A DNA stretch of 64,000 bases from Sphingobium fluviale (GTDB lineage: Bacteria; Pseudomonadota; Alphaproteobacteria; Sphingomonadales; Sphingomonadaceae). A program made the position numbers and the translations under genes. The stretch lies in contig NZ_SBKP01000005.1 in NCBI RefSeq assembly GCF_004122115.1, positions 1 to 64,000 on the forward strand. The letters run 5' to 3'. The notes beneath the pieces are model-generated. The model saw only the letters and a list, made by a program, of their open reading frames with translations, was not told the origin of the DNA and searched no databases. This document shows positions 1-64,000 of this stretch, in pieces; within the stretch, counting starts at the first letter, position 1, and every line of letters starts with the position of its first letter.

Positions 1-86
1 AAATGCCACCGCGTGAGTGGTCCATGGCCAAGGCTCAGTTCGCCGTGATCTTCGGCGAGCGCTTCATCAGAGCCATGGCGGCGTAA
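1..86 (+). CDS. IS256-family (mutator) transposase, C-terminal fragment
   Basis: Only the last 27 codons lie in the window and the gene continues to the left. The tail reads PPREWSMAKAQFAVIFGERF and then ends in a few residues; a W-x-MAKAQFA-x-x-FGERF ending is typical of IS256/mutator DDE transposases, which catalyse cut-out/copy-out transposition. The frame is open to the window edge and stops at 84-86. Whether the full gene upstream is intact cannot be seen. The call rests on recognising the conserved terminal motif only. Confidence 0.75.
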   Translation, partial: MPPREWSMAKAQFAVIFGERFIRAMAA

Positions 87-128
87 TGTTCAACCGCCCG
101 CCCACACACGGAAATCCTGACAGTCCCC
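1..128 (+). mobile_element. Right end of an IS256-family insertion sequence
   Basis: After the transposase stop at 86 there are about 40 nt ending in ACACGGAAATCCTGACAGTC and then CCC. Read inward from the right this gives GGGGACTGTCAGG, the kind of terminal inverted repeat found on IS256 elements. The right terminus is therefore placed at about 126-128. The matching left end and the 8-9 bp target duplication lie outside the window, so the exact boundary is approximate. Confidence 0.6.
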
Positions 129-146
129 CTGCAAGGCGACATTCGG

Positions 147-914
147 GTGAGCGCGACAGAAATAACAAGCGCGCCGACTAAGGATCAGGCTGCCGCGCCA
201 GTGACTGAGCATGTTACAGCTGCGTATACTCCGGCTGCATCTATACCTCTCACACTCCACCCAGATAAATATCAGCTCCGCGAGCTGTCGGCTCAAGAGT
301 TGACGGCTAACGCATCCGTCTGGATGGCGGCGGCGGCGGTGCTCACTTTAGTGATCACGTCCCTCGGCACCTTTTTTATCTGGGGACAAGTCCGACTTAC
401 CCGCAAAGCCGTGGAAGAGGCTGTCGCCGGAACCGAAGCCACTCGAGAAGCGAATGCTATCGCTCGCCAGACAGGAGAAGCTCAGGTCCGTTGCTACCTC
501 TCGCCAAAGGAGGTGCAATTCTGCATAGACAATCTCGCCATCCCGCATGTTCGTATGAACTTCCTCAATTCAGGGCAATCACCGGCACGCAATTTCCGCT
601 GGGTGTTCCAAGTTCGAGTGAAGGTGATGCCAGATGGCTGGGACTGGGAAAATCAGCCCAGAGAGCCGGGCGGTGGCCGTGACATTCCCGCCCAGCAGGA
701 GGAGACAGTTGAGTTGGCCATCGTCGACGAGAAGCCAATTTCGCAAGGCAATTTGTCTGACCTTCTGCTCGAGCCGGAGGCACGTATCACTGTAAGCATC
801 AAGGCCATTTGGGATGACGTATTCGGAACCGAATGGAGCGAGACATGGCTGTTTCAGGCAACTGCCGCGACTGGTGTTGACGTATACGTGGCGATGTTTC
901 CTGACTTTACCTAA
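147..914 (+). CDS. Uncharacterised single-pass membrane protein, possibly 5'-truncated
   Basis: I do not recognise a named family. The 255-aa product has a polar N-terminal segment, one hydrophobic helix at about residues 58-79, a short helical linker (80-112), and a soluble C-terminal domain of mixed sheet character beginning around the RCYLSPKEV stretch. The topology fits an inner-membrane anchor carrying a cytoplasmic or periplasmic domain. The GTG start at 147 is only about 20 nt after the IS256 end, no good ribosome binding site precedes it, and the frame stays open upstream into the element. The native start or promoter may therefore have been replaced by the insertion. Base composition is lower in GC than the core genome to the right. 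Confidence 0.6.
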   Translation: MSATEITSAPTKDQAAAPVTEHVTAAYTPAASIPLTLHPDKYQLRELSAQELTANASVWMAAAAVLTLVITSLGTFFIWGQVRLTRKAVEEAVAGTEATREANAIARQTGEAQVRCYLSPKEVQFCIDNLAIPHVRMNFLNSGQSPARNFRWVFQVRVKVMPDGWDWENQPREPGGGRDIPAQQEETVELAIVDEKPISQGNLSDLLLEPEARITVSIKAIWDDVFGTEWSETWLFQATAATGVDVYVAMFPDFT

Positions 915-1155
915 AAGGCATAACACCCCTGACCAGCAACTACGCACTTTAACTCCAGCATCTTGGTGCCATGTGCAGCCGAATATATCCGAGTATACTC
1001 ATTCGCCTCAGCCCCACCGTTACGGGCATATACCATAGACCTGAACCCCGACCATAAGCGCATTAAGCAATAAAAAATATAACATAATTTCAATTCTTTA
1101 CATTACACATTGCCACGTTATCATCACTAAGTGTTGGTATAGAGTTCGATATTTC
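915..1155. other. AT-rich intergenic region upstream of the recombinase
   Basis: No gene is supported here. The stretch becomes markedly AT-rich from about 1065 to 1150 and probably carries the promoter of the recombinase gene. A perfect 10-bp palindrome, GAGTATACTC, lies at 991-1000 and could be an operator or recombination core, but nothing else supports that. Confidence 0.4.
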
Positions 1156-1878
1156 ATGCGTCAGGCAAAGTATTTTGGTAAATTCGAAGAGTATTCAGAG
1201 GCGATTGGCTACGTCCGTGTTTCGACTTCAAAGCAAGGGCGCTCCGGGCTTGGGCTAGAAGCGCAGCGTGAAGCGATCAGTCAGTTTGCTGAACGTGAGT
1301 GCATAACGATAATCGAGTGCTTCGAGGAGGTGGAAACGGGAAAAGGCTGGGATGCCCTAGATCGGCGTCCCGTTCTTCGGGAAGCGTTGGCAAAGGCCAA
1401 GCAGCGACAATGCCCGATAATCGTTTCCAAGCTGGATCGCCTTTCGCGTGATGTGCATTTCATCTCCGGGCTGATGGCGCAAAGGGTGCCGTTCATGGTT
1501 GCCGAGCTGGGCGCAGACACAGACCCGTTCCTGCTGCATCTGTTTGCGGCGCTGGCCGAGAAGGAGAGGGCGCTGATATCGCAGCGAACCAAAGATGCCT
1601 TGGCGCGCAAGATCGCTGCTGGCGTCCCATTGGGCAACAGGACCAATCTTGCAGAGGCGCAGCGGCTGGGGGCGGCGGCGAACATCAGAGCAGCTCGTCA
1701 ATTCTCTGCAACAGTTGCACCCGTTATCGAGCAGCTCCGCAGGTCTGGAACCGGCACATTGTCCGGTATTGCATCAGGGCTTGAGCGATTGGGCATTCGG
1801 ACGGCTCGCGGGGGCACATGGACGCCAATGCAAGTAAAGCGTGTGATGGCCTATGCCGAGCAGAACGATCTCGCATGA
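1156..1878 (+). CDS. Small serine recombinase (resolvase/invertase family)
   Basis: The 240-aa product is a site-specific serine recombinase. The catalytic domain begins at [10 protein letters not shown], giving nucleophile Ser23 with Arg21. It continues with the SKLDRLSRD motif (Asp94, Arg95, Ser97, Arg98) and the long E-helix with [14 protein letters not shown]. The C-terminal 60 residues form a resolvase-type helix-turn-helix with a TPMQVKRV recognition segment. Such enzymes cut and rejoin DNA at short dyad sites, and this size fits an invertase or island resolvase rather than a large integrase. The stop overlaps the next start (ATGA), so the two genes are translationally coupled. Target sites are not visible with certainty. 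Confidence 0.9.
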
Positions 1879-2513
1879 GCTGTCGCCGCAATCGAGTTAC
1901 GCCAGACGGGGATATCATCGCCATACCTGCTCGCGGGCGGCTGATGGGCAATCGCGGTCGCCTGGTGGATCAGTGCGGCGAGATAGTGCGGCATTTCGAG
2001 CGGGAGCGTTGGATCAGTTGCGTATTGGATGAGGTGCATGGCGGGCCGGTCGCTATGGACAACCCCAACAGCTATACACCTCTGTTCTTTACCGACGATG
2101 CCGTTGCGCTGGCCGCAGGTCATCGCCCCTGTGGGCAGTGTCGTCAGGACGATTATGGGCGCTTCCTCGCCGCATGGAAACGGATGCAGGGCATCTCAGG
2201 CCACATCCGTGTCTATTCCGAGGAAATGGACGCCAATCTCCATGCGCGCCGGATGCGCTGGAGAAGTGGGCGCGATCAGCGCGCCATTCCGTTCGATCAG
2301 ATACCATCCGGTGCATTCTTCCGGTCAGATCGAATATCGCCGCATCCTCTGCTTTACTGGGCAGGGCGGTTGTGGCCGTGGGCAGAGGGCGCTTATCTTG
2401 CCCCGTTAGATGTGGCTGATAGCTATGGCCATGTCGGCGGGCCATGGCATTTCAGTTGGAAAATAATAGCGCATGGCGGAATGGATTGGCGGGCGTTCGG
2501 ACCACAATTATAG
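1875..2513 (+). CDS. Conserved protein with Ada-like Cys-pair (CGQC), coupled to the recombinase
   Basis: The start ATG overlaps the recombinase stop by 4 nt, giving a 212-aa protein. Key features are an N-terminal RNRVTPDG...RGRLMGNRG stretch, [20 protein letters not shown] and the CGQCR pair at about residues 89-92, followed by a DYGRF helix. From memory this matches a conserved, uncharacterised alphaproteobacterial family whose Cys pair in a GHRPC-x-x-CR setting resembles the metal-binding fold of Ada. Its role is unknown. The coupling suggests it works with, or travels with, the recombinase; DNA binding through a zinc site is an inference only. Confidence 0.7.
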
Positions 2514-2612
2514 TTATCAAACCTGAGCAATAAACATTCGATTGAGTTTGACGCCTTCTCGACTTTTATAGTTTTGCAATTTAATCCCGCATTCGACGGG
2601 GGATCAAAGCGT

Positions 2613-3332
2613 ATGGGTTTTCGATTTAGGAAATCGGTAAAAATCCTTCCCGGCTTCAGGATCAATCTCAGCAAATCTGGCGTAAGCACATCGCTTGGTC
2701 GTCCCGGCGCAACCGTTAATATCAGCAAGCGCGGAACGCGTTACACGACAGGTTTGCCGGGGACGGGACTTTCATATTCTGCGCTTGCTCCAAAACGAAG
2801 CGAGGGTGAAATCACATCGTCAGGTAGCTCTGGTAAGCCACAATCCGCCAAGACCGGTTGTGGCTGCGTCATTCTCCTACTGGTAGCTATCGTGACAATC
2901 GGTCAGTGCTCTTCCACGCCTGATAAGCATGATGCTGCGCTACCTTTTGCCTCTGGCGCTGCAATGAAATTCGGTAATGGCGACACCGTCTATGTCACAG
3001 CATCTCAGCTCAATGCGCGTGACGAACCGTCAGCTTCTGCAAAGATAGTAACCAGCTTGCCCTCAGGCGCATCTGTGCAGGTAATTGATCGGTCAGGGGA
3101 ATGGCTCAAGATCATGCAAGACGGTGCAATACTGTGGATAGCAGCACAGCATGTTTCTTCTGAAAAACCTTCGATCCGCGAAACGCTTTCAACGACGGCT
3201 CCGTTAGCGCTGCCGACCCGTAGTAACGATGATCGATCAACAAGCGGGCATTCTGGGTTTGGAAAGCAGTGCAAGAAAGGAAAGCCTTGCGGAAATGCTT
3301 GTATTTCTCGTAATCGGGTTTGTCATAAATGA
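2613..3332 (+). CDS. DUF4236 protein with transmembrane segment, SH3 domain and Cys-rich tail
   Basis: The start is set at 2613 because MGFRFRKS is the usual beginning of DUF4236. Domains in order over 239 residues are DUF4236 (1-55, with the NLSKSGVSTSLG and RGTRYTTGLPGTGLSYS signatures), one transmembrane helix (about 86-104), and a bacterial SH3-like domain (about 130-182, with LNARDEPSASAKIVTSLPSG). A polar linker follows, then a short Cys-rich tail of the CKKGKPCGNACISRNRVC type. The SH3 part would bind cell wall or peptides outside the membrane. A similar tail occurs on many bacterial envelope proteins, but its function is not known to me. It is the first gene of an apparent operon interrupted by IS66. 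Confidence 0.75.
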   Translation: MGFRFRKSVKILPGFRINLSKSGVSTSLGRPGATVNISKRGTRYTTGLPGTGLSYSALAPKRSEGEITSSGSSGKPQSAKTGCGCVILLLVAIVTIGQCSSTPDKHDAALPFASGAAMKFGNGDTVYVTASQLNARDEPSASAKIVTSLPSGASVQVIDRSGEWLKIMQDGAILWIAAQHVSSEKPSIRETLSTTAPLALPTRSNDDRSTSGHSGFGKQCKKGKPCGNACISRNRVCHK

Positions 3333-3427
3333 CTGAAGCACGTGATTACGTTGCACTTAATCGCTTCCGTTTCGAGGGTGCCACGCATCCATCCTTCTAT
3401 AGAGCATCATATAGCGTAGGATACATA
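3329..3427 (+). pseudogene. Short coupling ORF split by IS66 (39 codons when rejoined)
   Basis: ATG at 3329 overlaps the DUF4236 stop (ATGA). The frame runs into the IS66 end at 3428. Removing the element and one copy of the 8-bp duplication joins codon 33 to position 5940; the frame then ends at TGA 5958-5960, which overlaps the ATG of the next gene at 5960. The uninterrupted ORF is thus 39 codons and touches both neighbours. It may be a real small protein or simply a translational bridge; no homology is recognised. Confidence 0.35.
3420..3427. repeat. Target-site duplication, left copy (IS66)
   Basis: GATACATA directly precedes the GTAAGCG terminus of the IS66 element and is repeated exactly at 5932-5939 after the other terminus. 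An 8-bp duplication is the size expected of IS66 elements. Its perfection indicates a recent insertion. Confidence 0.92.
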
Positions 3428-3452
3428 GTAAGCGTGGGCTGGAGGCCGCAGA

Positions 3453-5006
3453 TCAGGCGGCTGCGGCGATCGATTGCTGATCTGGCCGCCAGTTCCAGGG
3501 CAGAAGTTCATCCCAGCGGGCAACAGGCCAGTCGCCAGCGATCTTGGCGATGACGTCAGCGATATAGGCCTGTGGTTCGAGGCCATTGAGCTTTGCGGTT
3601 TCGATGACGGAATAGATGGCGGCGGCGCGATCGCCGCCGGCCTTTGACCCGGCGAACAGCCAGTTTTTACGGCCCAAGGCCACGCACCGCATGGCGCGCT
3701 CCGCGATGTTGTTGTCGATTTCCAGGCGGCCATCGTCGAGGAAGCGCGTGAGCGCGACCCAGCGCTTGCGGCCATAGGCGATCGCCTTGGCCATCTCGGA
3801 CTTGGGCGAGAGACGGCGCAGGGCATCGTCGAGTGCCTGGCGCAGCTTGTCGATCAATGGCTGGGTGCGGTCCTGCCGGCTTCTTCGTCGGATCTCGGGT
3901 TGCTGGCCTCGAACCTCTGCCTCGATCTCATAGAGCTGGCCGACGCGTTCCAGCAGATCAGTGGTAAGCGGCGTCGGCTTGGTGGCGTGGATGTCGAATA
4001 TCTTGCGCCGGAAATGCGCCCAGCAGGCGACCTCGGTGACGCGGTTGGTGTCGTAGAGCTTGTCGTATCCCGCATAGCCATCGGCCTGCAGATAGCCGCT
4101 GAAGCTGGCCAGCTGCCGCTGGGGATGGGCGCCGGTCCGATCGGTGGTGAACTCATACCAGACCAGCGAGGGAGTGGTGGCTCCGGAACCGCGATCATCG
4201 ACGGCGTAGGCCCAGAGCCTGCCAGTCGCCGTCTTGCCGCGTCCCGGATCAAGCATGGGAACCGGCGTATCGTCGGTATGGATCTTCGCGGCGGTCAGGC
4301 CGACCTCGCGGATGCGACTGATGATCGGGTCGAGCAGCACGGATGCTTGCCCGACCCATCCTGCGAGCGTCGAGCGGTCGATCTCGATGCCCTGCGCAGC
4401 CATGATCTCAGCCTGGCGGTACAGCGGTAGATGATGGTCGAACTTGGAGACGACAACGTGGGCCAGCGTGCCGAAGGTCGCCTTGCCCCGGGCAATGGCT
4501 TTTACCGGCGCGGGTGCCTGCACGATCTTCTCGCAGGACCGGCAGCTATACTTGGGCCGGATGGTCCGAACGACACGCCATTGCACCGGCACGGCATCCA
4601 GCATCTCGTCGCTATCCTGCCCCAGAGGCCGCAGCGCGCCACCGCAGCCCGGACAGGTGCAGTTGCCCTGCTCGGGCTCAATCCGCTGTTCCTCCCGCGG
4701 CAGATGGGCAGGCAGCGCACGAACGGGCGATGGCCGATCGATGGCTACCGGCTCGCCTCGGCGCGCGGCGGTGACGATGGCTTCGCCTTCCAGTTCCTCA
4801 AGCGCCAGCTCAAGCTGAGCGATCTGGGCGTCGAGCTTCTCGGACGACTTGCCAAACTGCATCCGCTTGAGGCGCGCGATCTGCACGCGCAGCGTGTCGA
4901 TCAGGATGTCACGAGCAGAAATATCGGCGTGGGCGGCCGCCAAAGCAGCTTCGAGCTCGGCGATCCGAGCGTCTTTGTCAGCTGTGGAAAGGCCTGCGTC
5001 CGACAC
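3453..5006 (-). CDS. tnpC: IS66-family transposase TnpC
   Basis: This is the DDE transposase of the IS66 element, about 517 aa. It has an N-terminal coiled-coil/leucine-rich region (ARIAELEAALAAAHAD), the IS66 zinc-binding domain (CTCPGCGG and YSCRSCEK), then the catalytic core with HTDDTPVPML, LQADGYAGYDKLY and the NNIAERAMR segment carrying the glutamate. An IS66 C-terminal domain (GLEPQAYIADVI) follows. The start is ambiguous: a TTG at 5036 would add 10 residues, while GTG at 5006 gives the more usual VSDAGL beginning. The length is normal for the family and the gene appears functional. Confidence 0.95.
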   Translation of the reverse strand: MSDAGLSTADKDARIAELEAALAAAHADISARDILIDTLRVQIARLKRMQFGKSSEKLDAQIAQLELALEELEGEAIVTAARRGEPVAIDRPSPVRALPAHLPREEQRIEPEQGNCTCPGCGGALRPLGQDSDEMLDAVPVQWRVVRTIRPKYSCRSCEKIVQAPAPVKAIARGKATFGTLAHVVVSKFDHHLPLYRQAEIMAAQGIEIDRSTLAGWVGQASVLLDPIISRIREVGLTAAKIHTDDTPVPMLDPGRGKTATGRLWAYAVDDRGSGATTPSLVWYEFTTDRTGAHPQRQLASFSGYLQADGYAGYDKLYDTNRVTEVACWAHFRRKIFDIHATKPTPLTTDLLERVGQLYEIEAEVRGQQPEIRRRSRQDRTQPLIDKLRQALDDALRRLSPKSEMAKAIAYGRKRWVALTRFLDDGRLEIDNNIAERAMRCVALGRKNWLFAGSKAGGDRAAAIYSVIETAKLNGLEPQAYIADVIAKIAGDWPVARWDELLPWNWRPDQQSIAAAA

Positions 5007-5066
5007 CGCGATCCTATAGCGGAACAGCGGCCGCAATGCCAGAAAAAGCGCCGGAAAATGGGCGTT

Positions 5067-5414
5067 TTATCCCGCGAGTGATGGGGTAAAAGTGCGCTCC
5101 GGCCGCCGCCAGTCGATGCCTTCCAATAGCATGGAAAGCTGGGCCGCGGTCATCACCACCGACCCGGCCTTGGTCGATGGCCACACGAACCGGCCCCGGT
5201 CCATCCGCTTGGAAAACAGGCACATGCCCTGGCCGTCATACCAAAGCAGCTTCACCAGATCGCCTCGCTTTCCGCGAAAGGCGAACAGCGCGCCGGAATG
5301 CGGGCTTTGCTCCAGAACCTGCTGCGTCATCACGGCAAGGCCGTCAAAACCCTTGCGCATGTCTGTCGCGCCGCAGGCCAGGAATATCCGCGTCGATGGC
5401 GGCAGCGGGATCAT
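5067..5414 (-). CDS. tnpB: IS66 accessory protein TnpB
   Basis: The 115-aa product matches the IS66 Orf2-like family: it opens with PPSTRIFLACGATDMRKGFDGLA and contains FRGKRGDLVKLLWYDGQG, both highly conserved. TnpB is required with TnpC for IS66 transposition, though its biochemical role is unclear. Its start overlaps the tnpA stop by 4 nt and it sits about 60 nt upstream of the preferred tnpC start, so the three genes are one transcript. Confidence 0.95.
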   Translation of the reverse strand: MIPLPPSTRIFLACGATDMRKGFDGLAVMTQQVLEQSPHSGALFAFRGKRGDLVKLLWYDGQGMCLFSKRMDRGRFVWPSTKAGSVVMTAAQLSMLLEGIDWRRPERTFTPSLAG

Positions 5415-5794
5415 CGCGTCAGGATGCCGATCACCCGCGACAGGGCATCAGCATCGACCGTGGTATCCACGCTTACCCTGATACCCGACGGCAACTCGAT
5501 CCCGATCACGCCGCCGCTGCGCGCCGCGACCGTTGGGGCGGGCAAGGCTAGCTGCTCGCTGATCTGCACCTCCGCAAAAACAGGCTCGATCGGCGTGCGC
5601 ACCCCGGTCAGTTCGCCGGACATCGCCTGTCGCCGCCATGTGTAGATCGAGCCGCTGCCGACATCATGGCGTTCACAGGCCGCGCGCACACAGCCCTCCG
5701 GGCCGAATGCATCCCGCAGCACGGCCAGCTTCTGCTCCACCGTCCAGCGCCGCCGGCCCGACACCCGGCTAATGACCTCTATCCGACTACTCAT
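5411..5794 (-). CDS. tnpA: IS66 accessory protein TnpA (helix-turn-helix)
   Basis: This is the small DNA-binding protein of the IS66 system, about 127 aa from the ATG at 5794. A GRRRWTVEQKLAVLRDAFGP stretch and CVRAACERHDVGSGSIYTWRR form the classic transposase HTH of the IS3/IS66 orfA type. The C-terminal part resembles the beta-rich end of IS66 TnpA (GIELPSGIRVSVD). A start at 5881 is also possible. The ATG at 5794 is preferred because the protein family begins near it, and it lies inside a strong hairpin, which may control translation. Confidence 0.88.
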   Translation of the reverse strand: MSSRIEVISRVSGRRRWTVEQKLAVLRDAFGPEGCVRAACERHDVGSGSIYTWRRQAMSGELTGVRTPIEPVFAEVQISEQLALPAPTVAARSGGVIGIELPSGIRVSVDTTVDADALSRVIGILTR

Positions 5795-5816
5795 ACGACC
5801 GCTCGTATGAGTAGTC
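5785..5816 (-). promoter_or_regulatory. Perfect hairpin over the tnpA start codon
   Basis: Arms 5785-5798 and 5803-5816 are perfect 14-bp inverted repeats (GACTACTCATACGA and its complement) around a 4-nt loop. The tnpA ATG (complement of 5792-5794) lies in one arm. In a transcript reading through the element the start codon would be buried in the stem. This suggests post-transcriptional restraint of transposition, or alternatively an operator for a dimeric repressor. Confidence 0.6.
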
Positions 5817-5931
5817 GCTGCACCGCTCGCTGAATCCTCAATCTCGTCCGACACCGGCCACCCCCGCTCAAAGAGGGGCAATCATCCCGGCAAATGGCCG
5901 GCCCGCAAGGCGGCCGTCAGAATTCGCTTAC

Positions 5932-5939
5932 GATACATA
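5932..5939. repeat. Target-site duplication, right copy (IS66)
   Basis: GATACATA follows the CGCTTAC terminus of the element and is identical to 3420-3427. Together the two copies define the insertion point exactly. Confidence 0.92.
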
Positions 5940-5959
5940 AGCATGCAGACAGCATACTG

Positions 5960-7267
5960 ATGGCATCACACCCACCTTCAGCACAGCCAAACATAAGATA
6001 TCGATCACACACTGGCTTAAAACCCTATGATATAAGTCGATCTGCTGAGTTTCTATTCCCTGCGGGGGAAGGACGTCACGACAGGGTTAAGCTGCGTGTC
6101 GCAGTGCGGATAGCGATCCCATCGAACATGAGTTCAAATGGGTATTGCCAGCTTATAAATAGTCAGGACGGCACAGGCCCAGACATAATCAGGGCACGGC
6201 AGCGCGATAGCCGCCAAATCAAGATCAGCACTATTAGCGAGCAATGGCTCTTCAATCTGCACGGGAAATTGTGGAGGCAAACTAACGCAACAATGTTAGA
6301 CGGCGCGCTTGATCTTGAAATCAATCCCACGCGGTTTCTAGCGTATCAGGATGCCCCTTACGCGGCAGAGCTGATGCAACTACCGACATTAGAAGTCATG
6401 CACCGTGCGGCAGATCGACGTATTCACCTCCAACACGCCACTCTGGATACTGAGGACAACATTCTGGTTGGCACTCTGCATCTCGGAGGCGAGCTGTTTT
6501 CCCAGCGTTCAGCGGATTGGCAAAGAAGCCTCATCGGTTATTTGAGCCATGTGCAGCAATGTTGCGTGAATGTGTTGGCACCGCCCGGTAGTGATGCAGA
6601 GATCATCGGGTTCGAGATCAGAAGCGTTAGACAGGTCGAGTGCTACTGGGAGCTTCGTGCAGAGCAAGCGCCCCTCATACTGCGGGATATGTCAATCGCC
6701 GTCCGGTCAAGTGATCCAGAAGCCGAGATACATTACCTTATTGGTGCTGCTGCCAATGCCAGTTGGCTTAAGATCGAACTGACCAAAAAAATTCATCTGG
6801 TGATCTATGCGAAGTGCATGGACCGGCTACGCTTCGAAGTTCGCTATATAGATGGCATTCAAGGCGAGCTTGAGGCATTCCATTGCAACGTAGCAAGCCC
6901 TATGCTTCAGCGATTGATGGACATTCGAATAGGTGCAGCCGCCCGTGTTCAACGTTTTTGGCGCGATTATGCGGAAAGATTGACACCTCAATTCGGGGCG
7001 CAGCAGATCATCGACTTCATTGCCAGCTTCAACGAAATTGCACCTGTTGCAGTGAGACACGAGTTGCTGACCTTGTTGGCCGCCAACCGCGCACTCATAG
7101 CTAATGACGAGGCAGGTATTGTCACAAATGAGCTATGCGAAGCACTGCGCCGAGCAGGAATATTGGAACGCTCCCGGCACCGGCAAAGAGGACGTATATA
7201 TCGCATGGCACGGAGATACCGTGCTGTCTTTCAGCAGATGTTTGGCGGGGATGATATTGTAACGTGA
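5960..7267 (+). CDS. Uncharacterised 435-aa cytoplasmic protein
   Basis: I do not recognise this protein. The start is ATG 5960, which overlaps the stop of the rejoined small ORF (TGATG). In this frame the pre-insertion sequence has a stop just upstream, so the IS66 insertion does not cut this coding region. There is no signal peptide or membrane segment. The first 300 residues look like mixed alpha/beta folds. The last 70 residues are helical and end in a basic stretch (RSRHRQRGRIYRMARRYR) that could be a winged-helix or nucleic-acid contact. The next gene follows closely (18-nt gap to the preferred start). Expression now depends on promoters in or after IS66. Confidence 0.65.
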   Translation: MASHPPSAQPNIRYRSHTGLKPYDISRSAEFLFPAGEGRHDRVKLRVAVRIAIPSNMSSNGYCQLINSQDGTGPDIIRARQRDSRQIKISTISEQWLFNLHGKLWRQTNATMLDGALDLEINPTRFLAYQDAPYAAELMQLPTLEVMHRAADRRIHLQHATLDTEDNILVGTLHLGGELFSQRSADWQRSLIGYLSHVQQCCVNVLAPPGSDAEIIGFEIRSVRQVECYWELRAEQAPLILRDMSIAVRSSDPEAEIHYLIGAAANASWLKIELTKKIHLVIYAKCMDRLRFEVRYIDGIQGELEAFHCNVASPMLQRLMDIRIGAAARVQRFWRDYAERLTPQFGAQQIIDFIASFNEIAPVAVRHELLTLLAANRALIANDEAGIVTNELCEALRRAGILERSRHRQRGRIYRMARRYRAVFQQMFGGDDIVT

Positions 7268-7284
7268 TAAGGAGAGGGGCGGGG

Positions 7285-8409
7285 ATGAAGCTCATAAGTG
7301 CAGACAGAAAGCGGCGGTTGGCCTCAAAGGCACGTAGGCTTGGCTGGGTGGCGATGGTTCCAATAGCTGGTGCGATTGGGTTACTAGCTGCACCCGCGCC
7401 ATCGAGCATGTATTTTCCCGAGCAGAGGACATGCCCCATCGGCGGCGAGAAGTTCGAGTTCATGGGATTAATGAGCATATCGACATGGGGTGCCTTGCCG
7501 GATGGCATGCCCATCGGTTCTGGCTATTTCCCTACAGACCTTCCGCAATGTCCGCGCAACGGCCTAGTCATGTATCGTGATTTCAATGCCGATGAGTTGA
7601 AGAAACTGAAAGTGGTCATTGAAAGTCGCGAATATCGCAAGTTGCGGGATAAGGGCAGTCCAAAACATTATCTCGCCTTCCAACTGGCGAAAGCGCTCGG
7701 AGACGAGGATGCGCCGTGGCTATTGCTGAGCGCGACGTGGCAGGCAAAGAATGAGAACCCGAAAGATGCCCGTGTGAATGCTTATAACGAGGAATTTGCG
7801 TCGCTCGTTCAAGCGCTTCCAATCAGTGCAACCTCTTTCAATTCCATCGCGCTGCGTGCTCGTGCTGCCAATGCGCTGCGTGAAATCGGACACTTTAGTG
7901 AGGCCGACAACCTCCGCAGATCAATTGTCATTGCTCCAGACGCGGGCAGTGGCGAGAGTGACGCCGATGAAAACCGAAAGGGGTGGGCTGAGTTTCTTGT
8001 GCTTCTGGCTGGGCCGATCGCACGGCAGGACAGGAGCCGCTCACCGATCGATATGATGAGTGAGCGATCGGCGGCATTCCGATGCCTATCAGAGGAGTTG
8101 GCGACCACGGGCATGCAGGGATCATCCGAACCCTTGTCACCATTCGAGAGAGATTATTGTGCCTCGCCAAAATTAACCGATGCCATTGCGGAGGTGCGGC
8201 GGAATATCCGCCAAAGTTCCGAGGATGTGAAGGAATATGACGGAGTGGTAGGTAACGCATACAACCCCGGCACCACGAACGACTTGGAGGCAGCTGAAAA
8301 GGCAATGAACGCAGCAATGAATGAAGCGCGGGCCGAGGAAGTGGCTAGGGTGGAAGCAGCTGCGCGTAATGTGATGGAGGCTGCGGACAGAGCCGCAAAA
8401 GCTCAATAG
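7285..8409 (+). CDS. Uncharacterised membrane-anchored protein with CPxGG...LPxCP N-domain
   Basis: The start ATG 7285 is preferred over the overlapping GTG at 7264 because an AAGGAG site lies about 10 nt upstream. The 374-aa product has a basic N-terminus, one transmembrane helix (about 20-37), then a domain with Cys50 (RTCPIGGEKF) and Cys89 (LPQCPRNGLVMYRDF). From memory this pairing recurs in an unnamed sphingomonad family. A helical region follows and the last 45 residues form an Ala/Glu-rich coiled coil. It is the last gene of the uncharacterised row and converges on the 420-aa gene. Function unknown. Confidence 0.65.
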   Translation: MKLISADRKRRLASKARRLGWVAMVPIAGAIGLLAAPAPSSMYFPEQRTCPIGGEKFEFMGLMSISTWGALPDGMPIGSGYFPTDLPQCPRNGLVMYRDFNADELKKLKVVIESREYRKLRDKGSPKHYLAFQLAKALGDEDAPWLLLSATWQAKNENPKDARVNAYNEEFASLVQALPISATSFNSIALRARAANALREIGHFSEADNLRRSIVIAPDAGSGESDADENRKGWAEFLVLLAGPIARQDRSRSPIDMMSERSAAFRCLSEELATTGMQGSSEPLSPFERDYCASPKLTDAIAEVRRNIRQSSEDVKEYDGVVGNAYNPGTTNDLEAAEKAMNAAMNEARAEEVARVEAAARNVMEAADRAAKAQ

Positions 8410-8555
8410 TGATCAACCACTGGTAAAGAGGCCGATGTCAGTTTTCTCTGCAACAGTTTCACAGGTCCGTATTGTTGACCTATCGCTCATGAGAATTTTA
8501 TTAAGGTATTGATTATAGGTGTTAAATTTTTATTGGGTCGTATCGAACACACTTT

Positions 8556-9818
8556 TTACACCCCCTTCAGCCAGTCGAAATGTGCACTGATTAAGTAGTT
8601 TGCTGTTTCGCATATACAATCTCGGTGAGGCAGTATGGCCACCTCTTCGGTTCTAACCACAGTCCCGTCCACATCTCGGCAGAATGGGCAATCAGGGTTC
8701 AATGTGCTGTATTTGAACCCGTCAAGATGATCGCTCAGGTTGGTTGAGAGTTTGCACAATGTAGCCTGTTTGAAGCGGTTTTCCGAGAACATTGCGCGCA
8801 GAAGCGTCTTTTCATGCGCAACGAGAGGGCACTCACGACCTACCTCTGTTAACTCGTCAAGGGCCTTACGAGAGAGGAAGCCGTTTGCGCGAACGCCCAA
8901 AGCTTTCTTCTCCTCTTTGGATAGCTGCACACCATTTTTGCGGTAGGCAGTAGTAATAGCGCGGGGGTGGTCTGTCATCCCGCCTTCCATGAGTGATATT
9001 ATGGTAGGGATGGCATCCGGCGTCAGGTAATTAAGGCGCATCACCGCTTCATGAGCCGCTTCATACCTGATGTTTTCCGCTGTTAGCAGAGGCTTTGTAT
9101 CTGAAAATTTGCCACTGTGCTCCAATTGAATGTTGGTCTCACCGGCTTGGTGTCGCTTTAGAGCCTGTTTTTTCAGCTTCAGCGCTGCCTCATTGATTTC
9201 CGTGACTTGGGTAGATGTGAGTGTCGCATCATTCCCGCATACAACGCAAAGACGGGTTTGATCGAGTGCGTCGAAGGGGACATCAAGCTGCGCCCCACAA
9301 TCACAAGCGATGCTGATATTTTCAAAAGTGACCTTCGGTTTCTCAGTTTGAACTGATGATACCAATACAGCCTCGGCGACTGGTTCCTGAATGTTAGCTG
9401 GCTCCAAGCGCTCTAATAATTTGAGGACGGCTTTTCCAATTTTTCTTCCTTCATTGCGTCCGCGATGGTCATGGTAAAGGCGGCCAATTTGAAGTTCCGT
9501 TTCGCTATTAACGCCAACATGCACGGCATCAATTTTTGCCCGCCGAAATGTCGTGACAGCTTCGTTTAGGGCGTCTTGTGCGGTGCCCGTGACAATATGC
9601 TCAGCATGAATGTTGCCGCTCTGACGGAAGAGAGTGACCCTGTAGATGCCAAAGGGTGCTAGTTTCAACATATGTCGCAACTGATCGAGATATACTGTTC
9701 GGTCGTCATTTGGATCATTCAACCGCCTATGGCTTTCCTCCATCGCCCACCAACTGACTAACAGGAGCGCAAGGATTGCAGGGCCGAAGATGATCCATTC
9801 AACCGTCTTGGCGTCCAT
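8556..9818 (-). CDS. Uncharacterised membrane protein with two Cys-based metal sites
   Basis: A strong GGAGGGT site precedes the ATG. The 420-aa protein has one N-terminal transmembrane helix (about 8-25). A first putative zinc ribbon is formed by Cys172, Cys174, Cys191 and Cys194 (ACDCGA and CVVCG), followed by a helical, lysine-rich middle. The C-terminus has Cys377-x2-Cys380, Asp384-Gly385, His398-x2-Cys401-x-Cys403. That last arrangement resembles the CxxC...DG...HxxCxC signature of Mu gpF/SPP1 gp7 head-morphogenesis proteins. The likeness is a motif resemblance only. The protein is probably cytoplasm-facing and membrane-tethered; its role is unknown. Confidence 0.65.
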   Translation of the reverse strand: MDAKTVEWIIFGPAILALLLVSWWAMEESHRRLNDPNDDRTVYLDQLRHMLKLAPFGIYRVTLFRQSGNIHAEHIVTGTAQDALNEAVTTFRRAKIDAVHVGVNSETELQIGRLYHDHRGRNEGRKIGKAVLKLLERLEPANIQEPVAEAVLVSSVQTEKPKVTFENISIACDCGAQLDVPFDALDQTRLCVVCGNDATLTSTQVTEINEAALKLKKQALKRHQAGETNIQLEHSGKFSDTKPLLTAENIRYEAAHEAVMRLNYLTPDAIPTIISLMEGGMTDHPRAITTAYRKNGVQLSKEEKKALGVRANGFLSRKALDELTEVGRECPLVAHEKTLLRAMFSENRFKQATLCKLSTNLSDHLDGFKYSTLNPDCPFCRDVDGTVVRTEEVAILPHRDCICETANYLISAHFDWLKGV

Positions 9819-10387
9819 TCGTCACCCTCCTGCGCCGATATATATGTGGTAGCGGATCATAAGCGACAGCATTGTGAGATTGCTAGCCTTAGTGTGCCGC
9901 ACCATTGTGCGCTGCCACTGATATTATGAAAGTCGAAGCTGACATAACAGGTTGCCAGAGATACGGTTGTATGATACAAAAATCATGAAAACAGCTTTGT
10001 ATCGATCCATTTAAATATCTGAAAATAAAACATAATGGAAGAATGGCGTATAGTCCCACCCTCTCCGCCATCATTTGTCTGCGCGATGCCGCTCGCCAAC
10101 CCATCGATCGAATGTACAGGATGGTAGGCATCGGCAGGGCACCCTCACACCGTGGCGCCCGATGCGGCAGTGTGGCTGGACAGCAAAAATCACCCTGCTC
10201 GTCTAACGGGTATAATCGCCCAAATTTATTTTCATTCGCGCTCCGTTCTCTTGCCTTTTGCGCAAGCCAGCTTTTCCCGCGCGTCGCTGCATTGCACATA
10301 TGCCTTTTGTCGATGAACCGAATCCCGGCAGCGACGAACCGAGTCCCTGAATTGTCATTTACCCTCTTGCATCGTTCAGCCGCTGTG
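9819..10387. other. Island/core junction intergenic region
   Basis: No gene is supported. The left part (to about 10,050) is AT-rich, with several palindromic scraps. A tRNA-Ser 3'-end copy lies at 10053-10070. The right part, up to the NrdR boxes, is the long upstream region of nrdA. Open frames on either strand here show no protein-like character. Confidence 0.5.
10053..10070 (+). repeat. tRNA-Ser 3'-end fragment, putative att site of a genomic island
   Basis: The 18 nt GTCCCACCCTCTCCGCCA can be read as T-stem 3' strand (CCCAC), acceptor 3' strand (CCTCTCC), discriminator G and CCA, exactly as in alphaproteobacterial tRNA-Ser genes. No other part of a tRNA precedes it. Such 3'-end copies are what tRNA-targeting integrases leave at the far border of an island. 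The intact tRNA and the integrase would be left of the window. Confidence 0.65.
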
Positions 10388-10435
10388 GCACTATCCCTAG
10401 TGTAGGGACACTGGGGGTCACGCAACAGATTGTGG
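10388..10435 (+). promoter_or_regulatory. Tandem NrdR boxes upstream of nrdA
   Basis: Two 16-bp sites, GCACTATCCCTAGTGT (10388-10403) and ACGCAACAGATTGTGG (10420-10435), each match about 12 of 16 positions of the NrdR consensus acaCwAtATaTwGtgt. They start 32 bp apart, three helical turns, which is the spacing NrdR needs. They suggest repression of the reductase genes by the nucleotide-sensing NrdR. Confidence 0.72.
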
Positions 10436-10604
10436 TTTGAAAACGCCGGAGATTTCGGCGAATGGCTCTTTTTGCGCCGTTTTTCGAGCCATTAGCTGCG
10501 TGAAAACCCATGCCCAGAATGTCAAAAGAGTGTAGGGTGAATTCTTTAACCCGGCACCCTTGACCGAATCGAACAGACAGTGAACACTTGAGGGGCGGCA
10601 ATAG

Positions 10605-12551
10605 ATGGATTTCAGAGATGGCGAGCAAGTGAGCGCAGGCGATATGGCAGTGATGGAAATGGAGCGGCCCGAAGCGGCCAAGGCAGAACCCAAGGCGACC
10701 GAGGCCACCAATGCCCCGGCCAAGGAGGCGGTGCCCGACTCGAAGAGCGTCGCGGTGCGTCGGTTCGATGTCGTGACCGATCCTTCGCGCGATGCGCTGC
10801 TCACCGATTTCGGCAAGGAGACGCTGAAGGACCGCTATCTCCTCCCCGGAGAGAGCTATCAGGATCTGTTCGCCCGCGTCGCCTCCGCCTATGCCGACGA
10901 CGCAGATCACGCCCAGCGCATCTATGACTATATCAGCCGCCTGTGGTTCATGCCCGCAACGCCCGTCCTCTCCAACGGCGGCACCGGGCGCGGCCTGCCG
11001 ATCTCGTGCTATCTCAACAGCGTGGACGACAGCCTGGAGGGCATCGTCAACACCTGGAACGAGAATGTGTGGCTCGCCTCGCGCGGCGGCGGCATCGGCA
11101 CCTATTGGGGCAATGTGCGCGGCATCGGCGAGCCGGTGGGCTTGAATGGCAAGACGAGCGGTATCATCCCGTTCGTGCGGGTGATGGACAGCCTCACGCT
11201 CGCGATTTCCCAAGGCTCGCTGCGCCGTGGCTCGGCCGCCTGCTATATCGACATCTCCCACCCGGAGATCGAGGAGTTCCTCGAAATCCGCAAGCCGTCG
11301 GGCGATTTCAACCGCAAGGCGCTCAATCTCCACCATGGCGTGCTCATCACCGATGCCTTCATGGAGGCGGTGCGCGATGGCGCGGAGTTTGCGCTCACTT
11401 CGCCCAAGGATGGCTCTGTGCGCGCCACGGTCGATGCGCGCGCGCTGTTCCAGAAGCTGGTCGAGACGCGTCTCGCCACCGGCGAACCCTATATCGTCTT
11501 CTCCGATCAGGTGAACCGGATGATGCCAAAGCATCACCGTGACCTTGGCCTCAAGGTCTCCACCTCCAACCTCTGCTCGGAAATTACCCTGCCCACGGGT
11601 CGCGATCATCTGGGCAATGACCGCACGGCGGTGTGTTGCCTCTCCTCGCTCAACCTCGAAACATGGGATGAGTGGAAGGACGACAAGCAGTTCGTGGAAG
11701 ACGTGATGCGCTTCCTCGACAATGTGTTGCAGGACTATATCGACCGCGCACCGGATGAGATGGCCCGCGCCAAATATAGCGCGGAGCGCGAGCGCTCGGT
11801 CGGCCTTGGCGTCATGGGCTTTCACAGCTTCCTGCAGGCGCGGCTCATCCCGTTTGAAAGCGCGATGGCGAAAAGCTGGAACCTCAAGATATTCAAGCAC
11901 ATTTCAGCCAAGGTCAACGAAGCCTCGATGATGCTGGCGCAGGAGCGCGGCCCGTGCCCCGATGCTGCCGACATGGGCGTGATGGAGCGGTTTAGCTGCA
12001 AGATGGCGATCGCGCCGACCGCGTCTATCAGCATCATCTGCGGCGGCACATCCGCCTGCATCGAGCCGATCCCGGCGAATATCTATACGCACAAGACGCT
12101 GTCGGGCAGCTTCTCGATCAAGAACCCCTATCTCGAAAAGCTGCTGGTCGAGAAGGCGAAGGACAGCACCAACGTCTGGAACTCGATTCTGGAGCGCGGC
12201 GGCTCGGTCCAGCATCTCGATTTCCTGAGCCAGGAGGAAAAGGACGCGTTCAAGACCAGCTTCGAGATCGACCAGCGCTGGCTGCTCGAACTCGCGGCGG
12301 ACCGCACGCCCTATATCGATCAGGCGCAGTCGCTGAACCTGTTCATCCCGGCCGATGTCGAGAAATGGGATCTGCTGATGCTCCACTTCCGCGCGTGGGA
12401 GCTGGGCATCAAGTCGCTCTATTATCTCCGCTCCAAATCGGTCCAGCGCGCGGGCTTCGCCGGCGGCGTCGAGGCGGACAATACGGCGGAAGCGCCCAAA
12501 TTCGAAATCGGCGAGAGCACCGACTATGACGAATGTCTGGCGTGTCAGTGA
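10605..12551 (+). CDS. nrdA: Ribonucleoside-diphosphate reductase, alpha subunit
   Basis: This is the catalytic subunit of class I ribonucleotide reductase, which reduces NDPs to dNDPs with NrdB as radical source. Visible in the 648 residues are Cys135 (PISCYLNSVDD), the Asn322/Cys324/Glu326 active-site triad (SNLCSEITLP), the partner cysteine in CCLSSLN (Cys345) and the C-terminal redox pair Cys644/Cys647 (CLACQ). The first 50 residues are Ala/Glu/Pro-rich and there is no ATP-cone, so overall activity control by ATP/dATP is likely absent. GAGGGG precedes the ATG. Two NrdR boxes lie upstream, and nrdB follows about 1 kb downstream after two small genes. Confidence 0.96.
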   Translation: MDFRDGEQVSAGDMAVMEMERPEAAKAEPKATEATNAPAKEAVPDSKSVAVRRFDVVTDPSRDALLTDFGKETLKDRYLLPGESYQDLFARVASAYADDADHAQRIYDYISRLWFMPATPVLSNGGTGRGLPISCYLNSVDDSLEGIVNTWNENVWLASRGGGIGTYWGNVRGIGEPVGLNGKTSGIIPFVRVMDSLTLAISQGSLRRGSAACYIDISHPEIEEFLEIRKPSGDFNRKALNLHHGVLITDAFMEAVRDGAEFALTSPKDGSVRATVDARALFQKLVETRLATGEPYIVFSDQVNRMMPKHHRDLGLKVSTSNLCSEITLPTGRDHLGNDRTAVCCLSSLNLETWDEWKDDKQFVEDVMRFLDNVLQDYIDRAPDEMARAKYSAERERSVGLGVMGFHSFLQARLIPFESAMAKSWNLKIFKHISAKVNEASMMLAQERGPCPDAADMGVMERFSCKMAIAPTASISIICGGTSACIEPIPANIYTHKTLSGSFSIKNPYLEKLLVEKAKDSTNVWNSILERGGSVQHLDFLSQEEKDAFKTSFEIDQRWLLELAADRTPYIDQAQSLNLFIPADVEKWDLLMLHFRAWELGIKSLYYLRSKSVQRAGFAGGVEADNTAEAPKFEIGESTDYDECLACQ

Positions 12552-12585
12552 TCGTCGGCCAGTGATACCCGGACAGGCCTAGCCA

Positions 12586-13026
12586 ATGACCCACCGCCGC
12601 ATCGTCACCGGGCTTGATGCCGCCGGGCGCTCCGCCATCCTGATCGATGGCGCGGCGGAGATGGTGGCGTGGGCAACCGCGGAAACTCCGGTCGACAATA
12701 GCGGCAGCGCGGATCAGGGCGGCGGCTTCTCCTTCGCCATGCCGCGCGGGGGCAGCAAGTTCCTGATGCTGGAGATTCCGTCTACCCCGCCCGGTGAGAT
12801 GTTCGGCCCCGGCATGCACGCCACGGACACGATCGACTATCTGGTGGTGGTAAAGGGCGAGATCGTCCTTATCACCGAAAGCGGAGAGACGGTGTGCCGC
12901 GTGGGCGACATGATCGTTGATCGCGGCGTGATGCACGGCTGGCGCAACGATGGCGCGGAAGGCGCGCTGCTTGCCTGCGTGATGATCGATGCCGCGCCGG
13001 TGGGCAACGGAGCCACGCTCAAATGA
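12586..13026 (+). CDS. Cupin-domain protein
   Basis: The 146-aa protein has a cupin barrel: MHATDTIDYLVVVKGEIVLI is the first cupin motif and GDMIVDRGVMHGWRNDG the second. Candidate metal ligands are His and Glu in the first motif and His in the second. Related proteins are annotated as small-molecule binding or dioxygenase-like cupins, but the substrate here cannot be told. It lies 34 nt after nrdA in the same direction and may be cotranscribed, without an evident functional link. Confidence 0.85.
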   Translation: MTHRRIVTGLDAAGRSAILIDGAAEMVAWATAETPVDNSGSADQGGGFSFAMPRGGSKFLMLEIPSTPPGEMFGPGMHATDTIDYLVVVKGEIVLITESGETVCRVGDMIVDRGVMHGWRNDGAEGALLACVMIDAAPVGNGATLK

Positions 13027-13053
13027 GCCGCAAGTCCGCCCCCCGCCATGCAA

Positions 13054-13083
13054 TGACCCCGGCATCTCGCGATACCGGGGTCA
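13054..13083. terminator. Hairpin between convergent genes
   Basis: TGACCCCGG at 13054-13062 pairs perfectly with CCGGGGTCA at 13075-13083, and the inner ATC/GAT can extend the stem. It lies 28 nt after the cupin gene. A second hairpin (TTGCCC...GGGCAA) follows at about 13087-13110. There is no T-run, so this is either a weak bidirectional terminator or an intergenic repeat. Confidence 0.45.
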
Positions 13084-13124
13084 AAGTTGCCCGGCCGGTC
13101 GGCTGGGCAAGGGGGGCTCGTGCG

Positions 13125-13343
13125 TTAGCGGGCCATGCTCGCGTTCATGCCCTCTTTGAGGTAGACGCGATTGTCGTCGATCCGGTCGACCGCATCGAGC
13201 GGCACCGTGTGGTGGCGCCCATCGGCAGAGTCAGAGCGGGTGAGGATGATCGTCTCGTCCTCGATCTTGTCGACCGTGCCGATGTGCTGGCCCATGGAAT
13301 TGCTGACTTCCATATGCTCCTTGATGCGCCATTTCTCGAACAT
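13125..13343 (-). CDS. DUF2171 family protein
   Basis: The start ATG at 13343 is preferred because an AGGAG site lies just upstream and MFEKWRIKEHMEV is the natural beginning. The 72-aa product matches DUF2171: VSNSMGQHIGTVDKIEDETIILTRSDSADGRHHTVPLDAVDRI, here split by memory into a PRC-barrel-like beta fold. These small proteins are common in sphingomonads and of unknown function. The gene is convergent with the cupin gene and divergent from nrdB. Confidence 0.82.
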   Translation of the reverse strand: MFEKWRIKEHMEVSNSMGQHIGTVDKIEDETIILTRSDSADGRHHTVPLDAVDRIDDNRVYLKEGMNASMAR

Positions 13344-13537
13344 GCTATATCTCCTGTCTGGGTGGTCCGTGCCAGAAGAACCCGCCAGCAACCCGCCCGT
13401 TCCGCGCCTCATCGCGCCTTTGCCACACAGACGCGCCGAGCCGTTGCCTGCGCGCCGCCCTCTGCGCCCCGGCCCGGCTAACGCGCCGCCCGCCTGACCC
13501 CATTCACACCCTTTTCAAAAAATTCCGGAGTAAGCCC

Positions 13538-14590
13538 ATGTCCCTTCTTAAAGCCTCCAAAGTCTACAAGCCCTTCGAATATCCCTGGGCTTATGAATAT
13601 TGGAAACGCCAGCAGCAGGTCCACTGGATGCCGGAGGAAGTGCCGCTGGGCGAGGATTGCCGCGACTGGGCGCAGAAACTTTCGGAGCATGAGCGCAACC
13701 TGCTGACCCAGATCTTCCGCTTTTTCACCCAGGCGGATGTTGAGGTGCAGGATTGCTATCACGACAAATATGGCCGCGTGTTCAAGCCGACCGAAGTGAA
13801 GATGATGCTGACGGCGTTCAGCAACATGGAGACGATCCACATCGCCGCCTATTCGCACCTGCTCGACACCATCGGCATGCCGGAGAGCGAATATTCCATG
13901 TTCCTCGAATATGAGGAAATGCGCGCCAAGCATGATTATATGCAGCAGTTCGGCGTCGATAATGACGAAGACATCGCCCGCACCCTCGCGATGTTCGGCG
14001 GCTTTACCGAGGGGATGCAGCTCTTCGCCTCCTTCGCGATGCTGATGAACTTCCCGCGCTTCAACAAGATGAAGGGCATGGGCCAGATCGTCACATGGTC
14101 CGTGCGGGATGAGAGCCTGCACTGCGAGGGCATCGTGCGCCTGTTCCACGAATTCGTGAAAGAGCGCGGCTGCCTGACGAAGGCGGTGAAGGAAGACATT
14201 ATCGACTGCTGCCAGAAGACGGTGCGGCTGGAGGATGCCTTCATCGATCTGGCGTTCGAGATGGGGCCGGTGCCGGGCATGACGGCGAAGGAAATCAAGC
14301 GCTATATCCGCTATATCGCGGACTGGCGGCTGGGGCAGCTGGGCTTCCAGCCGATCTACATGATCGAGGATCACCCGCTGCCATGGCTCGCGCCGCTGCT
14401 CAATGGCGTGGAGCACGCCAACTTCTTTGAGACCCGCGCCACCGAATATTCCAAGGGCGCGACCCGCGGCAACTGGAACGAAGTGTGGGACAGCTTTGAC
14501 CGGCGCAAGCGCAAGGTGGCGAACGAAGACAGCAGCGCGGGGGATGAGGGCGAGGATATGTTCACGCGGGCCGGGGTTGCTGCGGAGTAG
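13538..14590 (+). CDS. nrdB: Ribonucleoside-diphosphate reductase, beta subunit
   Basis: The 350-aa ferritin-like subunit makes the di-iron tyrosyl radical for NrdA. The spacing E-T-I-H-x3-Y gives Glu98, His101 and radical Tyr105, as in class Ia/b enzymes. The other ligands are Asp67 (TQADVEVQD), Glu158 (GFTEGMQLF), Glu192 and His195 (RDESLHCEG). The acidic tail (SAGDEGEDMF) is the typical C-terminus that docks on NrdA. GGAG lies upstream of the ATG. It is separated from nrdA by the cupin and DUF2171 genes; no separate NrdR box was seen. Confidence 0.96.
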   Translation: MSLLKASKVYKPFEYPWAYEYWKRQQQVHWMPEEVPLGEDCRDWAQKLSEHERNLLTQIFRFFTQADVEVQDCYHDKYGRVFKPTEVKMMLTAFSNMETIHIAAYSHLLDTIGMPESEYSMFLEYEEMRAKHDYMQQFGVDNDEDIARTLAMFGGFTEGMQLFASFAMLMNFPRFNKMKGMGQIVTWSVRDESLHCEGIVRLFHEFVKERGCLTKAVKEDIIDCCQKTVRLEDAFIDLAFEMGPVPGMTAKEIKRYIRYIADWRLGQLGFQPIYMIEDHPLPWLAPLLNGVEHANFFETRATEYSKGATRGNWNEVWDSFDRRKRKVANEDSSAGDEGEDMFTRAGVAAE

Positions 14591-14769
14591 GGGGATGCCA
14601 TTGATGCCTGGGTCAGAAGCGAGCAGCGGCGAAGCGGCGCATGAGAAAGCGGCTTTTTGCCACCACAAGCGCACAACCCGCGTCAGACGAAACCCTATGA
14701 TATGGACTTTGGGCGGATAAGGCGACATAGGGCACAGCATATCGAACCCTAGCCCACGGACCCATTCTC

Positions 14770-16284
14770 ATGACCGTCATCAAGGCCGCAGACCTGATCG
14801 AGAGCGTCGCCGACGCGCTGCAATATATCAGCTATTATCACCCGATGGATTATATCCGCGCGCTGGGCGAGGCCTATAAGGCCGAGCAAGGCCCGGCGGC
14901 GAAGGACGCGATCGCGCAGATCCTCACCAACAGCCGCATGTGCGCCGAGGGGCATCGGCCGATCTGTCAGGATACCGGCATCGTCAATGTGTTCATCGAA
15001 TGGGGCATGGATTGCCAGCTCGATGATACCTCGCGCCCGCTGCAGGAGATTGTCGACGAAGGTGTGCGCCGCGCCTATCTGCATCCTGAGAACAGATTGC
15101 GCGCCTCGGTGCTGCGCGATCCCGCCTTCACCCGCCAGAACACCAAGGACAACACGCCCTGCGTGCTGCATGTCGAGATGGTGCCGGGCAACACGGTTTC
15201 CATCGACGTCGCGGCGAAGGGCGGCGGCAGCGAGAACAAATCCAAGTTCAAGATGATGAACCCGTCTGACAGCATCGTCGATTGGGTGCTGGAGATGCTC
15301 CCCCAGATGGGCGCGGGCTGGTGCCCCCCCGGCATGCTCGGCATCGGCATCGGCGGCACTGCAGAGAAAGCGGTGCTGCTCGCCAAGCAGAGCCTGATGG
15401 ACCCCATCGACATGGCGCAATTGAAGGCGCGCGGGCCGCAGACCGACATCGAGCGCCTGCGCATCGAGATATTCGACAAGGTCAATGCGCTCGGCATCGG
15501 CGCGCAGGGGCTGGGCGGGCTTTCGACCATCCTCGATGTGAAGATCTATGACTATCCCTGCCATGCGGCGGGCAAGCCGGTGGCGATGATCCCCAACTGC
15601 GCCGCCACGCGCCACGCGCATGTCACGCTGGATGGCTCCGGCCCGGCCTATCTGGAACAGCCGAACCTCGACGAGTGGCCCGATGTGCATTGGGAGCCGG
15701 ATGCCGCGGCGATCAAGGTTGACCTCGATACGCTGACGCCGGAAATCGTGCAGAGCTGGAAGCAGGGCGACCGGCTGCTCCTCAACGGCAAGATGCTGAC
15801 CGGGCGCGACGCCGCGCACAAGCGCATCCAGGATATGCTCAGCCGTGGCGAGCCGCTGCCGGTCGATTTCAAGGGCCGCGCGATCTATTATGTCGGCCCG
15901 GTAGACCCCGTGATGGGCGAGGTTGTCGGCCCCGCAGGCCCGACCACCGCCACGCGTATGGACAAGTTCACCGACATGATGCTGGATCTTGGCCTCCTCA
16001 CGATGATCGGCAAGGCCGAGCGCGGCATGGGCGCGGTAGAGGTGATAAAGAAGCACAAGGTGACATATCTGATGGCGGTCGGCGGCGCGGCCTATCTGGT
16101 TGCGCGCGCGATCAAGGGCGCCAAGGTCGTCGGCTTCGAGGATCTGGGCATGGAGGCAATTTACGAGTTCGAGGTGAAGGACATGCCCGTCACCGTTGCG
16201 GTGGATAGTGAGGGCAACAATGTCCACTATCTCGCGCCGCTGGTCTGGCGGGACAAGATTGCCAAGGAAGGCCTGCTGGGCTGA
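14770..16284 (+). CDS. Fumarate hydratase, class I (iron-sulfur)
   Basis: The 504-aa protein is the [4Fe-4S] FumA/FumB-type enzyme that interconverts fumarate and malate in the TCA cycle. Fused alpha and beta domains are visible. The alpha part has HRPICQDTGIVNVF, AAKGGGSENKSKF and GIGGTAEKAVLLAKQ; the beta part has GRDAAHKRIQDM, GPVDPVMGEVVGPAGPTTATRMDKF and the MIGKAERG motif. Cysteines in ICQDTG, the LPQMGAGWCPPG segment and PNCAATRH are cluster-ligand candidates. It is a single gene with a 179-nt leader after nrdB. The length is usual for class I fumarases. Confidence 0.95.
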   Translation: MTVIKAADLIESVADALQYISYYHPMDYIRALGEAYKAEQGPAAKDAIAQILTNSRMCAEGHRPICQDTGIVNVFIEWGMDCQLDDTSRPLQEIVDEGVRRAYLHPENRLRASVLRDPAFTRQNTKDNTPCVLHVEMVPGNTVSIDVAAKGGGSENKSKFKMMNPSDSIVDWVLEMLPQMGAGWCPPGMLGIGIGGTAEKAVLLAKQSLMDPIDMAQLKARGPQTDIERLRIEIFDKVNALGIGAQGLGGLSTILDVKIYDYPCHAAGKPVAMIPNCAATRHAHVTLDGSGPAYLEQPNLDEWPDVHWEPDAAAIKVDLDTLTPEIVQSWKQGDRLLLNGKMLTGRDAAHKRIQDMLSRGEPLPVDFKGRAIYYVGPVDPVMGEVVGPAGPTTATRMDKFTDMMLDLGLLTMIGKAERGMGAVEVIKKHKVTYLMAVGGAAYLVARAIKGAKVVGFEDLGMEAIYEFEVKDMPVTVAVDSEGNNVHYLAPLVWRDKIAKEGLLG

Positions 16285-16358
16285 ACGGGGCGAGGGTGCA
16301 TGAGTGCGCGCAACAAAGCGCGGACATGGGCGTTAGCTTCAGTAAAGGAGCACGCCAT

Positions 16359-16604
16359 ATGGCATTTACGCAATTAGACCCGCCTATTCCGCTCGAAGTG
16401 ATCGACAAGGGCAAGGGCTTCGCAATTGGCATGATCGATTACGGACCGGAGCATAACCTGATCTGGGTGACGGCGATTGATGACACAGGCGAAATCTGGT
16501 GCGCGCCCAACCCCAAGGTGCGGATGCAACAGAACTGGACGCTGGGCCGCCCGCGCCCCGGCTGTGACAAAGACCATGGCAATGAGCTGCACAAGGCGAT
16601 TTGA
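16359..16604 (+). CDS. Small conserved hypothetical protein
   Basis: An AAAGGAG site at 16344-16350 fixes the ATG at 16359 and gives 81 aa. The product is acidic/neutral without signal peptide or membrane segment. It contains IDYGPEHNLIWVTAIDDTGEIWCAPNP, split between beta strands, and ends GCDKDHGNELHKAI. Proteins of this kind are found next to metabolic genes in sphingomonads, but I know of no function. Confidence 0.7.
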   Translation: MAFTQLDPPIPLEVIDKGKGFAIGMIDYGPEHNLIWVTAIDDTGEIWCAPNPKVRMQQNWTLGRPRPGCDKDHGNELHKAI

Positions 16605-16650
16605 TTAGGGCGTGCGCTCAATGGGGATTTCCCGCATAATGGAGGAGAGC

Positions 16651-17121
16651 ATGACCGAAGAACCGAACGAATTGGCCGTCGAAATTTTCATCAATGCCCC
16701 GCCGCAAAAAGTGTGGGACATCATGACGGCCCGTCAGGAGGAATGGTGGTGCCCGAAGCCATGGCGCACAGAGATCATCGAGCAGGATTGGCGCGCGGGT
16801 GGACGCTCCGCCATGGTGATGCGCGGGCCGAATGAGGGCGAGGAGCATATGCTGGAGGGCATATTTCTGGAGGTGACGCCCGGCGTGCGCTTCGTCACCA
16901 CCGACGCGGTGAAGACCGGCGGGGTGGCGGGGGCATGGGCGCCGCAGGAGGCGTTCATGATCGGCATCTGGGAAGTGGCGCCGGAAGGCGAAGGCACGCG
17001 CTATCGGGCATCCGCCCGCCACTGGACCGCCGAGGCAAGGCAGCAGCACGCAGACATGGGCTTCACCGATGGTTGGCAGGCCTGTGCGCAACAGCTCAAG
17101 GATCTGGCCGAGGGCGCATAG
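16651..17121 (+). CDS. SRPBCC/AHSA1-domain protein
   Basis: A GGAGGAGAG site places the start at 16651 (156 aa). The product opens with a beta strand ELAVEIFINAPPQKVWD, the hallmark of AHSA1/START-like folds. WWCPKPWRTEI, GEEHMLEGIFLEVTPGVRFVTT and a C-terminal helix starting ADMGFTDGWQACAQQL follow. Such proteins form a ligand-binding cavity. The natural ligand is unknown. It lies 46 nt after the small gene upstream and may be in the same operon. Confidence 0.85.
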   Translation: MTEEPNELAVEIFINAPPQKVWDIMTARQEEWWCPKPWRTEIIEQDWRAGGRSAMVMRGPNEGEEHMLEGIFLEVTPGVRFVTTDAVKTGGVAGAWAPQEAFMIGIWEVAPEGEGTRYRASARHWTAEARQQHADMGFTDGWQACAQQLKDLAEGA

Positions 17122-17434
17122 GGCAGATGGCGTGTACGCCGCCTGGCGGCTTCGCCTTCACACCCATGTATCGTGTTTACCGCTCCTGATACCCCGAAAG
17201 TGCCGATTGCTGGCTTGCGCGGCCATGGGTTCCGGACGGAAATGACTAAATTGTCACTACAGCCCCTAGTGCGCGCTGCGTTAGATATGGATCAGTAAGT
17301 GCGCTCTATGTTTTTGTTGTGTTACATCGTTCTGGCGCAAAACCGGTTCCCATTTTTGCGCACGATGCTCTAAGTTCCCCCGCGGTATCGAGCGCAGGAT
17401 GTGAACACACAACCGGCAACCTTGGAGCAGAGCG
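17122..17434. other. Intergenic region with palindromic repeat
   Basis: No gene is visible. It carries a long imperfect hairpin at 17325-17368 (listed separately), a possible promoter for the VOC gene, and a GGAGC-type binding site before the ATG at 17435. Confidence 0.5.
17325..17368. repeat. Palindromic intergenic repeat, CCGGTTCCCA core
   Basis: CATCGT...GCGCAAAA on the left pairs with TTTTTGCGC...CGATG on the right around a CCGGTTCCCA centre. This architecture, a hairpin with an AACCGGTTCCCA loop, is widespread in alphaproteobacterial intergenic spaces, especially in Rhizobiales. It is probably a REP-like mobile palindrome. Confidence 0.6.
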
Positions 17435-18211
17435 ATGGCAAACAAGCATGGCGATTTCATCTGGTACGAGCTGATGACGAGAGAGGCGGATGCCGCTCAA
17501 AGCTTTTATGGCTCCCTACTCGAATGGACTTTTGCGGGCAGCGATACGCCTGGAATGGATTATCGGATAATCAATGCGCCAGCCCACAGCGTTGGCGGCG
17601 TGATGCAGCTGACGCCCCAAATGATTGAGGGCGGCGCATTTCCGGCCTGGGTTGGCTATGTCGCGGTAGATGACGTGGACAAATGCGCCGAGAGCATTGC
17701 TCATGGTGGCGGCAATATCCTGATGCCGGGAATGGACATTGCAGAGGTTGGCCGCATCGCCATGGTGACCGATCCACAGGGCGCGCCCTTTTACATAATG
17801 GCCCCGTCCGGCAATGGCGAGAGCCTGGCCTTTGCTCATGACCGCCCGCGGATCGGCCACTGCGCCTGGAATGAGCTGATCACGTCTGATCAGGGGGCGG
17901 CGCTGCATTTCTATGGGGCCCGATTTGGTTGGGTGAAGGACGGAGCGATGGATATGGGACCGATGGGATCCTATGATTTCATTCGTCACGGAGCCATGAT
18001 CGGCGCGATCATGACCGGCACGGATCAGATGGGGCCTCCACACTGGAATCACTATTTTCGCGTAGCCGATATCGATGCAGCGGTAGCGGCCATAGATAGC
18101 GGCGGTGGCAAGGTACTCAACGGCCCGATGGAAATACCGGGCGGCGACTTCGCATTGCAGGGCATAGACCCCCAAGGTGCACATTTCGCGCTGGTAGGGC
18201 CGCGTCACTGA
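17435..18211 (+). CDS. Tandem VOC-fold (glyoxalase-like) protein
   Basis: The 258-aa protein is two VOC domains in a row. Repeat one is about residues 5-125, beginning GDFIWYELMTREADAAQSFYG and ending DPQGAPFYIM. Repeat two is about 138-256, beginning CAWNELITSDQGAALHFYGA and ending DPQGAHFALVG. Each is built from paired beta-alpha-beta-beta-beta units. The family includes glyoxalase I, extradiol dioxygenases and resistance proteins, so the reaction cannot be named from sequence. It is monocistronic and converges on the S9 peptidase gene. Confidence 0.88.
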   Translation: MANKHGDFIWYELMTREADAAQSFYGSLLEWTFAGSDTPGMDYRIINAPAHSVGGVMQLTPQMIEGGAFPAWVGYVAVDDVDKCAESIAHGGGNILMPGMDIAEVGRIAMVTDPQGAPFYIMAPSGNGESLAFAHDRPRIGHCAWNELITSDQGAALHFYGARFGWVKDGAMDMGPMGSYDFIRHGAMIGAIMTGTDQMGPPHWNHYFRVADIDAAVAAIDSGGGKVLNGPMEIPGGDFALQGIDPQGAHFALVGPRH

Positions 18212-18242
18212 TAAGAAGTGGGCCTTTATCGACATACCAAAG

Positions 18243-20201
18243 TTATTTCGGCGGATCGGGCGGATTGTATTTTTCGACAAACGTCACTGCGGCTTGAAGC
18301 ATCGTCAAGCGGGTGTCGCTGTTTGATAGCCAGTGATCTTCGCCCGGCAGTGTAATGAATTCGACGGTCTTGCCGGCTCTGCGGAGAGCCGCAGCCATGT
18401 CGGTGCTCTGGTCGTAGAGGACGACAGTATCATCCTTGCCATGAATGAGCAGAACCGGCGCATCGACGTTATCGACATGGCGGATGGGAGATATATCGCG
18501 CAGATCCCGGCCCGATCCGACTTCCCTTTTAAGGGTGCGGCGCAGGGTGTTGTTGCCGCCGCTTTCGCTAATGTCGGAGTTTACCATTTTCTGTACGTCG
18601 CTCACTCCGGCGAAAGACACCGCGCAGCGATATAGACCGTGTTGTAGGGTGACGCCTGCCAGCGCGGCATAACCGCCATAGCTGGCGCCCATGATACAGG
18701 CGCGCTTGGGATCGGCTATTCCGTCTTTCACCAATTGGGCTAGACCGTCCGAGATGTCGGTCTGCATCTTGCGGCCCCATTCGCCATGGCCGGCTCGCTC
18801 GAAATCCGCACCATAACCGGTGGAGCCGCGGAAATTTGGCTGGAGGACGGCATATCCGCGTGCGGCAAACGCCTGCGCCCACCAGTCGAAGCCCGGATAA
18901 TCACGTGACGCCGGGCCGCCATGAGGGAAAATGATCACGGGCAGATTCTTGGCAGCGCGCTGCGGCGGCAGGGTCAGAACAGCTGCGATGTCCTTGCCGT
19001 CGCCCGCCTTGTAGTGAATCATCTTCATCGGCGCGACGTCTTCTGCTGCAATCGGGTAGGACGTGCCCAGTACATCGGCCTTGCCGGTCCGGATATCGAC
19101 CTGCCACCACGTCTGCGGATCATTCACCCCTTCCGTCATGACGATCAGCCTGTTGAAAGCGTCGTTCCAGTCGATGAGGCGCACGCTGACACCTGGAAAT
19201 GCCTTTTGCGTTGCTTCGACGACTTTTTGGTGAAACCGGTTGAAGAATTGATAGGTGGGAACATCACCCTCATGCCGGTATCCCATGAGCTGGCGGGTGC
19301 GATTGTCGAAGAAACTCCCGCCGATGCGCATATCGGCCAGGATTTCAGACGCGCTCCCTCCTGTTATGGGAACTTCCATCCATCGCTCGCGACCAGTCTC
19401 CTGGTCCTCCTGGGTATATATGACGGTATCTGCTTTAGGTCCGAAACCTACCAGACCGACATTGCCGAACTTGTCGATACCGGTCGCGATCTTCTCACCC
19501 TGTGCATTGGTTAGGCGCCAGTTGCCATCGATCGAGCGGAAGTCGAAAGTGACGCTGACCTTGCCGTCCGGACCTATCAGCCATGTACGGTAGTTCTCCT
19601 GATCGTCAACGCGCGGAGCAAGCTTCTTGTTCTTGCGCGTTTGCAAATCGACCTCATACAAAACCGGGCGTGCGCTCTTAAGCCAAGGCTCTACTTTGCC
19701 GTCGGTCTCGAACGTTATGCCGCCAAAATAGCCGTACCATTTGCCATCGCGCTGGTTCAGCCCGTGAAAGCCGCGGATTCCACCCCGGATCGAGGGGTTC
19801 TTGTCAAACACGCTCCAGGGCTTGCCGCCCCCGATGGGAATGACCAACATCGAATAGAGTTCCGCCTTGTCGGCGGTGAAGCCTATTCCAAGATTTGCGG
19901 TGTTTGAAGTTTCAAGAAGGACCATGCCGTCGCCGGCCCAATAGAGCCCTCTTACCTTGGCGGCACCTATACTGACCGCCATGACGGGCTTGGTGTTCTT
20001 GTCGAGGATGATCAGGCGGCGCAGATCGCCTGTGGTGCCGATGAGCGCGATATGATCGCCTGACTGGGAAATCGCGGCGCGCTCGAAGCTTGGCTGTTTT
20101 CCATAAACCGAGAGGGGCGGCGCCGCGTGGAGCGAGATGGAAAGCGAAAGAGAAACGAACAGCGCCAAACAGCAGCGCCAAGTGCACCACACAAGCTTCA
20201 C
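18243..20201 (-). CDS. Exported S9 family (prolyl oligopeptidase-like) peptidase
   Basis: The 652-aa product begins with a signal peptide (CLALFVSLSLSISLHAAPP). A beta-propeller of about 370 residues follows, then an alpha/beta-hydrolase domain with the catalytic serine in GASYGGYAAL, aspartate in LIHGKDDTVV and histidine in LPGEDHWLSN. HGGPASRDYPGFDWW forms the oxyanion side. S9 enzymes of this type (acylaminoacyl-peptidase/DPP-like) cut short peptides in the periplasm. It stands alone on the minus strand. The exact specificity is unknown. Confidence 0.93.
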   Translation of the reverse strand: MKLVWCTWRCCLALFVSLSLSISLHAAPPLSVYGKQPSFERAAISQSGDHIALIGTTGDLRRLIILDKNTKPVMAVSIGAAKVRGLYWAGDGMVLLETSNTANLGIGFTADKAELYSMLVIPIGGGKPWSVFDKNPSIRGGIRGFHGLNQRDGKWYGYFGGITFETDGKVEPWLKSARPVLYEVDLQTRKNKKLAPRVDDQENYRTWLIGPDGKVSVTFDFRSIDGNWRLTNAQGEKIATGIDKFGNVGLVGFGPKADTVIYTQEDQETGRERWMEVPITGGSASEILADMRIGGSFFDNRTRQLMGYRHEGDVPTYQFFNRFHQKVVEATQKAFPGVSVRLIDWNDAFNRLIVMTEGVNDPQTWWQVDIRTGKADVLGTSYPIAAEDVAPMKMIHYKAGDGKDIAAVLTLPPQRAAKNLPVIIFPHGGPASRDYPGFDWWAQAFAARGYAVLQPNFRGSTGYGADFERAGHGEWGRKMQTDISDGLAQLVKDGIADPKRACIMGASYGGYAALAGVTLQHGLYRCAVSFAGVSDVQKMVNSDISESGGNNTLRRTLKREVGSGRDLRDISPIRHVDNVDAPVLLIHGKDDTVVLYDQSTDMAAALRRAGKTVEFITLPGEDHWLSNSDTRLTMLQAAVTFVEKYNPPDPPK

Positions 20202-20292
20202 GCAAAATTCTCCCCCGTTGCCCCCAGTGATACTACATTAGAATAGGAGAATTTCTACTGTTACCGACTACATTATTGCCGAAGGGCGTCGC

Positions 20293-22101
20293 TCACCCCT
20301 TGTACAACCCATCCAGCCTTTCCTGATAAACTCCGCGGATCACATGCCGCCTGATCTTGATCGAGGGGGTGAGCATCTGGTTCTCGATTGTAAAGGGCGC
20401 GTCGGCTATGATGAACTGGCGCACGCGCTCGGTGACGGAGAGGTCAGCGTTCACCCGGTCCACCGCCGCGCGCAAGGCGGTGTGGAGCGCGGGGTCGGCG
20501 GCGAGTTCGGTCAGGGAGGCTTGCCCCTTGCCGTTGGTCTTCGCCCATTCGGCCAGCCACTCCGCCTCCGGCACGATGACGCCGACGAGATAGGGCCGCC
20601 GGTCTCCGCTCACCATCGCTTGCGCGATCTCGTCCTGCAAGGTCAGCATGCCCTCGACCTTTTGCGGCGAGACATTGTCGCCCTTGTCGTTGACGATGAT
20701 GTCCTTCTTGCGATCCGTGATCTTGAGGCGGCCACCCGCATCGAACTCGCCAATGTCGCCGGTGTGGAGCCAGCCATCGCGCAGCACGCGAGCGCTTTCT
20801 TCGGGATTGCGCCAATAGCCGTGCATCACCAGCTCGCCGCGCACGAGGATCTCGCCATCCTCCGCAATTCTGACTTCCACACCTTTAAGCGGCGTGCCCA
20901 CCGTGTCCATCTTCATGCCGGTGCGGGGCCGGGTGACGGAGATGACCGGCCCGGCCTCGGTCTGGCCATAGCCCTGCAACAGCGTGAGGCCGAGCGCGTG
21001 GAAGAAGGCGCCGACATCGGGGTTGAGCGGTGCGCCGCCCGACACCAGCGCCTTGATCCGCCCGCCAAAGCGCGCCTGAACCTTGGGCTTGATTGTGCGG
21101 TTGAGGAAGGCGCGAACCGGCACATCCCATAGCGCGAGCGGCTTGCCCCCCGCCTCGCGTGTGCCGATACGCAGCGCCTGATCGAGCAGGATCTGCGCGA
21201 CGCGGCCCTGTTTTTCGATCGCCTTCATCACGCGGGCGCGCAGCACCTCGAACAGGCGGGGCACCACGACCATGATCGTGGGGCGCACTTCCTCGATGTT
21301 GGAGGCAAGCTTGTCCAGCCCCTCGGCGTAATAAATCTGTGCGCCCAGCCCGATGGGGAGGAACTGGCCGCCGCTATGCTCATAGGCGTGGGAGAGGGGG
21401 AGGAAGGAGAGAAATATCTCGTCGCCCCAGCCGAAATCGCCGGCGATCACGTCGATACAGCCCTCGACGTTCAATAGGATCGCGCCGTGATGCTGCTTTA
21501 CCCCGCGTGGTGCGCCGCCGGTGCCGCTGGTGTAGATGAGGCAGGCGAGGTCGTCTCGGCTAGCGGTGAGGGAGGCGGCGCAGGCGGCGGGATCGGCTGC
21601 CGGGTCGTCGGCATGGGCGGCGATCAGCGCGTCCCACTGGCGCAGCTCCGCCACGCCCGCTTGGGCAAATTTCAGCGGCTCGATGCCGATGACGAGGCGG
21701 ACAGTGTTGGAATGGATCACGGCGGGCATCAGCGCCTTGGCGAGCTTAGCCGTGGAGACGATGACGGCGCGTGCCCCGCTGTCGTTGAGGATATGATCGT
21801 GATCGCGCGTGGTGTTTGTGGTGTAGGTTGGCACGCTGACCGCGCCTGCCGCCATTATGCCAAGATCGGCGATGCAGAATTCCGGCCGGTTTTCGGACAC
21901 GATCATCACCCGGTCGCCGGGGTTGATCCCCTCCGCGCGCAGGGCGGCAGCGAGGGCAGCTACCTGGCGCGCGGCTTCGGCCCAGCTGATAGGGTGCCAT
22001 GCGCCCCCGGCCTTGTGCCACAGGAAGGGCCGCTCGCCCCGCTCCGCCGCGCGGGTGAAGAACATGGTGACGAGGTTGGGGAAGTGCTCGAACTGACGCA
22101 T
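20293..22101 (-). CDS. AMP-dependent long-chain acyl-CoA synthetase
   Basis: The 602-aa enzyme belongs to the ANL superfamily and activates a fatty acid with ATP and CoA. The P-loop-like motif is LIYTSGTGGAPRGVKQ, with a glycine replacing the usual second threonine. A5 is YGQTEAGPVIS, A7/A8 are WLHTGDIGEFDAGGRLKITDRKKDIIV, and a C-terminal lysine lies in the TPSIKIRRHVI region. The overall form resembles FadD15-type long-chain enzymes. It is on the minus strand downstream of ggt, with a strong hairpin between them, so it is likely transcribed separately. Confidence 0.92.
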   Translation of the reverse strand: MRQFEHFPNLVTMFFTRAAERGERPFLWHKAGGAWHPISWAEAARQVAALAAALRAEGINPGDRVMIVSENRPEFCIADLGIMAAGAVSVPTYTTNTTRDHDHILNDSGARAVIVSTAKLAKALMPAVIHSNTVRLVIGIEPLKFAQAGVAELRQWDALIAAHADDPAADPAACAASLTASRDDLACLIYTSGTGGAPRGVKQHHGAILLNVEGCIDVIAGDFGWGDEIFLSFLPLSHAYEHSGGQFLPIGLGAQIYYAEGLDKLASNIEEVRPTIMVVVPRLFEVLRARVMKAIEKQGRVAQILLDQALRIGTREAGGKPLALWDVPVRAFLNRTIKPKVQARFGGRIKALVSGGAPLNPDVGAFFHALGLTLLQGYGQTEAGPVISVTRPRTGMKMDTVGTPLKGVEVRIAEDGEILVRGELVMHGYWRNPEESARVLRDGWLHTGDIGEFDAGGRLKITDRKKDIIVNDKGDNVSPQKVEGMLTLQDEIAQAMVSGDRRPYLVGVIVPEAEWLAEWAKTNGKGQASLTELAADPALHTALRAAVDRVNADLSVTERVRQFIIADAPFTIENQMLTPSIKIRRHVIRGVYQERLDGLYKG

Positions 22102-22146
22102 CTGCTCTCCGTTTATTGTTCCACTTCCGTGGACAGGCGGTGCCAG

Positions 22147-22208
22147 CCCTCTCCCCCGCCCAACCTCCCGACACTCTATACTAACGGGAGGTTGGGCGGG
22201 GGAAAGGG
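22147..22208. repeat. Long near-perfect hairpin between ggt and the acyl-CoA synthetase gene
   Basis: Arms 22147-22170 and 22185-22208 match at 23 of 24 positions (core CCCCCGCCCAACCTCCCG) with a 14-nt loop. It lies 27 nt after the ggt stop. It may end or attenuate transcription entering the synthetase gene, and its sequence type suggests a mobile palindromic repeat. Confidence 0.7.
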
Positions 22209-22235
22209 CCAGTGCTGAGGCCCATCATATCCCTC

Positions 22236-23933
22236 TCATTCCGTAAGGGCCACCCCCACGCTGCGCGGGTCCGCCGCGCCCTGCCAGCGGCCATCGGGCA
22301 GGCGCTCCGCCGCGTTGGCCTTGAGCCGCGCATTGAGCGTGCCGACATGATGGCCCATGGCTTCGAGCGCGGGCTTCATTGCGTCCAGTCTGGTGCCGGA
22401 TTCCAGCGTCAGGCCGTTGCGATCAAAGAAAATCAGACCCAGCCCGATACTGTCGCGCGCGCTCATGCCCCAGTCTAGATGGGCGATGAGGGCTTTTGCC
22501 ACCTGCATGATAATCGTCGCGCCGCCCGCCGCGCCAACGACGAAGACAGGCTTGCCGTCGGCATCATAGACGATGGTGGGCGCCATTGATGAGCGCGGCC
22601 GCTTGCCCGGCTGCACCCGGTTGGCGACGAGCGTGCCGTCTTTCTCCGGGGCGAAATCAAAGTCGGTCAGCTCATTGTTGAGAAAAAAACCGTGGGCGAT
22701 GAGCTGGCTGCCAAACGGGCCTTCAACGGTGGAGGTGATTGCGGCAATATTGCCAGCATCATCTACGGCGACGAAGTGCGTGGTGCCGGGTGTATCGCTC
22801 CCCATGGCGGGAATACGCGGTGGCGCGCCTGCCGGAATACCCGCCTCATAGCTGGCGCGGGGAGTGTCTGGCGCGATCAGGGCAGAGCGGGCCTGTACAT
22901 AGCTTCGGTCGATCAGACCGCTAACCGGCACGGATACAAAGTCGCTGTCCCCCAGATATGCGTTCCTGTCGGCAAAGGCCAGCCGCATCGCCTCGCCGAT
23001 CAAGTGCCAGCTTTGTGGATTGTCCGGCCCCAGCGCCTTCATGTCGAACCGCTCCAGCATACCGAGGATTTGCACAACCGCCACCGCCCCTGAGGAGGGC
23101 GGGCCCATGCCGCATATCTTATAGACGCGGTATTGCCCGCACACGGGCGGGCGGAACTTTGCGCGGTAGGACGCAAGATCTGCTTTTGTGAGATGGGCGG
23201 GGTTGCGCGGGGCATTGGCCACTGCGGCGCTGATGCCCGCCGCGCCGCCTCCCTTATAAAGAGCGCGTGGGCCTTTGGCGGCGATCTTCTCCAGAAAGTC
23301 CGCCAGCGCGGGGTTACGCAGCGTCTCTCCCTCTCGTGCCGGCCTGCCATCGATCCAGTAGATCGCGCGGGCATCGGGAAAGCTTTCCGACCAGAGCGGG
23401 GCTGCTCTCTCAAGCCCGTCGGCCAGTGGCTTCGTCACGACGAACCCCTCGCGCGCCAGCTTGATGGCGGGCGCAAACAGGTCTGCCCATTTCAGCCGGC
23501 CCCATTTTTCATGCGCCTTTTTCATCAGCGCGATATTGCCCGGCACACCGACCGACTTGCCACCGGGAACAGCCTGTACGAAGGGCAGGGGCTTGCCGTT
23601 CGGCCCAAGAAACAGCGCGGGAGTCGCGGATTTGGGCGCTGTTTCCCGCCCGTCTATCGTGGCAAGCGCGCCACTCTTTTCGTCATGATGCACCAGAAAG
23701 CCGCCGCCGCCGATGCCGCTCGATTGCGGCTCGACTACGGTGAGCGCCAGCATCATCGCGAGCGCGGCATCGGTGGCACTGCCGCCCTTGCGCAGCATTT
23801 CCATGCCCGCTTCGGATGCGCGCGGATCGGCCGAGGAGACCGTACCTGCCGCCCATGCCTGCGCGGTGAGGGTGAACAGCGCCAGCAGCGCGACCAGCAA
23901 CGCCCGAAGTTCAGCCACGCGGCGCATCGACAC
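22236..23933 (-). CDS. ggt: Gamma-glutamyltranspeptidase precursor
   Basis: The 565-aa precursor has a signal peptide (LLVALLALFTLTAQAWA) and the N-terminal large-subunit motif SSADPRASEAGMEMLRKGGSA, split by memory. The autocleavage site is GTTHFVAVD, where Thr384 becomes the nucleophile of the small subunit. Downstream motifs are NNELTDFDF and RPRSSMAPTIV. It hydrolyses or transfers the gamma-glutamyl group of glutathione in the periplasm. The start (23933 or 23927) lies inside the end of pyrD, a 17-23 nt overlap, so the two genes share a transcript. Confidence 0.95.
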   Translation of the reverse strand: MSMRRVAELRALLVALLALFTLTAQAWAAGTVSSADPRASEAGMEMLRKGGSATDAALAMMLALTVVEPQSSGIGGGGFLVHHDEKSGALATIDGRETAPKSATPALFLGPNGKPLPFVQAVPGGKSVGVPGNIALMKKAHEKWGRLKWADLFAPAIKLAREGFVVTKPLADGLERAAPLWSESFPDARAIYWIDGRPAREGETLRNPALADFLEKIAAKGPRALYKGGGAAGISAAVANAPRNPAHLTKADLASYRAKFRPPVCGQYRVYKICGMGPPSSGAVAVVQILGMLERFDMKALGPDNPQSWHLIGEAMRLAFADRNAYLGDSDFVSVPVSGLIDRSYVQARSALIAPDTPRASYEAGIPAGAPPRIPAMGSDTPGTTHFVAVDDAGNIAAITSTVEGPFGSQLIAHGFFLNNELTDFDFAPEKDGTLVANRVQPGKRPRSSMAPTIVYDADGKPVFVVGAAGGATIIMQVAKALIAHLDWGMSARDSIGLGLIFFDRNGLTLESGTRLDAMKPALEAMGHHVGTLNARLKANAAERLPDGRWQGAADPRSVGVALTE

Positions 23934-24954
23934 CCACCGCCTGCGATATGTTGGTAAACCCGTCGCGCATCAGCAATTCCTTCAGTCCCTTGTTGATCCG
24001 TGCCGCGAGCCAAGGACCTTCGTAGACCATCGCACTATAAATCTGCACCAGCGATGCGCCAGCGCGTATTCGCTCATAGGCTTGCTCCGCGTTTGCGATG
24101 CCGCCGACACCGATCAGCGGCACCGATGTGCCCAAGGCTGCCCGGAAATCCCGCAACCGCTGGAGCGCGAGGTCATGCAAAGGCGCGCCGGAGAGGCCGC
24201 CTGTCTCACCCGCGTACCGGGATTGCAACGCAGGGCGGCTGATCGTGGTGTTCGATACGATCAGGGCGTCGATCTTGTGCTCCGTCACGCTTGCCGCGAT
24301 GTCGTCTATGTCGGCTGGCTCAAGGTCCGGCGCCACCTTGAGGAAAATGGGCGGGCCTTGCTCGCCGCGCGCCGCCATAACCGCGCCGAGCAGCTCATCC
24401 AGCGGCCCGCGCCCCTGCAATGCGCGCAGTCCTGGCGTGTTGGGGGACGATATGTTGACGGTAAGATAGTCTGCCAGTGGGGCCATTGCCTGTATGCCGG
24501 TGACATAATCGGCAATGCGGTCTGCTGCGTCCTTGTTGGCGCCGATGTTGATGCCTATCACACGGCCTGCGCGCGGCATGGCGGCGATGCGCCGCGCGGC
24601 GTCTGCCTGCCCGCCATTGTTGAAGCCCATGCGGTTGATGACGGCGCGGTCTTCGGCGAGGCGAAACAGGCGGGGCTTGGGATTGCCGCTCTGTGGCAGC
24701 GGAGTAAGAGTGCCCAGCTCCGCAAAACCATATCCGAAATGGTGCATTTTGTGGGCTACCAAACCATCCTTGTCGAAGCCCGCCGCCAGACCGACCGGGT
24801 TAGGAAAGTCGATGCCTGCCATCCGTATGCTCAGCATAGGGTCGGCCCCAGCCGGGCTGCCTTGGGGCATTGCTCCTATGGTTTGCATTGCCAGATGATG
24901 TGCCTTCTCGGCGTTCAGGCGGAATAACAATGGGCTGAGTAGGCGGTAAATCAT
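23911..24954 (-). CDS. pyrD: Dihydroorotate dehydrogenase (quinone), class 2
   Basis: The 347-aa membrane-associated flavoenzyme oxidises dihydroorotate to orotate in pyrimidine synthesis and passes electrons to quinone. The N-terminal amphipathic helices (MIYRLLSPLLFRLNAEKAH) mark class 2. FMN-binding and active-site motifs are GLAAGFDKDG, NRMGFNNGG, VNISSPNTPGLR (catalytic Ser), ISNTT-like VSNTTISRP and the GVGGIANAEQAYERI phosphate site. The length is typical. It is the first gene of a pyrD-ggt pair. Confidence 0.96.
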   Translation of the reverse strand: MIYRLLSPLLFRLNAEKAHHLAMQTIGAMPQGSPAGADPMLSIRMAGIDFPNPVGLAAGFDKDGLVAHKMHHFGYGFAELGTLTPLPQSGNPKPRLFRLAEDRAVINRMGFNNGGQADAARRIAAMPRAGRVIGINIGANKDAADRIADYVTGIQAMAPLADYLTVNISSPNTPGLRALQGRGPLDELLGAVMAARGEQGPPIFLKVAPDLEPADIDDIAASVTEHKIDALIVSNTTISRPALQSRYAGETGGLSGAPLHDLALQRLRDFRAALGTSVPLIGVGGIANAEQAYERIRAGASLVQIYSAMVYEGPWLAARINKGLKELLMRDGFTNISQAVGVDAPRG

Positions 24955-24999
24955 GATGTCTCGTTATGGCAGTCGGGCAACCGCTCGTCAAAGCGTTCG

Positions 25000-25176
25000 C
25001 TTTCTGACCGAAATGCCGTGAAACTGTATATCATAACGTATCCATGTCCAATTCATACAAGCATGCCGCGTGGCTCTGGCATAAACAGATGCCGCGACCC
25101 GAAGGGCTCTCTGGTCATGCGACCAAGAGACCTTTATACCTTAGGCCCGGTAGCTATGTGCTGCCGGGCCTTTTTT
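25000..25176 (+). ncRNA. Candidate structured small RNA ending in an intrinsic terminator
   Basis: No convincing gene lies between pyrD (24954) and the AraC-type gene (25428). Two well-formed hairpins stand in tandem on the plus strand: 25105-25132 (TCTCTGGTC, loop ATGC, GACC-A-AGAGA) and the terminator at 25144-25176. The terminator implies a transcript that begins shortly upstream. The 5' end is a guess. A short ORF (25044-25259) runs through the terminator and is less likely. Function unknown. Confidence 0.4.
25144..25176 (+). terminator. Strong rho-independent terminator
   Basis: GGCCCGGTAGC pairs with GCTGCCGGGCC (11 bp with one G-T pair) around a 5-nt loop and is followed by six Ts. 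It is the clearest intrinsic terminator in the window and has no protein gene directly before it. Confidence 0.88.
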
Positions 25177-25427
25177 GTTGCGCCGGTCAGAGGCATTTGC
25201 TTGCGCGGAACCCTGAAAATGCTCTCGTCATGGAGTCTGACCGTTTTCCGAGCCGATGAGCGTTCTGCGTTCATCTTGAAAACGGTCTGGCGGGAAATTC
25301 GGATCAGGTACTGAGCAATATCTTGCCCGCACAGACACGCCGCTATAAAGACAACGGTATCAGGGTGGGAATTATATCCCGGTCCAGATGATATATAGAG
25401 AACGCACGGCAAGGGCAGCACGTCGTC
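25177..25427. other. Upstream region of the AraC-type gene
   Basis: No gene is supported between the terminator and the ATG at 25428. The stretch is moderately AT-rich toward its end and presumably carries the promoter of the regulator. Confidence 0.4.
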
Positions 25428-26306
25428 ATGGATCATTTATTTCCGGGGAAAGACGAAGAAACGCAGGTGGAACTGCATTATTGGGAACCATCAGAAAAAT
25501 TACGGTATTATTTTGGTTCTATATATCGCTTTTCCACTAATACGCCCAATTATAGAGACATGACGAGAGCAGACATGCCGCAGTTGCGGTTCATGGTGGC
25601 GGGGCATGGCGATTATGAGTTCTTCGATGGCCGGGTTGCTACCACGCCCGAAGTTTGTCTGGTCGGCCCTACTATGGGGGCGACACGTTTCCTCCTGAAA
25701 AGCCCTGCCGAGGTTTATGGCGTGTCCGTATTGCCATTGGGCTGGCTTGCCATGTGCGGAACCGATGCGAGCCAGCATGTCGATACGCTATTCGATGTCG
25801 TGCAGCGCGCAGGTGAGCGGTTCCAGAATGAGCTTGAGCGCCTTCGCGCCGAACCAGACAGAGATGTGGCTGCGGCAGGCCTTTGGGATTTTCTGGAGAG
25901 CGAGCTTAGCCCTGTGAGCAGCCAGATGATCGCGCTTGTGTCGGCGATTGACGAATGGCTGAGCGACTCCGACTCGCCGCAGATCGAGGACATTGTTGAG
26001 ACGACTGGCCTTTCCGCACGGCAGCTCGCACGTTATACCAACAAGCTCTATGGCGCGCCGCCCAAGCTGCTCGCGCGGAAATATCGGGCGCTGCGGTGTG
26101 CGTCGCAGATCGTGATCGATAAGAAGAACTGGACGGAGTTGTGCGACGAGGGGAATTTCTATGACCAGTCGCACTTCATCCGCGAGATCAAGCAGTTCCT
26201 AGGCCATACCCCGCACCAGTTGCTGCATGACCCGACGGCGGTGGCGCGGTTGACGGTGCAGCGGCGGGCGCTGACCGGGTTGGCCAAGATCAACCGGATC
26301 AGCTGA
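25428..26306 (+). CDS. AraC-family transcriptional regulator
   Basis: The 292-aa protein has an N-terminal sensor region of about 170 residues without a recognised fold. A C-terminal AraC DNA-binding domain follows, with a first HTH around IEDIVETTGLSARQLARYTNKLYG and a second around YDQSHFIREIKQFLGHTPHQ. The sequence FYDQSHFIREIKQFLG is the conserved second-helix signature. The effector and target genes are unknown. It stands alone in front of the suf regulon and a large intergenic palindrome. Confidence 0.9.
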   Translation: MDHLFPGKDEETQVELHYWEPSEKLRYYFGSIYRFSTNTPNYRDMTRADMPQLRFMVAGHGDYEFFDGRVATTPEVCLVGPTMGATRFLLKSPAEVYGVSVLPLGWLAMCGTDASQHVDTLFDVVQRAGERFQNELERLRAEPDRDVAAAGLWDFLESELSPVSSQMIALVSAIDEWLSDSDSPQIEDIVETTGLSARQLARYTNKLYGAPPKLLARKYRALRCASQIVIDKKNWTELCDEGNFYDQSHFIREIKQFLGHTPHQLLHDPTAVARLTVQRRALTGLAKINRIS

Positions 26307-26310
26307 CGCG

Positions 26311-26453
26311 GAGGCTGAGGAGATTTGGCTCAGAGGGGCCTGCAAAGCGCTATTTTCTGCGCTTCGGTGCTCACGTACCTTTAAGTACGCTGCGCTCCGA
26401 TGCTCGAAAATCCCACTTTTCGGCTCCCTCTGAGCCGAATCCTCACAGCCTCC
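26311..26453. repeat. Large imperfect inverted repeat (about 143 bp)
   Basis: GAGGCTGAGG followed by ATTTGGCTCAGAGGG on the left (26311-26337) pairs with CCCTCTGAGCC and CCTCACAGCCTC on the right (about 26426-26453). The centre, around GTGCTCACGTACC...GTACGCTGCGCTCC, is itself partly palindromic. Elements with this core recur in sphingomonad genomes, as far as I remember. It can form a long cruciform or transcript hairpin and may also stop transcription of the AraC-type gene. Confidence 0.65.
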
Positions 26454-26526
26454 TTTACAGGGCTTTTTCCACATGGAAAGGCACTGCAAAGGCTTGATTT
26501 GTAGGATCGCCGCGCCCACATGGCAT

Positions 26527-26551
26527 AAATCGGAGTGATTCGTTCCGAATT
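26527..26551 (+). promoter_or_regulatory. Putative IscR/SufR-type operator
   Basis: AAATCGGA and TCCGAATT form an inverted repeat separated by 9 bp, ending 18 nt before the regulator start codon. The position and dyad fit autoregulation by the Rrf2-type repressor encoded immediately downstream. Confidence 0.5.
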
Positions 26552-26569
26552 AGGTCGGGATTTGGAGTT

Positions 26570-27016
26570 ATGCGGCTTTCGAGCCTTGCGGATTATGCGG
26601 TGGTGATGATGGGCGCGGCTGCGCGCCATTGCGGCTCGGCGTCGCTTGTCGATGCCGAGGGTCGAAAGCGCGCGCGCACCAGCGCGACCGAGCTCGCCGC
26701 CGAGACCGGCATCCCGCTGCCCACCGCGCAGAAGCTCGTCAGCCTGCTTACCCGCGCGGGGCTGCTGAAATCCGTGCGTGGGGCGGGCGGCGGCATCAAG
26801 CTCGCGCGTCCCTCCGCCGCGATCAGCCTTGCGGACATTATCGAGGCGATCGAAGGGCCGATCGCGATGACCAACTGCACCACGCACACGACATGCAGCT
26901 GCACCATCGCGCCCGATTGCACCGTGAAACCGCACTGGAACGCGGTGAACAGCGCCATTCGCGGCGCGCTCGGCGATGTCAGCCTTGCCAGCATTTCAGC
27001 GGGAGCGCGGATATGA
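26570..27016 (+). CDS. Rrf2-family SUF operon regulator (IscR/SufR-like)
   Basis: The 148-aa regulator has an N-terminal winged helix (MRLSSLADYAVVMM, then LAAETGIPLPTAQKLVSLLTRAGLL) and a wing segment VRGAGGGIKLARP. A C-terminal cysteine group (Cys103, Cys109, Cys111, Cys117) could hold an iron-sulfur cluster. Like IscR it probably senses cluster status and represses the suf genes. A low-complexity insertion (RKRARTSATE) sits between helix 1 and 2. It is the first gene of the suf operon, with an operator-like dyad upstream and a palindromic repeat between it and sufB. Confidence 0.9.
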   Translation: MRLSSLADYAVVMMGAAARHCGSASLVDAEGRKRARTSATELAAETGIPLPTAQKLVSLLTRAGLLKSVRGAGGGIKLARPSAAISLADIIEAIEGPIAMTNCTTHTTCSCTIAPDCTVKPHWNAVNSAIRGALGDVSLASISAGARI

Positions 27017-27038
27017 ACCCGCGCGAAGCGCATTACCC

Positions 27039-27117
27039 TTTTTCTCTCGGCGTCCTCTGCGCCTCTGCGCGAGAAATTTTTGTTCGCGCAGAGGCCGCAA
27101 AGAGCGCAGAGAGTTTT
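27039..27117. repeat. Palindromic repeat, copy 1 (CTCTGCGCCTCTGCGCGAGA type)
   Basis: CTCTGCGCCTCTGCGCGAGA on the left pairs with TTCGCGCAGAGGCCGC and GAGCGCAGAGAG on the right. The flanking GAGAGCCGC tail is shared with copy 2 at 29751-29829. Translated in the minus frame such repeats give the familiar RRGAEDAE-type peptide. It lies between the regulator and sufB. Confidence 0.8.
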
Positions 27118-27146
27118 GAGAGCCGCTTCGCGGCGGGGGTGGTGCA

Positions 27147-28624
<1,478 letters not shown>

Positions 28625-28625
<1 letters not shown>

Positions 28626-29002
28626 TGAGATTTGGCTTTTTCTTCGCCACAGTGTTGTTAGCGAAGGCAGGAATAGCAGTTGCTCAGGTACCTGAAGGCG
28701 GCCTTACAGGTGATCAAAAAGCTTATATAGCCTATGATCAATGCATGATGCAGGCAGCGATGCGCGCGTCACGCACGCCTGCGAAAGATGAGGACATCTT
28801 TGGAATCGCTGAGGCTGACTGTGCAGCAACCCGCGCGGCAGTTGTGGTTGGCCTAGAATCTAACAAGCCTTTCCTCGATTCCCTTGATGCTGCTGACGCT
28901 GACAAGGCTGCTAAGTTTCCAGCATGGATCAGGGGCGTTCGGGAACGGCGCGCTGCAAGAGATGCCCAATTTGCGAGGCCAAATAATGCTCCAAATCAAT
29001 AA
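28625..29002 (+). CDS. Small exported protein of unknown function inside the suf operon
   Basis: ATG 28625 overlaps the sufB stop (TGATG), and the 3' end overlaps sufC by 17 nt. The 125-aa product has a clear signal peptide (RFGFFFATVLLAKAGIAVAQ) and a mature part with two cysteines (DQCMMQ and EADCAAT), hinting at a disulfide. No family is recognised. Codon use is lower in GC than in sufB and sufC, so it may be a late insertion. The fused junctions make it translationally coupled to suf expression. A periplasmic protein has no known place in cytoplasmic Fe-S assembly. Confidence 0.7.
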
Positions 29003-29729
29003 CCTCTCGAACACCGTCGGGGACAAGCCGATCCTAAAGGGACTCTCGCTCAGCATCAACGCGGGGGAGGTTCATGCGATCATGGGGCCGAACGGCGCGG
29101 GGAAATCGACGCTGGCCTATACGCTCGGCGGGCGGCCGGGGTATGAGGTGACGGGGGGTGAGGTCACATTTGACGGTCAGGATCTGCTCGCCCTCGCGCC
29201 GCATGAGCGCGCGGCGGCGGGGTTGTTCCTCGGCTTTCAGTATCCGGTCGAGATTCCGGGCGTGTCGAACCTGCAGTTCCTGCGCGAGAGCCTCAACTCC
29301 CAGCGCCGCGTGCGCGGGGAGGAGCCGCTTTCGGGCGCGGAGTTCATCAAGCTTGCCAAAGAGAAGGCGGCGCTGCTCGGCCTTGATATGGAGATGCTGA
29401 AGCGGCCGGTGAATGTCGGCTTTTCGGGCGGCGAGAAGAAGCGCGCCGAGATGGTGCAGATGGGCATCCTCGACCCGCGTCTTGCGATCCTCGACGAGAC
29501 GGACAGCGGGCTGGACATCGATGCGCTGAAGATCGTCGGCGCCGGCATCAACGCGATCATGCGCAAGCCCGACAAGGCGGTGCTGCTCATCACCCACTAT
29601 CAGCGGCTCTTGGATTATGTGAAGCCCGATTTCGTGCATGTGCTCTCCAAGGGGCGGATCATCAAGACCGGCGGGCCTGAGCTGGCGCTGGAGCTGGAGC
29701 GGGAAGGCTATGCAGAGGTGGTGGCGTGA
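28986..29729 (+). CDS. sufC: Fe-S cluster assembly ATPase SufC
   Basis: The 247-aa ABC-type ATPase powers SufBCD rearrangement. Visible are Walker A (GPNGAGKST), the Q-loop (FLGFQYPVEIPGVS), the ABC signature (FSGGEKKRAEM), Walker B with the following acidic residues (LAILDETDSGLDID) and the H-loop (LLITHYQRLL). The ATG at 28986 is chosen over an upstream in-frame one because MLQINNLSNTVGDKPILKG is the family start. It overlaps the end of the small upstream gene. Confidence 0.97.
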   Translation: MLQINNLSNTVGDKPILKGLSLSINAGEVHAIMGPNGAGKSTLAYTLGGRPGYEVTGGEVTFDGQDLLALAPHERAAAGLFLGFQYPVEIPGVSNLQFLRESLNSQRRVRGEEPLSGAEFIKLAKEKAALLGLDMEMLKRPVNVGFSGGEKKRAEMVQMGILDPRLAILDETDSGLDIDALKIVGAGINAIMRKPDKAVLLITHYQRLLDYVKPDFVHVLSKGRIIKTGGPELALELEREGYAEVVA

Positions 29730-29750
29730 GCGCCGCAGGCAGAATCCCCT

Positions 29751-29829
29751 GTTTCTCTGCGTACTCTGCGCCTCTGCGCGAGAAAAAATGTGTTCGCGCA
29801 GAGGCCGCAAAGGACGCAGAGATTTTTGA
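29751..29829. repeat. Palindromic repeat, copy 2 (CTCTGCGCCTCTGCGCGAGA type)
   Basis: The left arm CTCTGCGCCTCTGCGCGAGA is identical in its 20 central bases to copy 1. The right arm TTCGCGCAGAGGCCGCAAAG is likewise shared. It fills the sufC-sufD gap and is followed by the same GAGAGCCGC tail. Confidence 0.85.
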
Positions 29830-29856
29830 GAGCCGCTGTGCGGCGCGGAATGTGCT

Positions 29857-30609
29857 GTGACGGCTCTCGTTCTTCCGACGAAGCGCGCCGAGGACTGGCG
29901 CTATAGCGACGTTGAGGCGGCGGCATCCGTGTGGCCGGTGCCTGCGCCGGAGCGGATCGTGCTGGGGCCGGGCGAGCAGGGTAGCCAAGCACTGTTGCAG
30001 GATGCGGCGGACGATGCGGTGGTGGTGCGGGATTATGTCATCACGCTGGCCGAGGGCGCGCGGCTCGACTTTCATCTGCTGAATATTGGCGGGCGGCTGG
30101 GCCGGATGACCTTCGACGTGCGGCTGGAACGCGGCGCGCATTTCGGGCTGCATACGGCTGTGATCGGCGGCGGGGAGCAGACGCTGGAAGTCGTCACCAC
30201 CGTCAGCCACGCCGAGCCGGATGCGACGAGCGAGCAGGTGGTGCGCACGGTGCTGGGCGGGCGGGCGACGGGCAATTATCTGGGCAAGATCGGCGTCGCC
30301 AAACATGCGCAGGGCACGGACGCCAGCCAGTCGGTCAAGGCGATGCTGCTTTCGCGGCAGGCAAGCGCCAACGCCAAGCCGGAGCTGGAGATTTTCGCCG
30401 ACGATGTGAAATGCGCGCATGGCTGCGCGATCGGCGAGCTGGACAAACAGGCGCTGTTTTACATGGCGGCGCGCGGGCTGGACCCGCAGACCGCGCAGAC
30501 GCTCCTCTTGCGCGCGTTCGTGGCGGGTGTGTTTGATGGCATCGCGGACGAGGCGGAGCGCGAGCGGTTCGAGGCGGCGGCGCTCAAGAAGCTGGAGGGG
30601 TTGGCATGA
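29857..30609 (+). CDS. sufD: Fe-S cluster assembly protein SufD
   Basis: The 250-aa product is a short SufD, the partner of SufB in the SufBCD complex. TKRAEDWRYSDV at the N-terminus, a beta-helix in the middle, and the conserved C-terminal block ADDVKCAHGCAIGELDKQALFYMAARGL identify it. Enteric SufD is over 400 aa; the short form is usual in sphingomonads as far as I recall. A GTG start is used and no clear Shine-Dalgarno is seen directly upstream because the palindromic repeat fills the gap. It overlaps sufS by 4 nt. Confidence 0.93.
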   Translation: MTALVLPTKRAEDWRYSDVEAAASVWPVPAPERIVLGPGEQGSQALLQDAADDAVVVRDYVITLAEGARLDFHLLNIGGRLGRMTFDVRLERGAHFGLHTAVIGGGEQTLEVVTTVSHAEPDATSEQVVRTVLGGRATGNYLGKIGVAKHAQGTDASQSVKAMLLSRQASANAKPELEIFADDVKCAHGCAIGELDKQALFYMAARGLDPQTAQTLLLRAFVAGVFDGIADEAERERFEAAALKKLEGLA

Positions 30610-31829
30610 GTGGAGCGCTTGCGGCTCTGGACCGGCGCGCCGATTTCCCCGGCCTGCTGACCGCCGATGGCCAGCCGTGGCATTATCTTGACACCGCCGC
30701 GACCGCGCAGAAGCCCCGCGCGGTGATTGACGCGATGGCGCGGGCGATGGGCGAGGATTATGCCACCGTGCACCGCGGCGTCTATGCGCGCTCGGCCAAC
30801 ATGACCCTGGCGTTCGAGGCGGCGCGGCGGCGGGTGGCGGGGTTCATCGGCGCGGGCGGCGCAGAGGAGATCGTGTTCGTGCGCGGGGCGACCGAGGGGA
30901 TCAACCTCGTCGCGCAGAGCTGGGGCGGGGCGAACCTGCAGGCGGGCGACCGCATATTGCTGAGCCAGCTGGAGCATCACAGCAATATCGTGCCGTGGCA
31001 GATGGCGGCGGAACGGGCGGGCGCGCAGATCGATGTCGTGCCGCTGACTGAAGACAGCCGCATTGACGTTGAGGCGATGGCCGCGATGATTACGCCTGCG
31101 CATAAAATGGTCGCGCTGGCGCATGTGTCCAACGTGCTCGGCTCGACGCTCGATGTCGCCCGCGCGGCGGAGATTGCACATTCGGTGGGCGCGCTGCTGT
31201 TGGTCGATGGCTGTCAGGCGGTGCCGCGTGTGCCGGTAGATGTCGGTGCGCTGGGCTGTGATTTCTATGTGTTTTCAGGGCACAAGCTCTATGGGCCGAC
31301 CGGCATCGGCGTGCTGTGGGGCAGGAAAGAGCTGCTCGACGCGATGCCGCCCTATCAGGGTGGAGGCTCGATGATCGACCGCGTGACCTTCGCGAAGACC
31401 ACCTATGCCCCCGCGCCGACGCGGTTTGAGGCGGGAACGCCCGCGATCGTGGAGGCGGTCGCGCTGGCGGCGGCGGTGGATTATGTGGAGGGCATCGGCC
31501 TTTCCGCCATCCACGCGCATGAGGCGGCGCTGGTCGCGCAAGCGCGCGATGCGCTGTCGCAGATCAACTCTGTGCGCTTGCTTGGCCCGGAGGACAGCGC
31601 GGGCATCATTTCCTTTGAGGTGCAGGGGGTGCATCCGCACGATGTCGGCACCATATTGGATGAGGAAGGCGTCGCCATCCGGGCCGGGCATCATTGCGCG
31701 CAGCCGCTGATGGATTTCTTAAGCGTGCCCGCCACCGCGCGGGCAAGCTTTGGCATCTATAGCGACGAAAGCGACATCGCGGCGCTGGTGCGGGGAATAG
31801 AGAGAGTAAGGAAGATCTTCGCCAAATGA
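30606..31829 (+). CDS. sufS: Cysteine desulfurase SufS
   Basis: The 407-aa PLP enzyme takes sulfur from cysteine for cluster assembly. Lys227 (FSGHKLYGPTG) binds PLP, with His124 (LEHHSNIVPW) and Asp201 (LLVDGCQAVP) around the cofactor. The sulfur-accepting Cys364 lies in IRAGHHCAQPLM, the group II (SufS/CsdA) pattern. The length is typical. The gene overlaps sufD. There is no sufE in the window, so the persulfide acceptor must be encoded elsewhere or replaced. Confidence 0.97.
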   Translation: MSGALAALDRRADFPGLLTADGQPWHYLDTAATAQKPRAVIDAMARAMGEDYATVHRGVYARSANMTLAFEAARRRVAGFIGAGGAEEIVFVRGATEGINLVAQSWGGANLQAGDRILLSQLEHHSNIVPWQMAAERAGAQIDVVPLTEDSRIDVEAMAAMITPAHKMVALAHVSNVLGSTLDVARAAEIAHSVGALLLVDGCQAVPRVPVDVGALGCDFYVFSGHKLYGPTGIGVLWGRKELLDAMPPYQGGGSMIDRVTFAKTTYAPAPTRFEAGTPAIVEAVALAAAVDYVEGIGLSAIHAHEAALVAQARDALSQINSVRLLGPEDSAGIISFEVQGVHPHDVGTILDEEGVAIRAGHHCAQPLMDFLSVPATARASFGIYSDESDIAALVRGIERVRKIFAK

Positions 31830-31836
31830 GGACAAG

Positions 31837-32310
31837 ATGAACGAGGAACGCAAGATCATGACCGAGGAAGTGGACGCGGTTGCGCCCCCGCCCAAGGCGC
31901 GTGTGGACGAAGCGATGGAAAGCGCCGGCGACAAGCTGGAACGCAAGCGGGATTATCTCGAAGGCTTCCTGAGCCAGCAGCCTGCCGAAGCGGCGCCGGG
32001 CGAGCCGGGCGGAGACGTATATGAGGGCGTGATTGCGGCGCTGAAGGAAATTTATGACCCGGAGATTCCGGTCAATATCTATGACCTCGGCCTGATCTAT
32101 GGCGTCGACGTGACCGATGGCCATGTGGTGGTGACGATGACGCTGACCACGCCGCATTGCCCGGTGGCGGAGAGCATGCCCGCCGAGGTGGAACTGCGCG
32201 TAGGCGCTGTGCCGGGCGCGGGCGATGTGGAGGTGAACCTCGTCTGGGACCCGCCGTGGGACCCGCAATTGATGTCGGATGAAGCCAAGCTCGAACTGGG
32301 TATGCTATGA
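31837..32310 (+). CDS. sufT: SUF assembly protein SufT (MIP18/DUF59 family)
   Basis: The 157-aa protein has a variable charged N-terminus of about 60 residues and then the DUF59 domain: IAALKEIYDPEIPVNIYDLGLIYG, VVVTMTLTTPHCPVAESM and VNLVWDPPWDPQLMSDEAK. The cysteine in TTPHCPVA is the conserved residue. SufT-type proteins help Fe-S cluster maturation or transfer. An internal ATG 24 nt downstream (MTEEVDAV) is also possible. The stop overlaps sufA by 4 nt. Confidence 0.92.
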   Translation: MNEERKIMTEEVDAVAPPPKARVDEAMESAGDKLERKRDYLEGFLSQQPAEAAPGEPGGDVYEGVIAALKEIYDPEIPVNIYDLGLIYGVDVTDGHVVVTMTLTTPHCPVAESMPAEVELRVGAVPGAGDVEVNLVWDPPWDPQLMSDEAKLELGML

Positions 32311-32669
32311 CCGTAGAGACCAAGACCCCGCGCGCACGGCCTGCCGCCGTCACGCTGACGCCATCCGCCGAGAAGCGCATTGCGGACCTGATGGCGCGCG
32401 CGCCGGAGGGGGCGATCGGCGTCAAGCTTTCCACCCCGCGCCGGGGTTGCTCCGGCCTTGCCTATTCGGTCGATTATGTGACTGAGGAAGCCAAGTTCGA
32501 CGAGAAGATCGTGACGCCCGGCGGGGTGTTTTACATCGACGGCGGCTCGGTGCTCTATCTCGTCGGCAGCATCATGGACTGGCGCGAGGATGATTTCGCT
32601 GCCGGTTTCGTGTTCGACAATCCCAATGCCAAGGGAAGTTGCGGCTGCGGCGAGAGCTTTACGGTTTAA
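32307..32669 (+). CDS. sufA: A-type Fe-S carrier protein (SufA/IscA family)
   Basis: The 120-aa carrier moves clusters from SufBCD to targets. The three conserved cysteines are in RRGCSGLAY and the GSCGCGESF C-terminus. The rest is VTLTPSAEKRIADLM and GGSVLYLVGSIMDWRED. An N-terminal basic extension of about 12 residues is present. It closes the operon; the downstream lipoprotein-like gene starts 38 nt later. Confidence 0.95.
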   Translation: MTVETKTPRARPAAVTLTPSAEKRIADLMARAPEGAIGVKLSTPRRGCSGLAYSVDYVTEEAKFDEKIVTPGGVFYIDGGSVLYLVGSIMDWREDDFAAGFVFDNPNAKGSCGCGESFTV

Positions 32670-32707
32670 GGTGGCCTCTTGTGTGATCTGCGGTTAGTTA
32701 CTGTCCC

Positions 32708-33235
32708 ATGCGAACTCATCCACGCCTGATCCTTGCCCTGCTCCTCGCCCCCGCCGCATGTGCCGGGCCGGTGGAGACGCGCATCAATGCTGCGGGTGCT
32801 GGCGTGGCGCCGCAACAGGCGTTGATGTGGGCGCCGTTGCCCGCTGGCGCGAGTGCCGAGGTGGAGCAGGCGCGCACAGCCCTCGCCAGCGCGCTGCAAA
32901 CGCAGGGCTATCGCATCGTCGACGACGCGCCGCTGGCGCTCTCGTTGGGCGTGTCAGAGCGCCCGGCGCGGATCGGCCTGACGATGGGGCAGGGCGCGGC
33001 GCTATCCCCCGCCAAGGAGGACCGCCCGTTGCAAAGCTGCGATGACAGGATGCTGCGGCTGCGGGTGAGCATCGTTGACCCTGTGAGCGGTGAAACGCGC
33101 TATAGCGGCGCGGCGGAAGAAGCGCATTGCCACGCCACGCTCACAGAAGCGCTGCCCCGGCTCGCGCGGCTGGCGGTGGCGGATATGGCAAGCCCGGCAG
33201 GCACGCGCCTGGTGCAAAGCGCGGGCAGGGATTAA
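32708..33235 (+). CDS. Putative exported/lipoprotein-like unknown (DUF4136-like size)
   Basis: The 175-aa product starts with a short hydrophobic signal (LILALLLAPAACAG), whose cysteine could be a lipid anchor, though the PAAC box is not ideal. The mature part has an ALASALQTQGYRIVDDAPLALSL block typical of small outer-envelope proteins that pair a helix with beta strands, plus two cysteines (SCDD and EAHC). No firm family is assigned. It meets the kinase gene tail to tail with a 4-nt overlap of the two stops. Confidence 0.7.
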   Translation: MRTHPRLILALLLAPAACAGPVETRINAAGAGVAPQQALMWAPLPAGASAEVEQARTALASALQTQGYRIVDDAPLALSLGVSERPARIGLTMGQGAALSPAKEDRPLQSCDDRMLRLRVSIVDPVSGETRYSGAAEEAHCHATLTEALPRLARLAVADMASPAGTRLVQSAGRD

Positions 33236-35130
33236 TCTTCCTCCCAGATCGGCAGCCGCAGCGTGAAGTGCGCGCCGCCTGACTCCGTTTCCGCATAGAG
33301 CGCCTCTCCGCCGCATTGCCGCGCCGCCGCCGCGACAAACGCCAGCCCCAGCCCAGACCCGCGCACGCCCGACGCCGCGCGGCTATAGCCAAAGCGGGCA
33401 AACGGATCGGCCTTGCGGGCAGGCGGCAGGCCCGGCCCGTCATCGCTGACGGACGCCAGCGCAAACTCTCCCTCGCGCGCAACGGCGCAGCGGATCACCC
33501 CGCCCTTGGGCGAGGCCTGCACCGCGTTGACGAGCAGGTTGGTGAAGGCGCGGACCAGCGCGTCGTCTTCGCCCAATATCCAGCACTCTGCGCCTTGCGC
33601 GGCGCTGCGGTCTATCTGGATGCCCTCTGCGGTGGCTTGCGGCCAGACCATGTCGATCGCCTGCGCCATCGCATCGCTCAGATCCACCGGGGCGCGCTCG
33701 GCTGGCTGGCTTTCGAGGCGGGCGAGCTGGACGAAATTGTCCGCCAGCATCAATGTGGTTTCGGCATAGCGGCGGATGCGGGTGCGGGAGATGCGGTGCT
33801 GCTCCGGCGTCTCGCGCTCGTTCTCGCTATCGAGCAGGGCGATGATCGCGGCTTGCGGCCCGCGCATGTCGTGGCTGAGGAATTGCAGCATCTCCTGCCG
33901 CTCTGCCGCGCTTTTGCGCATCAGGGCGATGATCTGGTCGAGGCGGTCTGTGCCGCGCGCGATCCTGTCTCCGCCATGCCCCTCCAGCAGCGCGGGCGAG
34001 AGGGCGGATTGCGCCAGCAGCGTGTCGATCTGCGTATCGATGAAATGGGCCACCGCGCTCAGGCGCCGCCAGCTCCAGAGCGGATAGACAATCGCCAGCC
34101 CGATCAGCGCGCCTACCGGCGAGGCCCAGCAGCCGGTCCATGCCAGCGCGGCAACCGTGCCCGCGATCAGCGCGCCTGCCATCGCCAGCGTCAATATCAG
34201 CGCCTGCGTGGGTGACAGCCGCCAGAAGGCGATCATCAACAGCCAGAGGGGGATGAGCGACCAGCTTGCCACCCAATCCCGCCCCATCGGCATGATGAAG
34301 CGATTGGCAAGCAGGCTGTTCAGCAAATTGGCTTGCACCTCCGCGCCCGGCATCAGCTCCGCACTGCCCGGCACGGGGTAATGATCGCGAAGGCCCGTGG
34401 CGCTCGCGCCGACGATCACCGTCTTGCCGCGCAGCAGGCCGGGCGGTGTTTCCCCGGAGAGCAGGTGCGCGAAGCTGATCGTGCGGAAGCTGCCGGTGGG
34501 GTGGAAGGGCACATAGACCGAGGGATGGTCCGCGCTGGCATGGGCATAAGCGGGGGAGGGCGCGCCGCGCATCGCGCGATAGCCCAGCTCTGTGAGGTGG
34601 GGGAGCCAGTGCGCGCCGTCCCGCGCCTTCAGCTCCACGCGCCGGGCGCGGCCATCGCTGTCCAGCTCCAGATTGACGATGCCGAGGCCTGCCGCCGCCG
34701 CCGTGAGTGCGGGCTGGGGCCGCTGGACCGCATATGGCGCGCCATCTGGGCCGGGAATGTCGAACAGCACCGGCAGATAGACCGGCGGGCCATCGCGCAT
34801 GGCCTGCGCCAGTGCCGCGTCCTGCGGCGACGGCTCTATGAACAGCACGTCATAGAGGATCGCCCGCGCACCCGCTTCCCTGAGCCGCGCCAGCATCGCA
34901 GCATGTATATCGCGCGGCCAGGGCCAGCGGCCGATACGCTCCAGCGATTCATTGTCGATCACGACGATGACGATGCCATCATCGGGCGGCGCGGCGTGGA
35001 GCGGCGCGGCGGCGTCGTACATCAGCCGCTCGGCCCGCTCGAACAGGCCTGCGCGCTCGCCCCAACATATAGCGAGGCTGGCGACCAGCCCGATCAGTAG
35101 CCATTCCAGCCAGAGGCGGCGGAATTTCAC
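33232..35130 (-). CDS. CHASE2-domain sensor histidine kinase
   Basis: The 632-aa kinase has an N-terminal helix (about 8-24) and a periplasmic CHASE2 domain (about 35-275) with VVIDNESLERIGRWPWPR. Three transmembrane helices follow (about 288-355), then HisKA with phospho-acceptor His420 (FLSHDMRGP) and an HATPase domain (LLVNAVQASPKGG, DDGPGLPPA and GSGLGLAFV). It starts 4 nt inside the LysM/FecR gene and belongs to a three-gene unit with an OmpR-type regulator. The signal is unknown; the secreted LysM/FecR partner suggests envelope sensing. Confidence 0.93.
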   Translation of the reverse strand: MKFRRLWLEWLLIGLVASLAICWGERAGLFERAERLMYDAAAPLHAAPPDDGIVIVVIDNESLERIGRWPWPRDIHAAMLARLREAGARAILYDVLFIEPSPQDAALAQAMRDGPPVYLPVLFDIPGPDGAPYAVQRPQPALTAAAAGLGIVNLELDSDGRARRVELKARDGAHWLPHLTELGYRAMRGAPSPAYAHASADHPSVYVPFHPTGSFRTISFAHLLSGETPPGLLRGKTVIVGASATGLRDHYPVPGSAELMPGAEVQANLLNSLLANRFIMPMGRDWVASWSLIPLWLLMIAFWRLSPTQALILTLAMAGALIAGTVAALAWTGCWASPVGALIGLAIVYPLWSWRRLSAVAHFIDTQIDTLLAQSALSPALLEGHGGDRIARGTDRLDQIIALMRKSAAERQEMLQFLSHDMRGPQAAIIALLDSENERETPEQHRISRTRIRRYAETTLMLADNFVQLARLESQPAERAPVDLSDAMAQAIDMVWPQATAEGIQIDRSAAQGAECWILGEDDALVRAFTNLLVNAVQASPKGGVIRCAVAREGEFALASVSDDGPGLPPARKADPFARFGYSRAASGVRGSGLGLAFVAAAARQCGGEALYAETESGGAHFTLRLPIWEED

Positions 35131-36470
35131 GGCTTGCCGGTCGTATCCGGGGAAACGATCAACCGCTGCGGCGGCAGCCAGTTGGTCACAGATTCACCGC
35201 CCTCATACTGGCTGACGCCTACGCGCCAGACATAGGTGCCGGGGGGAAGATCGGACAGGGTGAGCGAGTCCGCCTCCAGCCCCGGCTCATCGACCAGCGC
35301 CGGAGCATCTGCGCGTTCGGGCCGCAGGATGAAATGATAGAGCCGCTTGCCAGAGCCACTGCCCGACCAGGCGAAGCGCCAGCCATCCGCGCCCGCTTCC
35401 GCCGAAGCGGTGAGGCCAGCCAGCACCCGGCGCATCGCGTAGCTTTGCGGCATGCCCTCCAGCCCGCTCGGCGCGATGGCGGTGGCGCGCACAAACCAGC
35501 GGCCGTTGGGAACGTCCGCAAAGCGCAGTTCCGGCGTGGGGGAGGTTGCCTCCCGCTCCAGCTCGACAAACCCGGCATCGCGGGCGATCTGTATATGATA
35601 GCCGCGCGCGCCGCTAATGGGCGCGAGGCGCAACGTGACCAGCGGATCGGTCTGTACCTTGCCCGGCTCGGTCAGCTCTGGCGGGGGCAGCAGCGCCTCT
35701 TTCTCGACCGTGCCGTCCGCCGAGGCGCTCGCGCCGAAGCCCTGCTCGATCGGAATGTCTGCCGCTGCCTTGCCCGCCGCGAGGCCGACCGCGCCTTCCG
35801 TCACCTCGGTGAGCGAGGGTGCGCCTTCGCCTTCATAGCCGACGCGGAAATTTGTGCCGCGCACCGCGGCGGTGGCGATGGGGGTGCGGATGCGATAGCG
35901 GTCCGCCGCGCCTTTCAGCGGCGCAACGCTCGTCTCGATCCGGCCTTGCTCGACCAGAAAATCAAAGTCGACCGAGCCGGTGAGGAGGATGCGGCGCATC
36001 GCGCGCACCCTGATGCGGGTGTTAGACGGCAAGGATATGCGCGATCCGTTGGAAAGCTCCAGCGTGGCGAAGCTCGATGCGCCAGTCTCCAGCAGTGCGC
36101 CGGGGAGAACAGGCAAATCCTTCGCCAGCGGCGCGCGTGGCCCGGTGGCGGGCGTCAGGTTGCCCGCGCCCTTGAACGCGATGATGCGCGCGGCCAGCGG
36201 CTCGCTCTTGAGCAGGCGGGTGGGGATGAGCAGCCGCTTGCCCGGTGGGATATGGTGCGGGTTGCCGATACGGTTGTGGCTCTGGACAATGCGCCAGTCG
36301 TTCCGCCGCTCCATATAGCGCCCGGCGAGGGTGTAGAGATTGTCTCCCTTGCGAAAGACATAAGATATGGTGTCTTCAGCAGGAGACTGCGCCTGCGCCG
36401 GGGCGCTGGCTGCCAGCAACAGCGGAGCGAAGGCGAGCAGGCGGCGCCTTGCTATCCTCAGTCCGCCCAT
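35127..36470 (-). CDS. Exported LysM- and FecR-domain protein
   Basis: The start ATG at 36470 is preceded by GAGGAGG, giving 447 aa. Domains in order are a signal peptide (RLLAFAPLLLAASAPAQAQ) and a LysM domain at about 32-78 (YVFRKGDNLYTLAGRYM...NHIPPGKRLLIP-like). A FecR domain follows at about 115-215 (LPVLPGALLETGASSFATLEL and TPIATAAVRGTNFRVGY), then fibronectin-like repeats to the end (ELRFADVPNGRWFVRATA). LysM would attach it to peptidoglycan. It lies between the response regulator (1-nt gap) and the kinase (4-nt overlap), so it is probably part of the sensing apparatus. Confidence 0.88.
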   Translation of the reverse strand: MGGLRIARRRLLAFAPLLLAASAPAQAQSPAEDTISYVFRKGDNLYTLAGRYMERRNDWRIVQSHNRIGNPHHIPPGKRLLIPTRLLKSEPLAARIIAFKGAGNLTPATGPRAPLAKDLPVLPGALLETGASSFATLELSNGSRISLPSNTRIRVRAMRRILLTGSVDFDFLVEQGRIETSVAPLKGAADRYRIRTPIATAAVRGTNFRVGYEGEGAPSLTEVTEGAVGLAAGKAAADIPIEQGFGASASADGTVEKEALLPPPELTEPGKVQTDPLVTLRLAPISGARGYHIQIARDAGFVELEREATSPTPELRFADVPNGRWFVRATAIAPSGLEGMPQSYAMRRVLAGLTASAEAGADGWRFAWSGSGSGKRLYHFILRPERADAPALVDEPGLEADSLTLSDLPPGTYVWRVGVSQYEGGESVTNWLPPQRLIVSPDTTGKP

Positions 36471-36471
36471 G

Positions 36472-37170
36472 TCACTCCTCCTCGTCAAACACCTCCAGCC
36501 GATAGCCATGGCCGAAGATGGTTTGCAGCCTATAGCCATTTTCCGGCCCCAAGCGAAGCTTTGATCGGATACGCGAGATGTGCATGTCGAGCGTGCGGGT
36601 CGGCAGGTCTGGCACGCTGTTCCACAGGGTTTCGAGGATGTAGGCGCGCGAAAAAGCGCGGTTGGGATTGAGGAAAAACATCCGCGCCAGCGCGAATTCC
36701 CGCGCGGTGAGGACGATCTCCTCGCCATCGAGCAGCACGTTGTTGGTCATGCGATCAAAGCTGTAGCGGCCAAATTCCTCCACCCGGCTCTGTTTCTCCG
36801 GCTGATGGGTGGTGCGGCGCATCACCGCTTCGACCCGCGCGAGGATCACATTCTTCGATTCCGGCTTGATGATATAATCGTCTGCCCCGGCGTTGAGCGC
36901 CTCTGCCACATCCGCCTTGTCTGACCGGCTGGTGAGCATGATGATGGGCGGGCAGGGAGAGAGCGCCTCGCGCGCCCAGCGGAGGATTTCGAGGCCGCTT
37001 GCCGTGGGCATCATCCAGTCGATGATCACAAGGTCGAACGTGTCGCGCGCCATCGCGTTCATCAGATCGCGCCCGTCGCGAAAGACGCTGCATTTATGCC
37101 CGCCATCGCTCAGCAACGAAACCATGAATTCCCGGATCGTTTCTTCGTCGTCGGCTATGGCGACCCGCAT
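36472..37170 (-). CDS. OmpR/PhoB-type response regulator
   Basis: Counting from the ATG at 37170 the product has 232 aa; a TTG four codons earlier is less likely because GGAGAGG fits the ATG. The receiver domain carries the phospho-acceptor Asp51 (DLVIIDWMMP), with IMLTSRSDKAD (Thr/Ser switch) and IIKPESKNVI (Lys). The C-terminal winged helix ends RTLDMHISRIRSKLRLGPENGYRLQTIFGHGYRL (split by memory). It is the first gene of the unit with the LysM/FecR protein and the CHASE2 kinase, and its natural partner is that kinase. Confidence 0.94.
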   Translation of the reverse strand: MRVAIADDEETIREFMVSLLSDGGHKCSVFRDGRDLMNAMARDTFDLVIIDWMMPTASGLEILRWAREALSPCPPIIMLTSRSDKADVAEALNAGADDYIIKPESKNVILARVEAVMRRTTHQPEKQSRVEEFGRYSFDRMTNNVLLDGEEIVLTAREFALARMFFLNPNRAFSRAYILETLWNSVPDLPTRTLDMHISRIRSKLRLGPENGYRLQTIFGHGYRLEVFDEEE

Positions 37171-37295
37171 CAACCTCTCCAATAATGGCAGAATTTCAGC
37201 GTGGGTTTATGGGTGTCTCGCGCTCCTGTCATTGGCTGTTTGGGCCAATTTACACTTGTTTACTCAAGTAATATTTTCCAGCCATTGCCGGCTTG

Positions 37296-37823
37296 TCACA
37301 GCATGCGCTGCAACACTTTGTCTTTAAGGCGGAAGTGATGATAAAACGCCGCGCCAACATGCAGCACCAGGAGCGGCAGAAACAATGTGCCCATGATCTC
37401 GTGTCCTTCATGCGCGGCTTCTGCCAGCGGGCTGTCCTTGCCCACCGCGAACTTGGGAATATCGAACAGGCCGAACCAGTTGAGCGGATATGGCCCTGCG
37501 GACGACATGATCCAGCCGGACAGCGGCACGCCGATCATCATGACGTAGAAGAGGATATGCAGCCCCTTGGCGATGGCTGCCTGCCAGCCGGGCGTGCTGG
37601 TGGGGAGCGGCGGGGGCGTGTGCTTCAGCCGCCAGCCGAGGCGGATGAGAGAGAGGAACAACACCGTGATACCGATCGCCTTGTGCGCCCCTGCCATTGC
37701 CGGTTGCGCCTTCCACGCATCGTGGTTCAGCCCCAGAAACAGAGCGACGATGATGCCGATGCCGATAATCCAGTGCAGCATCCGCGCGACACCGTTATAT
37801 TTCACCAACGCCTGATCGTTCAT
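37296..37823 (-). CDS. Cytochrome b561 family protein
   Basis: The ATG at 37823 (MNDQALVKYNGVARMLHW) gives 175 aa. Four transmembrane helices are visible (about 16-32, 48-66, 88-107, 143-160). Histidines for two b hemes lie in RMLHWIIG, AGAHKAIG and FLPLLVLHVGAAFYHH. Such proteins move electrons from quinol to acceptors such as superoxide. It is followed 45 nt upstream on the minus strand by an unrelated small gene. Confidence 0.9.
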   Translation of the reverse strand: MNDQALVKYNGVARMLHWIIGIGIIVALFLGLNHDAWKAQPAMAGAHKAIGITVLFLSLIRLGWRLKHTPPPLPTSTPGWQAAIAKGLHILFYVMMIGVPLSGWIMSSAGPYPLNWFGLFDIPKFAVGKDSPLAEAAHEGHEIMGTLFLPLLVLHVGAAFYHHFRLKDKVLQRML

Positions 37824-37867
37824 GTTCAAGCTCCCCAGTTTACTAAAGCGGCCCCGCGCCGCGCGTC

Positions 37868-38170
37868 TTACTTCCTGCGTGTTCCCGTCATCGCCATCGC
37901 GCCGAAAGCGCCTGCCTGGATCGTGCCGGTCAGCGTATCGCCCTCGACAATGGCTTCGCACTCCAGTGTCATCGGCATCGGGATGACCATGTCCATCGTC
38001 CATGTCAGCATATTGCCATCGACCTTGCCGCCCTTCACATCGAGCGAGCCCAGTGGCCCGGCATTGGTGCCGTGGAATGTTCCGCCGTTGCTGATGACGG
38101 TGAAGACGCTGGACTGGTCGCCCATCGGTGTCTTGGTGATGCAGTCATAGGCGCCATCAACGGATGCCAT
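37868..38170 (-). CDS. Small conserved protein of unknown function
   Basis: The 100-aa product has no signal or membrane segment and reads as a run of short beta strands (SVFTVISNGGTFHGTNAGPLGSL, MTLECEAIVEGDTLTGTIQ, AMAMTGTRRK). The pattern resembles small lipocalin-like or copper-resistance-like sheets, but I would not assign a function. It lies 2 nt from the end of the M16 peptidase gene and is probably cotranscribed with it and the cytochrome gene. Confidence 0.75.
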   Translation of the reverse strand: MASVDGAYDCITKTPMGDQSSVFTVISNGGTFHGTNAGPLGSLDVKGGKVDGNMLTWTMDMVIPMPMTLECEAIVEGDTLTGTIQAGAFGAMAMTGTRRK

Positions 38171-38172
38171 GC

Positions 38173-41103
38173 TTATTTCCTTCCTTCGTTCGCGGCGGGT
38201 TTGGCCGCGCCGCCTGAGTCGGGCGCGTCCGCCTGCGGCACAATCTCCACCGGAAGGCCAAGCTTTGCAAGCTGCGGCATCACGACGGCTTTATCTCCCA
38301 CCACGACCCAGATGATTTTCGCCGGGTCCAGCGCAGCGCGGGCGGCGGCATCGAGCGCGGGCGCGCTCTGATCCTTGTAACGCGCGGCGAGGCTTTCGAC
38401 ATAATCGAACGGGCGGCCCAGCAGCGCATCCCGCTGCATCTGCGCCAGCACTGCGCCCGATGTCTCATAGCCGCCGGGCAGCTCGCGGATCGCGCCGTTG
38501 ACCGTCCGCTCCAGCTCTGGCGCGGTGATGCCCTTGGCGGAGAGAAAATCGGTGACGATGGAGCGGATGGCGGCAATGCTGTCGCCGGTCCTGTCTGCCT
38601 GCACCGGCGCGACGATGACATAGGCGTTGGTCTGCGCGTTGCGCTCCAGCACCGAATAGGCACCATAGGACCAGCCCTTGTTCTCGCGCAAATCCATGTT
38701 GATGCGGGCTAGGAAGCTGCCGCCCAAAATGTCGTTCGCGGCGGTGAGATCGAGCAGGTCATCCTTGCCAGTGCCGGAAAGGACCATGCCGCCATAGATC
38801 ATAGACTGCGGCGATTGGGGGCGGTCGATCAGGATGATGCGCGGGCGGGCGGGCGGCGGCGCGGCGCTGAAATCCTTTTTGCCGGGCAGGTCGCGCGTCA
38901 TCGGCCACGCGCCGAAGCGGCTTTCGAGCTGGGCGGTGAGGTCCGCCAACGTGACATCGCCCACGGCAAAGATCTCCGCCGTGTCCGCCCGCAGCCATTT
39001 GCGGTGGAAGGAGGCGAGGTTCTGGCTGGTCAGCTTCGCCACAACGGCGGGGTCGCCCGCGCCGCTCGCGCCGATGCCATAGGGGTGATCCGGCCCGTAG
39101 ATCGCGGGGAAGAAGGTGCGCCGCGCCAGCCCGCGCGGATCGGTGCGCTCCTGCGCGATGGCATTGAGCATCCCGGCGCGCACCCGCTCCAGCTCTTTCG
39201 CATCGAAGCTGGGGTTCAGCACGATATCGGCCAGCAGATCGAGCGAGGGCGCGAGGTTAGGCGTCAGCGCATAAAGCGAGACGGTGGTGCGGTCCAATGA
39301 CGCGCCGACGCTGATGTTGGCGCCGAGGCGCTCCTGCTCTTCGGCGATCTGGATGCTGGTGCGGCGCGCCGTGCCTTCCTTCAGCATCGCGAGCGTGAGC
39401 GCCTGCGTGCCCTGCGCGTCTTTGGGGTCTGCCGCCTTGCCCGCATCAAACGAGAGCGCGAGGCGCAACGTAGGCAGCCCGGTGCGCCGCGCGAGGTGAA
39501 CCTTTACGCCGTTGGAGAGGGTGGCGGTTTCTACCGTCGGGAAATCGACATTGGCGAAGCTGCCCACGGTGGGGAACTTGCTGCGATCGACATCGGTAAC
39601 GGCGGTCGGGGCCGGTTGTTCCCCTTCAGCAACATAATGGGCCGGGGCGCTGACGATGCCGCTGCGGGTCTTGGATGCGGAATCGCTGCTGCCCGCGTCG
39701 TCATACTCATCCCGTGCGCCGGGCACGACAGAGAGCGCCAGCACCGGGCGGCTGAGCCATTTGCTCAGCGCCGCGCGCACCCGCTCCGGCGTGGTGGAGG
39801 CGATTTCGGCCAGCTCCTTTTTGTAGCGGCCGGGGTCGTTGGAATAGAGCAAGCCTTGTCCCAGCACCGCCGCCTTGCCGCCGCCGTCGCCCACCTGCTC
39901 CAGAGCACCGATGCGTGCCGAAACATCACTCATCGCCACGCGGCGCACCTCGTCTGCGGTCGGGCCTTTGGCGGCATAATCGGCGAGAATCTCATCGAGG
40001 CGCTTGGCCAGCACCGCAGGATCGACGCCCGGCTTCACGTCCGCCGTCACCTCGAAAAATCCGAGCTGCGCGAGTTGCTGCACCTGCGCCGTCACGGAAA
40101 CCGCGAGCTGCTCGCCCTTCACAAGGATATTGTCGAGCCGCGAGGACGCCAGCCCGCCCAGCACATGCGCGCCGATGGCGAGCGGGGTGGCGTCGGGATC
40201 GTTCAGCCCCGGCACCGTCCACCAGCGATAGAGCCGCGTGGTGGCGACGCGGTCCTTCAGCGTGATGTCCTTGCGGGCGGGCAGCGCGGGGATATCGACC
40301 TTGACCGGCGCCACCGCCGGCCCGCGCGGGATCGCGCCGAAATATTTGGTGACGAGGCGCTTGGCGGTCTTCACATCAATGTCGCCCGCCAGCACCAGCA
40401 CGGCGTTGTTCGGCCCATAATGGCCGGTGAACCACGCGCGCACATCATCGAGCGTCGCGCCATCGAGATCCTTCATCGAGCCGATCGTGCTGTGGCCATA
40501 GGGATGATCGGCGGGCAGCAGCCCGGCGAGCTGCGCATATTCGACCATGCCATAGGGCTGGTTATCTCCCTGCCGCTTTTCGTTCTGCACTACGCCGCGC
40601 TGGTTATCGAGCTTGGCCTGATCGACCCCGCCCAAGAGATAGCCCATCCGGTCGCTCTCCATGAACAGCGCGGTCTCCACCGCGCCGGTCGGCACGGTCT
40701 GGTAATAATTCGTGCGGTCAAACCATGTGGTGCCGTTCATATCCGTCGCGCCGATCTGTTGCATCGGCTCGAAATAGTCGCCCGGCGCATGCTCGGACCC
40801 GTTGAACATCAGATGCTCGAACAGATGGGCAAAGCCGGTCTTGCCCGCAGGCTCATGCTTGGAGCCGACATTGTACCACACCGCCACCGCGACCACCGGC
40901 GCCTTGCGATCGGTATGGACGATGACGCGCAGGCCGTTTTTTAGGGAGAACTGGGAATAGGGGATATCGACTTTGGAGACGAGCGTGGCGGGGTCCACCT
41001 GCGCGGACGCCGTGGCGGGCGCGAGCGCCAGTGGGACAAGGGCAAGCGGCGCGAGGGCGAGGAGCAGGGGGAGTGCGCGGCGGCGGAGAAGAGCAGAGGG
41101 CAT
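38173..41103 (-). CDS. M16-family zinc metallopeptidase (two-domain)
   Basis: The 976-aa exported protein has a signal peptide (LLLALAPLALVPLALAPATASA) and two M16 halves. The first carries the inverted zinc motif HLFEH (His93, Glu96, His97) with the downstream glutamate in the DNQRGVVQNEKRQ area. The second half lacks the motif and acts as the clamp partner. M16 enzymes of this size cut peptides in a closed chamber in the periplasm. The gene stands alone apart from two small genes following it on the same strand. Confidence 0.94.
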   Translation of the reverse strand: MPSALLRRRALPLLLALAPLALVPLALAPATASAQVDPATLVSKVDIPYSQFSLKNGLRVIVHTDRKAPVVAVAVWYNVGSKHEPAGKTGFAHLFEHLMFNGSEHAPGDYFEPMQQIGATDMNGTTWFDRTNYYQTVPTGAVETALFMESDRMGYLLGGVDQAKLDNQRGVVQNEKRQGDNQPYGMVEYAQLAGLLPADHPYGHSTIGSMKDLDGATLDDVRAWFTGHYGPNNAVLVLAGDIDVKTAKRLVTKYFGAIPRGPAVAPVKVDIPALPARKDITLKDRVATTRLYRWWTVPGLNDPDATPLAIGAHVLGGLASSRLDNILVKGEQLAVSVTAQVQQLAQLGFFEVTADVKPGVDPAVLAKRLDEILADYAAKGPTADEVRRVAMSDVSARIGALEQVGDGGGKAAVLGQGLLYSNDPGRYKKELAEIASTTPERVRAALSKWLSRPVLALSVVPGARDEYDDAGSSDSASKTRSGIVSAPAHYVAEGEQPAPTAVTDVDRSKFPTVGSFANVDFPTVETATLSNGVKVHLARRTGLPTLRLALSFDAGKAADPKDAQGTQALTLAMLKEGTARRTSIQIAEEQERLGANISVGASLDRTTVSLYALTPNLAPSLDLLADIVLNPSFDAKELERVRAGMLNAIAQERTDPRGLARRTFFPAIYGPDHPYGIGASGAGDPAVVAKLTSQNLASFHRKWLRADTAEIFAVGDVTLADLTAQLESRFGAWPMTRDLPGKKDFSAAPPPARPRIILIDRPQSPQSMIYGGMVLSGTGKDDLLDLTAANDILGGSFLARINMDLRENKGWSYGAYSVLERNAQTNAYVIVAPVQADRTGDSIAAIRSIVTDFLSAKGITAPELERTVNGAIRELPGGYETSGAVLAQMQRDALLGRPFDYVESLAARYKDQSAPALDAAARAALDPAKIIWVVVGDKAVVMPQLAKLGLPVEIVPQADAPDSGGAAKPAANEGRK

Positions 41104-41225
41104 GAGCAGCTTTCAGGTGCGGTGATGGTGATGAGGCGCGAGCATAGCCGCCCGCGCCAGCGCTGCAACGCAAATTGGCGGGATGAGATGAAGCGGGGAT
41201 GAATGGGGGGTGGGGCTGATTATGA

Positions 41226-41789
41226 TTATGAACCCGTCATTTCTGTCAGATAATCACCAATGTGCTCACAGGTTGATTTAACAAAATCACTTTCAAGTCT
41301 AGATGCTTTGTGTGCTGGTTGTGTCAAACGCCAAACCCTATTGGGTTCACTACGAACAATCCTGTAAAGAGCGATCTTCTCGTCCACTGGGTCAGCAGCG
41401 CATGCTTGGTTTTCATCAAAGGCTTTGTACTCAGCCCAACCCCATGCGACAGGAAGCTTTTCTCCTTCAAGTGTGATCAGCGTGCCTCCCGAAACCATAC
41501 GGGCGACTGGCACGATGCCCTCTACTTGTTCAAGCTTGCATATGCGGCCTTGCTTTCCGACTGTGCCGAAAACGAACCGAACCTGAAGAGCAGCGCAAGC
41601 TTTTGGCCACTCACTTCTGGCCCATGCGGACCAATTTGCCTTGCTTCTGGATGCCTCTGCTGGAAAGGGAGGCATTGAGCCGCCGAACTGCTGATAATGC
41701 AACTCATCTACGGTAGGGGCAATCCTTCTATCCTGACATCCGGACATCCCCAAGATAAGTGCCAAGGGCACCAACCATTTTGATGACAT
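41226..41789 (-). CDS. Putative lipoprotein of unknown function, low GC
   Basis: Start ATG 41789 (an ATG 12 nt upstream is possible). The 187-aa product has a type II signal with lipobox LGMSGC and a mature domain with several cysteines (KACAAL, GRICKL, NQACAAD, STCEH). No family is recognised. Base composition is clearly lower in GC than all flanking genes, a sign of recent transfer. It lies between the M16 gene and rnhA without shared promoters. Confidence 0.7.
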   Translation of the reverse strand: MSSKWLVPLALILGMSGCQDRRIAPTVDELHYQQFGGSMPPFPAEASRSKANWSAWARSEWPKACAALQVRFVFGTVGKQGRICKLEQVEGIVPVARMVSGGTLITLEGEKLPVAWGWAEYKAFDENQACAADPVDEKIALYRIVRSEPNRVWRLTQPAHKASRLESDFVKSTCEHIGDYLTEMTGS

Positions 41790-41855
41790 TGTCCCCTCCA
41801 AGCCGAAGCCAATCTAAACATACTTGAGGTATGGCTATACCCCGTATTCTTATAA

Positions 41856-42302
41856 TTACCCCCGCATCTTCTCCGCTGCGGCGCAGGCGAGTACGTCGGC
41901 GCGTTCGTTTTCCGGGTGGCCGTTGTGGCCTTTTACCCAGCGCCAGTCCACTTGATGCGGGGCGGCGGCGGTGAGGAGGGCTTGCCAGAGGTCGGCGTTT
42001 TTCACCGGCTTTTTGTCGGCGGTTTTCCAGCCGTTGCGCTGCCAGCCGTGGACCCATTTGGTGATGCCGTCGCGCACATAGACGCTGTCGGTCGTCAGCA
42101 CGACCTTGCACGGGCGCTTGAGCGCCGAGAGTGCCTGCACGGCGGCCATCATCTCCATGCGGTTGTTGGTGGTATCGGCCTCGCCGCCGGACAGCTCCTT
42201 TTCGTGCGGGCCGGAGCGGATCACCGCGCCCCAGCCGCCGGGGCCGGGGTTGCCCTTGCACGCGCCGTCTGTGAAAATCTCGACTTTCGTAAGGCCGGTC
42301 AT
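41856..42302 (-). CDS. rnhA: Ribonuclease HI
   Basis: The 148-aa enzyme cuts RNA in RNA-DNA hybrids. The four catalytic acids are visible: Asp in [15 protein letters not shown], Glu in NNRMEMMAA, Asp in [11 protein letters not shown] and Asp in [24 protein letters not shown] and [11 protein letters not shown] are the basic handle and histidine loop. The start overlaps the end of thrB by 4 nt, so rnhA is translated with it. Confidence 0.96.
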
Positions 42303-43276
42303 GCGCCGAGCAGGTCCGCCGGGTTGGCCTGCGCGTAGAAATCGAGGCGTCTGAGGTAGGCGAGCGGATCCTTGCGCGTTACCAGCGCGTCCGCCGGCGT
42401 GTTGATCCAGTCATAGGCGCGGGTGAGCAAAAAGCGCAGCGCCGCGCCCCGGCACAGGATCGGGAAGGCAGCGCGCTCGGCTTGCGAAAGCCCGTGGGCC
42501 ACCGTGTAGCCGCGCACCAGCGAAGCGCCCCGCGCCGCGTGATACGCCCCGCCGTCCGCCGCAAAGCACCACGCGCCGTGCATGATCGCCAGATCATAGG
42601 CGCGGATGTCTGTGCAGCTGAAGTAGAAGTCGATGAGGCCGGTGACGGCGTCTCCGCTCATCAGCACATTGTCCGGGAACAGATCGGCATGGATCACGCC
42701 GCGCTCCAGCGCGTTCGGCCAGTGCGCATCGAGGAAGGCCAGCTCCTGCGTCACCCGCGCGGCGAGGCCGGGGGCGATGTCATCCAGATGCGTGCCGCAT
42801 TTGTCGGCAAGATCGTGCCAGCCGGGGAGGTCGAGCGCGTTGCGCCGCTCCTGCGCGAAGCCTTCGCTCGCGCGGTGCAGCTCGCCCATCGCGCGGCCTG
42901 CGGCGAGGCACTGGGCGGGGGTCGGCTCCGTCACCGAGATGCCGGAGAGGAACTCGATCAGGCAGGCGGGCCGCCCGGCGAGCTGTTGCAGCTTTTGGCC
43001 CTCGCGGTCCGCGATGAAGCGGGGCACCTTGCAGCCGTTCGCACCGAGATGATCGAGCAGGTCCATGAAGAAGGGCAGGTCCGCCTCGTCCACGCGCTTT
43101 TCATAGAGGGTGAGGATGAAGCGCTCCGACGCGCCGTTCGCCCGGCGGGTTTCCAGCATATAGTTGCTGTTCTCCACCCCCTCGGCAATGCCCTTGGCGG
43201 AGACGAGCTCGCCGGTGTCGTAGCGGGTGAGGAAAGCGGCCATTTCCTCTGAAGGGACGTGGGTATACACCGCCAC
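42299..43276 (-). CDS. thrB: Homoserine kinase (ThrB, APH-fold type)
   Basis: The 325-aa kinase phosphorylates homoserine in threonine synthesis. It belongs to the choline/aminoglycoside-kinase-like ThrB of proteobacteria: [11 protein letters not shown] for nucleotide binding, the catalytic loop [13 protein letters not shown] and metal-binding [15 protein letters not shown]. The N-terminal [16 protein letters not shown] is typical. It starts 1 nt after the end of ispH on the minus strand and overlaps rnhA. Confidence 0.95.
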
Positions 43277-43277
43277 C

Positions 43278-44249
43278 TTATGCTACCTCCAATCCCTTGG
43301 GCAGCTTGAAGGAGATGTTCTCTCGCGCGGTTTCCACGGTGCGCTCAGTGACGGCGTAGCGCGTACCGAGCGCGTCCACCACTTCGCGCACCAGCACTTC
43401 CGGCGCGGAGGCGCCCGCGGTGATGCCCAAGGTGCGCACACCCTCCAGCCAGCCGAAATCGATCTCCGCTCCGCGCTGGATAAGCTGTGCCTTCGCACCG
43501 GCGCGTTCGGCACATTCGACGAGGCGGAGCGAGTTGGAGCTGTTGGGCGCGCCGATCACCAGCACGGCGTCGCACTCCTGCGCCATCGCCTTTACCGCCG
43601 CCTGCCGGTTGGATGTTGCATAGCAGATATCCTCGCCCTTGGGCGCGACGATATCGGGGAAGCGCGCTTCCAATATGGCGATGATCGCGGCGGTATCATC
43701 AACAGAGAGCGTGGTCTGGGTGAGATAGCCGAGATTGGCGGGGTCTGCGGGCTGGATCGCGCGGGCGTCGTCCTCGGTCTCGATCAGGGTCATGCTGCCA
43801 TCCGGCACCTGGCCGAAGGTGCCGACAACCTCCGGGTGGCCCTTGTGCCCGATGAACAAGATGTGCCGCCCGGCCTCTACCTGCCGCTCCGCCTGCCGGT
43901 GAACCTTGGAGACGAGCGGGCAGGTGGCATCGAGATAATCGAGGCCGCGATCCTCGGCCGCTGCCGGAACCGACTTGGGTACGCCATGGGCCGAAAACAC
44001 CACCGGTACGCCGTCCGGCACCTCGTCCAGCTCCTCGACGAACACTGCGCCCTTGGCTTTGAGGCTATCGACCACGAAACGATTGTGGACGATCTCGTGC
44101 CGCACATAAACCGGCGCGCCATATTTCTCCAGCGCGCGCTCGACGATGATGATCGCGCGGTCCACCCCGGCGCAAAAGCCGCGCGGCGCGGCAATCAACA
44201 GAGCAAGCGGTGGCAGGGTCGAAGCGGCATCGGTCATAGCTTGAGCCAT
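43278..44249 (-). CDS. ispH: 4-hydroxy-3-methylbut-2-enyl diphosphate reductase (IspH)
   Basis: The 323-aa iron-sulfur enzyme makes IPP and DMAPP in the last step of the MEP pathway. The three cluster cysteines lie in [24 protein letters not shown] and [12 protein letters not shown]. Further motifs are [28 protein letters not shown] and TQTTLSVD, together with NSSNSLRL. The ATG 12 nt downstream is an alternative start. It is first in an ispH-thrB-rnhA operon and divergent from the lipoprotein gene. Confidence 0.97.
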
Positions 44250-44362
44250 TAGGGAGGATTGGGTTGGAAGGCTAGTGCTATGCTGCGCAATCTGCGCGCT
44301 TTGTGTTGCGCGGTTGGCGCAGGGTCGATAAGAAGCCGGTTCTTACCGCCGAAGGAAATTCC

Positions 44363-45019
44363 GTGACACCAGCTTGCCACCCCTTGAGGACCCTCTCGAT
44401 TGCCGCTGTCGCGCTGCTCGCGCTGGGCGCATGTTCCAGAAAGGGCGATCTTGATGAAACCGGCGGCATCATTGCCGTGCGGAGCGCCTGCCCGGTGGCG
44501 GCGATCCCCGCGCACACCGGCGATGTGACGCTGTTCAACCCGGCAGGCAGCACGGATGCCGCCGCGATCGATGTGGTGGCGAGCATGACCAATCTGCGCT
44601 CGACCTGTTCCGAAACGGCGGATCAGTTTTACACCGAGGCGACCTTCGATGTGCAGGCGAGCCGGCGCGATGCCAGTCAAGCGCGCGAAGTGGACCTGCC
44701 TTATTATTCCGTCGTCGTGCGCGGCGGCAACGCGGTGATCGCCAAGCGTGTCGGCACCGTGCGCCTGAGCTTTGCCGCCGGGCAAACTCGCGCGCAGGCG
44801 TCTGCCAAGGCGGCGTCTTATGTTGACCGCGCGCAGGCCGCGCTGCCTGCCGATGTGCAACGCAAGATCACGCAGAAGCGCAAATCGGGCGAAGAAGACG
44901 CAGCGATCGATCCCTTCACCCTGCCAGAGGTCAAGGCAGCATTGCAGCGAACCAGCTTTGAGCTGCTGGTGGGATTCAACCTGAGCCCAGAGCAGTTCAA
45001 ATATAACGCTACCAGATAG
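44363..45019 (+). CDS. Putative lipoprotein of unknown function
   Basis: GTG 44363 with AAGGAA a few bases upstream gives 218 aa; an earlier GTG (44303) lacks a site. A type II signal (TLSIAAVALLALGAC) anchors the protein to a membrane. The mature part has repeated beta segments (SVVVRGGNAVIAKRVGTVRLSF) and an unusual KITQKRKSGEEDAAI linker. No family is named. It is divergent from ispH. Confidence 0.8.
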   Translation: MTPACHPLRTLSIAAVALLALGACSRKGDLDETGGIIAVRSACPVAAIPAHTGDVTLFNPAGSTDAAAIDVVASMTNLRSTCSETADQFYTEATFDVQASRRDASQAREVDLPYYSVVVRGGNAVIAKRVGTVRLSFAAGQTRAQASAKAASYVDRAQAALPADVQRKITQKRKSGEEDAAIDPFTLPEVKAALQRTSFELLVGFNLSPEQFKYNATR

Positions 45020-45031
45020 ACGTTCTCCGAT

Positions 45032-45120
45032 CCGTCACCCTGAACTTGTTTCAGGGTCCATTTCTCCGCTAAGTGCGGCGCCAAGAGGCATGATGGATGC
45101 TGAACCAGGTTCAGCATGAC
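45032..45120. repeat. Paired hairpin repeat (CCCTGAACTTGTTTCAGGG), copy 1
   Basis: A first hairpin, CCCTGAACTTGTTTCAGGG, is followed about 45 nt later by ATGCTGAACCAGGTTCAGCAT in inverted order. The same composite appears at 47678-47765 with the ATG/CAT and CCC/GGG arms swapped. It is a REP/BIME-like element of the type common in sphingomonads. Confidence 0.85.
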
Positions 45121-45177
45121 CATCACCGCTTCAATGTTCGTCCTTGACGATGACCAAATGTTAGTAAGGGTTAAGCT

Positions 45178-46905
45178 TTGACACTCTACGTTCGTTTTGC
45201 CGCGCATATGGACGCCCTGCTCGATGGCATGATCGCCGCCGGGGAGCTGCCCGCCGAGATTAACCGCAAGGCCGTGACGGTCGAGCCGCCGCGCGATGCG
45301 AGCCACGGCGATCTTGCCACCAACGCCGCGATGGTGCTCGCCAAGCCTGCCGGGCTGAACCCGCGCGCGCTGGCCGAAACGATTGCCGCGCGGCTGGAGG
45401 CGCTCCCGGAGGTTGAGAGCGTGTCCATCGCCGGGCCGGGCTTCATCAACATGAGCCTGACGCCTGAGACATGGGCGGAGGAGCTGCGCGCCATTGCAGA
45501 GCAAGGTGCGGACTATGGCAAGTCGGGCAGCGGCGCGGGCGTCACGGTCAATGTCGAATATGTCTCCGCCAACCCCACGGGGCCGATGCACATGGGGCAT
45601 TGCCGGGGCGCGGTGGTGGGCGATGCGCTCGCGACCCTGCTGGAGGCTGTCGGCCACAAGGTGACCCGCGAATATTATATCAACGATGCGGGCGGGCAGG
45701 TCGATGTGCTCGCGCGCTCGGTGCATCTGCGTTACCGCGAGGCGCTGGGCGAGGATGTCGGCGAAATACCCGAAGGCCTGTATCCCGGCGATTATCTGGT
45801 GCCGGTCGGGCAGGCGCTCGCCGCCGAATTTGAGTGCCGCTATGTCGGCGCCCCGGAAGCCGATTGGCTCGCCCTGTTCCGCACCCGCGCGGTGGCGGCG
45901 ATGATGGAGATGATCCGCTCAGACCTCGCGCTGCTCGGCATCCATCATAACGTATTTTCCTCAGAGGCGGAATTGCAGGCGGCGGGCAAGCCCGAAGCCG
46001 CCGAGGCGTGGCTGCGCGCGCATGATCTCGTCTATGATGGCGTGCTGGAAGCGCCCAAGGGCGAGACGCCGGAGGATTGGGAGCCGGTTGAGCTGCCCTT
46101 GTTCCGCTCCACCAAGTTCGGCGACGATCAGGACCGGCCGATCAAGAAATCCAACGGCAGCTGGACCTATTTCGGCGCGGACATGGCCTATCATTACCAG
46201 AAAGCACAGAGCGCCGATCAGCTTATCGACATTTGGGGCGCGGACCACGCGGGGACGGTGAAGCGCATCCAGGCGGCGGTCGCGGCGCTGACGGAAGGCA
46301 AGGCGCGCTTCGACGTGAAGCTGGTGCAGATGGTGCGCCTGCTGCGCGATGGGGAGCCGGTGAAGATGTCCAAGCGCGCGGGCAACTTCGTCACGCTCGC
46401 CGATGTGGTGCGCGAGGTCGGCAAGGACGTGGTGCGCTTTACGATGCTGACCCGCAAGGCAGATGCGCAGATGGACTTCGATTTCGCCAAGGTGGTGGAG
46501 GCATCGAAGGACAATCCGGTGTTCTATGTGCAATATGCCCATGCGCGCATCGCCTCTTTGGGCAGGCGGGCGGCAGAGGCGGGCGTGGTGCTAACCGATC
46601 CCGACTTGTCCCGCCTTGGGACGGAGGAGCTGGCGCTCGTCAAACTTGCAGCGCAATATCCGCGCGTGGTCGAGGCCGCCGCGCAGGCGCGCGAGCCGCA
46701 CAGAATCGCCTTTTTTCTAGGAGATTTGGCCGCTGCGTTCCACGGGTGGTGGAACATGGGCAACGATGATGCAGCGCGGCGAATAATCGTGGTTAACGAC
46801 CCTGAAGTTACATCTGTAAGGCTTTTCTTGGCGCGTCAAATCGGGCAGATTGTCCGCAATGGCCTCGCCCTCATGGGAGTGGAGGCGCTTTCGGAGTTGC
46901 AGTGA
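45178..46905 (+). CDS. argS: Arginyl-tRNA synthetase
   Basis: The 575-aa class I synthetase has the N-terminal Add1 domain, the HIGH-type motif as SANPTGPMHMGHCRGAVVG, KMSKRAGNFVTL as the KMSKS loop, and the DALR anticodon domain at the end (PHRIAFFLGDLAAAFHGWWN). It charges tRNA-Arg. A TTG start with AAGGG upstream gives the usual N-terminus; the next ATG is 30 nt downstream. The stop overlaps the SPOR gene start (TGATG). Confidence 0.96.
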   Translation: MTLYVRFAAHMDALLDGMIAAGELPAEINRKAVTVEPPRDASHGDLATNAAMVLAKPAGLNPRALAETIAARLEALPEVESVSIAGPGFINMSLTPETWAEELRAIAEQGADYGKSGSGAGVTVNVEYVSANPTGPMHMGHCRGAVVGDALATLLEAVGHKVTREYYINDAGGQVDVLARSVHLRYREALGEDVGEIPEGLYPGDYLVPVGQALAAEFECRYVGAPEADWLALFRTRAVAAMMEMIRSDLALLGIHHNVFSSEAELQAAGKPEAAEAWLRAHDLVYDGVLEAPKGETPEDWEPVELPLFRSTKFGDDQDRPIKKSNGSWTYFGADMAYHYQKAQSADQLIDIWGADHAGTVKRIQAAVAALTEGKARFDVKLVQMVRLLRDGEPVKMSKRAGNFVTLADVVREVGKDVVRFTMLTRKADAQMDFDFAKVVEASKDNPVFYVQYAHARIASLGRRAAEAGVVLTDPDLSRLGTEELALVKLAAQYPRVVEAAAQAREPHRIAFFLGDLAAAFHGWWNMGNDDAARRIIVVNDPEVTSVRLFLARQIGQIVRNGLALMGVEALSELQ

Positions 46906-47651
46906 TGGCGAACAATGGCATGAACGACACCCTCGCGCTTGACGATGAGGACCGTCTGCCATGGCTGGAGCCAGCCTATGAGGATGAAGGCGAGGACGAG
47001 GTTTCGCTGCTGCGGCTGGGTGCGCTGATCCTTGCCGGCCTTGCCCTGCTGGGGCTTTTGGTGGGCGCGGTGTACATGATCCGCAACCACCTGACCGAGC
47101 AGGAAGAGCCGCAGGTGCTGACCGCGCCCAAGGGCGATTACAAGGTGCCCGCAAAGAGCGCGGACGCCAAGAAGTTTCAGGGCGAAGGCGACGAGAGCTT
47201 CGCCGCGAGCGAGGGGCAAGAGCGCGGCGGCGTGATCGACCCGACCAAGCTGCCTGAAGCGCCGATGGCCACAACCGCCAGCGCGGGCGCTGCCGCCGCA
47301 GGGGCGAAGCCGTCCGCGCCGGTTTTGAGCGGCCCGAAGGTCGTCATGCCCGTCTCCAAGCTGGGTCAGCCGCAGGCGGCGCCCAAGCCATCCGCCCCTG
47401 CCGCACCCGCCCCTGCCAAGGCTGGCGGCCCGATGATCCAGCTCGGCGCTTATGGTAGCGAGGCGCTCGCGAAATCGAGCTGGACGCGCCTTGCCAAGCG
47501 CTTCGATTACCTCGGTGCGCTCACCTATCATATCGAGCCTGTGACGGTGAACGGCACCCAATATTATCGCCTCCGCGCCGCTACCCCGCAGGCGGGCATA
47601 TTGTGCGGCAAGCTTAAGGTGGCGGGCGAGGGCTGTATGGTGGTGAACTGA
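46905..47651 (+). CDS. SPOR-domain membrane protein
   Basis: ATG 46905 overlaps the argS stop. The 248-aa protein has an acidic cytoplasmic N-terminus, one transmembrane helix (about 38-60), a long Ala/Pro/Lys-rich periplasmic linker, and a C-terminal SPOR domain of about 75 residues (MIQLGAYGSEALAKSSWTRLAKRF). SPOR domains bind septal peptidoglycan lacking stem peptides, so a role at the division site is likely. The order argS - SPOR - nagZ - scpA is characteristic of alphaproteobacteria. Confidence 0.92.
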   Translation: MANNGMNDTLALDDEDRLPWLEPAYEDEGEDEVSLLRLGALILAGLALLGLLVGAVYMIRNHLTEQEEPQVLTAPKGDYKVPAKSADAKKFQGEGDESFAASEGQERGGVIDPTKLPEAPMATTASAGAAAAGAKPSAPVLSGPKVVMPVSKLGQPQAAPKPSAPAAPAPAKAGGPMIQLGAYGSEALAKSSWTRLAKRFDYLGALTYHIEPVTVNGTQYYRLRAATPQAGILCGKLKVAGEGCMVVN

Positions 47652-47677
47652 GGCGCGGATTTCGCTTTCAATCATTC

Positions 47678-47765
47678 GTCATGCTGAACTTGTTTCAGCA
47701 TCCATCTCGCCTCACAAATATTCGACCCCGACGATGGATGGACCCTGAAACAAGTTCAGGGTGAC
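47678..47765. repeat. Paired hairpin repeat, copy 2 (swapped arms)
   Basis: ATGCTGAACTTGTTTCAGCAT is followed by CCCTGAAACAAGTTCAGGG and the GTGACG edge. Relative to copy 1 at 45032 the terminal triplets are exchanged, yet each hairpin stays base paired. The conservation of pairing and not of sequence supports a structured element. Confidence 0.85.
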
Positions 47766-47847
47766 GACTCCTGATGGCGCGCGGTTCGCTTGTCGAACTG
47801 ATGCATTCCCCCTTCCCCCCGGCACCCGCCCCCGCTAGTCTCCGCCC

Positions 47848-48858
47848 ATGAAGCCGGTGATTTTCGGAATAGCGGGGGACAGCCTCAGCGCGGAGGAGCG
47901 CGCGTTTTTTCGCGAGGCGGAGCCTGCGGGCTATATTCTGTTCAAGCGCAACTGCGTGGACAAGGCGCAGGTGCGCGCCTTGACGGACGATCTGCGCGGG
48001 CTGCACGGGCGCGACGACTTGGCTATCATGATCGATCAGGAGGGCGGGCGCGTGGCGCGGATGCAGCCGCCCGTCTGGCCTGCCTTCCCAGCCATGCAGC
48101 GGTTCGATGCGCTCTATGATGTCGCGCCCTCATCGGCGATGATGGCGGCGCGGTGGAATGCGCGGGCGATTGCGCAGACCTTGCGCGAAGTCGGCATCAA
48201 TGTCGATGCGCTCCCCCTCCTCGATGTGCGGCAGGAGGGAGCGTCCGACATCATGGGCGACCGGACTCTGGGTACGGAGCCGATGCGCGTCGCGGCGCTG
48301 GGCCGCGCGGTGCTGGAAGGCTTGGGCGAGGGCGGCGTGATCGGCATCGTCAAGCATATGCCGGGGCATGGCCGGGCAAGCGTTGACAGCCATCATGATC
48401 TGCCGACCGTCACCGCCGACTCGGCGGCGCTGGAGAGCGACTTGGAGCCGTTCATTCGCCTGAAGGGCGCGCCGATGGGGATGACCGCGCATATCGTCTA
48501 CACCGCCTGGGATGCGGAACGGCCCGCGAGTCTCTCTCCGGTGGTCATCGAGCAGATCATCCGCCAGCGGATCGGGTTCGACGGGCTGCTCATGTCCGAC
48601 GATCTCGATATGAAGGCATTGCAGGGGGATATCCCATCCCTTGCGGCGGGTGTCGTGGCGGCGGGGTGCGACCTTGCGCTCAATTGCTGGGCGCGGATGG
48701 AGGATATGGTGGGGATCGCGAATGCGCTGTCCGATATTTCCGAGGTTTCGCGCGCGCGGCTCGACCGGGCGATGGCGGGCGCTGGGCAAGTGACAGACGA
48801 TGTGCCGCTGGACGACATGCTCGCGCAGCGGGATGCGCTGCTGGGGGTGATGGCCTGA
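47848..48858 (+). CDS. nagZ: Beta-N-acetylhexosaminidase (NagZ)
   Basis: The 336-aa family 3 glycoside hydrolase removes GlcNAc from anhydro-muropeptides in peptidoglycan recycling. IDQEGGRVARM, GIVKHMPGHGRASVDSH (the mobile loop with catalytic His) and LLMSDDLDMKAL (nucleophile Asp) are intact. No signal peptide, so cytoplasmic as usual. The stop overlaps the scpA start (TGATG). Confidence 0.95.
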   Translation: MKPVIFGIAGDSLSAEERAFFREAEPAGYILFKRNCVDKAQVRALTDDLRGLHGRDDLAIMIDQEGGRVARMQPPVWPAFPAMQRFDALYDVAPSSAMMAARWNARAIAQTLREVGINVDALPLLDVRQEGASDIMGDRTLGTEPMRVAALGRAVLEGLGEGGVIGIVKHMPGHGRASVDSHHDLPTVTADSAALESDLEPFIRLKGAPMGMTAHIVYTAWDAERPASLSPVVIEQIIRQRIGFDGLLMSDDLDMKALQGDIPSLAAGVVAAGCDLALNCWARMEDMVGIANALSDISEVSRARLDRAMAGAGQVTDDVPLDDMLAQRDALLGVMA

Positions 48859-49673
48859 TGGCGGGGCGCGAGGAAGCGCAAGACCTGTTCGCGCCGCCCC
48901 GCGCTGCGGAGGATGTGCTCACCTTGAGCTTCGATAGCTGGGAAGGGCCGCTCGACCTGCTGCTCACCCTCGCGCGCGGGCAGAAGGTGGACCTGAAGCA
49001 GATTTCGATCCTCGCGCTGGTCGAGCAATATCTGGCGTTCATATCCGGCGCGAAGGCGCTGAAGCTGGAGCTGGCCGCCGACTATCTGGTGATGGCGGCG
49101 TGGCTGGCGTACCTCAAATCCGCGCTGCTGCTGCCCAAGGCGATGCAGGAGGAGCCAAGCCCGGAAGAGCTGGCGCTCAGGCTGCACCTGAGGCTCCAGA
49201 GGCTTTCCGCGATGCGTGATGCCGGTGCGCGCCTGCTGGGGCGGGACCGGCTGGGGCGCGATGTGTTCGCGCGTGGTGCGCCGGAGGGGTTGCGCGTCGA
49301 CAAAAAGGCGCTGTGGCAGGCAAGCCTCTATGATCTGGTCGCGGCATACGGCCAGGTGAAGGCGCGCACCGCACCGGTGGTGCATATCGTCTCCCGCCGC
49401 CCGGTGATGAGCCTTGACGAGGCAATCGTGCGGGTGGGCAGGCTGGTGGGCGTGCGGCTCGATTGGGCGCGGCTGGAGAGTTTCCTGCCCGATGGCGTCG
49501 TGGGCGCGCTGGGGCGGTCGGCACTGGCATCGAGCTTTGTCGCGATGCTGGAGCTGGCGCGGCAGGGCCGGGTAGACATCAGGCAGGAAGGCATGTTCGC
49601 GCCTATCTTCCTGCGCGCCTCCGGGGCTGATGGGGTTGAGGCGGGCGATATGCTGGAGGAGGCGGAGGCATGA
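48858..49673 (+). CDS. scpA: Segregation and condensation protein A
   Basis: The ATG at 48858 is chosen since it overlaps the nagZ stop; an open frame further upstream has no protein character. The 271-aa kleisin subunit links Smc heads. SFDSWEGPLDLLLTLARGQKVDL and VEQYLAFI at the N-terminus and a winged-helix C-terminus (FVAMLELARQGRVDIRQEGMF) are typical. It overlaps scpB by 4 nt and acts with it in chromosome compaction. Confidence 0.94.
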   Translation: MAGREEAQDLFAPPRAAEDVLTLSFDSWEGPLDLLLTLARGQKVDLKQISILALVEQYLAFISGAKALKLELAADYLVMAAWLAYLKSALLLPKAMQEEPSPEELALRLHLRLQRLSAMRDAGARLLGRDRLGRDVFARGAPEGLRVDKKALWQASLYDLVAAYGQVKARTAPVVHIVSRRPVMSLDEAIVRVGRLVGVRLDWARLESFLPDGVVGALGRSALASSFVAMLELARQGRVDIRQEGMFAPIFLRASGADGVEAGDMLEEAEA

Positions 49674-50287
49674 GCATGGATGCGCGCGAGGAACCCGATG
49701 ACCTCTCCCGCGCGCTGGAAGCCGCCTTGTTTGCCGCGACCGAGCCGATGAGCATCGCGCAGTTGCGGCAGATATTGGGCGATGCGCCGGATATTGCCGG
49801 AGCGCTCGCGGCGCTTGCGGCTGACTATGCCGGGCGGGGCGTCAATCTGGTGGAGCGGGGCGGGCGCTGGCATTTCCAGACCGCGCCGGACATGGCGCAC
49901 CTGCTTCGGCGCGACAGGCAAGAACCGCGCAAGCTGAGCCGGGCGGGCATGGAGACGCTCGCGATCATCGCGTATCATGAGCCGGTGAGCCGCGCGGAGA
50001 TAGAGGCGATCCGCGGCGTGCAGGTGGGCAAGGGCACGATAGACGTGCTGATGGAGGCGGGCTGGGTGCGCCCCGCCGGGCGGCGCGAGGTGCCGGGCAG
50101 GCCGCTCATCTATGCCACCACGCCCGATTTCCTGACGCATTTCGGGCTGGAAAGCCGCCGCGACTTGCCGGGTATAGACGATCTGCGCGCTGCCGGTCTG
50201 CTCGATCCCATCGATCTTGCGATAGATGGCCTGTTCGAGCGCGAAGAAGGCGATTCCGCGCTGGAAAACGAAGGCGAAGACGCCTAG
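49670..50287 (+). CDS. scpB: Segregation and condensation protein B
   Basis: The 205-aa partner of ScpA has the two winged helices of ScpB: LEAALFAATEPMSIAQLRQILG, then LSRAGMETLAIIAYHEPVSRAEIEAIRGV, and the ending PGRPLIYATTPDFLTHFGL. It forms a dimer that binds ScpA in the Smc complex. The start overlaps scpA (ATGA). tatA follows after 42 nt. Confidence 0.95.
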   Translation: MSMDAREEPDDLSRALEAALFAATEPMSIAQLRQILGDAPDIAGALAALAADYAGRGVNLVERGGRWHFQTAPDMAHLLRRDRQEPRKLSRAGMETLAIIAYHEPVSRAEIEAIRGVQVGKGTIDVLMEAGWVRPAGRREVPGRPLIYATTPDFLTHFGLESRRDLPGIDDLRAAGLLDPIDLAIDGLFEREEGDSALENEGEDA

Positions 50288-50329
50288 TGTATGGCGCTTG
50301 ATGGGGGTTTCGCCCTGAGGAGATATTAG

Positions 50330-50575
50330 ATGGGTTCGTTTTCGCTGATGCACTGGGTTCTGGTGGTGCTGGTTATCGTGCTGCTGTTTGGCGGCGGCCG
50401 GATTTCCGGGCTGATGGGCGATGTCGCCAAGGGCATCAAGGCGTTCAAGAAGGGCATGGCCGACGACGAGGATAGCGCCACGGCCGCGCGCCCGGCCACC
50501 CGTATCGAAGGCCAGTCTGCGCCGGATGTTTCCGCCACTGCCTCCACCACCAAGGACGAGCAGAAGCAGGCTTGA
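50330..50575 (+). CDS. tatA: Twin-arginine translocase subunit TatA
   Basis: The 81-aa protein has the TatA N-terminal membrane helix ([21 protein letters not shown]), the following amphipathic helix ([22 protein letters not shown]) and a flexible tail. TatA oligomers form the transport path for folded proteins. A GGAG site precedes the ATG. It begins the tatABC cluster. Confidence 0.95.
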
Positions 50576-50610
50576 GCGCGCGCCGCTTCCTACGCACTGC
50601 GGTTTGACCC

Positions 50611-50985
50611 ATGTTTGACATTGGCTCCACCGAGCTGTTGCTCATCGTCATCGTTGCCGTCGTGGTCATTGGCCCGAAGGACTTGCCGCGCGCGCTTTAT
50701 AAGGTGGGGCAAATGCTCGGCAAGGCGCGGTCTATGTCGCGCCATTTCCGCTCTGGCATAGACGCGATGATCCGCGAGGCCGAGATGGAGGATCTGCAAA
50801 AAAAATGGGATGCCGACAACCGCCGGATTATGGAGCAGCATCCGCAGGTAGAAGCTGTGCAAGAGCCGGAATATGACGCATCGACGGTCATCGGATCGGC
50901 AAGCCTGCCCGCGCCGGAGGGAGAAGTGGGGGATGCGCCCGTGACGCCCGCCGCACCCGCAACCGCGTCGGAAAAGCCCGCATGA
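50611..50985 (+). CDS. tatB: Twin-arginine translocase subunit TatB
   Basis: The 124-aa protein begins MFDIGSTELLLIVIVAVVVIGPKDLPRAL, the standard TatB membrane helix with the GPKDLP hinge. A longer amphipathic helix (SRHFRSGIDAMIREAEMEDL) and an acidic/Pro-Ala tail follow. With TatC it forms the signal-peptide receptor. It overlaps tatC by 4 nt. Confidence 0.95.
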   Translation: MFDIGSTELLLIVIVAVVVIGPKDLPRALYKVGQMLGKARSMSRHFRSGIDAMIREAEMEDLQKKWDADNRRIMEQHPQVEAVQEPEYDASTVIGSASLPAPEGEVGDAPVTPAAPATASEKPA

Positions 50986-51764
50986 AGGATCTGGATGACA
51001 GCAAGGCGCCGCTGCTCGATCATCTGATCGAGCTGCGCAGCCGCCTGCTCAAGTGTGTGGTGGCGCTGGTGCTCGGCTTTGCGCTGTGCTTTTATTTTTC
51101 GGACACGCTGTTCGCCATTCTGGTGCATCCGTTGAAAGACGCCTTTGGTCCGGCGGGCGGCAAGCTTGTCTACACCAAGCTTTACGAGGCCTTTTTCGTG
51201 CAGGTGAAGGTGGCGCTGTTCGGCTCTTTCTTCCTCTCGTTCCCCATCATCGCCAACCAGCTCTGGGCGTTCGTCGCGCCCGGTCTTTACGCCAAGGAGA
51301 AGAAGGCGCTGCTGCCATTTTTGCTGGCGACTCCGGTGCTGTTCATCGCGGGCGCGAGCCTCGCCTATTTCGTGGTGATGCCGACCGCGTTTCACTTTTT
51401 CCTTCAATATCAGGGGACGAGCAGCGGCTTGCAGGTGGAAGCGTTGCCCAGTGCCGACGCCTATCTCGGCCTTGTGATGCAGTTCATCCTCGCGTTCGGC
51501 ATCTGCTTTTTGCTGCCGGTGCTTTTGATGCTGCTCAATCACGCCGGGCTGGTGACGCGCACGCAGCTTGTCGGGCTGCGCCGCTATATGATCGTGGTGG
51601 CGTTTATCGTGGCGGCGGTGCTGACGCCGCCCGATGTCGTGTCTCAGCTCATGCTCGCTGTGCCGCTGGTGCTGCTCTATGAGCTGGCGCTGATCGCGAT
51701 GTGGTTTACCGATCGCAAACGGGGCGCGGAAGACAAGGCATTGGCGGTTTCTGAAAAAGGTTGA
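50982..51764 (+). CDS. tatC: Twin-arginine translocase subunit TatC
   Basis: The 260-aa polytopic protein has six membrane helices. LLDHLIELRSRLLKCVVALV at the N-terminus, PLKDAF, the FVAPGLYAKEKKALLPF loop and GICFLLPVLLMLLNHAGLV are typical. TatC recognises the RR signal peptide. It is the end of the scpA-scpB-tatABC run and a good terminator follows at once. Confidence 0.95.
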   Translation: MKDLDDSKAPLLDHLIELRSRLLKCVVALVLGFALCFYFSDTLFAILVHPLKDAFGPAGGKLVYTKLYEAFFVQVKVALFGSFFLSFPIIANQLWAFVAPGLYAKEKKALLPFLLATPVLFIAGASLAYFVVMPTAFHFFLQYQGTSSGLQVEALPSADAYLGLVMQFILAFGICFLLPVLLMLLNHAGLVTRTQLVGLRRYMIVVAFIVAAVLTPPDVVSQLMLAVPLVLLYELALIAMWFTDRKRGAEDKALAVSEKG

Positions 51765-51804
51765 GCCCGGAACGCGGCTTGGGGGTGTGCGCTCCGGGCT
51801 CTTG
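51763..51804 (+). terminator. Terminator after tatC
   Basis: GAGCCCGGA (51763-51771) pairs with TCCGGGCTC (51793-51801), and CGC/GCG extend the stem inside. CTTGTTT follows. It begins within the tatC stop codon. Confidence 0.75.
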
Positions 51805-51996
51805 TTTCGGATGGCTCTGCGGGGGGCAAAGGGTCGCCATCCGAAAGGTAAAACACGGCACATCGCGGTTGGTTCCCACGCCGCGAAAAAAATTTATACA
51901 AATTTTTATGGCCGCCCCGCGAAGCCCCATCGGGGCTTTAGCGGCGTAAAGCATCGCTCGCTTGGCACGAGGCATGGGGTGCGCTATTCGGCGGAT
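51805..51996 (+). promoter_or_regulatory. Structured leader region upstream of cysK
   Basis: This 192-nt stretch has three structured parts: a perfect 11-bp hairpin (TTTCGGATGGC, 51805-51815, with GCCATCCGAAA, 51836-51846), an AT palindrome around 51886-51910 (AAAAATTTATAC...), and a GCCCC-ATC-GGGGC hairpin near 51925 followed by TTTA. No known riboswitch class is recognised. It may be a cis-regulatory RNA or promoter region for cysK. Confidence 0.4.
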
Positions 51997-52998
51997 ATGA
52001 CAACGATATCCGACACGCTTTCCCTCATCGGCAACACGCCTCTCGTCCGCCTCGTCGGCCCATCCGAGGAGAGCGGCTGCGAGATTTATGGCAAGTGCGA
52101 GTTCGCCAATCCCGGTGCTTCTGTAAAGGACCGTGCGGCGCTGTTCATCGTGCGCGATGCGGAGGAGCGCGGCTTGCTGAAGCCCGGCGGAACGATTGTC
52201 GAGGGCACGGCGGGCAACACGGGCATCGGCCTCGCGCTTGTCGCCAATGCGCGCGGCTACAAGACGATCATCGTCATGCCGGAGACGCAGAGCAAGGAAA
52301 AGATGGATACGCTGCGCGCGCTGGGTGCGGAGCTGGTGCTGGTGCCTGCAGCACCTTATTCCAACCCCGGCCATTTCGTGCATACCTCGCGCCGCATTGC
52401 GGAGGAAACGCCGGGAGCGATCTGGGCCAACCAGTTCGATAACATTGCCAACCGCAAGGCGCATATCGTTGGCACCGCAGAGGAAATCTGGGCGCAGATG
52501 GACGGCCGCATCGATGGCTTTACCTGCGCGGCGGGCACGGGCGGGACGATCGCGGGCGTGGGGCTGGGCCTCAAGGCGAAGGACGAAGGGATCACGATCG
52601 CGCTGTCGGATCCCTATGGCGCGGCGCTCTATAATTACTACGCGCATGGCGAGCTGAAGGCCGAAGGGTCATCGGTTGCGGAAGGGATCGGGCAGGGGCG
52701 CATCACCGGCAACCTCGATGGCGCGCCGATAGACACGCAGTTCCGCATCTCGGACGAGGAGGGGCTGGAGTGGGTGCGCCGCTTGCTCGCCGAGGAAGGG
52801 CTGTGCCTTGGTCTGTCCAGCGGCATCAACGTTGCCGGTGCGGTGGCGCTGGGCAAACAGCTTGGGCCGGGCAAGCGCATCGTCACCATATTGTGTGACA
52901 CCGGTTTCCGCTATCTCTCCACGCTTTACAATGCAGAGTGGCTGGAAATGAAGGGCTTGACGGTGTTCCCCTGGCTCATGCACAAGGCAGATGCCTGA
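51997..52998 (+). CDS. cysK: Cysteine synthase (O-acetylserine sulfhydrylase) family
   Basis: ATG 51997 gives 333 aa starting MTTISDTLSLIGNTPLVRL, the usual CysK N-terminus; a longer frame upstream crosses the leader and is rejected. PLP lysine lies in NPGASVKDRAA. The substrate loop is EGTAGNTGIGLA, with alanine where CysK of enterics has serine. AAGTGGTIAGVG binds phosphate. The enzyme adds sulfide to O-acetylserine. The C-terminus lacks the usual Ile tail seen in SAT-binding CysK. Monocistronic. Confidence 0.92.
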   Translation: MTTISDTLSLIGNTPLVRLVGPSEESGCEIYGKCEFANPGASVKDRAALFIVRDAEERGLLKPGGTIVEGTAGNTGIGLALVANARGYKTIIVMPETQSKEKMDTLRALGAELVLVPAAPYSNPGHFVHTSRRIAEETPGAIWANQFDNIANRKAHIVGTAEEIWAQMDGRIDGFTCAAGTGGTIAGVGLGLKAKDEGITIALSDPYGAALYNYYAHGELKAEGSSVAEGIGQGRITGNLDGAPIDTQFRISDEEGLEWVRRLLAEEGLCLGLSSGINVAGAVALGKQLGPGKRIVTILCDTGFRYLSTLYNAEWLEMKGLTVFPWLMHKADA

Positions 52999-53034
52999 GC
53001 GACCGCAAGACAGGTCGTGAGGTAAACGAGGCCA

Positions 53035-53373
53035 ATGACCGAAGCATCCGCACGCCGCAAGGAAGCCATGCAACGAATCCAGACCGGAATGACCGGGCTG
53101 TTCGGCATTGCGCTGCTCGTTGGCCTTGCCAGCGTGGTGGTCGATACGGTGCGGCGCGATGATGTGACCGAGGCGGATGCATCTCTTGCGACCAATGCGG
53201 CGCCGGAAGATGCCATAAATGCGGTGCCGAGCGAGCCACTGGCTGAGCTGGGCGTGGCCCCTGCGGCAGACGAGGATGCGCAAGGCTCTGTTGTCGCCGA
53301 CCTCAAGCCTGATCCCAACCTCAAAAAGCCGATGGACCGTGCGCCTGCATCGGGCGGTGGCAAATCTCCATAA
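53035..53373 (+). CDS. Uncharacterised single-pass membrane protein
   Basis: The 112-aa product has one membrane helix (about 20-39, TGLFGIALLVGLASVVVDTV) and an acidic, Ala/Pro-rich C-terminal half without fold signals. It starts 36 nt after cysK and is followed 38 nt later by another membrane protein, so the pair may be cotranscribed. No family is recognised. Confidence 0.7.
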   Translation: MTEASARRKEAMQRIQTGMTGLFGIALLVGLASVVVDTVRRDDVTEADASLATNAAPEDAINAVPSEPLAELGVAPAADEDAQGSVVADLKPDPNLKKPMDRAPASGGGKSP

Positions 53374-53411
53374 AACCCCCATACGCGCGTCGCCGCTGGC
53401 GGGGGCTTGCG

Positions 53412-54566
53412 ATGGCCGTCGCCTTGTTTGTGCTGATCGTGATTGTGCTGTTTGCCGGGATGATGCCGTTCGTCATGCCTCTGGGGCTGGCGGCGGGCGG
53501 TGTGCTGGAAACGGGGCAGGTCGCGCCTTCTCGCTGGTGGCTGGCGGGTGTTGGTGCGCTGGGGCTGTATCTGCTGGCAAGCTGGCGGATGGAGCCGCGC
53601 GCGCGGCGCTGGTGGCTGGGCGTGTTGCTGGCGGGGATGCTGAGTGCTGTGCTGGTGTTCGGCTGGCGCGGCGCGCGGGATCAGCCGCAGTATGAAGCTG
53701 GGACGGACGCGGGCAGCACGCCGCGAACCATAGGCCTGATGAGTGCGCTCCCCTTGTTCTGGGCCGAAGGTGCTACGCCGGGCAATGCGATGACCGGCGC
53801 GGGCGAAAGCGGGCCTGCCGCGATCATCGATCACTTACACCCGCGCCCGGTCGATCATATCGATGCGGCATCGCTGCGTGGGCTGGATGCGCTTGTGCTT
53901 GCGCAGCCGCGGCTGCTCCAGCCCGCCGAGCTGGTGATGCTGGATGACTGGATCCGGCGTGGGGGCAAGGCGGTGATCTTTGCCGATCCGCTGCTGGCGT
54001 GGCCGAGTGAACTGCCGCTGGGCGACCCGCGCCGACCGCCGCTTACGAGCCTGCTCGATCCGCTGATGCTGCACTGGGGGCTGATGCTGGCGCCGGCGGC
54101 GCAGGGCGGGGGCGGGGTGGACCGGCGGATGCTGTCCACCGGCCATATGCTGATGATGGCGGGCGCATCGCGCTTTTTGCCGCATGGCAAGACGACTTGC
54201 GTGCTGGAGGAAGATGGCCTGATGGCGCTGTGTCGCATCGGCAAGGGGCGGGTGCGGTTGATTGCGGACTCTGACGTGCTGGACGAGCGGCTGTGGCTGG
54301 CGGACCCCCGCCACGCGGCCCGGAGCGAGGCCTATGCCTCGGACATTGTGCCATTGCTGAAAGACTGGGTGGCCGATCCGCTCGCCGCGCCAACACAAGC
54401 CGCGCCGCGCCGGGTGACGGACGATGCCGCGCTGATCGCCGCGCTGCGCTGGGCGTTGCTGGCGGGTTTTGGCTGGGCCGGGCTGGGATATTTTGGGCTG
54501 CATCGATGGGTTACGCGTAAATCTCAAGAAAATCATGGGTTTAGTAGGCATGGGGGAGGCGGATGA
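53412..54566 (+). CDS. Uncharacterised membrane protein, GldG/DUF4350-like
   Basis: The 384-aa protein has three membrane helices near the start (about 3-25, 42-58, 66-84) and one near the end (about 346-363). Between them lies a soluble alpha/beta domain with PVDHIDAASLRGLDALVLAQPRLL and LDDWIRRGGKAVIFADP. That architecture is seen in GldG/ABC-type uncharacterised proteins, where it resembles a glutamine amidotransferase-like fold. Function unknown. It precedes the dcw cluster by 230 nt. Confidence 0.72.
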   Translation: MAVALFVLIVIVLFAGMMPFVMPLGLAAGGVLETGQVAPSRWWLAGVGALGLYLLASWRMEPRARRWWLGVLLAGMLSAVLVFGWRGARDQPQYEAGTDAGSTPRTIGLMSALPLFWAEGATPGNAMTGAGESGPAAIIDHLHPRPVDHIDAASLRGLDALVLAQPRLLQPAELVMLDDWIRRGGKAVIFADPLLAWPSELPLGDPRRPPLTSLLDPLMLHWGLMLAPAAQGGGGVDRRMLSTGHMLMMAGASRFLPHGKTTCVLEEDGLMALCRIGKGRVRLIADSDVLDERLWLADPRHAARSEAYASDIVPLLKDWVADPLAAPTQAAPRRVTDDAALIAALRWALLAGFGWAGLGYFGLHRWVTRKSQENHGFSRHGGGG

Positions 54567-54618
54567 TTGGTGTTCTCTGCCTCGGAAAAGCAGGGAAATA
54601 AGACGAAAACGACTCTAT

Positions 54619-54653
54619 TCCCACTTTTTCCCAAATTTTCCCCTTTTTTCCCA
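54619..54653 (-). promoter_or_regulatory. MraZ box: four TGGGA-type repeats with 10-bp period
   Basis: On the minus strand the sequence reads TGGGA-N5-GGGGA-N5-TGGGA-N5-TGGGA, with unit starts exactly 10 bp apart (plus-strand units 54619-54623, 54629-54633, 54639-54643, 54649-54653). The known MraZ operator consists of such GTGGG-type repeats with this period. It lies 140 nt before mraZ, so autoregulation of the dcw cluster is expected. Here the box is on the opposite strand to the gene. Confidence 0.85.
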
Positions 54654-54793
54654 CATCGAGTCTTGATACACCATCCTCACTAGGGGCTGTTCAACCTGTG
54701 TGATTCCCGTGGCGGATCGGCGTTCCCCAATGCGCTTTTCCGGGCGGTGTCGTGCGGCCTGGGGCAGCGCAGAGATTGGGGATTGGTGCAACT

Positions 54794-55303
54794 GTGTCCG
54801 AGGGCGTCTTCTTTTCAGGGCACGACATCAGCGTCGCGGACGGCAAGGGCCGCTTTGCCCTGCCGCTGGAGATGCGCAAGGCCACCCGGCAAAGCAGCGG
54901 CGACAGCAACAAGCTCTGCATCACCCTTCATCCTGAGCATGACTGCGCGGTCGGCTTTGGGCTTTCTCACAAATATTGGCTGGAAGATCAGATATTAGAG
55001 GAGCAGCGGTCTGCGCGGAGCCGCGGCGAGGCGTTTGACGATGAGGCAGCGCGTGAAAAGCTGTTCCCCGATCTGGAAGACCTGAATTTCGACGATGGCG
55101 GCCGCTTCTTCCTGCCGGACGATATCAGGGGCATGATGGGCATCGGCGATGTCGCGCTGTTCGTCGGCACCGGGCGGAATATCCAGATCTGGGCACCTGA
55201 GAAATATCTGGAGTATAAGGGCCGCAGCCGCCGCGTCGTGTATGCGGTGGAGCAGTTCCTTGCAGGCAACGGCGCAGGCAAAGGCAAAGGGGCGGGCAAA
55301 TGA
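54794..55303 (+). CDS. mraZ: Transcriptional regulator MraZ
   Basis: The GTG at 54794 ([24 protein letters not shown]) gives 169 aa. Two SpoVT-AbrB-like repeats are visible: one around [17 protein letters not shown] and one around [29 protein letters not shown]. MraZ binds TGGG repeats as an octameric ring and represses the dcw genes. A Gly/Lys-rich tail ([12 protein letters not shown]) is present. Its stop overlaps rsmH by 4 nt. An upstream start at 54752 is less likely. Confidence 0.92.
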
Positions 55304-56286
55304 GCGCCTCCGCCCTCGCTCCGTCTCAATCCGCACCCCATATCCCTGTTCTGCTCGATGATGTGATTACCGCGCTGGCGATCCGGCCCGGAGAGACGCA
55401 TGTTGATGGCACCTATGGTGCGGGCGGCTATTCCCGCGCGATGGCGGCGGCGGGCGCCCATGTGATCGCGATCGACCGCGACCCCGATGCAATTGCCGAG
55501 GGGCGGGAGCGGATCGCGCGCGAAGGGCAGGATATCCGCCTGGTTGAAGGGCCGTTTTCCGCCATGGCATCGCTGGTGGAACAGGCAGGCGCAGCCCAAG
55601 TGGATGGCGTGGTGCTCGATATCGGCGTGTCCTCGATGCAGCTTGACCGGGCGGAGCGCGGCTTTTCGTTTCAGGCCGATGGCCCGCTCGATATGCGGAT
55701 GGCGCAGGAGGGCATGACCGCCGCCGAGTTTGTGAATACCGCCGAGGAAGAGGATATAGCCGATGTGCTCTATCGCTATGGCGAGGAGCCGCGCTCGCGC
55801 CGGGTTGCGCGGGCAATTGTAGCCGCGCGGCCCATCACCCGCACGGCAGAGCTTGCGGGCGTGATCCGCCGGGCGCTCGGCCACAAGCCGCATGACAAGA
55901 AAGACCCGGCCACGCGCGCGTTTCAGGCGATACGAATTCATCTGAACGGCGAACTGGACGAGCTGGAGCGCGGGCTGGAGGCGGCGGAAGCGATCCTTGC
56001 GCCCGGTGGGCGGCTCGCGGTGGTGACGTTCCACAGCCTTGAGGACCGGATCGTGAAGCAGTTTCTGCGGCGGCGTTCTGGCGGTGAAGCGGCGGGATCG
56101 CGCCATCGCCCGCTGGTTCAGACCACGCAAGCCGCCGCTTTTGCAAAACCCGCCAAGGCTGTGCGCCCGTCTGAGGCGGAGATTCGCCGCAACCCGCGCG
56201 CCCGCTCCGCCACGCTGCGCAGCGCCGTTCGCCGCGATGACAGCACCCCGCCCCATGCAGCCCCCCCTCAGGAGACAATAGGATGA
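55300..56286 (+). CDS. rsmH: 16S rRNA (cytosine-1402-N4) methyltransferase
   Basis: The 328-aa SAM-dependent enzyme (MraW) methylates C1402 of 16S r[18 protein letters not shown] and [17 protein letters not shown] form the SAM site, with [30 protein letters not shown] and [15 protein letters not shown] diagnostic. The N-terminus is extended by about 10 residues. It overlaps mraZ and ftsL by 4 nt on each side. Confidence 0.97.
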
Positions 56287-56921
56287 TCGCTCTCAAGCGC
56301 CTGCAAAGTCTGTTCTGGGTGCTGTTCGTGGCCTTTGGCGCGCTGTCGGCCTATCTGGTGTCGCTGAAGGTGGCGACGGAGCGCAACGAGCTGATGCGGG
56401 TGCGCGCGCAGATCGCCGCCGCCCGCGCTGACATCCGCTATCTGGAAACGGAATTCGCCGCGCGCGCCAACATGCGCCAGCTGGAACGCTGGGCGAGCCA
56501 GGATTTTCATTACACCGCACTGGGGGCGGAGAATTATCTGTCTGATGAGCGCCAGCTTGCGCATCTCGATGGCCTGCAGCCCAATGGCCCCGATTATGCG
56601 CCGCAGCCGGTGCTGGTGGCCATGATCGAGAGCGGCGACCGGGCGCAGGCGGCCCTGCTTGAACAGGGTGCGGAATCGCCCGCTGTTGCCCCTGCGCCGG
56701 TTGCCCAGCCCAAGGCGCCTGCGCCCGTTACGATAGCGAAGCCTGACAAGGCTGAGGCTGCTCCCGCCCGGCTTGCAAAGGCGACAAAGCCTGCCCGCGC
56801 GGAGTCGCCTGCCCGCAAGGCAGAGCGTATGGCGATGCTCGACGCGCAGCTGCTGGACAGCAACACATTGGGTGAGCTGGGTCGCAAGGCGGCGTCTGAA
56901 GGCAGGCGGAGCATCCGCTGA
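56283..56921 (+). CDS. ftsL: Cell division protein FtsL
   Basis: The position between rsmH and ftsI, a single N-terminal membrane helix (about 9-28) and a coiled-coil ([29 protein letters not shown], split by memory) identify FtsL, the partner of FtsB/FtsQ in the divisome. The 212 residues exceed the usual 100-120, because of an Ala/Pro/Lys-rich tail of about 90 residues. The start overlaps rsmH and the stop overlaps ftsI (TGATG). Confidence 0.88.
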
Positions 56922-58624
56922 TGGCCACAATCGTCGTCCGGCATGAAAGACCCCCGATCCGGCGCGAGCGACTGAACCTGACGGCGGTGGCGCATCAGCG
57001 GTTGATGCTGGTGCTGTTGATCCTGATTGCGGTGTCGGCGTTGCTGGTGGTGCGGCTCATGTGGATTGGCGCGGTATCGGGTGCGCGCGGCGGACAGGAC
57101 ATCTCGGCTGCCGGGTTGCCTCCGCGCGCGGATATTGTCGATCGCAACGGCGTGCCTCTGGCGCGGATGATGGACGCCTATGCCATTTCGGTGCGGCCTC
57201 ACAAGCTTATCAGCGATCCTGCCGAGCTGGCGCGCAAGCTGCACGAGATTTTTCCGGATACCCCGCAGGCAGAGTTTTACGCGAAGCTGACCGGCAAGGG
57301 CTGGGCCTATCTGCGCCACCGTGCGCTGCCTGAGGAAGTGGCGGCGGTCAATGCGCTGGGCGAGATCGGCATCGAGTTCCCGCGCGAGAAAGAGCGCATT
57401 TATCCGCAGAGCACGCTTGCTGCGCATGTTCTGGGTTTTGCGCCGGTGAAGGATGGCGAGATATATTCCGGCGGCATGGGGGCGGAAGCGGCGTTCAACG
57501 ACCGGCTGGTCGATCCCTCGATGCGCGGGCAACCGCTGGTGCTCTCGGTCGATGCGCGGGTGCAGGGCGCACTGGAGAGCGAGCTGTATTCCGCCATGGT
57601 CGATCAGAAGGCCAAGGGCGCGACCGGCATCGTGCTAAACGCCAACACCGGCGAGGTGGTGGCGATGGCGTCGTTCCCCGTGTTCGATCCCAACAAGCTG
57701 GGTAAGGACGCCGATTCGCGCCGCAACAATGTCGTGCAGGCGCGCTATGAGCTTGGCTCCACCTTCAAGCCGCTTTCGGTCGCCGCGGCGATGGACGCAG
57801 GCGTCGTCACGTCAATGGCCAAGCCCTATGACGCCACCGCGCCGTTGCAGGTCGGCAAATACAGCATCAAAGACGATCACCCGCTGGGCCGCTGGCTCAA
57901 TGTGCCGGAGACGCTGATCCACAGCTCCAACATCGTCACCGCGCGCATTGCCGACGAGATGGGCGCGGGGCCGATGCAAAAGCTCTATCGCGCGCTGGAG
58001 TTTGACCGCAGGCCGAGCATAGAGCTGAAGGAACGCTTTCCGACGCTGTGGCCGACAGAGTGGGGCCGCATCACCAATATGACGGTGGCCTATGGCCATG
58101 GCATCGCCGTTACGCCGCTGCATCTCGCCAGCGCCTATGCCGCGCTGGTCAATGGCGGCATCTGGCGTCCGGCGACGCTGCTCAAGCTGGAGGCAGATGC
58201 AGTGCCGCAGGGCCGCCGTGTGTTCTCGGCTGCCACCAGTGCGCGCATGCGCCAGCTGCTGCGCCTTATCGTGATGTATGGCACGGGCCGGACGGCGAAC
58301 GCGCCGGGCTATCGCATCGGCGGCAAGACGGGCACGGCGGAAAAACCCTCTGCGGGCGGCTATGCGCGCCACGCCAATATCACCACCTTCGCCGCCGCCT
58401 TTCCGATGGACAATCCGCAATATGTCATCCTCGCGATGATGGACGAACCGCAGGGCAGCAGCCAGTTTCCCGGCGTGCGCACGGCGGCCTATACCTCTGC
58501 GCCTGTGGTGAAGCAGGTGGTGACGCGCATCGGCCCCATGCTGGGAATCCTGCCCGATCAGCGGCGCGATGTTGACATGTCCGAACTTATGCCGCTCCTG
58601 TCCCAAGACACAGGAGAAGACTGA
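56921..58624 (+). CDS. ftsI: Peptidoglycan transpeptidase FtsI (PBP3)
   Basis: The 567-aa septal transpeptidase has one N-terminal membrane helix (about 28-48), the dimerisation domain (RADIVDRNGVPLARMMDAYAISV) and the penicillin-binding domain. The active motifs are GSTFKPL (SxxK), SSN and GKTGTAEK (KTG). It cross-links septal peptidoglycan. It overlaps ftsL and murE by single bases (TGATG), the densest part of the cluster. Confidence 0.97.
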   Translation: MATIVVRHERPPIRRERLNLTAVAHQRLMLVLLILIAVSALLVVRLMWIGAVSGARGGQDISAAGLPPRADIVDRNGVPLARMMDAYAISVRPHKLISDPAELARKLHEIFPDTPQAEFYAKLTGKGWAYLRHRALPEEVAAVNALGEIGIEFPREKERIYPQSTLAAHVLGFAPVKDGEIYSGGMGAEAAFNDRLVDPSMRGQPLVLSVDARVQGALESELYSAMVDQKAKGATGIVLNANTGEVVAMASFPVFDPNKLGKDADSRRNNVVQARYELGSTFKPLSVAAAMDAGVVTSMAKPYDATAPLQVGKYSIKDDHPLGRWLNVPETLIHSSNIVTARIADEMGAGPMQKLYRALEFDRRPSIELKERFPTLWPTEWGRITNMTVAYGHGIAVTPLHLASAYAALVNGGIWRPATLLKLEADAVPQGRRVFSAATSARMRQLLRLIVMYGTGRTANAPGYRIGGKTGTAEKPSAGGYARHANITTFAAAFPMDNPQYVILAMMDEPQGSSQFPGVRTAAYTSAPVVKQVVTRIGPMLGILPDQRRDVDMSELMPLLSQDTGED

Positions 58625-60051
58625 TGCGCCTCGATATGCTCGCCAAGGGTCTGGCGGGAGATGTGCCCGAAGTGGAGGTGAGCGGCTTTGCGATCGACAA
58701 TCGCAAGGTCGCGCCCGGTTGCGTTTTTGGCGCGTTCGAGGGTGCGCGGGTCAACGGAGAGGACTTTATTCCGCAGGCGATTGCGGCGGGGGCGGTTGCG
58801 GTGGTGGCGCGGGCGGAGGCGCAAGTAGAGGGCGTTTTCCACGTAGCGGATGCAAACCCGCGCAGGCTGTTCGCGCAGATGGCGGCGCGATTTTATGCGC
58901 CGTTTCCAGTTACTTGCGTCGCAGTTACCGGAACCAATGGCAAGACATCCTGCGTCGAGCTGACGCGGCAGATCTGGCGCGCCCTGGGCCACACATCCGC
59001 CTCCATCGGCACGCTGGGCGTCACCACCTCGGTCGATCAGGTCTCCACCGGGCTGACCACGCCCGACATCGTCACCTTCCTCTCCAACATGGCGGGCCTC
59101 AGGAAAGAGGGCATCACCCACGCCGCGTTTGAGGCATCGAGCCACGGCCTCGCGCAGTATCGCACCGAAGGGCTGCCGGTGAAGGCGGGTGCGTTCACCA
59201 ACCTGTCGCGCGATCATCTCGATTATCATGGCACGATGGATGCCTATTTCGCCGCCAAGATGCGCCTGTTCGACGAGGTGATCGAGGACAATGGCGCTGC
59301 GGTGATCTGGACCGACGACGAGCGCTCCGCAGATGTCATCGCGCGGGCGAAGGCGCGCGGGCTTCGGCTGGTCACTGTCGGCGAGGCGGGCGAGACTTTG
59401 CGCCTCGTCAGCCGCGAGCCGACCGCGCTGGGGCAAAAGCTCGTCATCGCGGCGGACGGGGCGGAGCACATAATCGTGCTGCCGCTGATTGGTGCCTATC
59501 AGGCCGCCAATGTGCTGATTGCCGCAGGGCTGGTGCTGGCAACCGGCACACCCTGGGCGCAGATCATGCCGCATCTCTCCCGCCTTCAGCCGGTGCGCGG
59601 GCGGCTGGAGCGCGCGGTGCTGACCAAGGCTGGCGCGCCGGTCTATGTCGATTACGCCCATACGCCCGATGGCCTGCGCGCGGCGATAGAGGCGCTGCGC
59701 CCGCATACCAAGGGCTGCCTCATCGTGCTGTTCGGCGCGGGCGGAGACAGGGACGCGGGCAAAAGGCCGTTGATGGGCAAGGTGGCCCACGAAATGGCCG
59801 ATCATGTGATCGTGACCGATGACAATCCCCGCTCCGAAGACCCGACCGCCATCCGCGCCGCGATCATGGCGGGAGCTCCGCAGGCGCAAGAGATCGGCGG
59901 GCGCCGTGATGCCATCGCCGCAGCCATCGCACAGGCGGGAGCAGATGACATCGTGCTGCTCGCCGGCAAGGGGCATGAGCAGGGGCAGATCATCGGCGAG
60001 CGGGTGCTGCCGTTCGATGATGTCGAGGTGGCGCGGGAGTGCGCGCAATGA
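58624..60051 (+). CDS. murE: UDP-MurNAc-tripeptide synthetase MurE
   Basis: The 475-aa ligase adds the third residue to the peptidoglycan stem peptide. The ATP loop is VTGTNGKTSCVELT, with the carbamylated-lysine region around YFAAKMRLFDEV and the motif TDDNPRSEDP. DNPR in this position marks meso-diaminopimelate specificity. The N-terminal UDP-binding domain has FAIDNRKVAPGCVFGAFEG. It overlaps murF by 4 nt. Confidence 0.97.
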   Translation: MRLDMLAKGLAGDVPEVEVSGFAIDNRKVAPGCVFGAFEGARVNGEDFIPQAIAAGAVAVVARAEAQVEGVFHVADANPRRLFAQMAARFYAPFPVTCVAVTGTNGKTSCVELTRQIWRALGHTSASIGTLGVTTSVDQVSTGLTTPDIVTFLSNMAGLRKEGITHAAFEASSHGLAQYRTEGLPVKAGAFTNLSRDHLDYHGTMDAYFAAKMRLFDEVIEDNGAAVIWTDDERSADVIARAKARGLRLVTVGEAGETLRLVSREPTALGQKLVIAADGAEHIIVLPLIGAYQAANVLIAAGLVLATGTPWAQIMPHLSRLQPVRGRLERAVLTKAGAPVYVDYAHTPDGLRAAIEALRPHTKGCLIVLFGAGGDRDAGKRPLMGKVAHEMADHVIVTDDNPRSEDPTAIRAAIMAGAPQAQEIGGRRDAIAAAIAQAGADDIVLLAGKGHEQGQIIGERVLPFDDVEVARECAQ

Positions 60052-61430
60052 GCCACGCGCCGCTGTGGACCGCGCAGGAGATTGCAGAGGCGACAGGAGG
60101 CACGGCCTCGGCGGATTTCGATGTCTCAGGCGTCGCGTTCGACAGCCGCGAGGTTGGGCCGGGTGATCTGTTCATCGCCTTGAAGGGCGAGGCGACCGAC
60201 GGGCACGCCTTCCTCGGCAAGGCCTATGATGCGGGCGCGGCGGGGGCGATCGTTTCGCAGCCGATAGAGCCGCCGCATGTGCTGGTGGCCGATACCACAG
60301 AGGCGCTCAACGCGCTGGGCCGGGCGGCGCGGGCGCGGATGAAGGGCAAGGTGATCGGCGTCACCGGCTCGGTCGGCAAGACCAGCACCAAGGAGGCGCT
60401 GTTCGCCGCGCTGGAGCGGGGCAGGCGGGGGCGGGTGCATCGCTCTGTCAAAAGCTATAACAATCATGTCGGCGTGCCGTTGTCCTTGGCGCGGATGCCG
60501 CGCGATACGGCCTTTGGCGTGTTCGAGATGGGCATGAACCACGCGGGCGAGCTGGCGGTGCTGACACGGCTGGTGCGGCCGCATGTCGCTATCGTCACCG
60601 CCATTGCCCCGGCGCATATCGAGTTTTTCGACACGGAGGAGGCGATAGCCCGCGCCAAGGCCGAGATTTTCGAGGGGCTGGAGCCGGGCGGCTTTGCCAT
60701 CGTCCCTTATGACAGCCCGCATCGTGATCTGCTGGTGAAGGCGGCGGAGGACAATGGCGCGCGGGTCGTTACCTTTGGTCTGAAACAGGGTGCGGATGTG
60801 TGCGCGGCGGAAGCCGTTCCGGCGGTGAACGGCGGTACGCTGGTGGCGGCGCAACTGCCGGGGGTGGAGCTGTGCTACACAGTGGCGGCGCCGGGCGATC
60901 ATAATGTGGCGAACTCGCTGGCTATCATGGCCGCGGTGGAGGCTGTCGGCGGAGATCTGGCGGCGGCGGGCCTCGCGCTGGCCGAAATGCCGGGCCTGCC
61001 GGGCCGGGGCGCACGGCATGAGATCGCTCTGGAGGGCGGCACCGCGCTGCTGATCGACGAGAGCTATAACGCCAACCCGCTGTCTATGGCGGCGACGCTT
61101 CGGCAACTGGGGCGCGAGCAGGCAGCGCGGCGTATCGCGGTGCTCGGCGCGATGAAGGAGCTGGGCGATCAGGGCGCGAGCCTCCACGCAGGGCTGGCTG
61201 AGCCGATCGAGCAGGCGGGCGTCGAATGTGCCATATTGGTGGGCGCAGAGATGAACCCGCTCGAACACAGGCTTGAAGGCAAGCTCGCTTTGGCGCATGT
61301 GGCCGATGCGGACGAGGCGACGGCGGCGCTGCGCGATATGATGCGCGCGGGCGATGCCATCCTTGTCAAGGGTTCCAACAGTGTCGGCCTGTCGCGGCTT
61401 GTCGCGGCGCTGGCGGGCGGAGAAAGATAA
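60048..61430 (+). CDS. murF: UDP-MurNAc-pentapeptide synthetase MurF
   Basis: The ATG at 60048 overlaps the murE stop and gives 460 aa. MurF adds D-Ala-D-Ala. The ATP motif is [14 protein letters not shown], then [31 protein letters not shown] and [14 protein letters not shown]. The N-terminal domain has [20 protein letters not shown]. It is followed after 4 nt by mraY. Confidence 0.97.
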
Positions 61431-61434
61431 GAAG

Positions 61435-62505
61435 ATGCTTTACTGGCTGGCGGCGCAGCTCGATTTTCCCGGTGTTTTGAACCTAATCCGCTATTTGAGC
61501 TTTCGCGCGGGCGCGGCGGTGGCGACGGCGCTGTTTCTAGGCCTTATCATCGGCCCGCGCTTCATCGGCTGGCTCAGGGTGCGGCAGGGCAAGGGCCAGC
61601 CGATCCGTGATGACGGGCCGCAGAGCCACCTCGCCAAAAAGGGCACGCCGACGATGGGCGGCCTGATGATCCTCACGGCGATGATGGTGTCCGTGCTGTT
61701 GTGGATGGACCTCAGCTCCACCTATGTCTGGGCGTGCATCGCCGTGACGCTGGGTTTCGGCGCGATCGGCTTTCTCGACGATTATGACAAGGTGACGAAG
61801 GCCAGCCACAAGGGGCTGTCTGGCCGGTTGCGGCTGCTGGCGGAGTTCATCATTGCGGGGATTGCGGCGATGCTGATCGTGCAGCATAATGGCACGGCGC
61901 TCTATGTCCCGTTCTGGAACGGTCCTGCGCTCGATCTTGGCCTGTTTTATTATGTCTTTGCCGCGTTCGTGATCGTATCGTTCGGCAATGCGGTTAACCT
62001 CACGGACGGGCTGGATGGATTGGCAACGATGCCGGTGATCATCGCCTGCATGGCGTTTACGGCGATAACCTATCTCGCCGGGCGCGCGGATTTCGCCGCC
62101 TATCTCGGCATCCCGCATGTTCCGGGCGCGGGCGATCTGGTGATATTGACCGGCGCGATGATCGGCGCGGGGCTGGCGTTCCTGTGGTTCAATGCGCCGC
62201 CCGCCGCCGTGTTCATGGGCGACACCGGCAGCCTCGCGCTGGGCGGCACCATCGGCGTCATCGCGGTGGTGAGCCATCACGAGATCGTGCTCGCCATTAT
62301 CGGCGGGCTGTTCGTGGTGGAGGCGTTGTCGGTCATCATCCAGGTGTTTTTCTACAAGCGCACCGGCAAGCGCGTGTTCAAGATGGCGCCGATCCATCAT
62401 CATTTCGAGCAGCTCGGCTGGCCCGAAACGACCGTGGTGATCCGCTTCTGGATCGTCTCGTTCGTGCTGGCGCTGGCGGGCCTCGCCACGCTGAAGCTGC
62501 GATAA
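61435..62505 (+). CDS. mraY: Phospho-MurNAc-pentapeptide transferase MraY
   Basis: The start is ATG 61435 ([20 protein letters not shown]), with an AAGAAG-type site. The 356-aa, ten-helix membrane enzyme makes lipid I. Conserved loops are [35 protein letters not shown] (catalytic Asp), [20 protein letters not shown] and [13 protein letters not shown] (His loop). It sits between murF and murD without gaps of note. Confidence 0.97.
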
Positions 62506-62514
62506 GGGGGGCGA

Positions 62515-63915
62515 GTGGGGATCGTCTCTTCCGTCTTTGCGGGCAAGCACTATGCGGTGCTGGGGCTGGCGAGGTCTGGCCTCGCGACGGTCGAGTGCCT
62601 GGTCGCGAGCGGCGCGCGGGTGCTGGCGTGGGACAGCCGCGAAGACGCGCGCGAAACGGTGGCCGGCAAAGCGGAGATTGCCGATCCGCTGAGCGTGGAC
62701 CTTACAGGCTATGATGGCGTTGTCGTTTCGCCCGGTGTGCCATTGAACAAGCATCCGATTGCCGAGCATGCGCGCAGCTTTGGCGTGCCGGTGATCGGCG
62801 ATATCGAGCTGTTCGCGTTGGCGCGGCCCACTCTGCCGCCGCACAGGGTGGTGGGGATTACGGGGACCAACGGCAAATCGACTACCACGGCGCTGGTGCA
62901 TCATATCATAGAGACTGCACGCATCCCGACGCGGATGGGCGGCAATATCGGGCTTCCCATCTTGGGGCAGGAGCCGTTGCCTGCGGGCGGCATCTATGTG
63001 CTGGAGCTGTCGAGCTATCAGATCGACCTGACGTTCAGCCTCGATTGCGATGTGGCCGTGTTGCTCAACATCACGCCGGATCATCTCGATCGGTATGACG
63101 GGTTTGCGGGATACATGGCTTCGAAACTGCGGTTGTTCGATATGATGAAGCCGCCGCATATCGGGGTTCTCAATTGGCACACAGACCTCGGCAAAACTTT
63201 GTATCGCCAACTGACGGAAAGGCATGATTTTCGTATTTGGGGCAATTACGATGATAACGTCGACGACCCGTATGACCTTTGGGGGGCATTTGACGAACAC
63301 GGGCAGACTGCTTCCCGCGACCATCTGAGCACTCAAAAGGACTGGCCCGCTTTACAAGGGCCACACAATGCCCAAAATGCCATCTCGGCGATTCTGGCTT
63401 GCAGTGCCTTGGGAATTTCCGAAACTGTCATCAGCGAAGCGCTGAAAACATACGCCGCCCTCCCGCACCGCATGCAGCGGGTGGCGGAGCGCAATGGGGT
63501 GCTGTGGGTGAATGACAGCAAGGCGACCAACGCCGCCTCCACCGCGCCCGCGCTCGGTGCTTATCCGCCTATCGACGGCAAACCCCGCATCCACTGGATC
63601 GTCGGCGGGCTGGCCAAGACCGATCATCTCGATGAATGTGTGCCTTATTACCCCAACATCAAGGCGGCCTACACCATCGGCGAGGCCGGGCACAAATATG
63701 CCGAGCTGCTCTCCCCCCACATGCCGGTGGATGATTCGGAGATGCTCTCCGCCGCGGTGCGCCGCGCCGCGCGGGTGGCTGAGCCGGGCGATGTCGTGCT
63801 GCTCTCTCCCGCCTGCGCGAGTTTCGATCAGTTCCGTGATTATGAGGCGCGCGGAGAGGCCTTTGTCGCCGCCGTCGCCGCGCTGGATGAGAGCGAGGCC
63901 GCAGCCGATGCGTGA
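62515..63915 (+). CDS. murD: UDP-MurNAc-alanine-D-glutamate ligase MurD
   Basis: The GTG at 62515 gives 466 aa. MurD adds D-Glu to UDP-MurNAc-L-Ala. The N-terminal domain has LGLARSGLAT, the ATP loop is GITGTNGKSTTTALV, and NITPDHLDRYDGFAGYMASKLRLF is the central domain. NDSKATNAASTAPAL and LLSPACASFDQF close the C-domain. The region coding for about residues 215-315 (63,160-63,450) is clearly lower in GC than the rest. The stop overlaps the next start. Confidence 0.95.
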   Translation: MGIVSSVFAGKHYAVLGLARSGLATVECLVASGARVLAWDSREDARETVAGKAEIADPLSVDLTGYDGVVVSPGVPLNKHPIAEHARSFGVPVIGDIELFALARPTLPPHRVVGITGTNGKSTTTALVHHIIETARIPTRMGGNIGLPILGQEPLPAGGIYVLELSSYQIDLTFSLDCDVAVLLNITPDHLDRYDGFAGYMASKLRLFDMMKPPHIGVLNWHTDLGKTLYRQLTERHDFRIWGNYDDNVDDPYDLWGAFDEHGQTASRDHLSTQKDWPALQGPHNAQNAISAILACSALGISETVISEALKTYAALPHRMQRVAERNGVLWVNDSKATNAASTAPALGAYPPIDGKPRIHWIVGGLAKTDHLDECVPYYPNIKAAYTIGEAGHKYAELLSPHMPVDDSEMLSAAVRRAARVAEPGDVVLLSPACASFDQFRDYEARGEAFVAAVAALDESEAAADA

Positions 63916-64000
63916 GACGCGCCCGCGCCGCATGTTCTCTCGCCCCGGCGAGATGGTGCGCGATTTCCGCAGCCGCACCGTGCCGCGCGAGCGCACGCCA
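63908..64000 (+). CDS. ftsW: Probable FtsW, N-terminal fragment (runs off window)
   Basis: ATG 63908 overlaps murD by 8 nt; an in-frame ATG at 63932 (MFSRPGEMV) is an alternative. Thirty-one codons are present, encoding a basic, Arg-rich cytoplasmic start. The gene is called ftsW only from position, since murD is followed by ftsW and murG in alphaproteobacterial dcw clusters. No diagnostic residue is visible. Confidence 0.55.
   Translation, partial: MRETRPRRMFSRPGEMVRDFRSRTVPRERTP

Follow-up and report, generated by a model that had tools for sequence, protein, structure and literature searches.

Evidence for a genomic island in tRNA-Ser(CGA) of Sphingobium fluviale and a displaced 3' end of the gene at its far border

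Introduction

Genomic islands of the Islander type consist of an intact tDNA and a 3' fragment of it in the same orientation, with an integrase gene between the two and a length of 2-200 kb, and their core lies in the T-stem to acceptor region, according to the part of the description used here (PMC4383910). The locus in S. fluviale lies in a window of 64,000 nucleotides, the whole stretch of DNA that was analysed, whose position 1 is the first base of contig C44. Compared with that part of the Islander description (PMC4383910), it has an intact tRNA-Ser(CGA) gene at one end and an 18-nt 3' fragment downstream on the + strand, which would be on the same molecule once two contigs are joined. 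It likewise contains a tyrosine integrase gene inside (C48:135000-136667), the fragment is placed outside any conserved coding domain, and the length is within 2-200 kb. It differs from the islands described there in that the assembly is split by an insertion sequence (IS), with the two ends on different contigs.

Islands of the P4 type at tRNA-Ser(CGA), for example in the relative G107, have the same target and, as here, an integrase gene directly after the tRNA. However, the integrase of G107 differs from that of S. fluviale and contains the Pfam domains Arm-DNA-bind_3 and Phage_int_M, which mark the P4 type, and neither C48 nor C44 has a DNA match to the initial 9.8 kb that follow the tRNA in G107. 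The island at tRNA-Ser(CGA) in G019 (locus L133) encodes an integrase that is 29% identical to the one studied here, a resolvase (41%) and a homologue of PDC-S40 (42%), in the same order as in S. fluviale. For the remaining 12 of the 15 island proteins that were compared, the 19.9 kb examined contain no match (E 1e-4). Under the search words used, no literature was found on DUF6538 together with an integrase, and a search for tRNA-Ser islands with an integrase in 'Sphingo' returned only Staphylococcus or Listeria.

Results

The fragment and the intact tRNA gene

The earlier note had read the 18 letters at 10053-10070 as the 3' end of a tRNA-Ser gene that lacks the rest of the tRNA. The letters are present exactly as first noted, no tRNA is found in the window by ARAGORN, and a search of window positions 1-16500 against Rfam gives no match up to E 0.5. 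The 18-mer has a single match in the window with up to three mismatches, where 0.04 are expected in shuffles. There is no second exact copy in the genome (48 contigs, 3.07 Mb), and with up to three mismatches it occurs at 10 places. The closest of these besides the window, with one mismatch (17/18), is C48:134943-134960, where an intact tRNA-Ser(CGA) gene has its 3' end, and in this respect the earlier reading was borne out. The mismatch is the first base of the 18-mer. The exact string common to the fragment and the gene is also 18 nt long, TCCCACCCTCTCCGCCAT, so while the letters are where they had been placed, the core shared with the tRNA lies one base to the right, at 10054-10071. This is the longest string in common around both ends, and the homology to the intact gene ends at the T-stem. 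With at most one mismatch, the 3' end of tRNA-Ser(CGA) occurs in the genome only at the tRNA and at the fragment. Two listed ORFs overlap the fragment, and as neither has a Pfam match up to E 0.1, it is not placed inside a conserved coding domain.

The intact gene is located at C48:134871-134960 (Rfam, ARAGORN), 8.1 kb from the end of the contig and in the same orientation as the fragment. The first gene downstream starts 39 bp after the tRNA and encodes an integrase of 555 amino acids, which confirms the earlier expectation that an intact tRNA-Ser and a tyrosine integrase would be found beyond the left edge of the window in this orientation. The integrase is of the DUF6538 type, with DUF6538, integrase N-terminal and SAM-like domains in Pfam, and it matches phrog_1 (integrase) in PHROGs over residues 16-511 (1.8e-29), with no match in PDB up to E 0.01. 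The residues R370, K413, H485, R488 and Y520, which are the catalytic residues of tyrosine recombinases, are invariant in all seven aligned integrases (own and six relatives).

Joining of the two contigs

C48 ends in one end of an IS, and C44 begins with an inverted copy of the same end (34-nt inverted match). This end matches plasmid elements that are annotated as IS256 family. A total of ten IS256-family ends were found in the genome, all of them situated some 125 bases from the end of a contig, on C21, C23 (both ends), C28 (both ends), C33, C44, C45, C46 and C48. Among the 45 possible pairings, exactly five share at least 5 bp, all of them 8-9 bp, and each end is used once. The pair C48/C44 is one of the five, with 9 bp in common. 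These 8-9 bp duplications suggest five contig joins, and the proposed join of C48 to C44 is based on the target duplication and not on a read.

Table 1. Coordinates of features at the island and its flanks (window positions unless C48 is given)
Feature	Position	Strand	Basis or remark
IS256-family left end	C48:142960-143086		end of contig C48
IS256-family right end (transposase frame end and terminal inverted repeat)	1..127	+	inverted match to C48
9-bp target duplication of the IS256 insertion	128..136	.	same 9 bp before the IS on C48
Island ORF	147..914	+	no Pfam, NCBIfam, PADLOC or PHROGs match at E 0.001
Serine recombinase (resolvase/invertase type)	1156..1878	+	Pfam Resolvase 7.5e-25; phrog_125 DNA invertase 8e-29
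Homologue of phage-defence candidate PDC-S40	1818..2513	+	PADLOC 4.2e-58
DUF4236 and SH3-domain protein	2613..3332	+	Pfam, scanned as 2574-3332
IS66-family insertion sequence, 2504 bp	3428..5931	-	Pfam IS66 domains; ends
Island ORF	5963..7267	+	no PADLOC, NCBIfam or PHROGs match at E 0.001; none in Pfam, scanned as 5894-7267
Island ORF	7264..8409	+	no Pfam, NCBIfam, PADLOC or PHROGs match at E 0.001
Island ORF, N-terminal part like phrog_13701 (8e-14)	8556..9818	-	no Pfam, PADLOC or NCBIfam match at E 0.001
Putative attR core, 18-nt copy of tRNA-Ser(CGA) 3' end (T-stem 3' strand, acceptor strand, discriminator G, CCA, next T)	10054..10071	+	sequence comparison with C48
Displaced trailer of tRNA-Ser(CGA)	10074..10106	+	repeat copy as after other tRNA genes of the genome
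Host DNA: nrdA upstream region conserved with relatives from 10217; nrdA 10605-12551	10217..12551	+	

Size, composition and gene content

The visible island comprises 17,924 bp, of which 7,998 bp are on C48 and 9,926 bp in the window, plus the unseen body of the IS256 element. The earlier note had the island cover the first 10 kb of the window, which is about the part that lies there, whereas the whole block of foreign DNA would measure 18 to 20 kb. The IS excluded, its GC content is 53.0% over 15,420 bp (53.7% on C48 and 52.4% in the window, IS66 left out), compared to 61.7% in the host DNA on the left and 63.5% on the right. In the island, 21 of 29 1-kb windows are below 0.55 GC, versus 3 of 105 in the host DNA of the 64-kb window. 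The lower-GC stretch begins at the tRNA copy and stops at the fragment: downstream of the tRNA on C48, the GC content drops from 0.62 to about 0.50, rises up to 0.60 roughly 2-4 kb further on and then falls again, while it is 0.63 to the right of the fragment (10605-64000). The statement that the DNA to the left of the fragment is of lower GC content holds on average but not throughout, as the 1-kb windows outside IS66 range from 0.49 to 0.60 and IS66 itself is at 0.65. In agreement with the earlier note, this DNA contains insertion sequences (IS66 and the IS256-family end), the serine recombinase gene and ORFs without database matches.

The genes on C48 are, in order, the integrase gene, a small ORF, genes for a NucS-like and a PDZ protein, an ORF without assignment, genes for a PLD-like and a DUF6998 protein, and an ORF running into the IS256 element. 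The NucS-like protein matches PDC-S11 in PADLOC (2.2e-11) and NucS at 4.5e-05, which is below the curated cut-off. The PLD-like protein is recognised by Pfam (5.3e-07) and matches DrmC at 4.9e-07 at best, and it resembles phrog_28026 over nearly its full length (4.3e-169; L041 15339-16766). The DUF6998 protein matches mREase_II (6e-42) and Pfam (1.4e-10). Judging from the profile names, the cargo may have a role in phage defence.

In the window, the genes for the serine recombinase and the PDC-S40 homologue overlap (1156-2513), and the same pair is present in the island of G019. In Sinorhizobium sp. M103, a PDC-S40 homologue is located about 6 kb from a related integrase. The IS66 element is flanked on both sides by an 8-bp target duplication, GATACATA. 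The longer listed frame of the ORF that follows it (from 5894) starts inside IS66, and no plasmid match was found for this ORF.

With respect to other mobile elements, no relaxase or conjugation domain as in an integrative and conjugative element was identified by Pfam among the 18 ORFs of the visible island. Neither were any phage structural genes as in a prophage found by Pfam among the 18 ORFs or by PHROGs among the nine searched, whose matches there were to integrases, an invertase, a transposase and uncharacterised families only.

The trailer and the nrdA flank

The core together with the next 35 bp (10054-10106) is 91% identical to the end and trailer of tRNA-Ser(GCT) on C22. Positions 10074-10106 also match the sequences that trail tRNA-Arg(CCT) and a tRNA-like 3' end on C47, and a further copy, with three mismatches to the search pattern, follows tRNA-Phe(GAA). 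Because it resembles the trailers of other tRNA genes in the genome, the sequence to the right of the fragment is considered to be a tRNA trailer, as would be expected if it had once followed the tRNA gene. The intact tRNA-Ser(CGA) gene has no trailer behind it, but instead the integrase gene.

Host DNA starting with nrdA lies to the right, as the earlier note had it. In G107, G097 and G099, fumA precedes nrdA divergently, whereas in S. fluviale fumA comes after the nrdA-nrdB block and points the same way, and positions 14769-33244 run opposite to G107. Compared to G107, the nrdA-nrdB block (10217-14590) is thus reversed relative to fumA and the next 18 kb or so (14769-33244). Probably, a separate rearrangement placed nrdA adjacent to the trailer, beyond 10106-10216.

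The site in relatives

In 29 relatives, the DNA up to 1.5 kb from nrdA contains no tRNA, and there is no tRNA beside nrdA at 8 further right-flank loci (seven from other genomes, and one from G017, which is also among the 29 relatives), which are those scanned out of 29 non-own right-flank loci. No empty site was identified by nrdA among 60 relatives plus the own genome (36 in the genus), by hspQ beside the tRNA among 60 relatives plus own, or by the right flank among 94 genomes of the genus, own included. The prediction that in relatives the tRNA would run straight into the sequence after 10070 was not borne out in those examined, where nrdA is found elsewhere and the tRNA site is occupied in some, while in the own genome the neighbourhood has been rearranged.

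The gene hspQ adjoins tRNA-Ser(CGA) in all 30 loci scanned (29 relatives and own). The tRNA was located in 46 relatives, 43 of which have at least 1.1 kb of downstream sequence. Two home-made profiles, applied to the first 4-6 kb where available, identified a related integrase at the tRNA in 3 of the 43, a P4-type integrase in 13 and neither in 27, although the last group is not proven empty, as several loci have only 1.2-2.4 kb of downstream sequence. The 13 P4-type matches, one of them a fragment, are not all independent, since L110, L126 and L130 score alike and have the same sequence after the tRNA. G107 is among the 13. It also provides the best right-flank match apart from the own genome, and out of 12 genomes it matches the hspQ-tRNA stretch best. 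The tRNA-Ser(CGA) gene is a frequent island target, and its 3' end varies among the relatives (TCCCACC, TCCCTCC, TCCCTGC; L105-L139, L199-L210).

When 15 island proteins were compared with 35 loci that follow the tRNA and 20 that precede nrdA, the only matches apart from L133 were weak integrase matches in L115 and L125 and a resolvase of 25% identity in L121; 23 matching residues in L125 correspond to IS sequence in the own genome. Relatives of the integrase were identified in 12 other genomes of the genus (E 1e-30). Since these are only 28-40% identical, the element itself has not been seen elsewhere. The list is incomplete, as G019 is absent from it although its integrase matches at 5.7e-50 in a local comparison. 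Elsewhere in the genus, relatives of the integrase are located after a tRNA gene in 8 of 13 loci (ARAGORN). An integrase pattern scan of genome_contigs gave 21 stretches that fit the pattern, none of which is a relative.

A repeat after tRNA genes

The trailer at 10074-10106 belongs to a repeat of the form GCGCGATG-loop-CATCGCGC, with palindromic ends (GCGCGATG/CATCGCGC), that is placed directly after the CCA of tRNA genes. Other copies are found at L195 (2601-2633), L196 (2730-2762 and 10285-10317), L219 and L255-L260. Several of them end in a second tRNA-like 3' end with CCA, and there is more than one repeat in a row at L255 and L256. In the 94 genomes of the genus, the repeat was matched 9 times, in 4 genomes, and the own genome accounts for 5 of these matches. 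Each of the four own copies outside the window directly follows a CCA end, three times that of an intact tRNA and once that of a tRNA-like sequence that neither ARAGORN nor Rfam (gathering scores) names. Both copies in G010 follow a tRNA, while the matches in G094 and G032 have three mismatches each and no tRNA nearby.

A degenerate 29-mer scan of genome_contigs (84,980 species) identified seven stretches, from Pelagibius, Hyphomicrobium, Siccirubricoccus (two), Sphingomonadales, Marinicaulis and Rhodospirillales. The four genera whose taxonomy was looked up belong to four different orders of Alphaproteobacteria. In four of the seven, ARAGORN finds a tRNA-Leu immediately ahead of the repeat or row of repeats, in two a CCA-ended tRNA-like string takes this place, and in one there is nothing. 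No Rfam family was found at the repeat up to E 0.1 in the four of the seven loci searched, the folding of four trailers as RNA is not convincing (z -0.04, -0.44, -0.54 and -2.20), and a literature search on the trailer repeat found nothing under the search words used. That the repeat is a small element spreading by targeting tRNA 3' ends, or a functional trailer RNA, is a speculative and rather unlikely interpretation.

Discussion

These results suggest, with a probability of roughly 0.93, that a genomic island has integrated in the tRNA-Ser(CGA) gene at its 3' end and that the 18 nt are the attR core of this island. The earlier proposal of a far att site of such an island is largely right and is supported by the tRNA and the integrase on C48 and by the 9-bp join. 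It is a tRNA-targeted island of the textbook kind, and as such of an already known type, and insertion of this sort is a familiar route of gene acquisition in bacteria. In the proposed scenario, the tyrosine integrase (555 aa) would have carried out recombination between an 18-nt core on the circular island and the tRNA gene, whose end is identical to it. A new 3' end would have been supplied by the island, so that the tRNA stayed intact, and the old 3' end and trailer would have been pushed to the far side, where they would now form 10054-10106. Later, an IS256-family element and IS66 may have inserted into the island, and the IS256 copy presumably broke the assembly into C48 and C44. The sequence shows both ends and their orientation, the integrase with its conserved residues, the target duplication by which the contigs are joined, the GC contrast and the trailer. 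The recombination itself and this order of events are reconstructed from the arrangement of the sequences, and the island may still be mobile.

Alternatively, the fragment could be a relic of a duplicated tRNA-Ser(CGA) gene with its trailer that decayed from the 5' side, next to 10 kb of unrelated accessory DNA. The fragment and trailer together do resemble a genuine tRNA transcript end, and at other loci (L258, L260) the repeat is preceded by a tRNA-like 3' end but by no recognised tRNA. However, a relic would not account for the end of the homology at the T-stem, as for an integrase core, with 18 nt as the longest common string, nor for an intact gene that is followed by an integrase gene rather than a trailer, nor for a lower-GC stretch that extends from one copy to the other. 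This makes a relic very improbable. A match of 18 letters by chance is less probable still: it draws on the shortness of the string alone, whereas even with three mismatches only 0.04 are expected in the window, the match ends at CCA and a T and then continues into the trailer repeat, and a paired end is present on C48.

A different concern is that the contigs are wrongly joined, such that the island on C48 ends elsewhere and the fragment borders a different one, located in a second copy of the tRNA site. Both contigs do end in a repeated IS, and the join is derived from the target duplication. Yet the ten IS ends pair uniquely into five, the 3' end of the tRNA occurs with at most one mismatch only at the gene and at the fragment, and the GC contents of the two parts are alike, for which reasons a wrong join is considered highly unlikely.

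Beyond the proposed island in tRNA-Ser(CGA), the analysis indicates that pairing of IS target duplications can rejoin contigs, by which exact ends were obtained for an island split over two of them. The repeat after tRNA genes in several orders of Alphaproteobacteria is less ordinary than the island itself. For the genus, tRNA-Ser(CGA) emerges as a site of repeated insertion, with candidate defence genes as cargo in the present case.
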